The notes under the pieces were generated by a model. It saw only the letters and a program-made list of their open reading frames with translations, was not told the DNA's origin and did not search any database. This document shows, one piece after another, positions 1 through 64,000 of a stretch of 64,000 nucleotides of DNA (position 1 is its first letter; the number at the start of each line of letters is the position of its first letter). This DNA is from Isoetes taiwanensis (Eukaryota > Streptophyta > Lycopodiopsida > Isoetales > Isoetaceae). The stretch lies in contig JAJEKV010000002.1 of assembly GCA_021234155.1 (NCBI GenBank), forward strand, positions 33,619,123-33,683,122. Direction: 5' to 3'. The position numbers and the translations under genes are program-made.

Positions 1-628
1 AGACATATAGAAAGTCTGAAAGTAGAACACTTCTGCTGTGCAAATGAATAATCATACAAGGAATACAAACTATAGCTTATAGAATATGCCACTGGTTTCA
101 GCTTAGCGTAGATGTGTTGGAGATGATAATTGAGTTTAGCCGCTCACCGCCAAATTCTACTAATGGTCGATAAAGCCCGCTTAGATGATCTTGATGTCGC
201 GCTAGCCCACATCCACTTGTCATGTCTTGTTTTCTCGCAAATGGCATAATTCAATGACAAAGTGATTCTCGTGGTTACAAATGCATTTATCTAAGTTACC
301 ACCTTACGTGGTTTGGTCTCTCGCATTGTTCAAGACCAATACTCGTTCTTCCCAAGACCTTAACCTCTCTCTCACTCTCCCTGCATTGTTCCTTGTCATA
401 TATCTGGAATGCTTAGATTCTATGAAGGTGCCATGCTTTGCTAGTCATATTAAAAAATTAGTGCTTATTGCATCGATTCGTTAACCTTTCAGGCTAATAA
501 AAATAATGAAAATAAGAAGTGTTCATAGATTTACTGAAGACCCTCTTCCTGTCAGATTTCCTAAGCATCATATTGAAGCATGAAGGTTAATGTTCCACTA
601 AAAGTATTTTCAATGAACTTATTAACAG
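1..628. other. No recognised feature
   Basis: AT-rich sequence. A 67-codon open frame at 281-484 has no family I recognise and no supporting splice or motif evidence. It probably belongs to the intron or flank of the golgin fragment that follows. Confidence 0.4.
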
Positions 629-947
629 AGACGCTCTAATGATGATGCTTTGCGAGAAGAGTATCAACAGAGGCTTGGAGCCGCAGAGCTAAAAGTAAGC
701 AATTTTTTTTGCCAAATGTGTTAATCAAGATCATTGTCTAACCATTTCTCCTCAATTTTATTATGGATCAGAGTCAAATGCTTTGATTGCTTTGAAATTG
801 AAGTCTGAGGTATCTATTTTTTATCTCTGCAGATATATGCTTTGACAAAGGAAAGAGACATGCTGCGAAGAGACCAAGCACGAAAGAGCGATTCTTCAGC
901 ATTACTTAAGGAGAAGGATGAAATAATCAAGCAGATCATGGCCGAAC
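629..947 (+). pseudogene. Golgin candidate 5 / TMF-like coiled-coil fragment (two exons)
   Basis: Two exon-like blocks, 629-694 and 833-947, are separated by an intron with a GTAAGC donor and a CTGCAG acceptor. Joined in frame they read ...LREEYQQRLGAAELK then IYALTKERDMLRRD... and ...LLKEKDEIIKQIMAE. This heptad-rich stretch matches my memory of the plant TMF/golgin candidate 5 family, a Golgi-tethering coiled-coil protein. Only about 60 residues of a protein of roughly 900 are present. The frame breaks right after MAE, and a helicase fragment starts about 80 bp downstream. It is therefore a DNA-level gene fragment that kept its intron, not a working gene. The family call is from recognition of the sequence and has not been tested by search. 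Confidence 0.72.
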
Positions 948-1029
948 GTATTATAAGATCCAGGGTTCATAAAACCAATCTTGTTTTCCAGAGTTGAAGA
1001 TTTGCTGCTTTAATATATGTGTTTTTCAG

Positions 1030-1623
1030 GAAAGAGTACCCAGGTACCGCAAATGCTAGTCGAAGAGGGCTTATCACCCATCTTGTGCACCCAACCAAGG
1101 AGAATTGCTGTTGTTTCCGTTGCAAAACTTGTGGGTGAGGAGCTTGATTGCACCATTGGTGAAGAAGTGGGTTACCATATTGGCCAGCTGAACATGGCTA
1201 CATCATGGTAATGCGTTCTAAATCTGTTCGCTTATATCAAGGAGAATAAAAGTTGAATTCAAAATGGCAGTGGGATATGATATATCAATCGTATGTGGTA
1301 ATTGGTCTGGGATGATACCTGCTTATTCATGACGTGGAGAATTAGTTATTTATCTAGTTGTCTTTGACAGGCTTAAATATCCAAGTTAAGTTTTGTAAAA
1401 TGCAAACATGCTGTATGCAACTGCTTGCAAATATGTAGGTCTTACAGGCTTAAATATCCAAGTTAAGTTTTGTTAAATGCAAACATGCTGTATGCAACTG
1501 CTTGCAAATATATAGATATTCAGGGATTCACTAACAAATGCTGTTTGCTTTTCAGTTCAAAAATAGTATTTCAAACTGCAGGTGTTTTGTTTGAGCAGTT
1601 GAAATCAAATGGAGTTTCAGCAC
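1030..1623 (+). pseudogene. DExH-box RNA helicase (DExH8-like) N-terminal fragment
   Basis: Exon 1030-1207 follows a TTTTTCAG acceptor and encodes GKSTQVPQ (Walker A/motif I), then [16 protein letters not shown] (motif Ia) and GEEVGYHIG, and ends at a GTAATG donor. A second exon, 1556-1623, encodes SKIVFQTAGVLFEQLKSNG, the expected next block of the same helicase family before motif II. The DEAH motif and the rest of the enzyme are missing. The pattern is closest to plant DExH8-type (CCCH-zinc-finger-associated) helicases as I remember them. The intron between the exons contains a 77-bp tandem duplication. This is a truncated fragment beside other unrelated gene fragments, so a product is unlikely. 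Confidence 0.75.
1367..1515. repeat. Tandem duplication, 77-bp period
   Basis: The block beginning ACAGGCTTAAATATCCAAG at 1367 recurs at 1444 with very few differences (for example GTAAAATG against GTTAAATG). It lies in the intron of the helicase fragment and looks like a recent local duplication. Confidence 0.85.
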
Positions 1624-1812
1624 GTAGCAACCCACGGATCACAAAATATCATTAGACCTGGAAGCACATACTGTCAGTTTAAGTTTGCTATAACTGAGAA
1701 GTCCTTATAGAAAATACCTTCCAAATGGCCTTGAATGGGCTTGCAAACAAACTCGATATGCACAAAAGCACACTAACCAGCATATATTCCTCCCTTCCAT
1801 GTCTGTTAATAC

Positions 1813-2109
1813 TCAGTACATGTAGGCAAATCTTTGTGTCCCTGAGCCCATACTGAATTTGGGGCCACCACTAGGTAAAACCGCCTTGTATGTGCCTGGT
1901 CCTGGACTTTTGGTGTCGAATCTGCTTTCAAACTTTCTGCCAATAGAAAAGGCAGGTGTTTTCTCTACTGTATGGCCATCAATATCATATTCTCCTGGAC
2001 CAGGAGTTTTGCTGCCTGAAATATCCATTCTCTTGTTAAGTATACTATATGATGGAGAATCAGACTTCACTCTAGGATTGTAAGCACCAGGTCCGGGCAA
2101 AGAGAGCAA
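1813..2109 (-). pseudogene. Sperm-tail PG-rich repeat (STPGR/ODF3-like) fragment
   Basis: A 98-residue open frame carries three PGPGxY repeats (LPGPGAYNP, TPGPGEYDI, SPGPGTYKA) at about 30-residue spacing, with intervening PSYSILNK and PAFSIGRK sequences. These are hallmarks of the STPGR family of axoneme-associated microtubule proteins. In plants the family is expected only in lineages with flagellated sperm, so the fragment constrains the organism. It is on the strand opposite to the neighbouring gene fragments and has no recognisable start. I read it as one exon captured with, or inserted among, other gene pieces. A short exon of a real gene cannot be excluded. Confidence 0.8.
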
Positions 2110-2179
2110 CCGAGCCTTTACTGTCTTATTTTTGTGCTGGAATCATGACTGATCAGAAAAATGGTTGATTTTAATGCAG

Positions 2180-2394
2180 GTAGATCTGGTTGGAGGATAT
2201 TATGACGCAGGAGACAACATTAAATTTCTTTTTCCAATGGCGTTTACAACTACATTGCTATCTTGGAGCGTAGTAGAAGGCAAAGCAGAGCTAGCACAGG
2301 CAGGAGAGCTTATTCATGCACAAGAAGCTGTACGTTGGCCACTGATTTTCTTCTCAAAACATATAATCCAGCCACAGAAACTCTTTGGGCACAG
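2180..2394 (+). pseudogene. Glycosyl hydrolase family 9 (endo-beta-1,4-glucanase) exon fragment, frameshifted
   Basis: After a TTAATGCAG acceptor the frame reads [12 protein letters not shown], then [17 protein letters not shown] and [12 protein letters not shown]. This is the GH9 N-terminal region, including the conserved DAGD motif that holds the catalytic base. The next expected block, [19 protein letters not shown], is present but shifted by one base just after VRW, near 2337, so one base has been lost. The exon ends at a GTATTC donor at 2395. GH9 enzymes act on cell-wall glucans. Only about 70 of roughly 500 residues remain. The frameshift and the unrelated neighbours make this a pseudogene fragment. 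Confidence 0.85.
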
Positions 2395-3011
2395 GTATTC
2401 CATTTTTCTCTTCCAAATTGCCACCTTTTTTTTTTAAATTGGCATAATTTTGCCTTCAATGGATTGCGTAAGCCTCCCATGGTAAAGGCTGGTGCATCAA
2501 CATCATTTAAGTGAGATCCACCAGACCAACATACAAATTTCTGCATAGAATAGCAGACGATGTGTGTATGAGGTAAATGCTACTGAGCGGAGTATAGGGC
2601 AGCATGATATGAAGAAGTTGTTTGTACGAATATAACTATACATTGTTATTTAAGAAAGCATGAAACATTGTTACAGATGTGGAATTTCCATGATTACTTA
2701 CAGGGAGGAAGGAAGGATGGGAGCTTCGGATTGAAGGGAAGATTCCTGCTCATGTGCTGCAGCATTGTACTCCTGACTTGTGAGCCCCTTTTTCCTTTTT
2801 TTGCTTATTTCACATTGCACGCACCTACCTAGATATTTATGCACATCAAAATTATAATGATGAGCATGATGGTAGTGGTGCAGCAAGCAGCTATGCTTGC
2901 AGAAACAATATTGTATTTCTTTTGAATTAATAAAATTTTTTCTTTTTGTTATGTTTTACTTTGTTATTATTATATAAAGACAATTTGAAAAATAAAAGTT
3001 CGTCCAATTTT
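2395..3011. other. Unassigned, one exon-like block
   Basis: An open stretch at about 2698-2790 reads GWELRIEGKIPAHVLQHCTPDL before a TGA. It follows a TTACAG acceptor-like site and could be another captured exon, but I cannot name the family. The rest is AT-rich sequence without recognisable content. Confidence 0.3.
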
Positions 3012-3325
3012 TTTTTTTTGAAACGGTTCATCAACTTGTAACGCGTTGCAAGGATTTTATTATTTATTTTAATATTGTTATTTGAAATGCGTTTCAATTT
3101 TGAAACGCGTTTCTGTTTTTATTATTTTGAAACGCATTGCAAGTTATTGACGCGTTTCAAACTTGTTATGCGTTACAAATCCGTTACGCGTTTCAATTGA
3201 CCCCATCATTCGTGACGCGTATCAAATCAACATTGTAACGCCATTTTTTAATTATATTATAATATTATTTTAGTTCAAAAAAGCGTATCAAAAAGCGTTA
3301 CAAGCATAGGGGTTTTCTTCTAGTG
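3012..3325. mobile_element. CACTA element terminus with AAACGCGTTTC subterminal repeats
   Basis: On the minus strand, position 3325 starts CACTAGAAGAAAACCCC, a typical CACTA (En/Spm-type) terminal inverted repeat. Next to it, 3025-3300 holds many degenerate copies of a near-palindrome around AAACGCGTTTC and GTTACGCGTTTC, as expected of the subterminal binding sites of CACTA transposase. I could not find the partner end, so this is a truncated copy or the other end is unrecognisable. Confidence 0.7.
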
Positions 3326-3404
3326 TTGGTTTAGTTTGTGGTGCGTATTTGTACAAGATGTGGTATTGTTAATTCCTAACCTTATGTCCCTAATTCCATT
3401 ATGT

Positions 3405-3695
3405 GTACCCTAGTGGATAAGTTAGGTTGTCTCATGATCTACTCTCGTTTATTTTTGAATTTTACCCTTTTGGCGAGTTCTGGCCCTAGAGGTTTATGAC
3501 CACGTGTCGTCTATTTGAGTTATAGACGGGAGTAATTGTGGTCTATGCCAATTTAGCTCTTCTTATGTCTACCCTAGTCGATTGGTTAGGTTGTCACCTG
3601 ATATACTCTTTTTATTTATTTTTGAACTTCATGCTTTTTGGCAAGTTCTGGCCCTAGAGGTTTATGACCACGTATGTTTATTTGAGTTATAGTTG
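3405..3695. repeat. Diverged tandem duplication, 168-bp period
   Basis: A block containing CTGGCCCTAGAGGTTTATGA and CCACGT, preceded by AGTTAGGTTGTCTC, recurs 168 bp downstream (anchor positions 3480 and 3648) with substitutions and small indels. Confidence 0.75.
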
Positions 3696-4092
3696 AGGCA
3701 AATTTAGTTGGATTGTTTTGTAGCAATAGATCCTCTAACCTGATCATTGGGGTTGTATTTACTCCTAGCCCATCCTGAGGGGTGTGAGTCTTTATTTGTG
3801 CTTGCCTTTGTTGGGAGCTAAACATTAGTGGGTCCCAACAATTTGTAATGCGAGTTGACATCATCATTGGAGACGTTTGCCTTTCCATTCCATTCATAGT
3901 TTCTTTCCATTTCTCCATTCTTAGTTTCTTTCCATTTCTCAATGTACATGGTTTGCTCACTTTCTTGTGAGGTTTTGATTGTTCAATGCTAGTGGTCAAT
4001 GTAACCTCGCGATCAAGAATCCATTGTGTTTTTGGTTCGGATAGTTCATCTCGAGGATCTACTTGGCGCAAGTATTCTACACTGTGCGGCAT
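3616..4092 (-). CDS. Unrecognised open reading frame, 158 codons
   Basis: An uninterrupted frame of 158 codons, basic and rich in Lys, Pro and Thr, overlapping the 168-bp duplication. I recognise no domain, signal peptide or membrane segment. Being embedded in repeat DNA suggests a remnant of a transposon structural gene or a chance frame. Low confidence that it is expressed. Confidence 0.15.
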   Translation of the reverse strand: MPHSVEYLRQVDPRDELSEPKTQWILDREVTLTTSIEQSKPHKKVSKPCTLRNGKKLRMEKWKETMNGMERQTSPMMMSTRITNCWDPLMFSSQQRQAQIKTHTPQDGLGVNTTPMIRLEDLLLQNNPTKFASTITQINIRGHKPLGPELAKKHEVQK

Positions 4093-5990
4093 TAGAGGTT
4101 GACATTGTCGCTTGACTTTGCTAGAGTGTAGGATCTTGTTTGGACTATGTCTGTTGGATGGATTTTCCTTAGTTACTCATAGTAATTTGGGCTTAAAATT
4201 TTTGCAATGGCACTTCACTTTTGAAGTTCTTTGGCTACTTTTAGTTCTTTGGCATGACGTGGATCCAGCTATCTTTTGGAGAATTAGGAGTTTAGTTTTT
4301 CTTTCTCATGCTCGTGTAGCCTCATTTTTGTTTGCAGAGTTCTTGTTTTTTAGTCCACTTCTCATTAGACCTTTCAAATCGCTCTTTCTAGTTTCTCGAG
4401 GCATTTTCAGTTGATGCTACTTTGTCGGGCTTTGTTGCATGAGTTGCTTGGGGTTTCCATTCTTTGCATTTTGAGGTTTTGTGGTTTTGGACACTTGTTT
4501 GTACTCCTGTATGTTTGGTTTGATGAAGCCTTTTGTTTAGGTCCACTATTTTTTTCTTCGCGAGTGAATATGTTGTACTATTTTTTTTCTAATTGAGTGA
4601 GTATGTTGTGTTTAAGCTTTCGGAATTGCGATGGAGGTGTGGTGGTTTGGACACGTGTAGTCCCCACCCCTTGTTGATGGAGCTATAGTTTGATATTTCG
4701 GCGTCCGTTGATGTTATTTTTAGTGAGTCAGGTCCCTGCGTTCATGATCTTTTCTCGTTGATGTTCCTTCCCTTGCACTTCTATTTCATTTTTGTGAGAT
4801 GCTCTAGGATTGGTTCTTTTCGGCAATGTTTTGAGTGCTAAACTTATGTTAGTTTAGACTTTTAGTTTCTTGTCTTTCTGCCTCTTTTTTCAGCATGTTG
4901 TTGCATTGTGTTGGTTGAGTACAAGTAGGCTCTACAAGTGCGATTTATCTGCGTTTTGAGATTAGCAGATAAATACGCTTCTTGGGGCTAGTTGTGAGAG
5001 TCCCCCTTGGAGTATTTATAGACTTGTTGCATTCCTCCCATCTTCATCAGCCGTCTTTGAGCCTCCCCCTTTGTAGTCGCATGCCCCACCCCCCCTCCCC
5101 TTTTTTAGTTTTAGCCCTGCGTTACAACCTCGCGTGATTGTAGTATTCTTATAGTCAATGTCTTAGTTTTTTATGTTGATTGGCTCCTTGTTCGACTTCT
5201 TGATCTTGCGAGGTTATCTTGTACAATGGGTTGGAGGCTCTCATGCCAAGCATTGTTGTTGGGGCAACTCTTATGTCTTGAATGTTGGGTTTTAAGTGGG
5301 GTCGATGTCGAGGGCCCTTGCGCCATGGTGGTAGGCCCTCGTATGCCAAAGATGTGGCAGCCTTTGTGCCAAGATTGGGGTCCTCGTACCAGGTGTTTCT
5401 TTGTTCCTTTTGCAGACCTGCTCAAGATGGATGTGGAGACGTCCTTTGCGAGTTTTGCAAGAATCTTGACATGTTGGGGTCGTGTTGGACATTAGCGACG
5501 GAGGCCTATGATCTCTATGAACTTATTTGAGTTTTGGATCCTTTGTGGTACTTTGATGCTTTTGTATACCCAAAAAGGCCGGTGTGCATGAGAGATTATT
5601 AGAAGTGAAATATTGTTGTACTGCTATTTTGGAAACAAAGGGGAGGGCCACATGGCTCATTCATTCATCAGCATGTTGTTGCATTGTGTTGGTTGAGTGC
5701 AACTAGGCTCAGGGGCTGAAGTTTTATTTTAGGTATGTCTACTTTCCATTTCAGTTGAAATTTTGCTTTTCCCATTGGAAGATAAGCTTTTCATGAGTGA
5801 ACAGAGTGAACACAAACCATTACATCCAACACTTTTAAATTAAAATCCCTCTGAAACCCTTTTTGGTTTGGGTGCATATCCACATGGGGTGACTCTGGGC
5901 ATCGAGAGCTATTGGATGGGCATATTTGCAGGTTATTCATCAATCTAGATCATAGATAGCGATCCTCGTTTGTGGGGTATGCTCCGACAA
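4093..5990. repeat. Repeat-derived, T-rich DNA with a direct duplication and a hairpin
   Basis: No coding region can be supported. A block with TGTTGCATTGTGTTGGTTGA occurs at about 4891-4932 and again at about 5670-5713, giving a direct repeat 780 bp apart. A perfect 10-bp inverted repeat (ATTTATCTGC, 12-bp loop, GCAGATAAAT) lies at 4943-4974. Several frames of 60-90 codons at 5150-5530 overlap on both strands and look like chance. Confidence 0.45.
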
Positions 5991-6060
5991 AACAAGATTG
6001 CGTATTAAACGGGAGCAAATCATCGAAACGAGAGCGAAAGGAATATTCCTCAAAGATTCC
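5991..6060 (+). repeat. Left terminal inverted repeat of the two-gene element
   Basis: Starts AACAAGATTGCGTATTAAAC and ends ...TCAAAGATTCC before a T-run. Matches the right end in inverse orientation with a 16-bp length difference in the middle. The outer limit is uncertain by a few bases. Confidence 0.7.
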
Positions 6061-8027
6061 TTTTTTTTTTACAAAAGGGGGTAAAACGAGGTGAAAAAAA
6101 AAGATGCATGAAATTCTATTTTGATCCCCCCTCCCCTCCCAAAGTGACTAATTTTTTTGTGCAACGAAAGAATTGACTTTTTTAAAGTGTCAATTTTCTT
6201 AGCAAATAGAATGTTCTTGAAGTATATTTTACGAGAGAAACTCTAATTTCAGAGGATAAAATATTTAACAAAAAATTGAAGTAAGTCCGTAACTGAAACT
6301 GTAGTATTCTCAAAATTTGAAGATAGAATCTTCATATTCACATGCAAAATTTACAGTCTTTTTCTAAGACTCAGTTATGTACAAAAGTGTGAGAAGTGAT
6401 GAGAGAGGGATCCAGGACGTCATCATGTTCATTTATGCCATCCTCATCACCTTCACTTCTTTCACTGTCACTAGAGGAAGTGCTTGAGTTATCTTCCTCA
6501 TCACTATCAACAGATGGTGAAGCATTGCCACCACCTTCTTCATCCTCTTCTTCGTAATTACAAGCTTTTTTAAGCAAATTGATAGTCCTCTGGCGTAGAC
6601 GATTGTCAGATTTCAATTTAAAATCATAGCACAATATAGTCACGTCATTAAGGATCAGCTCATCCCTACAATCCACCTTCTTGGACTTTCTCCCTTTTCG
6701 TTGGCTTCTCATTTCTAACTCATATCTACCTTCAAAAGCATTTTCTGAGCGTGTTGCAAGCCAATGAATCTTGAGTTTAGTGACTAAGCCTTCCTCCTTG
6801 ACTGTGTCAAGCACTTTTGCTATCCAGAAAGGTCGACCTTTGTCATCCTCCTCAGTTGGAAGAGCAATTAGCATACCCTTGGTAATTTCTGTGATATTAC
6901 CTTGAGGCTTATTCCTGCGTCTTGGTCCGAGGTACATGACTCGATCCTCGTCTTCTTCTACTGCAGGTGCTAATGTAGCATTGCTTGGACCTGCTTGGTG
7001 CTGGGGTTGATGGAAGGTGTTAGGCCATTGAAATGGTTCTTGCAACTATCTTAGAGCTATATTTTTTGCAACAATTTTCTGTTCGAGAAAGAAATTACTC
7101 CACCACATCCGAAATTACTTCAATGGCTTTTAAGGATAACTCTGGGGTACTTTTCTTCTGCTTGGACTCCTTAGGATTTTTGAGAGGAAGTTGCTCAGCA
7201 CGTTCTATGAAGGAAGTGTCTGGAATATATTTAAGGAAGCGTAACCCCTCTGGTGGACTCCAGTCCTTAGTTGTGGTATACTTCTTCCTCTGTAAGAAAC
7301 TCTGGCCATCCTTCAAGTAGAACTTGATGTGATGTTGAAAGGTGAGATCATTCAATTTGTTCACAGCTTGTTCTCTGTCTGAACGTTGAGAGAAAATAAA
7401 CTCTCTGAAATCAGCAGTCTCTTTAAGAAGATCGATCACTGGAGTGGGAGTGTAAGAATCTTCAATAATTCGAACTAAAGTAGGAAGAGAGAAAGCCTTC
7501 TTCCTTCTGAGGCGCACAGAAAATCTGCTGAACATTTGGTCAATTTGATCATGAGTGTGGCCTACAAGTAAGAAACCCAGCTTCACTTTTCTAAAGATCC
7601 CTAGCTCCACTAACATGGCACAGTACGCAAAGAGTGTTTGATTCTTGTTCTCCCTTGTAGTATTGTCAAGTTGAAGGTAAAGCACTGGTGGTAATTGCTC
7701 TTGCTCGCACAGGACCTTGTTAAGAATTGTAATTGTGAGGTTCGGGTCACCATGCAAGTTTGGATACGTCAAAAATACTTTGCACTTTAGACTTCCTTTG
7801 AAGACCATAGCTCCTACAAGGTGGACCTTAATAAAACATTCCTCTTGCACATCTTTAGGAATATTCAAGAAATGCGGTAGAGTAGTTTTTTTTTTTGTCC
7901 ATTCCATCAATCACAACAGACATATATTGCAGTGGACGTTCAAGAGCTTTTTTTCTGTGTTTGGCAAAGTTTCTTCTCTCTGCTGCTTCTTGTTCACGAT
8001 GTCTGGCAAGGTTCTGTTGCACAATAT

Positions 8028-8094
8028 CTGTAGAAGAAATCAGGTCAAAGAATTTTCTTTAAAACAAGTGAGAGATTGGAGAACATGAGCTTAC
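8028..8094 (-). other. 67-bp GT-AG intron in the transposase-like gene
   Basis: Minus-strand GTAAGCTC at 8094 and TTCTTCTACAG ending at 8028 keep the frame between ...GREVERS and DIVQQNLARHREQEAAER. Its size matches two of the introns of the divergent methyltransferase gene. Confidence 0.65.
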
Positions 8095-9890
8095 TTCTTT
8101 CGACCTCTCTGCCTTTTGCGGTTTCTCGTTGACTCTTTAATTCTCGCACACCTTGAGCAAAATGACATTCTATGTCTCCCAGGGAATTTTCACTAAACCC
8201 AATTCACTTTTCCACACACCGGTGAAGTGTGAGTAAGAGATGTCTTTGAAGCCGAGTGCAAGTCTCTTTGTACTCATTAAAAACATCTTTTTTTGGTGAT
8301 GTTATCGTTAAATGATACATGTTGTCGTTAGGTAGCTTCTCACATGTTTCTCTAAAATATTTCTCCATCCATGACACAAAAGAAGGCAAGGGCATGCATG
8401 GTTACAACTCTTCTTGGTCCACAATGATCATCAATTGCTGGATTTTGTCCGATCTTTTGTGTATTCTAGACATTCTGGTGGACCCTAAACGGTGGACAAC
8501 CATAAAGCATTTCGGCAAACTTCTTGACGGTTAATGTAGTGCAAGAAGGTGTTGCGGTCCGGTCTTACATGATAGGCCAAGTAGGCATTCCGGTCACCAA
8601 TGTCATTGAACCAGTAGTTGTCTCTAATTGCTCGTAATTTAGCCATGTTAAATTTGTTGATGCAACCCAATGAGCAGCATTTACTTCTTAAAAGTCTTCT
8701 CATTTTATGCTCGTCCATAAGGTTTCTTCTTCTTCTGAGGGAGCATGCTCTCAAACCATAATCCACCTTGAATTTCTTGGTGGACTGGCTAGAGAATGTG
8801 TAATCTCGTTGCACTTCGTTGGTGTCTTCATCTTCTGAAGAGAGTTCTACTCTGGAGGTGACCTCTTCTACCCTTAGTGGTGTGCTTGTAGAGGAGAACA
8901 AACCACGTGAAGCTGTACCCGGATAAGGCAGAGGTACAGTGTTGAATGAAGGAGATGGGCCACCATATGATGTGCCAGCGAAAGTTGTTGTAGCTTCTTC
9001 ACAAGGAGTTCGTTCAAACATGTCTCTTATAGCAGACTGATATTCTGCAAACCCATGTGTCACCACGGTTGTGTGAAGAAGAGTAGATGTTGCAAGGTCG
9101 TCTTCATTTGTAGTGAAATCATGGTGGGAGAAGCTCTGGTGAATCTCGCAGTCTGCAGAACGTGCTGTATTCCTTGTTTGTGTAAGTGAAGCTGGAGAAA
9201 CTACAAATGGCTGAGGTAGTCTGTTTCGAAAAATTTTCTGAGGTCGAGCATTTACAGTGTCGGGGGATGGTACAAATGGTGGTGGAAGATTGCTATGTGC
9301 AACAGGTGAGGGTTGGAAAGGTGGTGGCAGCCGGTTTCCTACTGGACTTGGAGAGGGTTGGAAAGGTGGTGGCAGTCTACTAGTTACACTACAAGAGAAG
9401 GGGTCCATTAGTGTCACCAAAACGTCACCACAATATTGAAAAGTGTACACTATGACATTACTAGTGACATTTTTACAGAAGTGATGCTACAGATGCCACA
9501 ATTTGTGTCACCTATAGCCTCACTCTTTGTGTCACCAACAATGTCAGTAACTTGGTTACGACACTATAGATCTTGCTATTAGCATCAAGTATAGCGTCAC
9601 CAGTTGTTGCACATATAGCATCAGTGTTAGTGTCAGTGCCCACTTGTGACATTATAGGTGGTGCTATTAGCATCATATATAGTGTCAGTAGTTGACACAT
9701 ATATAACATCAGTCTCAGTGTCATTGTCCATCAGTGACATTATAAGTGTTGTTATTAGCATCAAATATAGTGTCAGTAGTTGCTACACATATAACATCAG
9801 TGTTAGTGTTAAGACCCACTTGTGACATTATAGGTGGTGTTATTAGCATCAAATATAATAGCATCTTTAGTGTCACACGTTTTGTCAATG

Positions 9891-10110
9891 TTTGAGTGGT
9901 CATTAGCATACAGCCCCCCGGGGGAGCGCTGCTAGGATAGGCTGCCTCGGGAACTTTTTTGGGGTCCGCCTCCTGGGGTTGGGACTTTCCCCTTTGGTGA
10001 GGTGGCAGTGCAAAGTTCTGGCCATGTTTGGCTTTGGGAAGGGTGCCAGTCATGCTTGCCCAACAACAGGCTGCCTGGACCATTTAATGAACTCTTTGAT
10101 CTGAACCTTA
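9891..10110 (+). repeat. R1 repeat fragment inside the CACTA element
   Basis: The block from GTGGTCATTAGC through CCCCCCGGGGGAGCGCTGC to CCCAACAACAGGCTGC is a diverged copy of part of the 1.1-kb R1 unit at 51310-53809 (compare 53214-53405). It is GC-rich against AT-rich surroundings, so it was inserted or captured. Confidence 0.85.
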
Positions 10111-12784
10111 TTTGCTAATTTCTGGCAAATATTTGGCATACGAAGTACCTGGAACCATTGGTTATGCAAGCACTCGACATAGAATAAAATCCCTTTGCAT
10201 TTCTTGAATGTCATACATACCACCGTGTCAAACGTCTATTTGTGCACTTCATGACGGAAGTTTATATGGGCACACAAGACTAAAATGCTGGCCTTAACTT
10301 ATAAAGGCACCAATTGATAAAGGCTTGTAAATCCAACACAATGCACATGACATTATAGTGATTATTGGGACTTCAAGTGTGCACACAACTCTAGGAAAAG
10401 GGTCTTTCCGAATTAAATGCCATGGCTTAGGGAAAGTGGAACAATCCTTGAACTGATTTTTATTGGCTTTGTGTTTCTAACCTTAGCTTATAGATTGGGA
10501 CTTGTTAGTTCAGCACACTAGACACACATCTGGCTAACACTTGGTCTATCCGGGGCAAAAAATTGCTTTGTGGGGTACATTATGCAGATATGCTTGCAGA
10601 TATATTTGCCTTACTTCTCAAAGGAAGGAAGCAAGTAGGAAATGGGATTTTTTTCGCAGAACAAGCTATTCAGATGCATGTGTTTGACCATGCATGCGTT
10701 GCACCCAGAACCATAAATCTCTGTCAAGTGCAAGGGGAGTCTCTAGCTATGCTCAAACAATATACAGGTTGTCTAAATTTGAGCCACTATGGACTGCAAA
10801 AAGAATTTTCCTTTCAACCTTGTTTTTCCTGATCGATCATTTTAAATGATTTTATTAGCTTATCTTGGTCCATTACTCCAACAACACCACAATTAGGCTC
10901 ATAACTTCCGTTATACCACTTAAGCCTAGCCAAGACTGCCAGCGTTTACTCCTTGCATTAATTATTATGTGAATGCAAACTTATAATATTTATTATCCTC
11001 GTCAATACAATCATTTGTTTTAGCATTGTTACACACTACATGGTCTTTCCTAGATTAATGTTCTCCTTTTTATTTTATTTTATTATTGCTTTTTTCTTCT
11101 CTTTTCTTTTATGTATAGGGAAAACAAAAGGTTAACTTATTAATAACTTATGGAATTATTGGAACTTATGAAATTGTTAGGTTTTAGTTAAAATTTTTGT
11201 TAGGTTTTCACGTTGAAAATTGGTTTAGGGCAAAACCTGCTTCGAAAGGGCAAATGACCAAAGAAATCCGGCTTCTTCCTTTGCAATCGATCCGACTCCT
11301 CACCATCTCTGCTATGGCATGATCAAATCGGCCGATTCCCTCCTTCCTCAACTCGGTTTTATCTCTATTCTCTTCTCAGGTTAAGCATTCACCCGATGAT
11401 GGTTTCTGCAGAATGAACAGCCCATTCTTTGGCTCCAAGGTAAGCAATCGGATCTGGCTTAGGGTATGGCAATACAGATGGAGCCGGCGGCTATAGGGTT
11501 GTGGCGTAAGATCGGGTTTTTGCGTGCTCTATCTTCCAAGCATGGGCGCTTTTGGCAAGGGGACCAAAGCAATCCTTTGATCTGGCAAAGGGCTTCTAAG
11601 TTCTTCCCGATTTATAATTTATAGCGTAACTACAGATAAGAGGTTGAGGTTGAGATAAAAACTACAGGAGCATAACGAAACTATAGCATGAGGTTGCATT
11701 CTGCCAGCAGAGTTGGAAGCATCATATTGGACACAAATTCCTCTTATCTGTGCTTGCTATTGTTACATTTCAAATTTTAATGCCTTCGAAGTTGTTGCGG
11801 TGCAAAGATGGTCTCGCCTATGTCTTTGTTCCCATTGTGGTAAGAATGGGAAAAACAAACCGAAATCAAGGATGCATGCACCATGAAATTGCCTCTATAA
11901 GTTGATTTCACAGTAAAAGCTCTCGGATTCCAATGGGATCCAATGTCGAATGTAGTGCTAACTGCCTGTTCTATTGTTGCTGCAAAGGAGACAGGTTGAT
12001 TTGGATTCAAATATGAGCAACCCCTGCCTCAAGTGCAGCAGAAACCAGGTTTGTGGTTGTTGAGGTCGGCCTTGTGACATTACATGCAGATGGACATGTT
12101 TAGAGTAGCCAGAAGCTATATTGCATGCCAATATATTGTGTGAGATAGCATAGATTGTGTGTTGGATATGTGAAGAAGTTTGAAGTAAATTCATTATTCT
12201 AGCTCTTCTTGACGTCAATGCCTTGAGATACATCATATCTGTAAAGTAAGTGTGAATGTGCTAGGTGCTTGTTTGCTGGTTGTTATTGCATGGAAATATA
12301 TGTTAGATAGATTTCGATTCAAATGTGAGTAGCCCATGCCTTAGCTACAGCAGAAGGCAGCTTTGTGGTTCTGGCCAAGTGCAGGTCCTTATTTCTTGCA
12401 ATGGATTGGATGCAATTGCAGGTTTTTGTTACCATGTCATGTGTATGTTCAGTTGCAACCAAACTTTATGTGAGCCATTTGAAACAGCTTGGAAAACGAA
12501 ATCCTTACACATGGACTCCAATTATTCCAAAGAAGTGTGCGAAATGGAGAAGGTAGATCTGACTTCTACACTTATAGTTATATATATAGGGATTTCATAT
12601 TCTATGGAGTAAATCTCACATTTAATGTGCTTAATGGACTCATTATACAAAGAGGCTGTCTGAATTTACAGTTGTTTTGTTCTTTTACAAACATGGTATA
12701 TCATGTGGAATGTTATTTTGGGAAACACCGCTCGCTTATCCCGGCGGGGGTTCAAATCCCCTTAATTCCATCTAGCTTGACAAA
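10111..12784. other. Internal CACTA sequence, mostly unassigned
   Basis: A possible captured 5' exon at 11413-11439 encodes MNSPFFGSK, followed by a clean GTAAGC donor, and lies downstream of a C/T-rich leader-like stretch (11270-11400). A block at about 11994-12072, with GATTCAAATATGAGCAACCC, recurs diverged at about 12307-12385. A frame at 10563-10832 (89 codons) matches nothing I know. No transposase domain is visible. Confidence 0.4.
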
Positions 12785-13630
12785 CAATCACATCTAAATG
12801 ACATTATATGACCGTAAGCAAGACATAAACAGTGGCATTTAAACATTTAACATTTAATGATAGAAATATCTCATCTAGTGGCATAAGTAGTGCCACTATA
12901 TATGTGGTAACAATGCATCAACAAATGACATTCATATTGACAATAAAGTTGTCATTAATATTGACAATATAAATGACAATGATATTGAAAACATCGATGA
13001 CATTATTTATGCCTTTACGAGTGACAATGAACTTGAGAAAATAGATGGCATTATTTATGCCTTTATGAGTGACATTGATCTTAAGAAAATAGATGGCATT
13101 ATTTATGACTTTATGAGTGACATTAAAGTTGATATTAGAGCCGACAGTATATATGGCATAATTTCTGACAAAAGTTTTTGCATTATGAATGGTGTTATCA
13201 ATGACCTTACATATGACATTGCCAATGAGGTTAATTGCGACGTTATAAGTGACACTATATTTGACGTCGCCACTGACGATAAATGTGACGTTATAGGTGG
13301 CGTTGCCATTGACGTTATAGGTGACAAAGGTGCTGACATTATATATGACATTCTAAATGCCATATTTGTGTCACCTGGCTGTGTCATCCATAGCGTCAGT
13401 GATCAAAAAAATTGGAGTTGCAATTTTAGCCCCAAAATTGACACAATCAATGACACTAATGGACCCCATCTCTTGTAGTGAATTACTGGACTCGGAGTGT
13501 CTTCGAGAAGCAACAAAGACCTTGTCGAGGTAGGTGTTGAAGAAGCATCTCCGTCTTGTGTTCCATCTAAAGTAGAGGTACTTGGGCAAACAAATGGTGG
13601 TGGAAGTTTGTTCACGAAGCGGTTAACCAT

Positions 13631-13965
13631 GTTAAACAACTGCAAAAAATTGTGGGCTTGTTACTAACTCACAACTCGTTTGGACTAATGATATTCGAGA
13701 ATACAAATGCTATTCCAGAATACTAATTTATGTGCAGCATTTGCTGTGTGTGTGCACAGATGCTATTCCAGAATATACTTGGCCAGAGTGTTTGGACAAG
13801 ACGTATTCCGCATCTCATAGAAACATACAACTGACGGTGGCCTACCTTTAAAAAGGAAAATTGAGCGCCTCAGTTGCGTATTCCGCTTCCAGAGATTTAG
13901 TCGCCAGCCCGAGCGCCTTCCGATCTCTATTGATTTGCTGTATTCCAATTCACATAGCAAAAATA
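13631..13965. promoter_or_regulatory. Shared intergenic promoter region with palindromic sites
   Basis: This short gap separates the minus-strand start of the transposase-like gene (ATG at 13630) from the plus-strand ATG of the methyltransferase gene (13966). It holds three copies of the TATTCNNGAATA palindrome, centred near 13697, 13716 and 13769, plus half-site-like GTATTCC at about 13803, 13881 and 13942. No clear TATA box was identified. The placement suggests one bidirectional promoter for both genes; that is inference. Confidence 0.55.
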
Positions 13966-16900
13966 ATGGACAGGTAAGCAATTAAAGTACATAGTACGTC
14001 TTTCGTGTGTTTCCTGATTTGCTTTTGTAAGCCAAAGTGTATTCCAGAATACACTTTCCGCTTCTGGCGAAGTGCAAAGTGTATTCTGGAATACACTTTG
14101 CTCACTGCCGAAGAGCAAAGTGTATTTTAGAATACACTTTGCCCAGAGTGTATTCCAGAATACACTTTGCCCTTCAGGCGAAGAGCAAAGTGTATTCCGG
14201 AATACACTTTGCACTACGTCTGAAGGGCAAAGTGTATTCCGGAATACACTTTGCCAATACACTTTGCCCTTCAGCAGTGAAAACGCTTGTTTTTTTGCAC
14301 TAAAACACCACTTTTTAGCTGAAACAGACCACTTTTTAGGTTGAACATACCACTCTTTAGTTAAATCAAGACATAAAAAATTAAGTTAGAGCGACAATAT
14401 TTGTGCTTGTCTTCTGGTCTTTTGTTGGCCTTTAGTGCACAAGATTAGTAAATCTTATTCTGGAATATAGCTTTAGTCTCATTTTCTGTCTTAACATTGT
14501 TGTTTTAAACGTTTCAGTGGCAGGGAAGAAGGAAGCAAAAGGGCATCAAAAAAAACTCTGAAGATTAGGCGTCCACACCCTCAAAAGCACACCGCTGACA
14601 CGGACGAGCCAGCTATTTACGAGAACTTTCAAACGCAATGGTTCATTACCAGGGGTGCAGACGGAAAATACAGCACACTGACGTTTCTGTACGTCTGTAA
14701 AAGTGCCGGGAACAAAAGGTACGCCGACACAGAGTTCGTTAACCTTGGGGCAATAAAAGAGGTCTCAGAGGTAGCCGGACAAGGTGGTCAGGTGGGGAGG
14801 CTATCCTTCAAGACCTCCCAAGGGTTCATTGTTGTAGACATCGCATTCTTTAGAATTGTCAGTGTGTAACCACATGCACTGTACAAATTCTTTTCACACT
14901 ACCAGACCAAACGTAGCCTGTGTTCACTAATTAGACAGGTTTGTTCTAGTACAAGCGAAGACTTTCCTGTAAGTGAGTCCGAGCAATCAGATGGAGGATC
15001 ATCACCTTCTCCTAGTACTTCCGGGGGGGTCATCAGATGGAGGGTCCCAAGAACAAGAAGAGGAAGTTCCCCCAGTGCCGCCAAAGAAACTCAGCAGGCC
15101 AAGAGCCACCATAGCCGCTAAGGAACCAAAGAAGCGGAAGGTACAGCAGCTTGAAGTTGCAGAAATCCCCGAGGAAAGCACAAAAAAACAAAAGGGAAAA
15201 GGAAAAGCTCCCGGGGTAGCAATAAAAGAAAAGAAAGTTGATAAGACCTCCGAAAGAATGGAGGTAATAAATGCCAGAAAAATTTGTACAAGGGGTGATC
15301 TATCTTCCTGTAACTTGCATGAGGCTGCCCCCAAAGAATGAAGCTGGTGAAAGGCCGCTTCAGGTTCGTAAAATATATGCCAACCACTTAAGGAACCTGA
15401 AGGACAGAATTAGGAGCAATCCAAATGCTCATGTGGCGCCAATAGTTGTCCTTGTTGACAGGGAGCAATGCAACACCCCCCAGGACTATGACAGAGAAAA
15501 AGCAGACACTTACATTCACTACGTCTTGGGAGGAAATCATAGCTTCAAAGCAAGAAGGCAGCTGTACAAAGAAAAAAAAAACCCCAGGTATCTCTCCGTC
15601 CTGTGCGCCGTCTACTGTGGTCTCACCGACGAAGAAGCAAAAATCGTTGCCAACACCCACAATGCTGACAACGAGTACAAACTAAAGATGAGCTTCGTCG
15701 ATAAGATCCGGTTCATGCACAGGGAGTACATGATATTTAAACAAAAATATGGAGAAGATTTGAAGAAACCAGCGTACTCTTTAGAACTGAAAGAAGCTTG
15801 CGCTATGGAGTGCTGCCTCAAGTACGACGAGGCTAACAAATGGCAGTCACTCATACCGCATGACAACTAGTTTCAGCTAGCCTTCAGAGACGGCAGAGTA
15901 AGTTTCCTTTGTATTCTGGAATAACCTTGTTGCCCTCCAACTGACCTCGTTTAACACTGTGCAGATATGGGACCTACAAAACGAGATTTTTACCATGTTC
16001 GAGCGTGGTGAATTGAAAAGTAAAGGAAAGGTCTCAGAAAAGAAAAAAGGTTCTGATGTCCCAAAAAAAGAAATGACGATAACTGTGTGGAGAGAAATGC
16101 AGGGCTTTACAGACATGGACATACTAGAAAGGCTACTGCAGAAGGTCGTAGACAAGGAATTTACGCTCGAAAATATGTCCAAGGAACTGCACAAGTAAGC
16201 ACGACAGAACTTTCGTTTTAGGTTTCCTTTCGTAGCACAAAGTGTATTCCAGAATACACTAGGGATCAGCGTGTGAGCTGAAGTGTATTCCAGAATACAC
16301 TTTGGATCAGCGTGTGGCCTGAAGTGTATTCCGGAGTACATTTTAGGTTTGTGAGAAGCCAATTTATATTCTGGAATACAATTTGGATTCTGCGGGTAGT
16401 CTAGAGTGTATTCCAGAATACACATCCGCTTACAAGCCGAAGGCAAGGTGTATTCCGGAATACACTTTTGCTTCACGTTGAAAGCCAAAGTGTATTCCAG
16501 AATACACTTTTCCTTCACGTTTAAAGCAAAGGTGTATTCCGGAATACACTTTGGCTTTTAACGTGAGTCAAAAGTGTATTCTGGAATACACTTTGGCTTC
16601 TTCTTCTTGGTGTTTTCGTTTTCAGGAAAAGAATACTCATTTTGTTTCATTGTTGTTGACTTCCAGCCAAAAAAACGTTATTACGTGCCAAACATGTTTA
16701 ATGGAGCAGTTGAACGTGGACAGCTGGGACATGTGTAAAGAGCTCTATCCCATTGCTACTTCCGACGAGCGTATTATTCAATACGCTCCAAATTTTGAGG
16801 GCTGGGTACGTCCTTTTCCTGTTTTTAAAGTTTTTTCTTTGTGTTGCATGAAGCTGACTTCAATTACTAACAGAGCAAGAAGAAGAACAAGGACCTGCCA

Positions 16901-18114
16901 GAAGGTTTTATGCACCTGGTACGAACAGCCAGAGAAGAGAGGACTTTAGCGGACAGGCATGTTGTAGATGCTGAGCCGTTCGACTACGAGAGGTTTTCTA
17001 TGTTCGATCAAAATAACTTTTATTCTATCGTTCATGGGGACTGCACTAAGTTGCCAGGAAGTATAAAGCCACAAGATTTTACTTTGGTCATAGCAGACTT
17101 GCCTTATGGGTTTAAGCTGAAGGATAGCCGCTACGACGATCAGCCTTTCAAAAACTCAGAATTCAATGCTTTCGTCGATGGAATTAAGCAGGTTACCACA
17201 GCAAAACACTGGCGTCTTGTTGTGTTCCATTCCAGCATGCAATCCGGCCTTGTGGAAGCTACTTTCAAGAACCACTTCGGTTCTCCTGTGCAAGCCGGTT
17301 ATGAAAACATGGTCTGGTGAGTCTTTAAATCAAGAGTGTCGTTCAAATGTTCTTTCTTTCAAGTTTTGTTTCATAGTTGCAATTCTAAACCGTCAGGTTC
17401 TATTCTGGAATACGTACTTACTATTCTGGAATACGATCTTGCAGGTACAAAACTAATATTAACTACCATGGTGGAGGACCGAGGCTGCTGAGCAAGGTTG
17501 AGTATTTCCATGTAACTTACTGGAGTTTCGACGGGAAGCGTACCATGGAGCACTTCAACACAGCAGCCTGCCAGAATTTTTCTAATGTCCTAGAGTTCCC
17601 AGAAGTATTACAGAAGCTCCAGGACCCAAGTGCACAAGGCAGAATTGTCAATCATTATCAGAAGCCACAGAAGCTAATCAACCACATTCTGGACATGTTC
17701 TCACGTCCAGGAGATTGGGTCCTTGATGCTTTCTCTGGCTCTGGTACAACAATAGCATGTGCACTTAAAAAGGGCCGTAATTGTGTTGCTGTTGACATTG
17801 ATAAAGAGGCTGTAGACTTCATCAAGATGAGGTTGTCTGCTCTACCAACTCTACCAGATGAAAATCAAGAGCTAGGAGCTAAATCATCATCAGATTTTGC
17901 CAAGATGACATCCTCTGAGATACAGCCTCCTTTTACAAGCTCTCTGGAAGATGAAGCTACTTTTGCAGAGCTCAAAGAAGTAGCTCTAGCTACTATTCCT
18001 GAAGAGACTGTAGACACCAGTAAAGATGAAACAGTGACAAAGGAGCAAATTGCAGAGACGGAGAAAGCTGGAACGAGCACACAACATACTGAGGACTTTG
18101 ATTTAGACCTCTGA
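13966..18114 (+). CDS. ParB-like domain / beta-class DNA amino-methyltransferase fusion (disrupted copy)
   Basis: Exons 13966-13973 (ATGGACAG), 14518-14865, 14950-15897, 15965-16194, 16667-16805, 16874-17316 and 17455-18114 have GT-AG borders, and all junctions I can test agree in phase. Parts in order: an unrecognised 115-residue domain; an acidic/basic linker with a PKKRKV-type nuclear signal (15126-15143); a ParB-like domain with LGGNHSFKARRQL (about 15528-15566); a helical region that could be an HTH; then the methyltransferase. Motif IV is ADLPYG (17093-17110, DxPY type), motif X is QKPQKL (17659) and motif I is FSGSGTT (17731-17751). The IV-X-I order marks beta-class N4-cytosine/N6-adenine enzymes. 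Damage: a frame change near the G-run at 15029 (perhaps an unmodelled intron), one in the A-run near 15278, and an in-frame TAG at 15868. The methyltransferase exons are open. Confidence 0.8.
14034..14265. repeat. Palindrome array 1 in intron 1 (six sites, about 42-bp spacing)
   Basis: Copies of GTGTATTCYRGAATACAC, with AAA/TTT extending each arm, are centred at 14045, 14087, 14128, 14156, 14198 and 14240. Spacings are 42, 41, 28, 42 and 42 bp. A half-site (AATACACTTT) follows at 14256. Each copy is near-perfectly self-complementary over about 24 bp, while spacers such as GCTTCTGGCGAAGTGC vary. The array lies inside the 544-bp first intron of the methyltransferase gene. Confidence 0.95.
14461..14462. 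repeat. Single palindromic site near the intron 1 acceptor
   Basis: CTTATTCTGGAATATAG is centred here, 56 bp before exon 2. The core matches the array sites; the outer arms are degenerate. Confidence 0.7.
15898..15964 (+). other. 67-bp intron carrying one palindromic site
   Basis: The GTAAGT donor and TGTGCAG acceptor keep the frame (...AFRDGR then IWDLQNE...). GTATTCTGGAATAAC is centred at 15917, so even this short intron holds a copy of the motif. Confidence 0.7.
16239..16594. repeat. Palindrome array 2 in intron 4 (nine sites, 40-42-bp spacing)
   Basis: Sites are centred at 16250, 16291, 16332, 16372, 16414, 16456, 16498, 16540 and 16582. Successive spacings are 41, 41, 40, 42, 42, 42, 42 and 42 bp. 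The core is again GTGTATTCYRGAATACAC; CCGG, CCAG and CTGG centres all occur. Spacers share only partial similarity (GCGTG, CTTCACGTT), so the palindromes are better conserved than the DNA between them. The whole array sits in the 472-bp intron 16195-16666. Confidence 0.95.
17398..17435. repeat. Pair of palindromic sites in intron 6, 21 bp apart
   Basis: TATTCTGGAATACG is centred at 17406 and again at 17427, just before the TTGCAG acceptor at 17454. The 21-bp spacing is half of the array spacing, i.e. two helical turns. Confidence 0.85.
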
Positions 18115-18183
18115 GTTATCTTTTGCTATATTATTTATTATTGGCTACAAAATACTGCCATATTTGATGTAGTGAAAGAAATT

Positions 18184-18189
18184 AATAAA
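18184..18189 (+). terminator. Polyadenylation signal of the methyltransferase gene
   Basis: AATAAA lies 70 bp after the TGA stop, followed by an A-run and T-rich sequence. It is the canonical signal at an expected distance. Confidence 0.5.
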
Positions 18190-18410
18190 AAAAAGATTTT
18201 TATTTACGTTTTTTGGATGTCTTCGAATTCCTAGTAATGTTCCTGGTGTATTAATGTCTGGAATTCTGCCATTTTCAAGTGCTCTTTTCTACAAATGCAA
18301 GATCATCATTTTAAAGGAGCCTAAAATACATGATAAAATATTTTGTTCCACTTAAAATCCCCAGCTTCTTTTGAAAATGATCATTTTTTCAATCTTGGTG
18401 TTTTTTTTAA

Positions 18411-18465
18411 GGGAATCTTTGAAACGGGAGTGATGCAACACTCCCGTTTAATTTGCAATCCTGTT
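18411..18465 (-). repeat. Right terminal inverted repeat of the two-gene element, with hairpin
   Basis: Inverse of the left terminus: GGAATCTTTGA, then ACTCCCGTTTAAT and GCAATCCTGTT at the outer edge. It also contains its own perfect 11-bp hairpin, AAACGGGAGTG / CACTCCCGTTT, at 18422-18449. Confidence 0.7.
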
Positions 18466-21400
18466 ACAAGTTTTGATATACTGTATAATGAGGTTTGCAA
18501 AATACTATAAAGTTTGACGCAATGTAATTAATGGTGTTAATTTTATACATATAATCCGTTTTAGGAAGCACAAAATGGTCTCTCGCTGCCCTATGCCACC
18601 CCCGTGTGAAATTGCACCTAAACTAAAGGGAGTTTCTGGGGGATTTTGATTTAAAAGTGTTAGATATAATGATTTGTATTCGGGTGGTTCAAAAATTTTG
18701 GGACCCTTCGGGGCCCTTTAAGAAAATGGGTCCAAAAGAAAGAGAATACATATAGAAATTACAATAAGAAAGGCTCATAAATCACAAAAAATCACATTAC
18801 AATTATTTTTCAATTTGCATGAAAAAGAAGGAGATGAAATTGTAAGCACAATCAATTTGCATGAACATCAAGGAGATGAAATTGTAATTGCACAACAACA
18901 CAGATCACGTACAATTGTTGAGCTTTCAATGGAATAGAAAGCACTATAAGAAAATAATCAGAGCATCTTATGGGACTTGAACCCATCATGTCCTTCTATG
19001 ACTTGTAACTTTGAGAGGGTTTATGACCATATGTACTCCAATTTCAAGAAGCTTATAAGATGAACAAATGACAAACCATCACTTGCAAGAAGTTTGCCAT
19101 CAATAAACCACCATCATTTGACTCTGCATATAGCATCACAATAAACACAAAGAGTAGACCCACCGAAGTCTTCATGGTACTATCCTTCAATAGGCTAAGA
19201 CCAAGCTAATTGCAAGGAAGTCCCATTGAATTCAAATTGCTTGATAATTTTATCAGCAAGCATTCAGTACCCTTGCTTTAAAAACTCCTGCAGCTTGCTT
19301 GTAAGAGGTGGCTTTTCAACTTAATTCATTAGGCTTTGTAAAATATACAGCACCAATATCTACCATAATAAAGAATAAAGAAAGGCCATAGACGAAACCT
19401 TTACAACTCAATATCACCCTTTCTTTTTCCAGTTATCTAAGATCATTGCCTTTGTAGTTATTTCTGCACATAAAAAAGACTTACTTCATTCCAGAATGCA
19501 AGGTCTTTTGAGAGGTGAAAGAAGCAAATTTTGGAGTGCTTTAAAAGGATTGTTAGTGATTGGGCAACCGATGCCAAATATCTGTACAAACTCAGTATGT
19601 TATTTTTCTATAGAAGGAATGTGTGACGAGCCTGCCGAGTTGACCCTCCTGGCAACTCGGGATCTCGTCAAGCTTGCACTAATTCTAGGTTGATATTATG
19701 GTGAAGAATTGAATCTTCTTTTTGCACAGTTGAAATTATATACTCCAAACTCAATGGATAAATACTTATGAATTCAATGTAATTATGTGAAGTTAACATC
19801 CAAAGAGTTCACTATTCTCAACAAATGTAACAGCTAACTGTGAATAATTCAACCCAAAAGCTTTGATCAACCACGATCTTCAGCTGCACTGCTACCATCC
19901 CTTGCTCTTTCACTGTACATGCACTCACTGGGGTTAGTCTTTGTGACTAAGTGGGGATCCTTGGCTGCCACTATATGCATGGAAATACTCTGGAAATCTT
20001 GGATGAGCACAAACACAGACAGAAAATCCTACGTGAGTACAGTGCTAAGACAGTGACAACATAATCCAAGGAAATACCAAACTCTGAGCGACAAAAGCAA
20101 AGAACATAGCCAGAACAACAAAACATCAGAAACATAGCTCCGGGACAATGGGAAGCTCAGCCAGCCTACATGCAGGCCCTGTTAGCAGAGAAATGCCCAG
20201 CCAGCTCACATTCCGAGCCCCGTTGGCGGAGTTGGTGGGGTGAACCTCGTATGCGCATACCCTTCCCAGCCCACGTCTGGCGCTGGAGGACCTCTTACTA
20301 TGGAGTCACAAGAGTTGACGTAGCCTCCTGATCAGGGAAACTATGCCCGGTGTCACAGAGCACAAGAATACCACAAAGAAACACAGATGAACATGAGCAT
20401 GCCAGAGCAACCTAGGCCACCGAACCTAGAAGCCCAACCTCGAAGGTTCCAATAGACATAATCAAATACCAAGACAACAGTGGAACAATGCAAAGACCAA
20501 GACATGTGAAGTTCATTAGAATATTTGCTAAACATGTGCCTAGATCTTGCCATTGCCGAGGCTGCCCATACAATTTAACCATGCCGAAGTAGCTAACTCA
20601 TTGGTGATGATCATGATCACAATCCAAACATGTGGAGGAAGTTACGAGCCTGATTGTCATTGATGTAGGTCCAATATCTATGTACGTTACTGATCAAAGA
20701 AAGATACTAACATCTTCTATAATGCAAAACTTACCTTAAAATCATCCTCTCATGAGGAATACAACGTTCCATAACGTTTATACTTTGAATCCATTACTAT
20801 GATGCTCTTGATAAAATACAATGCAACAACTTGAAAACTTACAGTTATGCACTCAGACTAGCAGTACTTCATGCTATAGCCATATTCAAAAACCCCCCAA
20901 GCTTTACATGGCTCTCCTTGTACCAATGCGGACTCGTCTCAATCTCAATAATCCTTGATGTCAGATGACCGCTTATTCCTATTTCAAGATCCACATGCGA
21001 ACTTGATGCTGAAATCCTTGATGGCGAGGGGTCATTGACGCTCTATATCTGTGCTAGGCTACTTTCAGCATTAGCCCCATTTCCATGAGCTAAGAAAGAT
21101 ACTTTATCCCAATCCTTAAAATGTTACATTAGACAATTATTCAAACAATGCATATTCTTACTACTTATGATTATTCTGCTCAGCTCTTCATGCTCCGATC
21201 TCTTCTGCTGTTAAGCTCAAATGCAACCCAATTCCATCCATGGGTACTTAGCTCTATATTAGGACATGCAAATAAATTGATAAAAGCAGAAAATACAAGA
21301 CCAACAAGATAAAGCACAAAACACAAAATGACAAAAACATAACATGAACGCAAAATGGCGCTGGAGAACTCGGTGCCGGCTAGATCCAATCTAATTCTGC

Positions 21401-21689
21401 ATTTTCTAAAGTTTTCATGCTGAATCGGTGCTCCTCATGTAATATTCAGCCATTCCTGTCTTAAAATCAGCCTTAGAGAGATGTTTCCAATCATTGATTA
21501 TCTTCTCTAGCCTTATGAGTCTCCAACAAATTCATAATCTATCATATTTGCATGCAAAAATCATGTACAGACTAATTATTGCAGCTCATAGCACATCTCA
21601 ATTGATCAAAAGCAAAACCCCACCTGAGAATTTCTTCTAAGATATCACTGGCATCTAGACACATTCAATTTGATCATAGCAGAGAACGA
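18466..21689. other. No recognised gene
   Basis: Non-coding, repeat-like DNA. A block at 18961-18992 has GGGACTTGAACCC, the inverse of a tRNA B-box-like sequence. A 65-codon frame at 19496-19693 and a GC-richer stretch at 20150-20340 have no family I can name. Confidence 0.45.
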
Positions 21690-21825
21690 AAAACTAGAGA
21701 GGATACGGGAATTGAACCCTCCAAAGTCTAACTAACATAAGTGCAGAAAATGACATGTGAACGGATTGCACAAACACAGACGTGGCTTATATAACCAACC
21801 TGTTCAATCTGTAACATGCATAAAC
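21690..21825. repeat. Dispersed repeat copy 1 (tRNA-like box)
   Basis: GGGAATTGAACCCTCC, then GCAGAAAATGACATGT, GATTGCACAAA and TTCAATCTGTAACATGCAT occur here and again at about 30364-30495 in the same order. The first motif, read on the minus strand, resembles a tRNA B box, so a SINE-like origin is possible. Confidence 0.65.
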
Positions 21826-21939
21826 ACTACCACCCCAATTCTGGGTCCACACCTAAAAACAACAGTAACAAAAAGACCACATGTCATTGTTCCAAAAAAT
21901 CTACATGTGGTTATGTGGAGGTGTGGTTTATTAAGGAGG

Positions 21940-22735
21940 CGGTGTAGTTTTTTTTATGGATCTATAGTTTTTTTTTTTTTTTTTTTTTGAAGGTGTAGTT
22001 TTTTTTTGAGGTGTCATTTTTTTAAAAGAAGTGTTGCTTATTTTTTTGAGGGGGTGTTGTTTTTAAGAAGGTGTTGTTTTTTGAGGTGTAGTTTATAACT
22101 AGGTGTAGTTTTTAAGTAGTCGTTTTTTATGGAAGTATAGTTTTTTGAAGTGTGGTTTATAAGGAGGTATAGTTTTTAAGTGGTTGTTTTTAAGGAAGTA
22201 TGGTTTTCTGAAGTGGTATGATTTTTTTTAATTGAGGTGTTGTTTTTTGAGGTGTCGTTTGTAGTTTTTAAATAGTTGTTTTTTAAGAAGTATGGTTTTT
22301 TGAAGTGTGGTTTATAAGCGGGTGTAGTTTTTAAGTGGCTGTTTTTTAACGAAGTATGGTTTTCTGAAGTGGTGTAGTTTATAACTAGGTGTAGTGTTTA
22401 AGAAGCTATTTTTAAGGAAATATGATGTTTTTTGGTGTGGTTTATATAACTAGGTATAGTTTTTACGTAGCTATTTTTTAAAGTAAGTATGGTTTTTTGA
22501 GGTGTGGTTTTTAAGTAGGTGTAGTTTTTAAGTGGTCGCTTTTTTTACGTAGTGTGGTTTTCCTCAAGTGGCGTAGTTTTTTTACGCCAGACTATTTCTT
22601 AAGGAAGTATGGTCTTTTTGAGGCTATTTCTTAAGCAAAGCACCACCACCTGGAATATTGTTTGTGTGCTCAACTTTGGGAATGTATAGTATTGTTTTAC
22701 ATTCGTGAAAAATAACTTCAACAGTTAGATCCAAC
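21940..22735. repeat. T-rich degenerate repeat field, copy 1
   Basis: Dozens of degenerate units of the type GGTGTAGTTTTTAAGTAG and GAAGTATGGTTTTTTGA. The block ends with TGGAATATTGTTTGTGTGC and AGATCCAA, which also close the second block at 23881. The two blocks are direct duplicates about 1.15 kb apart. Confidence 0.8.
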
Positions 22736-23110
22736 CACTACAAGAGAATGAGTTTTTTTTGTCAGAAAAATCGTTAGACTGTCTAGAGAGATTTTTGCCT
22801 GACGTACAGGATGACGAACGTACTGACGAGTACTATTTTGATGCTTTTCCTGACGATACTACGCCGCATATAAATCACATAAATCGTCAGAAGCCTTCGT
22901 CAGGTTAAGCGTCACATTAATCGTCAGAATATACGTCAAATATGTATCGTCAGAAAAAGCGTCAGAATTTGCATCAGAATATGCGTCAGAATTTGCGTCA
23001 GAATATGCGTCAGAATAATCGTCAGAAATTGCGTCAGATATATCATCAGATTTTGCATCAGACTATTCGTCAGATATTGCATCAGACTAATAGTCAGATG
23101 GTGCTTTTCT
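22736..23110. mobile_element. CACTA terminus with CGTCAGAAT subterminal repeats
   Basis: Begins CACTACAAGAGAATGAG, the same first 13 bases as the element at 9387. The first unit is followed at about 22860-23100 by more than a dozen copies of GCGTCAGAATATGC-like repeats. No partner end was found before 23335, so the copy is truncated. The subterminal motif differs from the GTGACATT motif of the 9387 element, so this is another family sharing the termini. Confidence 0.8.
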
Positions 23111-23334
23111 AGGCGCTATTACAATTTTAGTTATAACATTTGATTGAATAGTATATTTTAGATGAAATTTGATGTTTCACAAAGCTCCTCGATCTGTCTA
23201 ATGATGTATTATTTAATTAAGCTTGATTTAGTTCCGGGAGGGAGGGGGAGGGGTTTATTTTCCATTCTTAGCTAGTATTGTAGGTTTGAGCTAACGCGGA
23301 CCCCATATTTATACGTTTATGGGACCCCATACAT

Positions 23335-23881
23335 GTTGTTTTTTAAAAGTAGTCGTAGTTTTAATATAGATGTTTTTTAAAGAAGTATGATTTTTTGAAG
23401 TGTGGTTTATAAGTGGGTGTAGTTTTTAAGTGGCTCCGTAGAAGTGGATACTTTTTAAAGAAATATGATTTTTTTAAGTATGGTTTTATGAAGTGGTGTA
23501 GTTTATAACTAGGTGTACTTTTTAAGAAACTATTTTTTTAAGGAAGTATAGTTTTTTTGAGGTGTGGCTTATATAACTAGGTGTAGTTTTTAAGTAGCTA
23601 TTTTTTAAAGTAAGTATGGTTTTTTGAGGTGTGGTTTATAAGTAGGTATAGTTTTTAAGTGGCTGTTCTTTAAAAAAGTGTGGTTTTCTAAAATGGTGTG
23701 GTTTATAACTAGGTGTAGTTTTTAAGTAGTTATTTTTTAAGGAAGTATGTTTTTTTTTGAGGTTTTTTTGAGGCTATTTTAAAGCAGAGCACTACCAGCT
23801 GGAATATTGTTTGTGTGCTTAAATTTGGGAATGTAACATATTGTTGTACATTCATGAAAAATACCTTCAACGGTAGATCCA
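23335..23881. repeat. T-rich degenerate repeat field, copy 2
   Basis: Same GGTGTAGTTTTTAAG-type units as 21940-22735, with the same closing sequence (GGAATATTGTTTGTGTGC to GGTAGATCCAA). Confidence 0.8.
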
Positions 23882-24390
23882 AGGTGGCTCAAACATGCCA
23901 CGTGGGCTCCATGCCACCTAATCTCCAACATGCCAAGGTGGCTCAAGCATGCCACCTAGGCACCATCATGCCACCTAGGCTCAAACATCCCAAGGTGGCT
24001 CAAATATGCCAAGGTGGCTCAAACATGCCATGCGGGCTCCTACATGCCACCTAGGCTCCAACATGCCAACGTGGCTCCAACATGCCACCTAGGCTCCAAC
24101 ATGCCAAGGTGGCTCAAACATGCCGTGGGCTCCAACATGCCACCTAGGCTCAAATATGCCACGGTGGCTCAAATATGCCATGTGGGCTCCAACATGCCAC
24201 CTAGGCTCCAACATGCCAAGGTGGCTCAAACATGCCACCTAGGCTTCAAGATGCCATGCAAGCTCCTACCACCTAGGGTCCAACATGCCAAGATGGTTCA
24301 AACATGCCATCTAGGCTCCAAAATGCCACCAGGCTCCAACACGCTCCAAAATGCCACTAGGCTCTCCACCAGGCTCCAACGAAAGAGACA
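23881..24390. repeat. Minisatellite with ATGCCACCTAGGCTCCAAC units
   Basis: About 25 units of roughly 19-20 bp, alternating ATGCCACCTAGGCTC and ATGCCAAGGTGGCTCAAAC types. The open frames across it are products of the repeat. A relative in inverse orientation occurs at 62570-62960. Confidence 0.9.
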
Positions 24391-27300
24391 CGAATGCGCG
24401 ACGTGGCATTATTCCACAACCACCTCCTAGGCCAATTGAGTACAAATTCTCTTTTAGAGTTTCTATACAAAATAAGGCAAATTCTCAGTACATACAACGA
24501 CAACTAGATAGAGGTATTGGGGATTTTAAAGCATGGCCACTAGAGTCACAATAATGCATTATTTATTTGTTTTCAGGATGAAATATGATCTCTTTTGAAA
24601 TATGGCCCGAGTCTGAATGTGGTCATCGTCGATGCCAAATGCAGAAAAAGGGCATCATGGACGAGGGCATGGGATGACGTGACGGTGGTCACTATATACG
24701 GTGCTTGATAATTATACGGCATGATTTAGAGCACAAAAATCGTAGAGCTTTGTCAATGGTGAAATTTAAAAAAATATGCTGCAAAGTATTTTGGAACTTT
24801 GAAGAGATGAAAGCTGCTCTAGAAAGTGAAGGTATGTACACCTGCAACAAACAAGGTAATTGCATTTGCAGTAGGCTGGGCCAGATGGAATTTAGCTCAT
24901 GATTGGAAGAAATGGTCACCAACATCTACATGATATACCTTTTTGTTGTAACTTGGTCACTTAGAGTGCAATATTAAAGGTTGTGCAAATTAGTTCACTT
25001 TGCGAAGGCTTTTTCTCTTTTGTCTAGAACTATTCTTGGCTACCTCGTAGAATAAACATTTTAGAAGTTAGAATTTTCTCAGATGCTAAACCTGCCTTAT
25101 GCATTCCATCTAATGGTAAACCGGCCTTATGCATTCCATCTAATGCAGGAGGTTGAACAAAATTAACCTCCATTTTAAAGGCACCCATAAAATTAACTTA
25201 TAGAGTACTAGTAATGGTGCCCAGCGTTGCTGGGTATTAGTTGGGAACCAGCAGATGATAAGTGAGCAATAGAAAATGGTGCATAAAATCTAGTGCTGAT
25301 GAATGAATTAATCTTGTCCACATCTTAAGAATTACACATTGAACAAAGTTTGTCATAAGAGATCCACTGAATTTCATTGTTGGTTCTATGGCAAGTTAAG
25401 GGGCTATTTTAGTGAAATCTAATGTTGGTAATTAAATTAACATTTTCCATGTTTCCACATTGAATAGCTATCATTCATGTGGAGTTCCATCCCCCATTGC
25501 AAATTAGGCCCTTTTCGAGAAATGCCACCTCTAGGAAAAGACATTAAGTGCAAATGTGAAAAATATGTAGCCAAAAGGTGAAAAGATTAATTTTACTCAG
25601 TGTGATGTGTATTCATTTGACTTCGCAATCTAAAGAGCACATCAAAGGTGAGTATCATGCCTATGAAAGTAACCACTTTGAAAGAATGAATCATCTGCAT
25701 AGATTAAAAATTTGTTGAGAACACATCCTTTGGGTCCATTCCAAATCTGATCGCACCATGTATTTGAATTTGAAAGACATGTACCATGTGCTTATGAATT
25801 AGAAAGTGTGTTTAAGAATTTGAAAGAAGTGTACAAAAAAATCCATGTGTTTGTGAATTAGAATGAAATGTACAATCAGTGCACCAGCCAACCAAACATG
25901 GTGCTGGAGAGAAAATTATCAGCTAATGCCATAATACTAACTGCTAAGAATTTACATAGACTTAACAGATTAGTCTCAAACTTCTCTAACAATAGATACA
26001 TATGGCCATATTGTGGAGATGGTGAAGAACATGTATACGAAACATGCATATATGTCTCCTTGCAAACATGGCGCACCCTACAACTTTGTCCCATGTCCAA
26101 ACAGGATTGCACATCCACTCAGGATTGCACATCCAACTCTCCTTGGCAGCTACACGTACAAAGAAGGCTTTTCAGCACTATTAGGTGGTAGCTCCTAATC
26201 CAGGAGACTTGTCCGCTAGTTTAGGTAGTTGCAACAGGCTAAACTATGGCTTGGACACCCTTCCAAGACCTCTTGCTTCAATAAAAACCAAAGCTCGACA
26301 TGATCTGCCAAAAGTTTAAAAATGCCAGAGTGATTCTACAATGACAACTATAACAGATCGAGCATTCGTTGCTATTCCTTGGCATCCAGATTTGCATGTG
26401 TGATTGCGCTCATAAGCTCCAAATATGCCTGGAAAAATATAAAAAGCAGAGCCATCTATCAAATTAATTCATGGCATGGATTTTTTGCTCATTTGAGTAA
26501 CATGCATAGTATTGTGCATAACTGGAGATGACAGAACTGTGTGTGTGCTGCAAGAAGCTAAATGGTAAAGATGGCACAAAAAGGCCTGAACGTTTTGACC
26601 AGGCAATAAGGATGGCTTGTGAACTTGTTAAGACCATAAGAGACACAGTTATGACTGTTCTATAAGTGAGGTTGTGGCCAAAAAAATGAGATTTACCTGT
26701 AAGAAGTTAGAGCCCAAGTCAAGCTGATTAGACTGAAATAAGTACTTATACTTATGATAAGTTCTCCCCACACCATATCCAAGATTAATTAGTCATAACC
26801 CTCACTCCAGAAAGCTCTGTGTGCAATGTATTGCCCCTGTTTTTTGGATTGAACTCTGCAGTAGTGTTGGATCCATATTTTGCCAGATTGGGGCCACCCT
26901 TTTCATCATCCCCATATGAGCTAGCTCTATTTTTGAAAGAAAAATCATTCTTTTTCTTCGTATGCAGCATTGTGCTTGGCATTACCTCTGCCCCATGCAG
27001 AAAAATGTGGATTAATGATGCACATCAATCAATGCAACAAAATTTGCAGGCAAATACAATCCTATGGCTTTTTTTATAGATGAATTACTAACTTTTTTCT
27101 ACTCTAATTTGCAATCACAACTTGTCTTCAGCATGTTGCATGTTGCAAGAAAGTTTGGACCATGAAACATGCAGAAGAACGAAAGATGTGCACAAAAAAT
27201 AAAAGATCTGTAAAACCATCTCCACATCATAATATTTGAAACCTCAAGAGCATAATGATCAAGATTTACAATCAATAAAATTATTTCAACAATTCAAGAA

Positions 27301-28530
27301 GTCAAGTAATTGGGTCTATCGCTAATGTAAGAAACACTTAAATCATCAAATGCATATAATAAGACTCTTACTCTTTCACGCTGCCATGTAAACCGTGTTA
27401 TTCTCTTGATTTTTTAGCATTGTAGATCTCCCTCAACCTGGCAAAGGAAGCAACCAGCAACCATTAATACAGTGGCAATAAAAGAAGGTAGAGCGAATCG
27501 AGGGCTGTTCTCTCACAGTTTCAAGCAATATCCTCGAACACTTTCACAAACCCTTCCCCTAAACTATAAGAATTTTGTATGCTATGCTAATTTCGGGCGA
27601 AATTATCATGTGGGCCTCGATTCTGCTAACCATTTTTGACTACTGAAGAAGCTGTCGAAACCTAGCAGTGCACAACCAAGACGACCACTATTAATGTTTA
27701 ATTCAGAGCATGATACTACAGCTGATGCCCACAGATGGGCCAGTCCTTCTAAATCCCCAATAAAATGATCATATGTGAAAATCCCTTGTAGAAAGATGTG
27801 AACGACCTGTCTGGCTGAAACCCTAAACTGTAAGAATTCTGTATGCTATGCTAATTTCGGGCGGAATGATAGCTTGTAAAAAGATTATCATGTGAAAATC
27901 CTGTAAGAAGATTATCATATGGGCCTCGATTCTGCTAAACATTCTTGACTACTGAAGAAGCTGTCGAACCTAGCAGTGCCGTTCCATGTGGATACCACTG
28001 GAGGAATGCAGCAGGCGCCATAGGCGCCCTCGCGAACCCTAAAAAAAACTCAAAACTTTGTGATGTGGCATCATCATCGCCATTGGTTTGGTCGAATCTG
28101 GGCCGTTAAAGTTAGGGCTGGGTCCACATTATAATATAAGAATATAAGATATTTAAGTTATTAGCTTGAACAAAATTAAAGCATTTAAGTAGAGGTTGCC
28201 CCCCTTAGGAGCATTTAAAATTAGTAACATTTACGTCCATCCAATGCCCGAGATGTGCGGTTCTGATTACGATCCATGTCCTGTGATTCTATTGGCCAGA
28301 GATTTGCATTGGCCTTTTTCCCTTCTTTCCCGCTTCTGATCTCTATATTTTCAAAGGCAGTTTGTATGATCCTGCTTCTGATTTCTATTTTCAATGCCAA
28401 AGCTCTCTATTTTCAAACGCAGTTTGTATGATATGCAAAGGAAGATCCGCAAAGCAGTTCAGATCCGCAAAGGTTTCGATTTCCCGTTTGTATGATCCGC
28501 AAAGGCAGTGGCCAGGAAGAGGGGCTCTGC
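24391..28530. other. No supported gene; small duplications and exon-like blocks
   Basis: A 30-bp tandem pair (TAAACCKGCCTTATGCATTC) lies at 25087-25146. A block with GTATGCTATGCTAATTTCGG and ACTGAAGAAGCTGTCGAA at 27560-27680 recurs at 27830-27982. Exon-like frames without a recognised family are at 24705-24830 (HDLEHKNRRALSMVKFKK before a GTATGT donor) and 26540-26665 (ERFDQAIRMACELVKTIRD before a TAA). Nothing else stands out. Confidence 0.4.
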
Positions 28531-29262
28531 TTACAGGTTAAGTTTGTAGAAAGATCCAACTTCTCCTTGCATACTCGTATCTGCACAGAAGAATAGGCAG
28601 AAATGTTTAGGGTTTAAGGGCTTAGGACGGAGGCGGCGGCAGCCCGTTGCAATGCAAAGATCTGCGGTGGAAATCTGTGGCTGGAAGAGCAGCTTAGCTG
28701 CTTCATGTTGATCTGATGACTGCTGCATGTTGCTCTGATTGAGCACGATGATTGACGGACTTCCTGAATCCTGATTGTTGCTATTTAACCTGGTGTAGCA
28801 AAGGTGCAGTTTTGAAGTATGGCCACCCAAAGCTTCTCTCTTGTTGCAGCAGATCATGACTGGTAAGGACTTTCCCTTGTTGCTCTGCCACGAGATTTGA
28901 GGAATTAGGTAAAATACTAGTACTTTCATGGCTTCAAAGATGCAGGGCGTCTTAGGGATGTTTGCAGTAACGATTTTGTTGCTCAGGGTCCAGCCTCTGT
29001 TTCCTAAATGATTTTCTAAATGATTTACCTGTTGGTTCTTCCCATGGTTTATTTGGAGATTGGGTACCGGATCCCCCTCTTTAATAGCCCACAAGCTCTG
29101 TGCAGAAGCCAGAAGGCAAGAAGATATGCTTACTAGGGATTTCTGGATTCTTGCAGGGTTTTCCATGGCTGTGGAACAGGGGGGCAGCCTTGTATGAAAA
29201 GTTGTGAAATCATTGAACAAAAAATGGACAGATTTAGGCTTATTTTTGTAGGACATCTCCAT
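28531..29262 (-). CDS. Unrecognised open reading frame, 243 codons
   Basis: The longest uninterrupted frame outside named genes. The product would be Ser/Asn/Gln-rich with scattered Cys and no domain, signal peptide or membrane segment that I recognise. Neighbouring DNA is AT-rich repeat. A frame of this length in such DNA is unusual, but codon and motif evidence for a real protein is absent. It could be an exon of a gene or a chance frame. Confidence 0.25.
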   Translation of the reverse strand: MEMSYKNKPKSVHFLFNDFTTFHTRLPPCSTAMENPARIQKSLVSISSCLLASAQSLWAIKEGDPVPNLQINHGKNQQVNHLENHLGNRGWTLSNKIVTANIPKTPCIFEAMKVLVFYLIPQISWQSNKGKSLPVMICCNKREALGGHTSKLHLCYTRLNSNNQDSGSPSIIVLNQSNMQQSSDQHEAAKLLFQPQISTADLCIATGCRRLRPKPLNPKHFCLFFCADTSMQGEVGSFYKLNL

Positions 29263-29459
29263 TTTGTTACTTATTCATGGGAAATATGAGATGGATTATG
29301 CCCAAAATCAACGACCTCAATAAAAAATGCAAAAAGAGCTATGAAATATGCTAAACCAGAATGATGCTTTAACCAAATGCAAATAGCACTTGCTGTAAAA
29401 CAACAATAAAATAAGGGCTAAAAAATAACCTTCATTGATTAAAATAATAATTTCTCAAC

Positions 29460-30060
29460 ATATTGTTTTTTTTTCCAAAAACCATGTTCTTTAACGACGT
29501 CTTGTATGGAAAAAACAACACTTGATAAATGTTTTTTTTTTTTTAAAACCACATGTGGATTTTATGTAAAACAATACTCGAAAACAACACCTATTATTGA
29601 AAACCACATTTTTCTTCTTAAAACCACATATCATTTTTTCAAGGAAACCAACACTTGAAAACAATATAGTTAAAAAGAAAAAACTAGAAAACTACGTGTA
29701 GTTTCTAGCAAAGTCGGACAAAATTCTATACGTAGATTTTGTGTTGTTTTTTCTGCAAAATAACAGTTAAAAACAACATGTGTAATTTTAGGTTCTATTA
29801 AGAACCACATGTATATTCTTCAGGAAAGCAACACCTGAAAACTACAGCTACTCTACAAAAACAACATGTAGAAACATATGTAATTCCTACGTGTAGATAA
29901 TTTTGATAAAATTCTACGCGTAGAGTTTTTACAAAAAAAAACTACACGTATAAAAGTTTGGCTAAAAATACACGTAGTTTCTAGCAAAATCGGACAAAAG
30001 TCTACACGTAGTTTTTTGGTGTTGTTTCTTTGCAAAAAAGACACTGAAAAATAACACGTG
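29460..30060. repeat. A-rich degenerate repeat field
   Basis: Units such as AAAACCACATGT, GAAAACAACAC and CTACACGTAGTTTTT recur. The longer unit GTAGTTTCTAGCAAARTCGG occurs at about 29697 and 29969. Composition is complementary to the T-rich fields at 21940-23881, so a common origin in inverse orientation is possible. Confidence 0.65.
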
Positions 30061-30109
30061 GACCCAGTTTTGGGGTGGTGGTGAAATGCTCATCATTAAA
30101 AATGCATAA

Positions 30110-31400
30110 ATGCTCATCATTAAAAGTTGTGTAACTCTGTGCATCTCTTTCTTTTTTCTAGCTTTGCATACATAACACATAATGCATCCTGTAGAGATGG
30201 AAATTGGAAATGACGATGTCTTGCAAGAATTCATGGCCTATATCAATTGTTAAATATCTGAGATTAAGATATCTCAAAATTAGGATCTCTGCACATGTGG
30301 ATCTTGGTTGGAACTATACATCATGATATAACAGCTTAAAATATCTGCAGCACATCATACACAGGGAATTGAACCCTCCTAGAGACCAGAGTTTAATTAA
30401 CATAATTGCAGAAAATGACATGTAGATTTTGAACAGATTGCACAAATGCAAAAGTGGCTCATATAATCAAACCAGTTCAATCTGTAACATGCATAAAAGC
30501 TCATCATTAAAAGCTGTGTAATTGTGTGTATCTCTTTCTCTATTCTAGCTTTGCATACATAACATATAATGTATCCTGCAGAGATGGAAATTGGAAATGA
30601 CGGTGTCCTGCAAGAATTCTTGGCCTATAGCAATTGTTCAATATTCGAGCTTAAGATATCTCAAAATTTGGATCTCTGCACGTGTGGATCTTGGTTGGAA
30701 CTATACATCATGATACAACAACTTAAAATATTTGCAGCATATGATACACATAATTACTTACAGAAAGGATCAAGTTTTAAAAGCTTAAAATGAATGCATA
30801 TTACAGATGAGCACCTATTTTCGCTTGGACAGTCTTCGTCCATGTTTTTACAACACAACAAACCAATTTCAAGATTACCTTCTTTCTTCTTGCGGAGCTT
30901 CAGGGTCTTCACAATCCGTTGGCTATTAAGAAACTCAAAAGTAGCAGAAAATGCCCATTCCCATAATCTATAGATGACCTAAGGCCCGCCCTTCCCTGCC
31001 CTGCAATCAACGAAACTGCCAGATCCTGCTTTTGAGGAGCAAGAGAAAAAGGTTGGTTGGAACTACACATCATATACAACAACTTAAAATATCTGCAGCA
31101 CATGATACATATAATTACTTACAGAAAGAATCAAATTCTAAAAGCTTAAAATGAATGCATATTACAGATGGGCACTTGTTTTTGCTTGGACCGTCTTTTT
31201 TCTTGTTTGTACAACACAACAGACCAATTTCACGATTACCTTCTTTCTTCTTGTGGAGCTTCAGGCTCTGTCACAATCCGTTGGCTATTAAGTAACTCAA
31301 AAGTAGCAGAATCTGTAGACAACCTACAGCCCCGCCCCTGCAGCCCTTGCTCTGCCCTGTAATCAGTGAAGTTGTCGGATCCTGCTTTTGAGGAGCAAGA
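30110..31400. repeat. Nested segmental duplications (about 380 bp)
   Basis: The block AGCTTTGCATACATAACA to ATGGAAATTGGAAATGACG and GATCTTGGTTGGAACTATAC at 30110-30362 recurs at 30490-30752. The block TTACTTACAGAAAGRATCAA to TTCTTCTTGYGGAGCTTCAGG (written in parts) at 30755-30903 recurs at 31112-31265. GATCCTGCTTTTGAGGAGC occurs at about 31021 and 31379. Successive overlapping tandem duplications explain this. A dispersed copy of the 21690 repeat (30364-30495) lies inside. Confidence 0.8.
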
Positions 31401-31699
31401 GAAAAAGCTTGGCTTTTGTGGAACAAGAGACGTAAGGAAATAGGTTTACCTCCATATTTGGCGCAAGGGCATTTCAAAACTAAAGGAAAGGAAGCTGAAC
31501 TATGGTTTTTTTCGCACAATCTACTCGGTTGCACAAATAGAACCTCGCTCCAAACCTTTGCCTCACCAAGCCCTGAAAGAAAATGTAGAAGCAGAAACCT
31601 CGAAAACTCAAAGAACCCTAAAATAACCTTGTTCGATGCTTGCATGTTCGATTTGGGATGTTTGATGAAATCATAGTTATAACCATCGAAAAATACCAC

Positions 31700-33600
31700 T
31701 AAAGGTATTGTGATAGTATGTGCACTCTAGATGTACCGATTAGTACGTCTCATCAAATACCGTCATGAAATCATATAAAAAACATGTTAAAAAACGTATA
31801 AAAATGTAAAAACAACCCCCTGTTATTGTGCTATATATGTGGTACTTGCTGGGTCATAAATTTAAAGCTTGAACATATAAATGACTACCAATTCATCCAC
31901 TTGGATCCTCAAAAGAGCTTGGAGTAGATGCGAATGTCTATTTCCCTGCAGGTTGAGGCCATGTGTCCCTTGTAAACTGGAGCAATGAAATGTTGTTTTG
32001 CCTTATCATATTGCTTCTTAAAGCTTCATATAACTCTTCTAACTTCCTTTCTACCTATAAATAGGCAGCAACAACTTAAAATTTTGAATTTCAAATGCAT
32101 TCTGCTGACAATTTACCATATATTTGTGCAATGGATAATGCTTATTTTAATTCTTCCAGAAACAGAAACAGAACGGCCCTAATACTTCATCTTCACTTTT
32201 TAACATAAAAAGCCATAGCCATTTTCACAATACAAATGGCTAATTAAATACTCGATTGAAGCTGCAACAGAAAGGGCTACTACACAATGCTCCAGTAGAC
32301 CTGAAATCGGAAATTAGGAAAGACCTAGAGCACTTCAGATAACCCTAAACTGAAAGCGCTTGAGCTTTGCATGCACGCTTTCTTTGAAAAAATTAGAGAA
32401 ATAAAAATAGAGGGGGGTAAACCATTAGGGACATGGATTTTAAGCAATCAAATACGGTGCGCACTCTAGTGGAGCTCATGCAATACGTCCATCGAATCAT
32501 ATAAAAACCATAAAAAAATGTATAAAAATACAAAAGAAACCCCATGTTACAATCAAGCTACAATAAAGCAAATGCAATCAAGCTACACAATATAAAAATA
32601 CAATAAAGCAAATGCAATATCTGGAAACTAGTTGCAACTATCCAATGTGATATTTATTTGTTTGCATATATGCCATTGCTATAGTGAGAAAAGATGTCCT
32701 TAAACATTCAGGCCATGTAATTCAGTGATGTTTTTGCAATTTATGATTCATAGTGTGCAATTCTTAATACTGCAATTCATGATAGTGCATTCTTCAAGGA
32801 GGAAATGAGAGGAGAAAAGTTAAATCTTTTAATATATGAAGAGATGTTTGCGGCAAAAGGCCACCATTGTAAATTTCTTGTTTAATCAATGTATTAGATG
32901 TCTGTGATAGCTTGTGATAGAATGATTTAGAGAAGGAAGGAAGGAAGGAAGGAAGTATATTTTAACGTCCGCGGAGGCCAAACTTGACCTATGAGACGGT
33001 ACATGCAGTATACAAAGCAGATAAAACCACATCAAAAAGACAAATGCTACTATACAATGTGTCCCTACTACTGGGATGAAAAAACCCCCACATGGGAGGA
33101 AAAACCCTGGTAGTAGGCTCTCAGATCCCTTGTCCTGTGAGAAATGCTCGCAGTGGAAGGCCGTGGTGGTAGATTTCTTGTTTAACTAAAGTATTAAAGG
33201 TTCTAACTATTATTTCTCTTTTATTAACTTACTCGATGGTACATTGTCTAATAAACACTATTGTCCCTTTGCTACCATGGTACCTAAAGTTTTATTTCTC
33301 TTCTTGCTATCATGTCCATGGCTTCTCCCTCAGTTCTGGATGAGCTCAATAGCTCACCCTTAAGAAACAATAGTACCTAGCAAGGGAAACATAAATCCAT
33401 GTTCTACCATTCTTACATCGAATGCATGCCCAAATAAAATCCAAAGATCCCAAACCAAGGCTATATCACAATAACAATCTCACACTAGGCATCTTTGAAA
33501 CTAAGACTTCCTCACACTATCTCAAATAATCACAGTTCAATCTCAGTTTTGCAGTACTCTATTACCATTATATTATGCAAATGGAATAATGACTTTTCTC
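31700..33600. repeat. Dispersed repeat pair and simple repeats
   Basis: GCACTCTAG...AATCATATAAAAA...GTATAAAAATG sequences occur at about 31718-31825 and 32460-32560. A (GGAA)n tract lies at 32933-32957. No gene can be supported. Confidence 0.5.
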
Positions 33601-33659
33601 CGATGGAGCGCAAATTATAAAATAAATAATGTCAAATTTAGTGCGCTGAATTAAAAAGC

Positions 33660-33995
33660 ACGAAGTCAAATAATGACTTTTCTCCACTGCACACAAATTC
33701 AAATTCTAAAACAAATAATGCTGAACTTAGTCTGTTGAACAACAATAGCACACAAACTATAAAACAAATAATGCCAAACTTAGTCCGCTAGATTAGAGAA
33801 ACAAATAATGTCTAGCTTTAGTTTGCTAAACAACAATAGCACACAAACTATACAACAGACAAATAATGCCAAACTTAGTACACTAAATTAGAGAAACAAA
33901 TAATGCCAAACTTAGTCTGCTAAACAATAATAGCACATAAACTATAAAACAAATAATGCCAAACTTAGTCCACTAAATTAGAGAAATAGAAAGTG
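33660..33995. repeat. 91-bp tandem repeat
   Basis: AACAATAGCACACAAACTAT starts at 33741, 33832 and (diverged) 33923, exactly 91 bp apart. Each period contains two AAACAAATAATGCCAAACTT half-units. About 3.5 copies are present. Confidence 0.85.
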
Positions 33996-34117
33996 GGAGT
34001 TTTTCAATGTAATTGTATAGGTCTTAAAAACCTTAGACCTATATTGCCATGGAAGAATAGAAAAATAATTCTTACTGTTGAAAAATCAATCATGAATCAA
34101 TATTTTTTCTTTTCCTT

Positions 34118-34625
34118 TTTTTTTTTAAGGATCAGTTATATTATCTGTAAAGAAGAAATTACATGCATATGCCAAGTGAACACAACATAAATGATTATGC
34201 AAGAATAACCACTTGGCAATTCAACCAAATAATTACAAGTTGTGATAAAAATGTTTCGTGAGCGTGAGATACCCACTCCTCCTGTTCAAATGCTGCCAGA
34301 AATTGCCGCATCTTGTATTTTAGAGATGGCCACAAATTAGCTAGATCATATATTCTTGTGAAAAAACTGCTTCCTCCGTCTCTTCCATATTAACCAACCC
34401 ATCCACCCTTTACATAAATTCACTGCAATCTTCTTGTTTGGTGGCCATAAAGCGGGATATAGGCCTAATAAGATCTCCTCCTCTGATAATGGCGCTTCAA
34501 CTACTTCCCACAATTTATCCAAATTGGATGGATTACCCTGCACTGAATGAAATAATGCTTAATCATCTCCTCTCCTTGGCTACACATTGGATACAAGGGG
34601 GCGTCACCTTGTGGAACTTGTCAAA
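34118..34625 (-). mobile_element. Non-LTR retrotransposon (LINE) 3' end with zf-RVT remnant
   Basis: On the minus strand 34620-34510 reads APLYPMCSQGEEMIKHYF then IQC, the CPxC...H...C pattern of the reverse-transcriptase-linked zinc-binding domain found after plant L1-type reverse transcriptase. Downstream, LYPALWPPNKKIAVNLCKG and a C-terminal LANLWPSLKYKMRQFLAAFE follow in shifted frames. The element ends in a T-run at 34118-34127, which is the poly(A) tail on the minus strand. It is 5'-truncated, or its upstream part is unrecognisable, and frameshifted. Confidence 0.65.
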
Positions 34626-35109
34626 ACCACGTGCATCAATGGGAGGGGGCAATTTTTTACCCTTTTTCGTATGTATACTAGGGGTCATAGGGGTTTTGTG
34701 ATGTTCTTCTAGTTGTAAAACCATACGGAAAGGGGTCAAATTTGCCTATCAGAAACACGTATACTAGGGGTTTTTCGGCTACCCTATGCATGCAGGTGGC
34801 ATATCCCTTATAAAGAAGGTGGATCCCCTGGGATTGGATAGTTTGATGAGATGTTGTGCTTAAATTTGCTGACCACCGAGTTAACCCTTATCAATGTGTG
34901 TAAAATCTGCCACAACGATGTAGATACTTTTGGTGGCATATGACGCTTCCAAACCCACTTCCATGTTTAAACCACCTGGTTTTCTTCTAATAATTATGGA
35001 CTACGTAATTGATGGCAGGTGAGGCATTCCGCCCCGTAGGGGCTCGAGGTGGCGCCGCCAGCTGAGATGGGACGTAATAAACAGGGAGGTCAAAATTATG
35101 AAAATGAAG

Positions 35110-35280
35110 TTATGTAGAATGGCATGGGGGAAGCCATTCTTGCTGCCCCCATGCCATTTCTACTACGTCAAGGTAAGGCAGACCGGATTCTACAGGTTTT
35201 GGAGGGGTGATTTGCCATTCTTGACAAGAATGGTTCAAGAAGATGCAGGAATGGTGACCCACTTACCTTGACGACTAGTT
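35110..35280. repeat. Nested inverted repeats (hairpin-forming)
   Basis: GTAGAATGGCATGGGGG (35114-35130) pairs with CCCCCATGCCATTTCTAC (35146-35163) across a 15-base loop. Just outside, CGTCAAGGTAAG (35166-35177) pairs with CTTACCTTGACG (35262-35273). This is a candidate MITE remnant or foldback RNA. Confidence 0.7.
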
Positions 35281-35317
35281 CTTGAAATCATCTGTTCCAG
35301 CGACCTCTGTTCTGGTG

Positions 35318-36123
35318 CTATGTTTGATTTTTTATTCGAATCAAGGTCTCAGAATCCTCTTCCAGCTGGAATAGGGCAAAACCTTGTGCATTTTTGAAAG
35401 ACTTATCACTCAAAGGCTGCACCAAGGAAACCCTGGAAGCCCCTTTCCCGACTTTATGACGCCATAGCCATGCTCCGAATTCTTTAGCAAGCCAGCTACC
35501 CATTGCTGACTCTCCGCTTGGAGTCCTTCAACCAAACCGCATACCAAGTGCTGCCAAAATAGAGTTCCTTTATTTCGGCAATCTCCTTGAAGGGCAAAAG
35601 CCTTTTTTTTTTTCCACAGTGGATCCTATTTTCCATAAACAAGTCGTTTTGAAGAGCGGAGCAAAGCGGCGCATTGAAATAGAGAAGAAGATTACGCGAA
35701 AATTGAAGGGACGGAATTTGACAGTAATTTTGACCTCCCATTTACTGCGAATCAATAATATGTCTCAAGATGCCTAAACCCAACCAAAATAAAAAATGAA
35801 TTATATATGTCCAAATTAGGGCTATTACAAAATGAATTATATATGTTCAGATTACGGGTGTGTGGCAGTGGCTCTGTGTTCCATGGGCAAATAATCTCGC
35901 AACAAGCCATGGCAAGAGAAACTCTACTCAGGCCTCGGTGGGAAGGAAACTGGACTAGGTTTAATGTAATGGCTTCATGTAGAGCCAGAACCAAAAAATT
36001 AGGGCGCCAAAAAAAGCAACAAAAAAACTGCAGAGACTCAGCTGACAGGCAAAGTGCGATCTTCTGAATAATTTCGATATGTAATTGTGGCTTTCGGAAT
36101 TCTTTCTCTGTTTTGCAATCCAA
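35318..36123 (-). other. Broken coding-like region, unassigned
   Basis: Successive minus-strand frames (35741-35496 with NDLFMENRIHCGKKKRLLPF and ELYFGSTWYAVWLK; 35503-35318 with EFGAWLWRHKVGKG) look protein-like. They could be parts of the LINE whose 3' end lies at 34118-34625, but I cannot confirm a domain. Confidence 0.25.
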
Positions 36124-37172
36124 GAGGAAAGATTGGCCAGTTGAGACATCTAAAAGATAATGTAACAGAACGATGGTAGGGCTGCAAAATTTTGTCTTTT
36201 CGAGTAAGCAGTTAATTTAGCAGTTTAGTGGGATTCTCTCTCTAAGGGAGCATGCTTTACAAAACACTTAATAACGGTAAAAGAAAAATTAACTGCCATT
36301 GAGGCCATGCGAATTTAACTTTGAAGCCTCTACACTAAAATAAAGAAACATAGTAATATATCATAGTTCGCTTCTCTTCTGAATGCTTAACCAAATTATT
36401 GATAGCAGCATTCAACCCATAATTTTGTTCATCTGTGGTCTTGATGGTTGAAATTAAAAAAATTAAGTCTTTTCTGCAAGCCCTTCCAAGCATTATAGGT
36501 GCAGACTTGAAAATTGTAATTCATGGCCATTATCATCAATATACGAGGAGGCAGCAGAGCAGATATTAGAACTCTTAAAATTTGGAGTCAGTTAACCAAC
36601 TAACATACTGGGTAACATGTAACAGTACCAAACTACAGATAAATATTCTGAAATGTGTCAAAAAAGTAGATTATGATTTTAGGTGTCACTAGTGTTGTAG
36701 GACCTGTTAAAATGAGACATGGAGCACCAGTATTGAGTTGATTAAACTTCTCCGATGTCAGTATGCCTGTGAAGAAAATAGTTCCTTCTAACATGATTGC
36801 CAAAGCCATATAATGGTCCCATCAAAAACAAATATAAGGAAAAGAAAACTTAAAGCATGCGATTGTTGATTACAATCCCGAAGAATTAACGAGAGGCAAA
36901 AGAAAAGTTGAAGCAGCCATTTCCTTCCTGCAATGAGGATTCGCTCAACTAACAACCATAATGAAACTGCCAATTAAGAAAAGTGAGACCATGCATCAAA
37001 TATAATTTATAACATCAAAGCACAATTCCATCCAAAGATGACCGCCTCGAATATTGAGACTTCAAAGAGGAATCATTCATTCCATCCAAACTAATACAGT
37101 TACAGATCCTGCTCTTTTATAGGTGCAAAAGCTAAGCATAGATCTCTAATATACAGACAAGTTGCATCTACG

Positions 37173-38126
37173 CTATGATGACTGCTCAGGCCCAAGGCCT
37201 CCCTGCTGTGTCGGAAAATTGAACTGACTTTGAAAATTGTATGGACGTGCATTTATATGCATGTTGCTCTCAACAATAAGTTTTGCAATCTGCAAATGTG
37301 TCTCATTTCTCCTTATTTCCAACTCCTTCAACATCTCCATTCGTCTTTCTTCAATTTCCAGCCTCTTAGTTTCCATTTTTTCCAAGGCTTCAATAATCAT
37401 AGAAGCCATTTCCTTAGCATGGCGCCCAGCAGAAAGTGCAGGAAGCTTTCGCCGCTTTTTCATAACTTTCTCAGACACCCCAGGCACGCAGGAGCCTTTT
37501 CTGTCAGGTGTTGCTCCCCCTAATTTACTAATGGGGTTGCCAATATGACTGCAAAATGGAAGATCGCGGATTAAACCATCATCTCTCAAGTCGAGACCAC
37601 CACTTGGAATTTGGTTCATGGGTGCCTGGTTGCTTTCTGCCATCATCTCGTTACCATCACTATTAAGATCTTCTTCATCAGATACTGCAACACCATCCAT
37701 ATCCTCTATCATTGAAGGACCAAGCTTCTCACCGCTTGCAATGCCGCCTGGAATACCCTGAGTAATGGAATGCGGTCTATCCATCAACTTTTCCATCTTA
37801 TCATACCACTTCCATTTTGGCTGCGCTCGGCCTCCACTCATCATTTTCTTGTCCTTCACAATCTTAAACATTTTCTTCAAGGAGTCCAACTTATTCCTAC
37901 ATCGCGTATAATTATATCCCTCCCCACAAACAGACCTCAGTTTTGCAATTACATCCTGCCAATCCTTCTGTTTCAAATTACCTCTCTGCTGTTCTAAATA
38001 CTTGCTAGTATAACTGTCCAACAAAGTTGCAATGGCCATTTCATTCCATTCGCCACAAACTGTACTATCATTTTCACTTATTTTCCCAGTTTCAATGCTT
38101 TTTTCGCAAAGCCCAGACATTGCCAT
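37173..38126 (-). CDS. Trihelix transcription factor (ASIL/SIP1-like), single exon
   Basis: A 317-residue intact frame. Residues about 25-110 form a trihelix (Myb/SANT-like) DNA-binding domain: WNEMAIATLLDSYTSKYLEQ, then KDWQDVIAKL, YNYTRCRNKLDSLKKMFK, KDKK and KWKWYDKMEKLM, with the tryptophans and the helix-3 CRNKLDSLKK pattern typical of the SIP1/ASIL branch. An acidic middle region follows, then a basic KKRRKLP stretch that could be a nuclear signal. The C-terminal coiled coil (EALEKMETKRLEIEERRMEM) is a feature of this branch and usually mediates dimerisation. Family members are nuclear repressors of seed or stress genes in angiosperms; the role here is inferred. It has no frameshift, stop or insertion and is the only clearly intact host gene in the window. 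The start is the first ATG of the frame. Confidence 0.9.
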   Translation of the reverse strand: MAMSGLCEKSIETGKISENDSTVCGEWNEMAIATLLDSYTSKYLEQQRGNLKQKDWQDVIAKLRSVCGEGYNYTRCRNKLDSLKKMFKIVKDKKMMSGGRAQPKWKWYDKMEKLMDRPHSITQGIPGGIASGEKLGPSMIEDMDGVAVSDEEDLNSDGNEMMAESNQAPMNQIPSGGLDLRDDGLIRDLPFCSHIGNPISKLGGATPDRKGSCVPGVSEKVMKKRRKLPALSAGRHAKEMASMIIEALEKMETKRLEIEERRMEMLKELEIRRNETHLQIAKLIVESNMHINARPYNFQSQFNFPTQQGGLGPEQSS

Positions 38127-38689
38127 TTTAAAACTAATGACTCTTGTCTAACTTTAGCAATCTATTAATCCAAGGAAAAACCCCTGCATACCTGAAGTGA
38201 GGAGGTCAACAAAACGTGCCCTTCTGCTTGAGTTATTTTTGCAAAGCCCTAAAGCTTCCGAAGCATCCAAGTTTGCGGGTCTGTATGGGCCACAACCAGA
38301 ACCAAGATTCTAGGATCCTGGCATGTCCAATAGCAGATCTGACGAGCGACCCAGAAACAGATCTGCACATTTGGGCTAGAATGTTGTGGCTAGAAGGCAG
38401 CAGATGTCGCGATTCCGATGCTGTGGCTCTGATTTGAGGCTTGATCAAGTCAGAGACCGGCTTCCCCTCCCCTTTCCCCTTTACCAGGAGACAAAAGGAT
38501 ATTACTGGGGGGATTTTTAGGACGTTCCCATGTACAGTTGCTGCGATGATGTGGCACCTTAAGAAATGTGAAACGGGCTTGGCGCTCTTTAAGTGGACGA
38601 AATGTTTTTACTAAAATAACTGAAACTCTGTGGTTGAGGTTCAAGCTTTCTTATCTCTATCACGGGGGTGAAGATATATTTACCTTGGT

Positions 38690-39590
38690 TTCAGGGATCC
38701 CGGAGCTGGAAATCCCGACCTTCGGAATTTCGAGCCATTCTCGACAGGGTCTGTTCGCGAACCCCCGTTTCGAGTACTGTCACCGGTTCGGTACTGTCAG
38801 GCTGATCTTGGCCGTCCAACCCCCCGTGAAATCTCAGTCGTCCATAGGAGATCCCGTCTTCTGGGATCGCGGTTGGTTATACCCTTCTCCGAGATTGCTG
38901 GGGCATGGCTGTTATCCTCTCCCGATATCGACCCTGGTGATACCCATCTCCGGGATCACATCCACGGCACGGTTGTGATCCCTGTGCCGAGATCCTGCCC
39001 CGCGACTACCCCTTATCCGCAATCGAGGCTAGTGATCCCAGTCTCCGAGACCCCCGTCAATCGCACGATTGTGATCCTCTCTTCAGGGATTCCACCTCCG
39101 ATGACTCCGTGATCTGCCACCGTGATCCCCGTCTTCCGGATCCCCGTCAGCGGGAACACGTGATCCCGCCCTCCGGGATCCCCCCCCTCCACGATGACAT
39201 GGCCGACATGCCATGCTATCAGCCATGGTGTTCCTCCGTGATCCCGCACTGAGGGATCCCGCCTCCGTGGCTAGCCTGGCCGACATGCCACACCATCAGC
39301 CACGGTGTTCCTTCGTGATCCTGCGTCCGTGGCTGACCTGGCCGACATCCACGCCATCGGCCACGGTGTTCTGCATATCCCGCCTCCAGGATCCCGTGTC
39401 CATTATCAGCCTCAGTTATCCCGGCCTCTGGGATCCCACGACCATTATCGGCTATAGTGATCTCCGAGGCCGGATCCAACCTAGTGGTATCCCAACCTCC
39501 CATTGTTGTTGGTACCTGGATCCGGATCACACATTGATGATTCCGGAGGGGAGAATCACCTTACTGATGACGATCCCCGGGGGGTTCACC
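38690..39590. repeat. GC-rich degenerate repeat rich in GATCCC/GGGATC
   Basis: About thirty copies of GGGATC or GATCCC in 900 bp, often as CTCCGGGATCC-like units, with longer repeats such as TGGCCGACATGCCAC and CATCAGCCACGGTGTTC near 39198-39370. It differs sharply from its AT-rich surroundings. Frames on both strands are by-products of the repeat. Confidence 0.75.
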
Positions 39591-39599
39591 TAGATTATG

Positions 39600-42500
39600 G
39601 GGTATGAAACATGTGAGTGCACCAAATGGGTTTTTTTATTGCCTCTCTCGTACCGTATACCTAAGAAAAATATAAGATTTTTATAGTTTAAATGCGGTAC
39701 GGATACCAGAGGGAGTGTGGTGGCGCCAATCTTAGACTCTTCGTATACTGTAAGGGTCCATCAATTTTTTTTGGGCTGTTGGGGATTATGTCGTGGAGTC
39801 TTAGATCAAGATCTATAGATCTATATGTATGAATGCCGAAGCTGTATCTTTTAAGTTTCCTTTCGTTAACTTAAAAAATATCACTTATTTATGAAATTAC
39901 TTACGTTGATTTGGATTTTGGACGAAATGCAACAGGCTCTGAGAACGAATTCTAGGGTTGGGCTCTCAAGACGAAATGGGGACAAAATGCATTAATCAGG
40001 AATTTTAAGGTTTGCCATGTCGTTGCTTTTTTTTATTTCTAAGGGTTGCTTTCTTTGATTTTACATTGCTTGTTGACGTATATACATTGGCAAATGGAGA
40101 TGGTCGTTGAATATGCCTCTTCTTGGCCCTGTTTGTTAGCCTGTCTTCATTTTTACTGTGAAGAATCACTTTCTTACTTCAGATTTGCAGTATATAAGGG
40201 ACCAAATTCGTGGTCCAGACTTTCTGTGTTTAATTAGAGATGGGCTCCGCCCCCTTGAGCAGTTTATATAGGCTTGCTTTTAGCACTGATAGGAGTTTCA
40301 AAGTTAAAGCACCGTTTTCTTATTAATATCACTGCTTTTCTGCCAATTCTTTTAACTTTTGCAACAATTTGAAGAATCTTGTCTGATGCTTTGCCAAGTT
40401 TTGGATCACTGTTAATTTTTCCTTGCAAAGGTCACATCTAGTCTGTCACAGGCCAATCAAGTCATCTCTGCTTTTGCCAAATTGTCCAATGAAGATCTTG
40501 TCCTTGCTTTCTGTTGTGGCCTTTTCTTAGATAGTAACATGGGGAGATCTGACTACAGAGGCTTGGCACTATAGTAACCAGTTTTTCATGTGAATGCAAC
40601 CTGCCAAACTGTATAGGGTTCTGCTTAATTCCGGCTTCTCCTGTTTAGAATTTCTATTAACAAAAGTAACTCTCCTCTTCATTACAATCATATTGAATTG
40701 GAAAACGTGAAGGATAATTTTAATATGAAGAGCTCAATGTTTTTGGAAATGGATAAACCATGGGACACCATTTTAATAAACATGATTGCAACTTGGTGCC
40801 CAGTGGAAGTAACAAACTCATCACCAAATGATGCTTAAGCATATGTGCTAACATTCTTAGCTGGCGTACTAAACCCCTTTTTTTTTTCCTGAATCTGAAA
40901 ATAGAGCATCTGCATTTTCTTAGATAGTAACAACTATTTCCTGAAATGATACTATCCTAGACTTATATGGTTGCTACATACTATGCTTGGCATAATAGAT
41001 GCCCTCATTATTCTTAATGATAGTCTCTTGCAAACCTTATTTCTAATCTTCCCCGTGAAGTACACAATGCTGAACATCAGCGTTATAAAAAAGATATGTC
41101 ATAACTTGAACACCTGATCTTGTATTTGCTATTATATATATATGGGTTTGACATCATAAGAAAGGTGAGACAGCTCTATACCCTTTCGATATACAGGCCT
41201 GGTCAATGCACTCACAGATTATTTTCCTCTGGAAAAGGTGGCCTTATAGTTGGCAATGTTGCTTTCAGTGCCTGTTCTCAATGATCAGCATGGATCAGCA
41301 AGAACAAACAGAGGTAACAACTGTTGGTCAGGTTATCTTTGGTAGTCAGCAACCTTCATATATGGATGCCAAAGATATTCAAGTTTATTTTCCCAGAATC
41401 AGGATAGCCAACGGACATTTAACAAAAGTTTGTCATTCACTTGAACTTATGTACACACTGTACATCCCGATATTGATGGTGTCATGCCTCAGCAGATTCA
41501 GCAGCCTCTGCTGCAGCTGCTGCTATTGCAGCAATTGCCACACTTGTCTCGTTGCCCTGCAGAGCTTCAAGTAGATCCTTTCCTCCAGGAATGGTATCAT
41601 CTGAACCAACTGTGTAAGTAACAACTCTCCCTAATCTCCAAATCTCCCTAAGCAGGTCAATATTATATCCCCAGTCCCTGACAGTCCACCAAGTGTTGCA
41701 GGCTTAGCTCCCATCTAGATAAATAGGACATCATGTCAGCTAAGATTAGTGAAACCCTAACAAATCTATGGTGAAACCCTTTCCGACTGCCGGAGCCCAA
41801 ATGAGACGGAATTCGTTGACTTGCAGTTGCTGCTGCAGTCCGTTCTATATGTTTCTTTAAGGGATCGTTTGCACGTTCGAATGCGATCTGATTGCAAGGC
41901 ACACAACATTATCACAAGTTAAAGTGAACGAATGGCAAAAAAATAAGTAATATCTTGATATCTTCCTTATGGAGATTAAGTGGTTTAGGGACTTTTTACC
42001 AATCGCCTCCAACTTTTTTGCAATCCGACTTCAATTTATCAAACACTCTTTGCCTTTGATATAAATCGATAGATCAACACAATATTAAAATAATAAAAAC
42101 AAGACTATGACTAGGTCATGTATCTCCTTTTTCGTTGAAGCTCGCCCATCATCGAAACGAGCTTCTTCCATTTAAAGCTCTTTGCTTTTTCTATCTCTGG
42201 GAAAGACTCTTTCATTTTATTTTTGACGCTCTCTATTTCGCGGTGGTCGTAAGCGCCAGGCTAGACCACCGGGAGGCCATAAACGAGAGATATTGTTTGA
42301 AACCGCATCCCTCAGTGTAGTATAAACGACACTTCCGGAGTCATCCTTCTTAGGAAGATCGTTCCTGAAGCATAAATGGTGGGTATATAAAAGCGTGTTT
42401 ATGTCTACCGTCAATATACATATCCCGTCCCGATAGGAAACTTTTGAGCACTTTACAATTTATTCTAAGTGAAGAGAATGAACAAAACAACAAATTTAGA

Positions 42501-42627
42501 TGGCAAAGTAATAATATTTGAGGTTGATATCTTAAATAATATGTTCACATAAAACTTTCACCAAAAAATTATTATTATTATGATAGTCGGGTATATTCGG
42601 GGCCAAATCACCCGCCGACTTACGTAT
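39600..42627. other. No supported gene
   Basis: AT-rich DNA. A frame at 41206-41574 and a shifted reading GLVNALTDYFPLEK near 41200 look protein-like, but I cannot assign a family and stops intervene. A (TA)n tract lies at about 41132-41143. Confidence 0.35.
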
Positions 42628-43174
42628 CTAAAACAAAGCGAAATGGATGCTCTCCTTCAGTGACACGACGTCATCGGGATCCGGACCTCTCCAAGTCAGG
42701 CGATTCACGATATCCTTGGGATCCTGAACCCGATAAGTCTGGTGATTCATGTCGTCGTCGCCCTCTTGAACCCTATGAGTCTGTTGTTCCACTACCTCTT
42801 GACCTGGGAAGTAATGAGAATGAGCATCTTTAACATGCTGCAACCAAAGAAATGTTTGGTACCTAGTGGATATATATATACCTCTTGAAATCTCCCTCCA
42901 AGTTCCTTGCACCAGAAAAATCTATTCCCGTCTCATGCCTAGAACGGGAGTCCATACTACGTCTACCGACCTCGATATTCTTGCGAGAACGTGGAGGCCG
43001 ATAATCAACTCGATGGGGCATAGGAATTGAAAATTCTGGAGGAGGCTGCCTAACCGGCACAGGTGTCAAAGAGGCAAAATATGCTTGTTCTCTCTCAGCG
43101 AGAGACATGCTTGCGAGGAAGGCGGGGAGCGACGGAGGAGTTGCAGAAGCCACAAATATCACGCAAAAAACAAT

Positions 43175-43213
<39 letters not shown>

Positions 43214-43440
43214 AGGCTATCTTAATACCCAAACCTGTTGCTGTAGTGACAGTTGGAGGTTGGCTACTTGGAACATCAGCACGATTGCCCCTATCTCGTG
43301 GAGTCCTCCTCCTATTTTCTCTAAACTCTTCCCTTTCCTCTACACAACAAATTAAAACTCCATGCATAAACCTACATACCTAATTAGAGGGTAAAGCGTA
43401 TAAAAAATATATATACTTACCTTCGTCTTCGTCATTCTCC
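42628..43440 (-). CDS. Unrecognised Arg/Pro-rich protein, several small exons
   Basis: Minus-strand exons with plausible GT-AG borders encode NNRNRNRRENDEDE (about 43470-43427), then an Arg-rich REEFRENRRRTPRDRGNR (about 43345-43245), then MSLAEREQAYFASLTPVPVR and RPPRSRKNIEVGRRS (about 43150-42890), then TRYQTFLWLQHVKDAHSHYF and degenerate VQ(E/D)...D repeats to a stop at 42628. A 30-base T-run at 43180-43209 lies in one intron. I recognise no domain; low-complexity RNA- or DNA-binding or a transposon accessory protein are both possible. Confidence 0.35.
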
Positions 43441-43549
43441 CTACGATTGCGATTACGATTATTTATCGCGGAGAAAACTAGCATACCTAGATCAAAAGAA
43501 ATTATGAGAGCTTATTTATATTATAAAATTATTTCGTATATATGTATGG

Positions 43550-43760
43550 GGTGCATATCGAACTCTAGGTTGCCATATTATCAGGCCCTGTATCATGTCA
43601 TACACCGAACCCTAAATTATCACGCGTGGCAGTTTTAGTGCCACATCATGAAACCCTATATTGCATGTGGCACATCATCAAACCCTAGATTGTGTCACGT
43701 GGCGACTTCGTATTGCCACATCATAGTGTAAGTGCCATGTCATCAAACCCTAGTTTGCGT
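43550..43760. repeat. Repeats of the type CCACATCATCAAACCCTAG
   Basis: Four to five diverged units combining TGCCACATCAT, AAACCCTA and CACGTGGC. They lie directly upstream of the DDE-like gene and resemble subterminal repeats of a DNA transposon. Confidence 0.6.
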
Positions 43761-43779
43761 GTACATATACCATATGAAG

Positions 43780-45763
43780 TTGGAGTATGCCAGAGTAGGC
43801 CTGAATGCTTTAAGGTCAGCAAAAATTGGATTTCATGGTGGAGTCCAAGTGCTGTTGTGTGGTTTGTGGACCTGGTGAGAAGTGTCTGGCCAGCCAACAT
43901 ACGTATGACTCAAGCAGCGAGCTCTGGAGGGTTGTGGTTTGCAACAAGAGCGAGGGTGAAGAATGGTATAAACATGACTGCTTGATGCAGAAATGTCAGA
44001 GGTGTGGCATAAAAAATCTTCCTATATGTTAACGAGAAAGAGAGGATCATGAGTGCTCGTTTGAACGAAAAATGTTTGAAAAGGTAATACTCTCTTTATT
44101 GTATGCTGCAACATGCTGAGATGTGCTGTCATCTGCTGAATCCTACTTTTGTGCTTTCAACTTGCACTAATCTTCCGTTTTATGCTATAGACCTTGCTAC
44201 AGATTCCAGTGGAGACAGAAGAAGCTAGCGGAGTTGTAGACTGTGTTACCAAGGAAGTACCAGGTGGCAGCAGAAAGAAAAGATCCAATGCGACCAAGAA
44301 GGGAAACAAAAGTAAGAAATCCAAGGTAGCTAGTGGGACACAGTCCGAAACTGCAGCACAAGACGAGACCTCAACTGACAAGGGGAAAAAAAAGGAAAGA
44401 ATCAAAGCCAGTTCTTAGATTGTCTTACAAGAGAATGGCAGTGAAGGATTTCATTTCCTATCTGTGTTCCACATTGAAGATATTTGTGCCACATAATTAC
44501 AGGGCTAGATGCAGGCCCTGCAATTCAGGAGTTATCTGGAAAATATTCAAGATGGCACCGTTGTTTCTGTAATTGATTTTGCAGAGAATTACATCATAAA
44601 AGTACAAAGGGAGGTTCAGAGCCAGCACTGGCACAATGACTAGATAACAATTCTCGTCCACATCACGTATAGGATAGACAAAAACTCTGGGATCAGAAAG
44701 CTATTGAAGGAAACCCACTTTTACTTAAGTGATGACAAGATTCATGACACTCTTTTTGTGCAGCACTGTCTTCGAAAGCACAATTTATGGCTTCTATCAA
44801 ATGGTGTAGAATTCTCCAGGCATATAGTTTGGTCAGATGGTTGTTCTAGCCAATTCAAATCTGTCCGGCCATTCTATTTCCTACAAAGATATCACCATGA
44901 GCTAGGGAAGGAAATAGTGTGGAATTTCTTTGGAACAGTGCTAAGGGAGAGCACGATGGACAAGGGGCAGTCCTTAAAGGGGCATTCACTAGAGAGCAGC
45001 TCAAGCATGATGGGATGAGATTTAGGGGTGCTGCTGATGCCTGTGAATTCACAACTCGTTGGAATGAAGGTACCAACAACGGGGACATCAAAAGGTATTA
45101 TGCTTTCATCTGCAAAGTAATGCTATCTGTGAACTGCTGTAATATTATGATGAGTAGTGTTGTATTATGCTATCTGTGAACTGCAATACTTGTTGTTGTC
45201 TCTTTGCAGGTACTTCTGGTTAATTGGAACGCATGATGTTGATAGGATAGACCGGCTGGACTGTGCCAGGGTGGAAGGGACCAAGGAAATACACAGCATC
45301 CAGACATACATGTCCAAATCGACGCTCATAGAGGTTTAAGTTGTTTCTGTGGTAACTGTTTGAAGGGAAACTGGTCATGTTGTGTGAATAGGCACAGGTT
45401 GAAGAATTGGAAGTATGTGACACTAAAGCCTATGAAGTCTACTGGCGAAACACTTGATAATGAAATTGACGAGGCATTTTTTGAAGGTGATGGGGAATGG
45501 CTTAGTAAACATAGAGGAAGGTGACACTTTGCAGTTGTAGTCGACTTTTAATGTCGATGAACATGTGTTGGCTGGTGTATACTATGCTATCCAACCCGAT
45601 GGTAGTTGGGAGCTACTTTAAAACAAAGGTCTTACTTATCAATACAGTCATCATGTCACAGCAATCAAGTTTGAGATGAATCGAATTCCCGACACCAACA
45701 AGTTTTCCCTTGAGGGGGCTATCCATCAGATGATCCTTGACAGCCTACCATATGAAGGTTGAA
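43780..45763 (+). pseudogene. Second transposase-like gene (DFAENY...WSDGC...GEHDGQGA type), broken
   Basis: In order: a Cys-rich module CCCVVCGPGEKC ... MQKCQRCGIKNLPIC (43826-44031), an intron (44082-44190), a basic linker, EFI-like KDFISYLCSTLKIFVPHNY, VIDFAENYIIKVQREVQSQ, THFYLSDDKIHDTLFVQHC, VWSDGCSSQFKS, WNFFGT and KGEHDGQGAVLK. After an exon junction come RYFWLIGTHDVDRID, a second Cys cluster LSCFCGNCLKGNWSCC, and EHVLAGVYYAIQPDGSW, ending near 45763. I know this motif series from transposon-like genes of plants and animals. Asp residues in DFAENY and WSDGC could be catalytic (inference). Stops and frame changes near 44030, 44400, 44640, 44935, 45340 and 45620 make it a pseudogene. Confidence 0.7.
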
Positions 45764-45930
45764 AATGGTTTGACCTAGTTGTTTCATCATTTCAGCATTT
45801 ATCTTAAATTTTGAAGACCTTTGTCTTAAATTTTGAAGACCTTTATCTTAAATTTTTATGTTGTATTAGAGACATTACTTGAAATCAATACTCAAGATTA
45901 CATAAAGTAAGTCATATATATTACAAAAGG

Positions 45931-47200
45931 CTAGTGTACAATGGTATTTTCATGAGTCATTGAAGTTTTCAGAGTGGTTAGAGTCTTCAGGAATGGTGCC
46001 CAGCAACTTCCCTTTACCTCTTCTGGAACATTGAGGATATAATAGGCCGGGACAAGATAGTTGTTGAGACAGTAATCCAGCACATCAACTGTCTCCTTCT
46101 GCAACCATGCATAAGTGATGTCTAGTTGTGAGATTGTTTCTTCAACTGTATGGGAAGACAAGTAATCCAATGCTGGACACACAAACTTCTGCAAAAAGTT
46201 GTCCTCTTCCTGCTCCTTGAAAGGCATAACAGGAACGGTTGTGTGTGCAGGGTTTAGAAACCCTTTGTGTAGGCTGTCATCTACCAAAAAAATCATACCA
46301 TGATATTCAGGAAAATCCTCAAGTACAACCTTCAACTCCTTGGAAAAAAGTTGCTTTGCTGTGTTGGTTGGATGCTCGCATGCATAGCATTGCTCTTCAC
46401 CATATACCTTTAAGAATTTGGTCCGCAAATCTGGGAACAATGCATCCACCATATTCCTTGTATTTGTCACATTTAAGGGCCTGGACAGGACTCGAACCCA
46501 CTACCTCTGGAGTGGTAGCCGTGCAGCCTAACCGAAAAGGCCACGATGATTTGGATGAAACCGAATCACACGCTCCAGACCTGATAGTTAATCACTCTAG
46601 AGGTAGTGGGTTCGAGTCCCGTCTAGACCCTTAAATGTGACAGTATGATTTGGACAACTCATGCCCTAGTGGTGTGGGCAACCCGTAATAGGGTTGGGGA
46701 TCCAGATGGTTGTCGCCACACTCCTCGGTGTTCAGTCCCTTGCAGATCGAGTTCGGTCCGCCCCCAATTCCCCCGGTTGCAAGCCTTCAAGGAGGGGGGG
46801 CCTTGAGGGGAGGATAGTGTGACGATTAACTATCAGGTCTGGAGCGTGTGATTTGGTTTCGTCCAAATCATCGTGGCCTTTTCGGTTAGGCTGCACGGCT
46901 ACCACTCCAGAGGTAGTGGGTTTGAGTCCCGTCCAGACCCTTAAATGTGACAGTATTCCGAAGTAGAGAAGCACTCCAGATCACAATATCAAACCTCTGC
47001 AGTGCCCACTCCACAAACTCATGATACCCTAGTCTGCAAATGAGGTACTTACTTGCAGTTTCTTTCATAACATGGTTCATTTGAGGTGGAGGCAAGATTT
47101 TTTGGCCCATTCTCCTCTGTTGTGTCTGTGCCAGCACACCATTTATGTCAAGCACCATCAACTTCTGTCTGGATTCCCATCTCTCAACGTTTGCACCCAC
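45931..47200 (-). pseudogene. FCP1/NIF-like HAD phosphatase gene, split by a 488-bp foldback element
   Basis: The upstream half (47200-46958) reads KLMVLDINGVLAQTQ, an HAD motif I in which the second Asp is Asn, then RLGYHEFVEWALQRFDIVIWSASLLRNT. The downstream half (46460-45931) resumes with NTRNMVDALFPDLRTKF and GEEQCYACEHP, then LEDFPEY and FLVDDSLHKGF (motif III/IV region), and ends at 45931. Removing the insertion and one copy of its GTATT duplication joins the halves in frame. Upstream of 47200 the frame continues into a Gln/Ser/Ala-rich stretch without a clear ATG. FCP1-like enzymes dephosphorylate proteins such as the RNA polymerase II tail; the DxN motif is common in plant relatives. 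It lies tail to tail with the DDE-like gene, 170 bp apart. Confidence 0.72.
46465..46952. mobile_element. Foldback element with 129-bp inverted repeats containing tRNA-like sequence
   Basis: The ends read TGTCACATTTAAGGG and its inverse. The left arm 46465-46593 and right arm 46824-46952 are inverse copies over 129 bp. A 5-bp target duplication GTATT flanks it (46460-46464, 46953-46957). Each arm holds a tRNA-like block: TGGCCTTTTCGGTTAGG (A-box-like), an anticodon-stem-like CTACC...GGTAG, and GGTTCGAGTCC (B box, best in the left arm). A third partial copy of the terminus lies at 46598-46648. No coding capacity. Confidence 0.88.
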
Positions 47201-47439
47201 TGTCGATGTGTGCTGCGTAGACTGTGCTGCGAGCTGTGCTGGACTCTGCTGGACTGTGCTGCCATGCTGTGCTGGACAGTGTTGTCGAGATGTGATGGAT
47301 GTTGTTGCGATCTGCTGGACTCTGCTTTAGCTTTGCGACCCGATGATGGAGAGTGTTGATAGCCATACTCAGATACATCTGTATTAGCATCTCCCTGTCC
47401 CCAATATCACAACAAGAGAATGCCATTTAGCGACGTGGG

Positions 47440-47790
47440 GTTGAGATGTCTGTGTCATGTGACGTCACATTTGACGTGACCATGTCACGTCAATGTGACG
47501 TCACGTCGCATGCACGTTGCAGACACGTCGCGTGCGACGTCTACTGCGACGTCTGACGTCGTGTATACCACGGCATCGCGCTGTCCTGGGCAAATTTGTC
47601 ACGCCAGGTGTCATGCCAAGTGTCACGCCAGGTGGCACTTTGGCGACGTGACGTCGCATGCGACGTGACGTGACATTACAGCTCGCATGCCACGTCAGTA
47701 CGTCTCTGCCACGTGGTGCCAACGGGCATGTGACCGTTGACTAGACGTCACATGCGACGTGACGTGCCCTGCGACGTAATGACATTTTTA
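47440..47790. repeat. Dense ACGT-core repeats followed by a TATA-like box
   Basis: About 25 ACGT cores (GACGTCAC, GCGACGTG, CACGTC types) in 330 bp, with GTCACGCCAGGTGTCATGCC repeats. It ends with TTTTTATATAAGTAG at about 47788-47802, which looks like a plus-strand TATA box. It could be a subterminal transposon region or an LTR-like promoter; ACGT cores are bZIP-type targets. Confidence 0.6.
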
Positions 47791-48039
47791 TATAAGTAGC
47801 CCTTTCCCGGCCTTCATTGTTATTTTTTTTCACTCCTCTTCCAGCCTAGTTTGGTGTTCTTTTTTTTAACCAGATCTTACACTTGTTGTTGCCTTACATA
47901 GATCGCCATGGTCACCGGCTTGATCAACGTCTGGAGATGGCCAGGAGACAGATTGATGCTGTCTTGGTACTAGGGGAGGCTTCATATGCAGAACCGTCAC
48001 ATTGGAGTGACTGATCCTTGTATTTAGTAGCCTAGACAT

Positions 48040-48380
48040 ATATAAACTAGGAGAGGACCAGGTGCGCATAGTAAAAAAAACGCAGTTGTTTTGGTCAAGG
48101 ACACGGTCGCCTCCTCCTTGAGTGGAGAGGACCAGGTGCATCGGGCCCAAACTCACCTTCATACCTTTCTCAGTACAATGTAGATTACAAAATTGAGGTG
48201 TCGCGTAGTCAAGGTCATATGTCGACTTCACCTTGAGTGGAGGGGACTCTATGTATCGGGGCTAGCGCATCTCCAAAAACTTTATTGCAATAGAAAGTTA
48301 TATAAGGGTCGTACTCGGGAAAGGGCATGGTCGGCTCCACCTCGAGAGAAGAGGACTAGGTGTCCCGGCCCAATTTTGTC
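48040..48380. repeat. Diverged tandem repeat, about 112-bp period
   Basis: Three copies of a block running from GTCAAGGACACGGTCGCC through CCTTGAGTGGAGAGGAC to ATCGGGCCC start near 48094, 48208 and 48317. A partial copy lies at about 48045. Confidence 0.75.
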
Positions 48381-48464
48381 CGTTTTATACTATCATATGT
48401 ATCTATCACAGCCGTTCAAACTATTGTGCAGTATATAGTACTTACCTTTTGTAATTGGCAGAGG

Positions 48465-49514
48465 GACAAAATAGTTTGTGATTGTAAAAGATGTATAGGG
48501 CTGAAGCGGCGAATTAGAACGGTTGTTGAAGACCATCTGATAAGATTTGGTACATTTGAACAACCCACCAGATCTGATGCTCGTCATGGATATCAGGTTG
48601 GTATACAATGGTGTTTTTTTTTTTTTTTTTAAAGAGTATCTCTCCCAGTTCAAGCATATATTCAAGATGTTTATGATATCTAAATATGTAGGTAGATGAT
48701 GCTGATGTCTCCCCTAAAATAGATGTGGATTTTGGTTTAATATTGTCCATAGAGGCATATGAAACCGAAGCAGTAATTCGATTCATCAATAATGTGGATG
48801 GGTGCCGCTCAACGTTGAGTGTTTCCCTGCGTGAAAGAACACGAAGGGCTACAATCATGAGAACATTACATGTGTCGCAAATTTCCCAAGAACGCTTGGC
48901 CTCACTGCCCGAGTGTGAAATTCCTGAAGAATTGCAAAGATTAGTCCGACCCTTTGCTAGGGACCGCAAGACATTTGGCTTGTGGCCAGTAGACTTATCT
49001 ATCCCTATGGATCAAGAATTTGCTTATTGGGGAAGAACATACATCATTATGCGGAGCCGCATTTGTCCAGAAGCTGGATTCGGCCTTATCGCAGGCACGC
49101 GTATAGAAGTGGAGCGAGGAACCAACATTCCATTAATGCCATATGCAGGTCCTGATTACGATTGGAAAACTGGCAAACTTTGACTAAATATGCTTGGCAT
49201 ATGAGGATTTATGGAATGAATTCCAATGCTGCGTCGATAGCTGTGGGGGCATGTGATGAGGAGTTAAAGTTTATTGATGGTCGGCCAGGGGTTCATGGCA
49301 ATGTTGCAGCGTTCATCAACAGTTATATTGATGACCGTGAGCGATGCAATTGTGAATTTTTAGAGTGTCAAGGAGGGGAGGAAGATTTTTTTTACAAGAT
49401 ATGTAAAAGGCAGATTTATCATGGTGTGTGCTATTAAAAGCATAAATATTAGAGATGAGTTATTCATCAACTATCGCTATGATAGACCTCTCCCATTTGA
49501 GATGGAACAATAGT
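48465..49514 (+). pseudogene. SET-domain gene with N-terminal Cys/His module, frameshifted
   Basis: Exon 1 (48465-48597) reads CDCKRCIGLKRRIRTVVEDH, similar to the C-x-C-x2-C...H transposase-associated zinc module. An intron with an 18-T run follows. Exon 2 (48691 on) ends in a SET-like region: GFGLIAGTRIEVERGTNIPL, IDGRPGVHGNVAAFINSYID, CNCEF, then VCAIKSINIRDELFINYRYD. These correspond to the G-x-G, RFINH-C-PN and GEEL-x-DY steps of SET methyltransferases, with RFINHS altered to AFINSY. One base is missing in the A-run near 49172 and one is extra near 49425. Family proteins methylate lysines, often on histones; activity of this copy is unlikely. Confidence 0.68.
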
Positions 49515-51042
49515 ATCTTATATATTATAATATTTTGCGGTGTTGTATCTAGCCCTAGATCCAACGGCTGAAATCTCGGGCTAAGATCTAATGGCCGCAG
49601 GGAAAAAAGGGGGGGCCTTTTTTAGCTGTGGTGAAGCTTCTCTTTTTTTTTTTCACCTCCGTTCTTTTTTTCCCCTCCCTACTCATGCCGTAGACGTTTG
49701 AAATGGCCTGACCTGAATCAACACTTAAGGCGGCACCAAAAGAAAAGACGGCTTCTTCTCATAGGAAATGGTTCTGGCGATTTATTGACGAGTTTTTAGA
49801 GCATTTGGTGATCTCCGATTTGGTGAAGTGTGCTTTTTTTTTTTTTTTGAAGAACTGTGTGATCAATATATTAAAAGAATGGTAATATTACAAAGCAAGT
49901 GAGGAGGAAGGAGAACTGCCTCAAAGAGACAGCGATACCTCGTGAAGTGTGCTTTTTGCAGGTAAAGCTATAAGAATCGTGCAAAGCAGGAGCTTCTTAG
50001 ATTCTGAAGCTTCTTTTGGTGCAGGAGAAGCAACAGTTGCAAGATTCCTTGACTCATATTTAGGGCAAGATTTATTGATGAAGGCCATTTATATAAGCTT
50101 CATAACCCAATGAAATCGGCTTGATGTATTTCTGTCATGATTTTTATTTCCTTGATATCCATTTGCAGATGGCCTAGGGATCATCTTGCTTTTTTACTGA
50201 ATTCATTCTTTTATTTTTGCTATGAAGTTCATTCTTTTCGTTCTGCTTCACAAGTGCAATCTGGCAACAGAAAGCCAGAAAACTTGCAGCTAGGAACAAA
50301 ACTCAAGAGACATTTAGTTGCATGGTGGTGGTTGTTTTAGCTCAACATCTTCAAGATGTTGAACCGTTACTTCACCTCACTCTATGTTTGAAATGTCTTA
50401 TGCAAGAAATGTAGATGAGTTTGCTTTTGGAGTTTACATTGCGTATCACAGTTTATATTGCGTAATCACAGTGGCGATATCGTTTACCATGTATACAATG
50501 TGTTGGGCGGAACCCCTACTCTCGGCTTCAACATCTCTATCAACAACTGGTCAAGCATCCTAGCATCATATAGAATTATATGATGCAAGCAGTCCGTGGC
50601 ATAACTCGCTATCATTATCTATGGTGATGTAAATTTGTAGAATGCTTAGAACTTCCTCCCAATATGTCCAAAAATTAGTTCAAAGATCTCTTTGCATGGA
50701 AGGGAAATAATCCAAACCAACAGGAGTTACAAGAACTATGAGGGTGGCAAACAAATGATTGCATTCGATCTGCATATTCTCCCCAGTCCTATAGCAGGTT
50801 ACAGTGATATGTGACGTGCCTACAGGGTAACATTTTTTAAAAACTCAAACCAGTTATGTTTTGGTGATATTTGGAGACAAAAGCTCCCATAGATTATTGG
50901 AACGAGCCGGATTTTGTTTAATTTGTACCCATTTTGAGGAAGGATATCATATTCAGTAAATTCTCTGCTATTTGTTCCTTTATGCTTATATAACTGTATT
51001 GCCATATCCTTTTCCAACAGCTACAACTTTATAATTAAATAA
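49515..51042. other. No supported gene, apart from a small LINE insertion
   Basis: AT-rich DNA with no recognisable family. It contains the short retroposed fragment described separately at 49834-49941. Confidence 0.4.
49834..49941 (-). mobile_element. Very short 5'-truncated LINE insertion with target duplication
   Basis: GTGAAGTGTGCTTTTT precedes (49823 on) and follows (49942-49957) a block of about 105 bp that begins with a T-run, the poly(A) tail on the minus strand, and continues with a LINE-3'-end-like ATTAAAAGAATGGTAATATTAC. A 16-bp target duplication with a poly(A) tail is the signature of target-primed reverse transcription. Confidence 0.75.
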
Positions 51043-51306
51043 GTGTGTTGCCATGTCCATTTCCAACAACTACAACTACAAGCCATGTCCTTTTCCAACT
51101 ACAACTTTATTGTGGAATTGCGTAATCGTGCAATGCAACATAAAGGGAATCTTAAGGGACAAAACATCTGGTTAAACGAGGATTTAACTCCTCAACAGCA
51201 AAGAGATAGAAAAGTGTTGTTGGAAGAAGTTAAGAAATACAAAGCTGATGGGAAAACAGCATACATCCTTGGAAACAAGGTCATTGTCAGAGAAAATAAA
51301 GCATAG
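51043..51306 (+). pseudogene. Retrotransposon ORF1-like C-terminal fragment
   Basis: The frame ends GQNIWLNEDLTPQQQRDRKV, then LLEEVKKYKADGKTAYILGN and KVIVREN before a stop at 51306. The DLTPxxxxxRxxL...GK-x-A pattern is one I recall from the C-terminal part of LINE ORF1 or nuclease-linked proteins. It abuts the R1 repeat, whose insertion may have cut it off. Confidence 0.4.
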
Positions 51307-51309
51307 GAA

Positions 51310-53809
51310 ACACGGGCCCTCAGAGTCTTAGTATGGAATATCTCCCCTCCCGTGATGAGGCCTTGCAAGGTCCTGGCCTTGTTTGACTTGGGGAAGGGTC
51401 CCAGCTCGGCTGCCCAACAACAGGCTGCACGGACCGATCTAATGCTAACTCCTTGATCGAAACCTTGTCTGGAAATTCGGAAAATTGGCCTGTATGCTGG
51501 TGATGACTTAGAAAGCCAGCTGGCAAAAAATCGGAATTTAATTCCATGCTATGCATTAATTACGAATTTATGGATGCCTTGCAACTGCAAAAGCGGCCCT
51601 CGACTTTGGATTGCCACGTCAGGAGGAGGGCAGATCCAAACTCTATTCCGCCAGTTCCGCTTGCTCCGCGTTCCCAAGTGCAGCCTCTAGGCCAGGTCCC
51701 AAGTGCAAAGGACCAAAACTCGGCCCCGAAAACGCAAACCCTCTCACAGGGTTTACGTTTTGGAGCCCTATCCTTGGCAGATTCGTCCAAGACCTTGCGT
51801 CGCGTCTTGAAGTAGTGGGGGGCACGGGCCCTAAAACCCCCCCGAAGCAGCTTGCCCGAAAAGTCCTCTCCCGAAGGCCCTGGCGACTGACGAGCAAGTT
51901 CCCCTATCCGGAACCGTGATTTGGCTCTTCCATTGGGACCAGAGCGTCGACATTGCCCTGGGGACCAACCAGAAAACCACCCACTCTCCCAGAAGCACCA
52001 AAGTAGCTCATGTCCATCACCCTCGTAGTCAATTGGCACAGGAGGTGGATGCTGATTACTGCCATGTAGGGAGCGCGAGTTCCTTTCTCATGCGTAACGG
52101 ACCATGTAACTTGGTCCCTAGGGTAATTTCGCCATTCCGGACGACGTGATGAAGTCGAATCTCCGTTCCGGGGCATCCACAGTGCCCGAACGACAAAACA
52201 CTTCGGTTTCTACACGGTCACCCACAGGACGCTCTGCGGTATGATAAGTTTCCCCGGACCAATCTTGGATTTTTCGGACGTGCCCAAAGAAGGGCCCATG
52301 AACGGAGGATTTAACGGTCGGATAGGGGAACCGAGCTCCGGGAGGGTGGTCATTAGCGTGCGGCCCCCCGGGGGACCCCTGCCAAGAAAGGCTGCCTCAA
52401 GAACTTTTTTGGGTCCTGCCTCCTGGGGTCCTTGCTCTCCCCTCCTGTGATGAGGTCTTGCAAGGTCCTGGCCTTGTTTGACTTGGGGAAGGGTTCCACC
52501 TCGGCTGCCCAACAACGGGTGCTCTAGTGCAGCCTCTAGGCCAGGTCCCAAGTGCAAAGGACCAAAACTCGGCCCCGAAAACGCAAACCTGACAACTCAC
52601 AGGGTTTACGTTTTGGAGCCCTATCCTTGGCAGATTCGTCCAAGACCTTGCGTCGCGTCTTGAAGTAGTGGGGGGTGTCAAGGCCAGAGCACGGGCCCTA
52701 CCCCCCGAAGCAGTTTGCCTGAAAAGTCCTCTCCCGAAGGCCCTGGCGACTGACGGGCAAGTTCCCCTATCCGGAACCGTGATTTGGCTCTTCCATTGGG
52801 ACCAGAGCGTCGACATTGCCCTGGGGACCAACTTTCGGGGCCAGAAGACCACCCACTCTCCCAGAAGCACTAAAGTAGCTCATGTCCAGCACCCTCGTAG
52901 TCAATTGGCATGGGAGGTGGATGCTGAATACTGCCATGTAGGGAGCACGCATTCCTTTCTCATTACGGACCGTGTAACTTGGTCACTAGGATAATTTCGC
53001 CATTCTGGACGACATGGCGAAGTCGAATCTCCGTTCCGGAGCCTCCACAGCACCCGAACGACAAAACACTTCGGTTTCTACACGGTCGCCCGCAGGATGC
53101 TCTGCGGTTTGATAAGTTCCCCCAGACCGATCTTGGATGTTTCGGACCTGCCCGAAACAGGGCCCATGAATGGAGGATTCAATGGTCGGATAGGGGAACC
53201 GAGCTCCGGGAGGGTGGTCATTAGTGTGCGGCCCCCCGGGGGAGCGCTGCCAGGAAAGGCTGCCTCGGGAAATTTTTTGGGTCCCGCCTCCTGGGGTTCT
53301 TGCTCTCCCCTCCTGTGATGAGGTCTTGCAAGGTCCTGGCCTTGTTTGACTTGGGAAAGGGTCTCAGCTCGGCTGCCCAACAACGGGCTGCACGGACCGC
53401 TCTAATGCTAACTTCTTAATCGAAACGTTGTCCGGAAATTCGAAAAATTGGCCTGTATGCTGGTGATGACTTAGGAAGCCAGCTGGCAAAAAATCGGAAT
53501 TTAATTCAATGCTATGCATTAATTACGAATTTATGGATGCCTTGCAACTGCAAAAGCGGCCCTCCACTTTGGATTGCCACATCAGGAGGAGGGCAGATCC
53601 AAACTCTATTCCGCCAGTTCCACTTGCTCCGCGTTCCCAAGTGCAGCCTCTAGGCCAGGTCCCAAGTGCAAAGGACCAAGACTCGGCCCCCAGAACACAA
53701 ACCCTCCAAGAACCTGGCAACTGACAGGGTTTACGTTTTGGAGGCCCTATCCTTGTCAGATTCGTCCAGGACCTTGCGCCGCGTCTTGAAGTAGTGGGGA
53801 GGTGTCAAG
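51310..53809 (+). repeat. R1 tandem repeat, about 1.1-kb unit (2.3 copies)
   Basis: The anchor GTGATGAGGYCTTGCAAGG occurs at 51352, 52447 and 53315. Copy 1 is 1095 bp long; copy 2 lacks about 230 bp after CCCAACAACGGG. Units are GC-rich (GGCCCCCCGGGGGA, GTTCCCAAGTGCAGCC) and 90% or more alike by eye. Many open frames of 60-150 codons overlap on both strands but none resembles a known protein. Further parts of the same array lie at 58659-58821 and 59937-61078, separated by insertions. Confidence 0.88.
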
Positions 53810-54496
53810 CAGGGTAGCCCTTAAGCTCGAAATATCGCCAAAAGACTATTTTTTTGGACATTTGCATTTTTTTTTCACTACTGTTGAGTAGGATCAATTA
53901 GGAATGGTGCCAATAAAATATCGCCACCTTGTCTACAAACTAAATGATGGATTCTTGGATTCACCCCCATGTGAATTTTATTCTTGGTAATTATTCTAAA
54001 ATCGCCCCTTAACCCACCGAAAATCATGTAAAATTAATATGAATTCTATTTTTAGTGAGTTTTTTTACGAATTCTATTCTTGGTGAGCTCTTTGAGCCGT
54101 TTACCTCCAGGAAGAAAGGAAAAAAAAAAGGGAAAGGGAAAAAACCATGCATGTTACATGGATCTCAGGATCCGGCTCCAACATCCAGGCATGCAATCCT
54201 GGAGTATTTTTGCTTTTGGTCTGTTGTTTATCCAATTTTAAAAAGATGACGAAAATCAAATCAGTCTGTGCTTGCCCACCATAATATGCAATTATGCCTT
54301 GGCAAAGTTTGTATACTTGTTGTTGTTTAGCCCTTAGTGTGGAGCTATTGAGATTTACAATCAGGTAAGGACTACGAGGTATGTTATAGAGTAGTTATAG
54401 TTGGTTTGCTTACTCATTTTATCAGAATACTTGACCTCTTGATTTGGTTATGAGGCAATTGATTTTCTTACATTTTAGAGCAACTGTACCTTATCT

Positions 54497-54644
54497 TGGC
54501 ACAAAAGTGACATTTATGCTCCGCCTTTTTATGGAGCATAAACGTCACTTTTGTGCCATTTGAGGAGCACAAACGTCATAAATGGCACAAAAGTGACGTT
54601 TATGCTCCATAAAAAGGCGGAGCATAAATGTCACTTTTGTGCCA
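54497..54644. repeat. Perfect 62-bp inverted repeat, each arm itself a hairpin
   Basis: 54497-54558 and 54583-54644 are exact reverse complements. Within each arm TGGCACAAAAGTGAC and its inverse form a second hairpin (26 bp with one mismatch) around GCCTTTTTAT. The 24-bp centre also contains GGAGCACAAACGTCA. The unit occurs four times in 148 bp. Confidence 0.95.
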
Positions 54645-55790
54645 TTTCTACCTATTTTTGTAGTTGCAACCAATCTAGGTAATACACGATGTATATGATT
54701 GTCTGTCTCCTGTATTCTAATCATCAACTGCTCAGTTCAATTGTTGCACAGACATCCTTATGACATGATCAAACTCTTCAAATTGGTGACGAATGATGTT
54801 AAATATCGTGGAGAAATCTAGGGTTTAGGCACCAATGTCTTTCGATTGCGGGATTAGACTATTACCTTGTTTTTCTAACGGCCCATTATCTAGTCATTTA
54901 GAAAATACAATATCTAAGTATTTTATCGCTCAATTAGGGGTGTCACAATGAAGGTAAATTTAGGGTCAGATAAAAATTAATGCCTTAGGGTACTATAGAT
55001 GGGTGTAATTTACGTTTTTATTGTTGACACTAATCAACTTGGCCTTTCTTTTGCGAAGATACAAATGCCAATGTCTGGTAACATATATTCATTATGTGAG
55101 CATTACGCTTACAACTGTATACGGACATAACAAATATATATTGTAGACCCAAATTTTACTTGAAGAAAAAGTATATATTCCATCGCTTGATGGATGAAAG
55201 ATTCGCCAAAGTTGCTACAACTCAAATTGAAGCCCGAAACAAAATCGCCAACATAACTAATCGAAAAAAGCTAAAATTCGCCTCACATTCTAAATTACAC
55301 CTATGATAATAAATTATATTTCATTCCTCAATAGCTAAAGTTAGTTTATTGAAGTTGTATAAGAATGGGAAAAAATAACTTGTAAACCAAATTGTATTTT
55401 CCATTAGAATAAAATATTTTTTTTGTTCAGAAAAAATTGCCCACATATTAATTAATAAAAATATAAAGACACTAGAAAATCACCCATGGTTAATAACATA
55501 AAATACAAGAATTTGGCGCCGGCTCCTTGTAAGTTTCAGAAACTGTACTTTGCAAGTGCTTAAGGTTAAAATAAAGATTTGATATTGGGAATTTATGAAA
55601 GATGTAAATATCAATCTCCAACATATGTAGGTCCCTTTAATTTTAAATAGTCTATGATTATTTTGCGAGCTACGAATTACTCATGATAGTGGTCTATTAG
55701 AGATGTTAAGATCTCTAATGTTGACAATATTTGAGCTACTAAAATGTGCTCCTCTAGTTTGATGATACTGAATTTGTAGTTATGGACAAC
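54645..55790. other. hAT interior, no recognised content
   Basis: AT-rich DNA with no exon I can identify. Confidence 0.4.
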
Positions 55791-55799
55791 ACTGTAAAA

Positions 55800-55960
55800 A
55801 GTGAATAGATTTTTGTCAGTGCAATTCCTCTAAATGATGTGAACTCCACTTAACTACAATACCTTTCCATGAACAATAGATGCATTGCATGAGCTTCAAG
55901 CTTAAAAGTTCGAGGTAATCGATTTTCAAATGCTTGCTCTAAACTAAGTGCCTTCAAATT
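55800..55960 (-). pseudogene. Possible LRR-type fragment of a resistance-like gene
   Basis: The minus strand reads MLSKLNLKALSLEQAFENRL then PRTFKLEAH, resembling the L-x-x-L-x-L...LP-x-x-F pattern of NLR leucine-rich repeats. It is short and has no other support. Confidence 0.3.
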
Positions 55961-56014
55961 CAACTTCGACAACATGCTAATCTTTGTTAATGAGCAGCTT
56001 CAGGTCTAGCTGCT

Positions 56015-56127
56015 TGGCGTATTGCCCCTTTACACTCTCTAACAGATGAGCGTCCTTAGTCAGCTTCAAAGCATTCCAGCCTATGTGTGGTACTTTCAGC
56101 CCATTGGAAGGGTCAAATTGCTCAACA
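56015..56127 (-). pseudogene. HISN4 (imidazole glycerol phosphate synthase) downstream exon fragment
   Basis: After a CAGGCAG acceptor the minus strand reads VEQFDPSNGLKVPHIGWNAL then KDAHLLESV. This matches the glutaminase-domain block with the conserved VPHIGWN of HisH/HISN4. It belongs with the exons at 57605-58284 but is separated from them by USB1 and LRR fragments. Confidence 0.75.
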
Positions 56128-56642
56128 CTGCCTGATATTATTCAAAGGCCATCCACTGCAATAGTAGCCCCAAATATACTAATGTTACTTTGAGGAAAAA
56201 GAGATGAAGGTTGCAATGAATGTCATGTCAATATTTTTAGCTTTTTGAACAAACGATACACTTCGCAATTTTTTTCCAAATTTAGGAAAAATGCTTGATG
56301 GAAATTTGAAACTTAAGAACAACTTTTGTTGTTGCAAATATATCTTTTATTTGAAGCCGCCTTAATTGGAATGGTTGCCGGATTTGTATACCAGTTTTTA
56401 TGCACCCTAACCTTCACAAAGTACTTTGTATGGGCATGACTACACACAATTCCTACTTACAATAAACTGATTAAATTAATGTTGGATTCATGTGAGACCC
56501 ATGAACCATTTTCATTATAACCTATTATTAAAGTCATCAGCGACAGCTATGATGCGTTGCTCACTGCTTTGATTTCCATATCCAATAATCTTGTTGGCCA
56601 GCTTTGCAATTAACTTCTGATAATATATATGACCAGAAAACA

Positions 56643-56852
56643 TCTGAGCTTTTGTTCAATACATCAGCAACTTTTTGCAACTCATCACGGATATCACCTA
56701 CTGCCCAAGCAAGAGAAATGTGGGGGCGAGGATTCTGCAAGCATGAAATAGCATAAACTCAGATTACAAAATTGACTCGACAGCAAGGTTCCATATACCT
56801 CGTAAAATGATGGTAAATTGTGAAGCTTAAAAGCTTCATTCACAAAGTTGAC
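56643..56852 (-). pseudogene. USB1-like U6 snRNA phosphodiesterase, two exon fragments
   Basis: Exon 56852-56799 reads QVNFVNEAFKLHNLPSFYE with a GTATAT donor. Exon 56734-56643 reads NPRPHISLAWAVGDI then RDELQKVADVL. Together they form the C-terminal H-x-S block (PHIS) of the 2H phosphoesterase USB1, which trims U6 RNA 3' ends. The N-terminal H-x-S motif is absent. This is a fragment captured in the hAT element. Confidence 0.75.
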
Positions 56853-57289
56853 CTGCCTCGATACATTCTAACACTGGTGACAATCGGAGATGAAAAAAGG
56901 TAACAAAGATGCCATCAGACCTGTTAAATATGCCCTGGCCTCAAAGGTAAATCTGCTAGTGTGGCAGAATTTTTAAGAAGAGATGCTCTATTTGGTAAAG
57001 CATATGTTGGAGAAGAATCCGCTCGGGTTTAGAACAGCTCCAACCTGTTGCACAGGAACATCTAACTAGTTGGCTCGTGGATGCTAACACCTACTGTTCG
57101 TGGGACTTAGTTGCTGCAATGGACCTGTCTAAGGAGTATCTGCTGCATGCTTGACTGCGCAGGATATTTGGACATGATGCAAAGCTGCCAGCTCTTAGAA
57201 GGAGAAACTTGGAATGTAGTCTTGCACCTCTGGAATAATTTCGGGCACTCTAATGCATTAACAAATTCCCGTGCTACTAAACACCTTTT

Positions 57290-57551
57290 TGAGCTCCTGT
57301 GTCTTGACTTGTTGCTGAAATTAGGAGGAAACAAATTCCAAGGTCACATACCTGGTGGGATTGGAAGGTTAGTCCATCTTAGCAGTATGCTTAACATAAG
57401 CTCAAATAATTTAACCGGCAGTATACCGGCAGAGCTAGATGCCCTCAATGTGCTTGAGAAATTGGACATCTCAAACAACAAACTGGAAGGCACTATTCCT
57501 GACAGCCTGTCTGAAGGGATCTTGTTTAGTTGCTCCCTCACAATATGCTAG
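57290..57551 (+). pseudogene. Leucine-rich-repeat (receptor kinase-type) fragment
   Basis: Three LRR units of the plant extracellular type are visible: LKLGGNKFQGHIPGGIGRL, LNISSNNLTGSIPAELDAL and LDISNNKLEGTIPDSLSEG, after which the frame leaves the family and stops. There is no signal peptide, membrane segment or kinase. It lies on the strand opposite to the HISN4 exons and ends about 50 bp from them, as expected for a captured piece. Confidence 0.85.
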
Positions 57552-57604
57552 CTGTAACCATGAAAGTGGGAAACATCAAGGCTGGAAAGGAAACAGATAA
57601 TGAC

Positions 57605-58284
57605 CTGGTCCACTTTCCTCCCCATAATCAAATAGAAGTTGTAGGCCCAGGCATATACCAAGAAAGGGTCGATCTTCTTTAATGTAATCACGTAAAGGGT
57701 CTAGAAGCCTGCAATAAATAGAACTGAAAGAAATGCTAGGTGAGAAATAGGACACATACAAATGTAGAAGTGTTTTAATAAGTTGGATGAAAATGTTAGA
57801 ATACAGACCTTTTGCTTTGAAGGGCATGTACTGCAGATGCAAATGAACCTACCCCCGGAAAAATCAGACGTTTTGCACTCTGTATATCTTCAGGGCTAGA
57901 AACTTGCAATCCCCACAGCATTATGTAATATAGCTTGATTATCCAGCTTAATGACCCTGCAAATGAAGGAAAACTTACATCTTTGATTCTAAAGCCCATA
58001 AGATGGATGGCATTTCGAACACTGCGCACATTACCAGCCCCATAGTCCATAACGTCACTTCTAACCTTCCATAATTTCAAATGGCATTAATCTTTACTGA
58101 GATACCTAGATGCTGATGTATTAAAACACTCACCTGCATCATCTGAAGTATGAGCTCGAACTGTTATGTCACGATGACTAGCGTGGAGACGGATTATTGA
58201 AGCTGCTGTACCAACTGAGGAAGGAACAAATCTTCTTGCATGAAAATTCTCATAATGGATCGGGGGAATCACAGTGGCCGCCAT
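57605..58284 (-). pseudogene. HISN4 5' region: transit peptide and glutamine amidotransferase exons
   Basis: Exon 1 (58284-58134) starts MAATVIPPIHYENFHARRF, a Ser/Arg/Ala-rich stretch consistent with a plastid transit peptide. Exon 2 (58065-57979) has MDYGAGNVRSVRNAIHLMGF. Exon 3 (about 57916-57803) has SPEDIQSAKRLIFPGVGSFA. Exon 4 (57708-57605) has KEDRPFLGICLGLQLLFDYG, including the catalytic Cys of the class I glutaminase (GICLGLQ). Donors and acceptors are mostly intact; the acceptor of exon 3 seems altered (GCAA). HISN4 makes imidazole glycerol phosphate in histidine synthesis. The cyclase half is missing, so this is a DNA-level capture inside the hAT element. Confidence 0.88.
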
Positions 58285-58658
58285 GCTTGTGGGGTTTTTT
58301 TAATCTCAAAAACTTGTGAAGAAATTCTCACATTTCAATTCAAAACAGAAATCCTAGGTCATCTTCTTCCTGCGTACTCTGTTTCCTGCAATCAACACGA
58401 TATGGGGCATAAGCTCTCTCGCACGCATGCACAACTTGCAGTCCACAGCTCCCAACTAGTCCGCAGACGCCCCCGCCGGAAGCTTTTCCGATGCCAAATG
58501 TAATTTTTTTTAGGTTTTTTTGCCCTGAAAGATTTATTTTTGGATTTTTTTTTTGCCGGAAAATCACTTTTTTTTTTGCTATTAATCATATATATAGGAA
58601 GATAATAGGTGCTCATAATTTTTACCCTGATGAAAATTTAGGCTTAAGGGCTACCCTG

Positions 58659-58821
58659 GTGTCAAGGCCAGAGCACGGGCCCAAAAAACCCCCCCGAAGC
58701 AGCTTGCCCGAAAAGTCCTCTCCCGAAGGCCCTGGCGACTGACGGGCAACCTCCCCTATCCAGAACCATGATTTGGCTCTTCCATTCGGACCAGAGCATC
58801 GACATTGCCCTGGGGACCAAC
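58659..58821 (+). repeat. R1 repeat continuation after the hAT element
   Basis: Starts with the second GTGTCAAG copy and continues GCCAGAGCACGGGCCC as in the copy at 52676-52830. It stops at GGGACCAACTC, where a T-run begins. Confidence 0.9.
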
Positions 58822-59936
58822 TCTTTTTTTTTTTTTTTTTTTTTTGAAGGCAAGGTGGTTTTCTATTAATATAGAAGATGTTACAACATTTGATCTTCCA
58901 AAATCAGATAGGAAGAATAAGCACAATGAAGCCCTATTGGCCAGATAAATGATATGCTCAAACAGCTTCCTTATATCAATAACTGATGAGAAATACAAGT
59001 AACAGAATAATAAACCTTTTTCCTTGAAAGCTTATGCCACCATTTTTGAGCCTGTAAGCAAAGGATAACAAAAAGCGCGCTGAAGTATAACAGTCCTCCA
59101 ACGGCCCTCAAGCTTATTAGTACTTGAGTTTGACTCAGGCATATCAGAACCTGGCCTAAAGAGCTACAAGCATATCAGTACTTGAGCCATGTAAAAAGTT
59201 CCAAGCATAGCAGTACTTGAAACATTTTTCCATCCCTAGCTCGCATAAACTGTAGAGAACCGATAGACCAAAGAGCCCCATATCTCCCAGTGTATCATTT
59301 ACCCTAGAAGTCAATGCTGCATTGTCGGGATTGTATTCTGCATCCTTAATACTTACAGAAACAAAAGTGATTGCTCAGCGTCAATAAAAAGAATAAATCA
59401 CCTGTTTTTTTTGTACATACTCTGCCATGCTGTTGATGCTTCCTGCTAGCAAGGAAAGAAGCAAAAACGGACTTGGAAGGTTTTCTTCCCAAAAACAATG
59501 TATGATATTCCCTGCTGGAATTTGCATATCCAAAGTCTTCTTTACATAATCTGGAGTTTCTATCCCCGTCGCTTTATAGGCCAGTATCCCAATCTATTGG
59601 GCTTACCCTTTCTGCGTGTCTGGAGTAGACATAGTGGGTAGACAACAAAGAAAGAAAATATCTGTCTCATAGCTTGTATACTACCAAAGGAAGATGCCAC
59701 GTTAGTGGATGGATTACCTGAAACCCCAGATTAAGGCCGCCAGAAAGGAGGATGGTTACACGCAGCCAACAGATCTGACGACTGTTTTTGAGAAGGAGGA
59801 ACAGATCCAAGCCCTGCTAGCATGCCATCAGCAACACTTTGCCCCATATTCCAGTTGCTTGGAGCAGCAAGAAGGGGAGGCGGCCGCCTGCCCTAGTTGC
59901 TTCCGCCTAACCGCCCTAACATATAATCCAAAATAG
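58822..59936 (-). mobile_element. LINE-like insertion in R1 (poly(A) as a 22-T run)
   Basis: R1 breaks at GGGACCAACTC and resumes at GCCAGAAGACCACTCACTC (59937). The 1.1-kb insert opens with a 22-T run and TATTAATATAGAAGATGTTAC, like the 3' ends of plant L1-type elements read on the minus strand. A 75-codon plus-strand frame at 59709-59936 is unrecognised. I see no clean target duplication, and no reverse transcriptase. Confidence 0.55.
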
Positions 59937-61078
59937 CCAGAAGACCACTCACTCTCCCAGAAGCGCCAAAGTAGCTCCTCGTAGTCAATTGGCATGGGAG
60001 GTGGATGCTGAATACTGCCATGTAGGCAGCACGCGTTCCTTTCTCATGCGTAACGGACCGTGTAACTTGGTCTCTAGGGTAATTTTGCCATTCTGGACGA
60101 TGTGGCGAAGTCGAATCTCCATTCCGGGGCCTCCACAGTGCCCAAACGACAAAACACTTCGGTTTCTACACGGTCGCCCGCAGGACGCTCTGCGGTTTGA
60201 TAAGTTCCCCCAGACCGATCTTGGATTTTTTGGACCTGCCCGAAGCAGGGCCCATGAACGGAGGATTCAACGGTCGGATAGGGGAACCAAGCTTCGGGAG
60301 GGTGGTCATTAGCGTGCGGCCCCCCGGAGGATCGCTGCCAGGAAAGGCTGCCTCGGGAACTTTTTTGGGTCCCGCCTCCTGGGGTCCTTGCTCTCCCCTC
60401 CTGTGATGAGGCCTTGCAAGGTCTTGGCCTTGTTTGACTTGGGGAAGGGTCCCGGCTCGGCTGCCCAACAACGGGCTGCACGGACCGCTCTAATGCTAAC
60501 TCCTTGATCGAAACCTTGTCTAGAAATTTGGAAAATTGACATGTATGCTGGTGATGACTTAAGAAGCCAGCTGGCAAAAAATCGTAATTTAATTCCGTTC
60601 TATACATTAATTACGAATTTATGGATGCCTTGCAACTGCAAAAGCGCACGTCGACTTTGGATTGCTACATCAGGAGGAGGGCAGATCCAAACTCTATTAT
60701 GCCAGTTCTGCTTGCTTCGTGTTCCCAAGTGCATCTTCTCGGCCAGGTCCCAGCTGCAAAGGACCAAAACTCGGCCCCCAAAACGCAAACCCTCCAAGAA
60801 CCTGTCAACTCACAGGGTTTACGTTTCGGAGGCCCTATCCTTGTCAGATTCGTCCACGACCTTGCGCCATGTCTTGAAGTAGTGGGGGGTGTCAAGATCA
60901 GAGCACGGGCCCTAAAACCCCCCGAAGCAGCTTGCCCGAAAAGTCCTCTCCCGAAGGCCCTGGCGACTGACGGGCAAGCTTCCCTATCCGGAACCGTGAT
61001 TTGGCTCTTACATTGGGACCAGAGCATCGACATTGCCCTGGGGACCAACTTTCGTGGCCAGAAGACCACTCATGTTCA
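59937..61078 (+). repeat. R1 repeat, further unit
   Basis: Contains the anchor GTGATGAGGCCTTGCAAGG at 60403 and all landmarks of the R1 unit. It ends at GCCAGAAGACCACTCATG, where unrelated sequence begins. Confidence 0.9.
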
Positions 61079-61089
61079 CCCAATTGAGA

Positions 61090-61700
61090 AATGACATTTT
61101 GACATCGCGGGGACATTGCATGCATTAGGGTTTTTTTTAGATTAAAAAAGGGCCTTCAAAACATGCCAACTAAGCCAAATGAAGATAAATGAACTACTAA
61201 TCAGAAATCAGAGCCTGACGGGTCCAGTCAGCAAAATTGTTGTAACTAACTCACTGGATCACATTTTCTAGCATAACTATTGACAGAAAAGTCTAAATGA
61301 GCTCTCGTTTAGTGCAATAGATAGATCTCGTTGAGATCTTTCCAACCTTAGGTGCTTTTCACATATTTTAACCACTTATGATTGTCAAAACTCAAAAAAA
61401 TATGGTTTTTACTATTTTTTACTATCTTACGGGGCTAAAAGATATGCAAACCACCCAAAGTTGGAAAGATCTCAATGAGATCTATCTATTGCACCAAACA
61501 AGAGCTCATTTGGACTTTTCTATCAACACTTATGCTAGAAAATGTGATCTAGTGAGTTAGTTATAACTGTTTTGCTGACTGGATTACCAATTCTATTTTC
61601 TGATTGGTAGTTCATATAGCTTAGTCAGCAGTTCTTAGAAGGCCCTTTTATGATCTCAAAAAATCCCTAATGCGACGTCTTTTGTTATAGTGATGTCATT
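61090..61700. mobile_element. 611-bp foldback (MITE-like) element
   Basis: AATGACAT at 61090 and ATGTCATT at 61693-61700 bound two long, imperfect inverted arms of roughly 250 bp. Examples: CATTAGGG...GGGCCTTC and its inverse at about 61640-61676; CCAGTCAGCAAAA and GTTAGTTATAACTGTTTTGC; AGATCTCGTTGAGATCT and AGATCTCAATGAGATCT. The loop is at about 61345-61440. No coding capacity. Confidence 0.8.
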
Positions 61701-61713
61701 TACATTATTTTTT

Positions 61714-62552
61714 ATTTTGCTACATATTCTAAACGAGGTGCACCCTGGACTACCACAGTCGTCGGATCTGTCAATCCGACGGCCCAGACTGTATGTTGGA
61801 GCCTCTGGACACCTCTCGTTTCAATTATGCTCAATTATGATTGGGGGACACCTATGATTTTAAGATGTCGAATACGAGTTTGCCTAAGGTTTTGATGGTA
61901 TATCGAGCCTCTATACAGTTTCACTTAAGCTTTTAGAATATGAAATACGGGGATTCGAACCTCTACCAAAATAACTCAATGTCCTAATAAGACTACTTTA
62001 ACCAATCTAACCAGTGAGCTAATGTGACTATTTTTTATCTTAAATCTATGTTTTTTTTTATAATAACCCATTGAATTGTTTTAGGGATATGGTCTATGGT
62101 TTCAAGAATTATATCTATATCAAATCCCCACGAACCTCCCATTTATTTTGCTACATATTCTAAACGAGGTGCACCACGGACTACCACGAGTCGTCGGATC
62201 TGTCAAATCCGGCGGCCCGGATCAGATGTTGGAGCCTCTGGACACCTCTCGTTTCGATTATGCTCAATTATGATTGTCGAATACGAGTTTGCCTAAGGTT
62301 TTGATGGTATATCGAGCCTCTATACGGTTTCACTTAAGCTTTTAGAATATGAAATACGGGGATTCGAACCTCTACCAAAATAACTCAATGTCCTAATAAG
62401 ACTACTTTAACCAATCTAACCAGTGAGCTAATGTGACTATTTTTTATCTTAAATCTATGTTTTTTTTATAATAACCCATTGAATTGTTTTAGGGATATGG
62501 TCTATGGTTTCAAGAATTATATCTATATCAAATCCCCCTGGAACCCCCTGTT
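61714..62552. repeat. Tandem duplication (431-bp period) containing a tRNA-like SINE
   Basis: ATTTTGCTACATATTCTAAACGAGG starts at 61714 and 62145 (given here as its first 20 bases, ATTTTGCTACATATTCTAAA), and a third start lies at 62553. Read on the minus strand each copy has TAGCTCACTGGTTAG (A-box-like; inverse at 62011-62021 and 62420-62430) followed by GGTTCGAATCC (B box; inverse at 61951-61961 and 62360-62370), about 50 bp apart as in tRNA-derived SINEs. Confidence 0.8.
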
Positions 62553-62569
62553 ATTTTGCTACATATTTG

Positions 62570-62960
62570 ATCCTGGGGCATGTTTAAGCCTAGAGGCAAT
62601 GCTTGAGCCTAAGAGGCTTGTTTGAACCTAGGTGGCATGTTCGACCCTAAGGGAAATGCAGCGCCTACACGTGGTATTTTGTTATTGCGACGTCATATAC
62701 AGTATTTTTTATTTTAGCATGTGACTTGTTTGATCCCAGGTCGCATGTTTGAGTCACACGTCATGTTTGAACCTAGTTGACATGTTTGATGTAAGTGGCA
62801 TATTTTAGCCACATGTAATGTTTGAGCCTAGGTGGCAACATGTCATTGTGACGTCATGTGTTGTATTTTTTTCTCTAGTTTATGTGGCATATATTTGATC
62901 TTCCGTTGGAGCCTAGGTGGCATATTCGAGTCTAGGGGCAATGCTTGAGCCTATGTGGCT
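62570..62960. repeat. Minisatellite related to 23881-24390, inverse orientation
   Basis: Units of the type GAGCCTAGGTGGCATGTTTG and its variants, the reverse complement of the ATGCCACCTAGGCTC units at 23881. They are more diverged here. Confidence 0.75.
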
Positions 62961-63154
62961 TTTTTGAGCCCATGTTGCACCCGTTCTTTCCTCCGATATA
63001 ATGTATACCAAAAAAGGGGAAAAAAAAGAATTGAATTAAATTGGTTTTTATCGCACACGAAGACCAATAGACATAGCCTATCAGAAGGATTGCACTGAGG
63101 ATGTGCATAATATTAGGCATATAGAATTTAATGATCGTCTCCTCTAGGTGCTAA

Positions 63155-64000
63155 CTAGAAGTCGTCATTGTTAGCATTGCCAACATTTATATCAAAATGC
63201 ATGAAGTACATCTGTATTTCGTGGAATTGCTCTGGTGTAAGATGCTGCATGAGAGCTGGTGGTCCAACCTCTTGATGCTCATTTTCGGGTAAGTTTAAAT
63301 GCCCTGATCTGCCAGAGGGCTCTTCAGACGTTATTGACTCCTCTAGCACAACACCTTGGAATATTGGGCGTCTCCTCGGTATAGTTTGTATGATAAACCA
63401 CCATGTTGGGTCTTATCGATCGGTAAAGAAAACAATCTGGTCAAAGAAGCTGGACGTGAGATTGATATTGATGGTCTAAATTTTGAAGTTGGATATGTAT
63501 ATGTGTGTACCTGTTCACAGTTGTCTGGAAGGACAAGCGTCTCACTACCAGGGTACAGTTTGCTAGAGTTGATAGCGAAAAAGCCACTTGTTCTATCATA
63601 CTTTACTGTAGGCCTGGCCCCCCTTAATTGAAGGTCAAACCAATCGATATCGAATATGAAGGTCTTGAAATTGCCACCAACATCCACCTCCATTATAGTC
63701 TTTAACTTCCCGACCCAATCACAGGTGGCTTCCTGACGATTACGATCGGCAACACTTGATTGAAACTCCATCGTGAATGATGCCATGACTCCGCAGTCAC
63801 AAGTCTTCCTGTGTATGTCAAGAGAACTCACACAATAGTGGGTCCCATGCCACCATATCGAGGAGTAAGATATATACTGTCAAAAGCACCATTAATATCA
63901 ATAGATACAATAACATCAAAAGAAAATACTCGATTTCGACATCAACATAATTTGTTGCAAGTACCTTTTTCATGACACCTTGTGCATATGCCCATTCCGT
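63155..64000 (-). pseudogene. CACTA (En/Spm) transposase C-terminal part with DUF4216-like domain, partial
   Basis: The minus strand enters from beyond the window with TEWAYAQGVMKK and a GTACTT donor. It continues CDCGVMASF, CDWVGKLKTIMEVDVGGNFK, FDIDWFD, SGFFAINSSKLYPGSETLVL and PDNCEQ. This is the order of the DUF4216 domain that follows the TNP2 transposase in CACTA elements. A 74-bp intron (63510-63437) leads to IVFFTDR, then WWFIIQTIPRRRPIFQGVVL and EESITSEEPSGRSG, to a stop at 63155. An in-frame TAA after FTDR (about 63415) suggests decay. The catalytic part lies outside the window. Confidence 0.78.

Follow-up and report, generated by a model that had tools for sequence, protein, structure and literature searches.

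A DNA transposon family of Isoetes taiwanensis with a ParB-like methylase gene and phased palindromes

Introduction

The closest described system is Sola1-1_Ec32 of the brown alga Ectocarpus, a 21.5-kb Sola1 transposon with a gene for a ParB-like/4mC-or-6mA methylase of 1,104 aa on the strand opposite the transposase (PMC12477816). The accessible portion of that paper already puts forward the idea of such proteins binding and modifying the transposon that encodes them, and it refers to green and red algal transposons whose accessory proteins are of a similar ParB-like/methyltransferase type (Iyer 2011; Petroll 2025); the same portion makes no mention of palindrome sites or of a target for self-marking. 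The Sola superfamily is described, in the part of the source available, by a 4-bp target site duplication (TSD), terminal inverted repeats (TIRs) and a DDD transposase, with most elements at 2-9 kb and some above 15 kb, and Mutator by a TSD of 7-12 bp (PMC10741241). Bacterial-type enzymes recruited by the host are represented by N4CMT of bdelloid rotifers, which has an SPPY motif and a chromodomain, and by the 4mC methylase of Marchantia, according to the accessible text of PMC8885841.

Here we analyze one copy of a transposon in a 64-kb stretch of the Isoetes taiwanensis genome (hereafter the window), together with its relatives elsewhere in the assembly. The original prediction, made from the letters of the window, paired a transposase-like gene with a ParB/DNA-methyltransferase gene in a land-plant element and knew of no description of this combination. 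The land-plant setting was borne out. Going by the available text of PMC12477816, the pairing is already known from Ectocarpus Sola1-1_Ec32 and the algal cases cited there.

Results

Element boundaries and insertion site

The left and right TIRs of the window copy (Table 1) are identical at 22 of 25 positions. A genome-wide count of the terminus pattern AACARGATTGCRWATTAAACGGGAG gave 467 occurrences (250 + 217), compared to none in a reversed control. The predicted mobile element with shared inverted termini was confirmed to the base. ACAA, proposed as a possible target duplication, stands at both ends. An exact 4-bp TSD is present in 12 of the 13 copies with both ends, the window copy counted (L005 and L010, which have one end each, were left out), and is absent from L011/L012. 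The 12 TSDs are twelve different tetramers, that of L003, which lies within a CT repeat, being less certain. Adding the gene-less copies in which both ends are present, four of four with a 4-bp TSD, brings the total to exactly 4 bp in 16 of 17 copies. CACTA and PIF/Harbinger elements duplicate 3 bp and hAT elements 8 bp; the 4-bp TSD differs from those of these groups and from that of Mutator.

When the flanks were joined without the element and compared to the genome, as the original prediction had suggested in asking for empty sites, 39 of the 40 best-scored places were other copies of a repeat of ~390 bp, at 80-85% identity and with the match crossing the join, and the remaining one was the window's own right flank. 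The empty site of the window copy is a MITE-like repeat. A larger element bounded by an outer inverted repeat (5808-5908 / 18580-18681) was ruled out, this repeat being the inverted end of the MITE-like target.

Table 1. Features of the window copy and its immediate borders
Feature	Position	Strand	Description	Basis
Whole transposon copy	5991..18465	.	12,475 bp including nested insert	TIRs, 4-bp TSD, empty-site family
TSD ACAA, left	5987..5990	.		Flank comparison
TSD ACAA, right	18466..18469	.		Flank comparison
Left TIR	5991..6015	+	AACAAGATTGCGTATTAAACGGGAG from 5991	
Right TIR	18441..18465	-	AACAGGATTGCAAATTAAACGGGAG from 18465, reverse	
Transposase gene	6371..13630	-	Approximate span; interrupted by nested insert	ORFs
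DUF7869 domain	7095..7910	-	Presumed DDD catalytic core	PF25273 E 6e-53
Nested CACTA element	9387..13482	.	TIR CACTACAAGAGA, TTA either side	30-bp inverted pair I20
Palindromes between head-to-head genes	13693..14466	.	Array 14033-14253, mostly 42-bp steps	TGTATTCYRGAATACA
ParB-methylase exon 1	14519..15897	+	N-terminal domain, PKKRKV stretch, ParB-like domain	Splice site inferred from GT/AG
Single ATTCnnGAAT site, intron 1	15913..15922	.		
ParB-methylase exon 2	15965..16194	+	Frame conserved among copies	Splice sites inferred
Main palindrome array, intron 2	16240..16600	.	Mostly 41-42-bp steps	
ParB-methylase exon 3	16667..16805	+		Splice sites inferred
ParB-methylase exon 4	16874..17316	+	Motif IV ADLPYGF	Splice sites inferred
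Two palindrome sites, intron 4	17402..17432	.		
ParB-methylase exon 5	17445..18114	+	AdoMet motif DAFSGSGTT	PF01555 E 4e-18

The eight long copies with both ends measure 7.4-8.8 kb. The CACTA insert of the window copy sits within the transposase gene, is absent from all 10 other long copies aligned, and is foreign to the transposon family. The predicted arrangement of two head-to-head genes between the TIRs stands, and the genes stop 380 and 351 bp short of the termini (350-380 bp predicted). The statement that they fill the unit needs a small correction for this nested insert, missing from those 10 copies. The window element is a copy, itself dead, of a large family of cut-and-paste TIR DNA transposons in Isoetes taiwanensis.

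Two genes linked across the genome

At least 41 of 142 scored transposase matches have a methylase match within 30 kb, compared to a chance expectation of 0.8. Of these linked pairs, 38 of 41 are head-to-head, in line with the predicted pairing, and 26 of 41 are 5.1-6.5 kb apart. The other 101 transposase matches have no methylase within 30 kb among the methylase matches listed (150 of 3,608 candidates). Both genes lie between one TIR pair in several copies, L004 and L008 among them. The transposase and the ParB-methylase thus co-occur at many places across the genome; the original prediction had named a failure of genes and termini to occur together elsewhere as evidence against it, and co-occurrence was found genome-wide.

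The open frame across the DUF7869 exon spans 271 aa in the window copy and reaches 987 aa in the longest of the others. The domain has two conserved Asp-containing motifs, and LQLDNTTRENKN and GHTHDQIDQ are kept in most copies aligning there; an AlphaFold single-sequence model of the exon had a pLDDT of 35. The DUF7869 protein is probably a Sola-type transposase. No paper on DUF7869 turned up in our literature search.

The second gene has motif IV (exon 4) ahead of the AdoMet motif (exon 5), and judging from its domains its product is a ParB-like plus beta-class amino-methyltransferase, with weak support for the ParB label. Exon 1 of the window copy contains a frame change and two stops; in L008 it is mostly a single 464-aa open frame, shifted near its end. 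PKKRKV is present in 8 of 20 sequences read. The ParB-like part matches PHROG 1033, 'ParB-like partition protein', at E 2.3e-4 (L006) and 0.007 (L008), and in L008 a PHROG of unknown function outscores it. Searches of this part found no Pfam family above the cut-off (DUF6551 at 0.005-0.04), and tblastn against phages gave nothing at E up to 1; an AlphaFold single-sequence model of the ParB exon had a pLDDT of 41.

Phage relatives of the methylase part number 651 records with E no higher than 1e-3, and the ten listed have 26-34% identity; one is annotated as an N4-cytosine enzyme and another as an adenine methylase. A search by peptide patterns for relatives on viral contigs gave 11 stretches that fit a pattern, none confirmed. 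Nine solved structures match, and those named are CcrM, MboIIA, RsrI and DpnA, which are N6-adenine enzymes. The textbook form of motif IV is D/S-P-P-Y. Among 18 aligned methylase sequences, motif IV is D-L-P-Y or D-I-P-Y in 14 and DLSY in L005, the region is out of frame in L024, L028 and L034, and the SPPY form of the N4-cytosine type is absent. N6-adenine appears somewhat more likely as the product than N4-cytosine.

Pooled pN/pS among intact copies is 0.115-0.275 in four methylase blocks versus 0.33 in the transposase block, the set of copies differing from block to block; with decayed copies retained, the values are 0.18-0.27 and 0.56. The methylase reading frame is under purifying selection. 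The family is, almost certainly, one of mobile elements with a maintained methylase of the ParB-like/beta-class amino-methyltransferase kind.

Palindromes in this and related families

The methylase half of the element contains palindromes built of a GTAT arm, a six-base core and an ATAC arm. The form TGTATTCYRGAATACA occurs 6,021 times in the genome versus 2 in the reversed control, and AAAGTGTATTCCGGAATACACTTT 1,474 times versus 0. Eleven gene-bearing copies hold 152 ATTCnnGAAT sites, none of them left of the transposase gene's start and none wholly inside mapped exons. No such site was found beyond the element borders in the stretches read around these copies, and in the window 20 of 21 sites lie inside the element. 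Neighbor spacings up to 130 bp fall at 40-43 bp in 99 of 120 cases, a phasing of about four helical turns in the window copy's family. Across 45 units that each lie midway between two perfect ones, conservation is 80-100% at the 16 positions of the palindrome and 29-76% in the spacer. As far as our searches show, phased palindromes in the non-coding DNA of a methylase half have no earlier description in the open-access literature covered, in the portions of it available.

Gene-less elements with both TIRs and a 4-bp TSD keep the palindromes in 4 of 4 cases; their arrays stand roughly 360-500 bp inside one end and 470-840 bp inside the opposite end.

Eight DUF7869 loci of other families were sampled. 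Five hold a ParB-methylase and three have none in the stretch read. TGTATTCYRGAATACA occurs at none of the eight; GTATGAATTCATAC or GTATAAATTTATAC, with the same arms and a different core, is present at seven, the exception being L033. Most of these sites are found in the stretch between the genes or within methylase introns, with 0 of 85 inside the tested coding blocks of five loci, and GGTATRAATTYATACC occurs 7,350 times in the genome versus 0 in the control. Transposases of families with differing cores are 60-63% identical. Steps scatter around 28-32 bp in L034, L036 and L038. L031 and L032 have only nine sites apiece, most of them separated by over 70 bp so that no phasing is evident, with the cores GAATTC (10 of 18), AAATTC (4), AAATTT (2) and AAATTA (2); GAATTC and AAATTT are near variants of each other.

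Discussion

We infer that the element encodes its own means of self-recognition, with the ParB-methylase as the most likely agent. The palindromes are probably binding sites of a protein that the element encodes, and we lean toward the ParB-methylase rather than the transposase as that protein. Whether the element's DNA is actually methylated by this enzyme seems to us an even call, and we give the same balanced weight to self-recognition through palindromes by the ParB-methylase as the best explanation of the whole. In the mechanism that we propose, the DUF7869 protein would be a Sola-like DDD transposase that cuts at the TIRs, and the ParB-like part of the methylase would bind the palindromes as a dimer. 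The phased array would load several ParB-methylase molecules along a single face of the helix, and the bound ParB part would bring the methylase domain to its own family's copies, including those that lack genes. The methyl mark or the bound array may tune the expression of both genes, and may also set 'own' DNA apart in a way that favors transposition or counters host silencing.

The palindromes could instead be transposase-binding sites, like the subterminal repeats of plant transposons, with an unrelated ParB-methylase that might, for example, methylate the TIRs to license or time transposition. We consider this unlikely, though worth serious weight. Gene-less elements, which need transposase in trans, keep arrays at the distances from their ends given above, retention that is also expected of transposase-binding sites, and the cores differ between families whose transposases have 60-63% identity. 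However, none of the 152 sites in the 11 gene-bearing copies lies left of the transposase gene's start, and therefore none near the left end; the sites stand between the genes and in methylase introns, mostly likewise in other families. Such placement, with no site within mapped exons or within the other-family coding blocks tested, would fit operators in a shared promoter region and introns that solely autoregulate both genes while the methylase acts elsewhere. This reading is improbable in our view, since elements without either gene retain the sites (4 of 4 with both ends), and the sites therefore matter, or mattered, in cis beyond regulating the two genes.

A neutral minisatellite spread by slippage and transposition, with the methylase as a passenger gene, would explain why the number of array units varies among copies and why the spacer is partly conserved as well. 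It is a very poor fit, however, to one motif recurring in separate introns and between the genes in 11 copies, to the conservation of 16 bp while much of the spacer drifts, and to the differing core that other families have at comparable positions; the methylase pN/pS speaks against a passenger gene. Finally, the core of the window family contains TTCnnGAA, as would heat-shock elements or other host factor sites giving a stress-inducible transposon. Conservation extends well past TTCnnGAA, and the AAATTT core of other families has no GAA/TTC pair, on which ground we reject the heat-shock-element reading; host factor sites appear scarcely credible.

Self-recognition by the ParB-methylase could extend to a transposon-borne code, in which each family's ParB-methylase would recognize its own palindrome and methylate solely own-family DNA, gene-less copies included. 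We put this forward tentatively and with less than even confidence, because no phasing is evident in L031/L032 and, of the three cores, two differ little from each other. If true, such a code would be an epigenetic identity tag set by a mobile element against a silencing host. The original prediction held that the element could mark or protect its own copies, and the palindromes provide a concrete candidate target for this idea, directly testable at thousands of sites with differing cores. The assembly was made partly from nanopore reads, and N6 or N4 methylation could be read at once from their raw signal, provided that it was kept. The element could also yield a natural DNA-binding/methylase pair whose specificity can be switched.

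Bacterial ParB-parS likewise combines a ParB-type protein with clustered 16-bp palindromes, differing in parS sequence and in role in the cell. KDZ transposons carry TET/JBP genes and, like the Isoetes element, place a DNA-modifying enzyme aboard a DNA transposon, with oxidation of methylated bases as the chemistry and another class of transposase. By its TIRs, its 4-bp TSD (16 of 17 copies) and its length of 7.4-8.8 kb, the Isoetes element can be set beside Sola as described in the available part of PMC10741241. As with N4CMT and the Marchantia enzyme, a bacterial-type amino-methyltransferase is found in a eukaryote; unlike N4CMT, as far as the accessible text of PMC8885841 describes it, the Isoetes enzyme has D-L/I-P-Y and a ParB-like part. 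With the algal transposon accessory proteins it shares the beta-class amino-methyltransferase domain (PF01555) and a methylase gene opposite the transposase inside one element (PMC12477816, available portion). Sola1-1_Ec32 is likewise a DNA transposon in which a gene joining a ParB-like part to a 4mC/6mA methyltransferase lies opposite the transposase; unlike that element, as presented in the same portion of the paper, the Isoetes elements measure 7.4-8.8 kb in the eight long copies with both ends, belong to a lycophyte and to more than one family, and carry thousands of sites with differing cores.

Element ends and insertion site

The original prediction described a mobile element at 5991-18465 with shared ends and a possible ACAA target duplication. 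Both claims hold: the termini are identical at 22 of 25 bases, and ACAA adjoins both ends of the element in the window. Across the whole genome, the terminus pattern AACARGATTGCRWATTAAACGGGAG occurs 467 times, compared to 0 in the reversed control. A duplication of exactly 4 bases was found in 12 of the 13 copies with both ends (window counted), representing twelve distinct tetramers: GCTA, CCAA, TCTC, AAAC, TTAT, ATGT, CTTA, AACA, TTAC, AAAT, GAAG, and ACAA (window). The TCTC duplication falls inside a run of CT repeats, which makes it less certain. The only exception is the pair formed by stretches L011 and L012, which shows no duplication; stretches L005 and L010, with one end each, were left out of the count.

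When the window flanks were joined without the element, 39 of the 40 best-scored places in the genome were other copies of a ~390-bp repeat that matched across the join, and the remaining one was the window's own right flank. This repeat has its own inverted ends of ~100 bp. The insertion target (window 5808-5990 and 18470-18681) is MITE-like, and the repeat is abundant in the genome, with the best 40 of 4,528 candidates scored. Elsewhere in the window, 61122-61673, 54497-54644, and 46465-46952 are also self-complementary or inverted repeats and may be other MITEs. We rejected a larger element bounded by the outer inverted pair 5808-5908 / 18580-18681, as this pair belongs to the ~390-bp repeat and is present because the element sits within it.

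Genes of the element

Features of the window element
Feature	Position	Strand	Remarks
DUF7869 domain	7910-7095	minus	PF25273, E 6e-53
Transposase gene	about 13630 to 6371	minus	broken by nested CACTA element
Nested CACTA element	9387-13482		within transposase gene; missing from 10/10 other long copies aligned
Methylase exons	about 14519-15897, 15965-16194, 16667-16805, 16874-17316, 17445-18114	plus	splice sites inferred from GT/AG and conservation among copies

The open frame over the DUF7869 exon measures 271 aa in the window, with a maximum of 987 aa among the other copies. The nested CACTA element has ends CACTACAAGAGA, with TTA on either side and two additional A on the right, and contains 48-bp and 88-bp tandem repeats.

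The methylase product comprises an N-terminal domain, a ParB-like domain, and then the methylase part, in which motif IV (ADLPYGF) precedes the AdoMet motif (DAFSGSGTT), the order of the beta class. The window gene is broken by two in-frame stops and one frame change; in copy L008, most of exon 1 is a single 464-aa open frame, with the frame shifted near its end. The methylase part matches PF01555 (E 4e-18) and PHROG 67 'DNA methyltransferase' (E 1.9e-20). Nine solved structures match, and those with names, CcrM, MboIIA, RsrI, and DpnA, are N6-adenine enzymes. Ten phage matches were listed, one annotated as an adenine methylase and one as an N4-cytosine enzyme. Judging by the closest enzymes of solved structure and by the motif IV Asp, the methylated base would more likely be N6-A than N4-C, but motif IV, as D-L/I-P-Y, departs from the textbook form.

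The ParB-like label comes from PHROG 1033 (E 2.3e-4 in copy L006; in L008, E 0.007 and outscored by a PHROG lacking a known function), and the domain falls below every Pfam cut-off in a Pfam profile search. The window and 7 of the 10 long copies contain a PKKRKV stretch, a classical nuclear signal; the 9 remaining loci read have none, so the total is 8 of 20 sequences.

The predicted head-to-head gene pair recurs across the genome. With the best 142 of 9,595 transposase candidates set against the best 150 of 3,608 methylase candidates, 41/142 transposase matches have a methylase match within 30 kb (0.8 expected); the other 101 have no partner among the methylase matches listed, which is not readable as absence. 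The paired matches are head-to-head in 38/41 cases and separated by 5.1-6.5 kb in 26/41. Among 40 scored left ends, 7 have a scored right end no more than 25 kb away and 7 a transposase match no more than 10 kb away; among 40 scored right ends, 14 have a methylase match no more than 5 kb away. Since only the best candidates were scored, copy numbers are minimum values; pattern counts cover the whole genome.

Pooled nonsynonymous/synonymous ratios among intact copies are 0.227 for the ParB block, 0.275 for the N-terminal block, 0.115 for exon 4, 0.259 for exon 5, and 0.332 for the transposase block. With decayed copies retained, the methylase gives 0.18-0.27 and the transposase 0.56. These ratios indicate constraint on the methylase, apparently at least as strong as that on the transposase, in a comparison that is rough because the intact-copy sets vary by block and some include other families. 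Between L008 and the window, the transposase half is ~93.5-94% identical and the methylase half ~75-83%; the two apparently have separate histories, as though halves had been swapped between subfamilies.

Palindrome arrays of the window family

Repeated units in the window element carry the palindrome GTATTCCAGAATAC. Of 21 ATTCnnGAAT sites in the window, 20 belong to the element, and all of these fall in the interval 13693-17432. The 11 gene-bearing copies (window counted) hold 152 such sites, located between the two genes and in the methylase introns: none lies left of the start of the transposase gene, none lies wholly inside exons mapped from the window, and one touches the boundary of a protein block in the alignment. 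No site was found outside the element in the stretches read around these copies. Neighbors up to 130 bp apart are spaced 40-43 bp in 99 of 120 cases, or about four helix turns.

Genome-wide, TGTATTCYRGAATACA occurs 6,021 times (reversed control, 2), AAAGTGTATTCCGGAATACACTTT 1,474 times (control, 0), and palindrome pairs with 20-30 bp gaps 2,471 times (control, 0). To reduce selection by motif, conservation was scored in 45 units midway between two perfect ones, with the offset fitted to the motif within two bases. The 16 palindrome positions are conserved at 80-100% and the adjoining AAAG/CTTT at 78-98%, compared to 29-76% for the remaining spacer. Palindrome centers are CG in 91, CA in 72, and TG in 55 of 243 cases (window, L001-L010, and L019-L028), a ratio that suggests host 5mC at the palindrome CpG and its decay.

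Arrays occur on at least 16 contigs, and each of the 16 listed has at least one array in or adjoining an element of the window family; stretches were read from ten of these contigs, and six were judged by the coordinates of matches. Five of the stretches read (L020, L021, L023, L025, and L027) represent elements lacking both genes. Four of these have both ends, measure 3.2-4.3 kb, show a 4-bp duplication in every case, and have mainly the termini and arrays in common with the window element. L027 can be aligned to these four, with no termini found in the stretch read. Stretch L022 has two left termini of the family, near 3118-3160 and 7360-7400 (~4.24 kb apart), each placed right within a palindrome belonging to another array, possibly from a nested insertion followed by duplication.

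Palindromes in other DUF7869 families

Eight loci of other families, absent from the transposase list used above, were read; all rank in the top 15 of a DUF7869 Pfam search in which the best 150 of 9,910 candidates received scores. Transposase identity to the window family is 60-63%. Five loci (L031, L032, L034, L036, and L038) carry a head-to-head ParB-methylase whose ParB part is 30-53% identical to the window family's; no methylase is present in the stretches read of L033, L035, and L037. TGTATTC palindromes and AACARG ends are absent from all eight.

L031 and L032 instead carry the palindrome GTATGAATTCATAC and L034-L038 carry GTATAAATTTATAC; L033 has neither. The pattern GGTATRAATTYATACC occurs 7,350 times genome-wide (reversed control, 0). 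None of the 85 palindromes in the five loci with a methylase falls in a tested coding block; the majority occupy the space separating the two genes or the gaps separating methylase blocks, and a few are past the last block. Steps in L034, L036, and L038 are mostly 28-32 bp, with some of 21 and 41-42. No phasing was seen in the nine sites each of L031 and L032, most of which are separated by >70 bp and whose cores are mixed (GAATTC 10, AAATTC 4, AAATTT 2, and AAATTA 2; n=18). All three palindromes have the form GTAT, six bases, ATAC. The GAATTC and AAATTT cores are near variants, and the TCCGGA core is clearly different.

The right end in L031 (near 8483) and L032 (near 1297) reads ...CGTTGTT, with a hairpin-like stretch and a AAGGAATCTTT block as in the window element, so the DUF7869 families may be related at their ends too.

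Possible function of the palindromes

The constant arms, the core differing by family, and the location in transposons with a ParB-like methylase suggest that an element-encoded protein targets the palindromes and has probably diverged together with its site. Our first choice for this protein is the ParB-methylase, which would bind the palindromes of its own family, because the sites gather in the methylase half and bacterial ParB proteins bind clustered palindromes. The transposase is a serious rival, since elements without either gene retain the sites. If the ParB-methylase is the binder, candidate roles for a putative methyl mark include licensing transposition, countering silencing, and autoregulation.

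Comparison with known elements

In the open-access literature searched, seen in part, we found no earlier description of the palindromes. The gene pairing is already known: Ectocarpus Sola1-1_Ec32 (PMC12477816) has the same transposase/ParB-methylase pairing as the Isoetes taiwanensis families. The same paper proposes that proteins of this kind bind the transposon encoding them and modify it, and it cites green and red algal cases of similar proteins. Elements of the Sola superfamily make 4-bp duplications, use a DDD transposase, are present in a moss, and are seemingly uncommon in flowering plants (PMC10741241). The 4-bp duplication of the window family fits Sola, and its DUF7869 protein is a putative transposase of the Sola type. 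As far as can be told, the Isoetes taiwanensis families are new members of this group of paired-gene elements.
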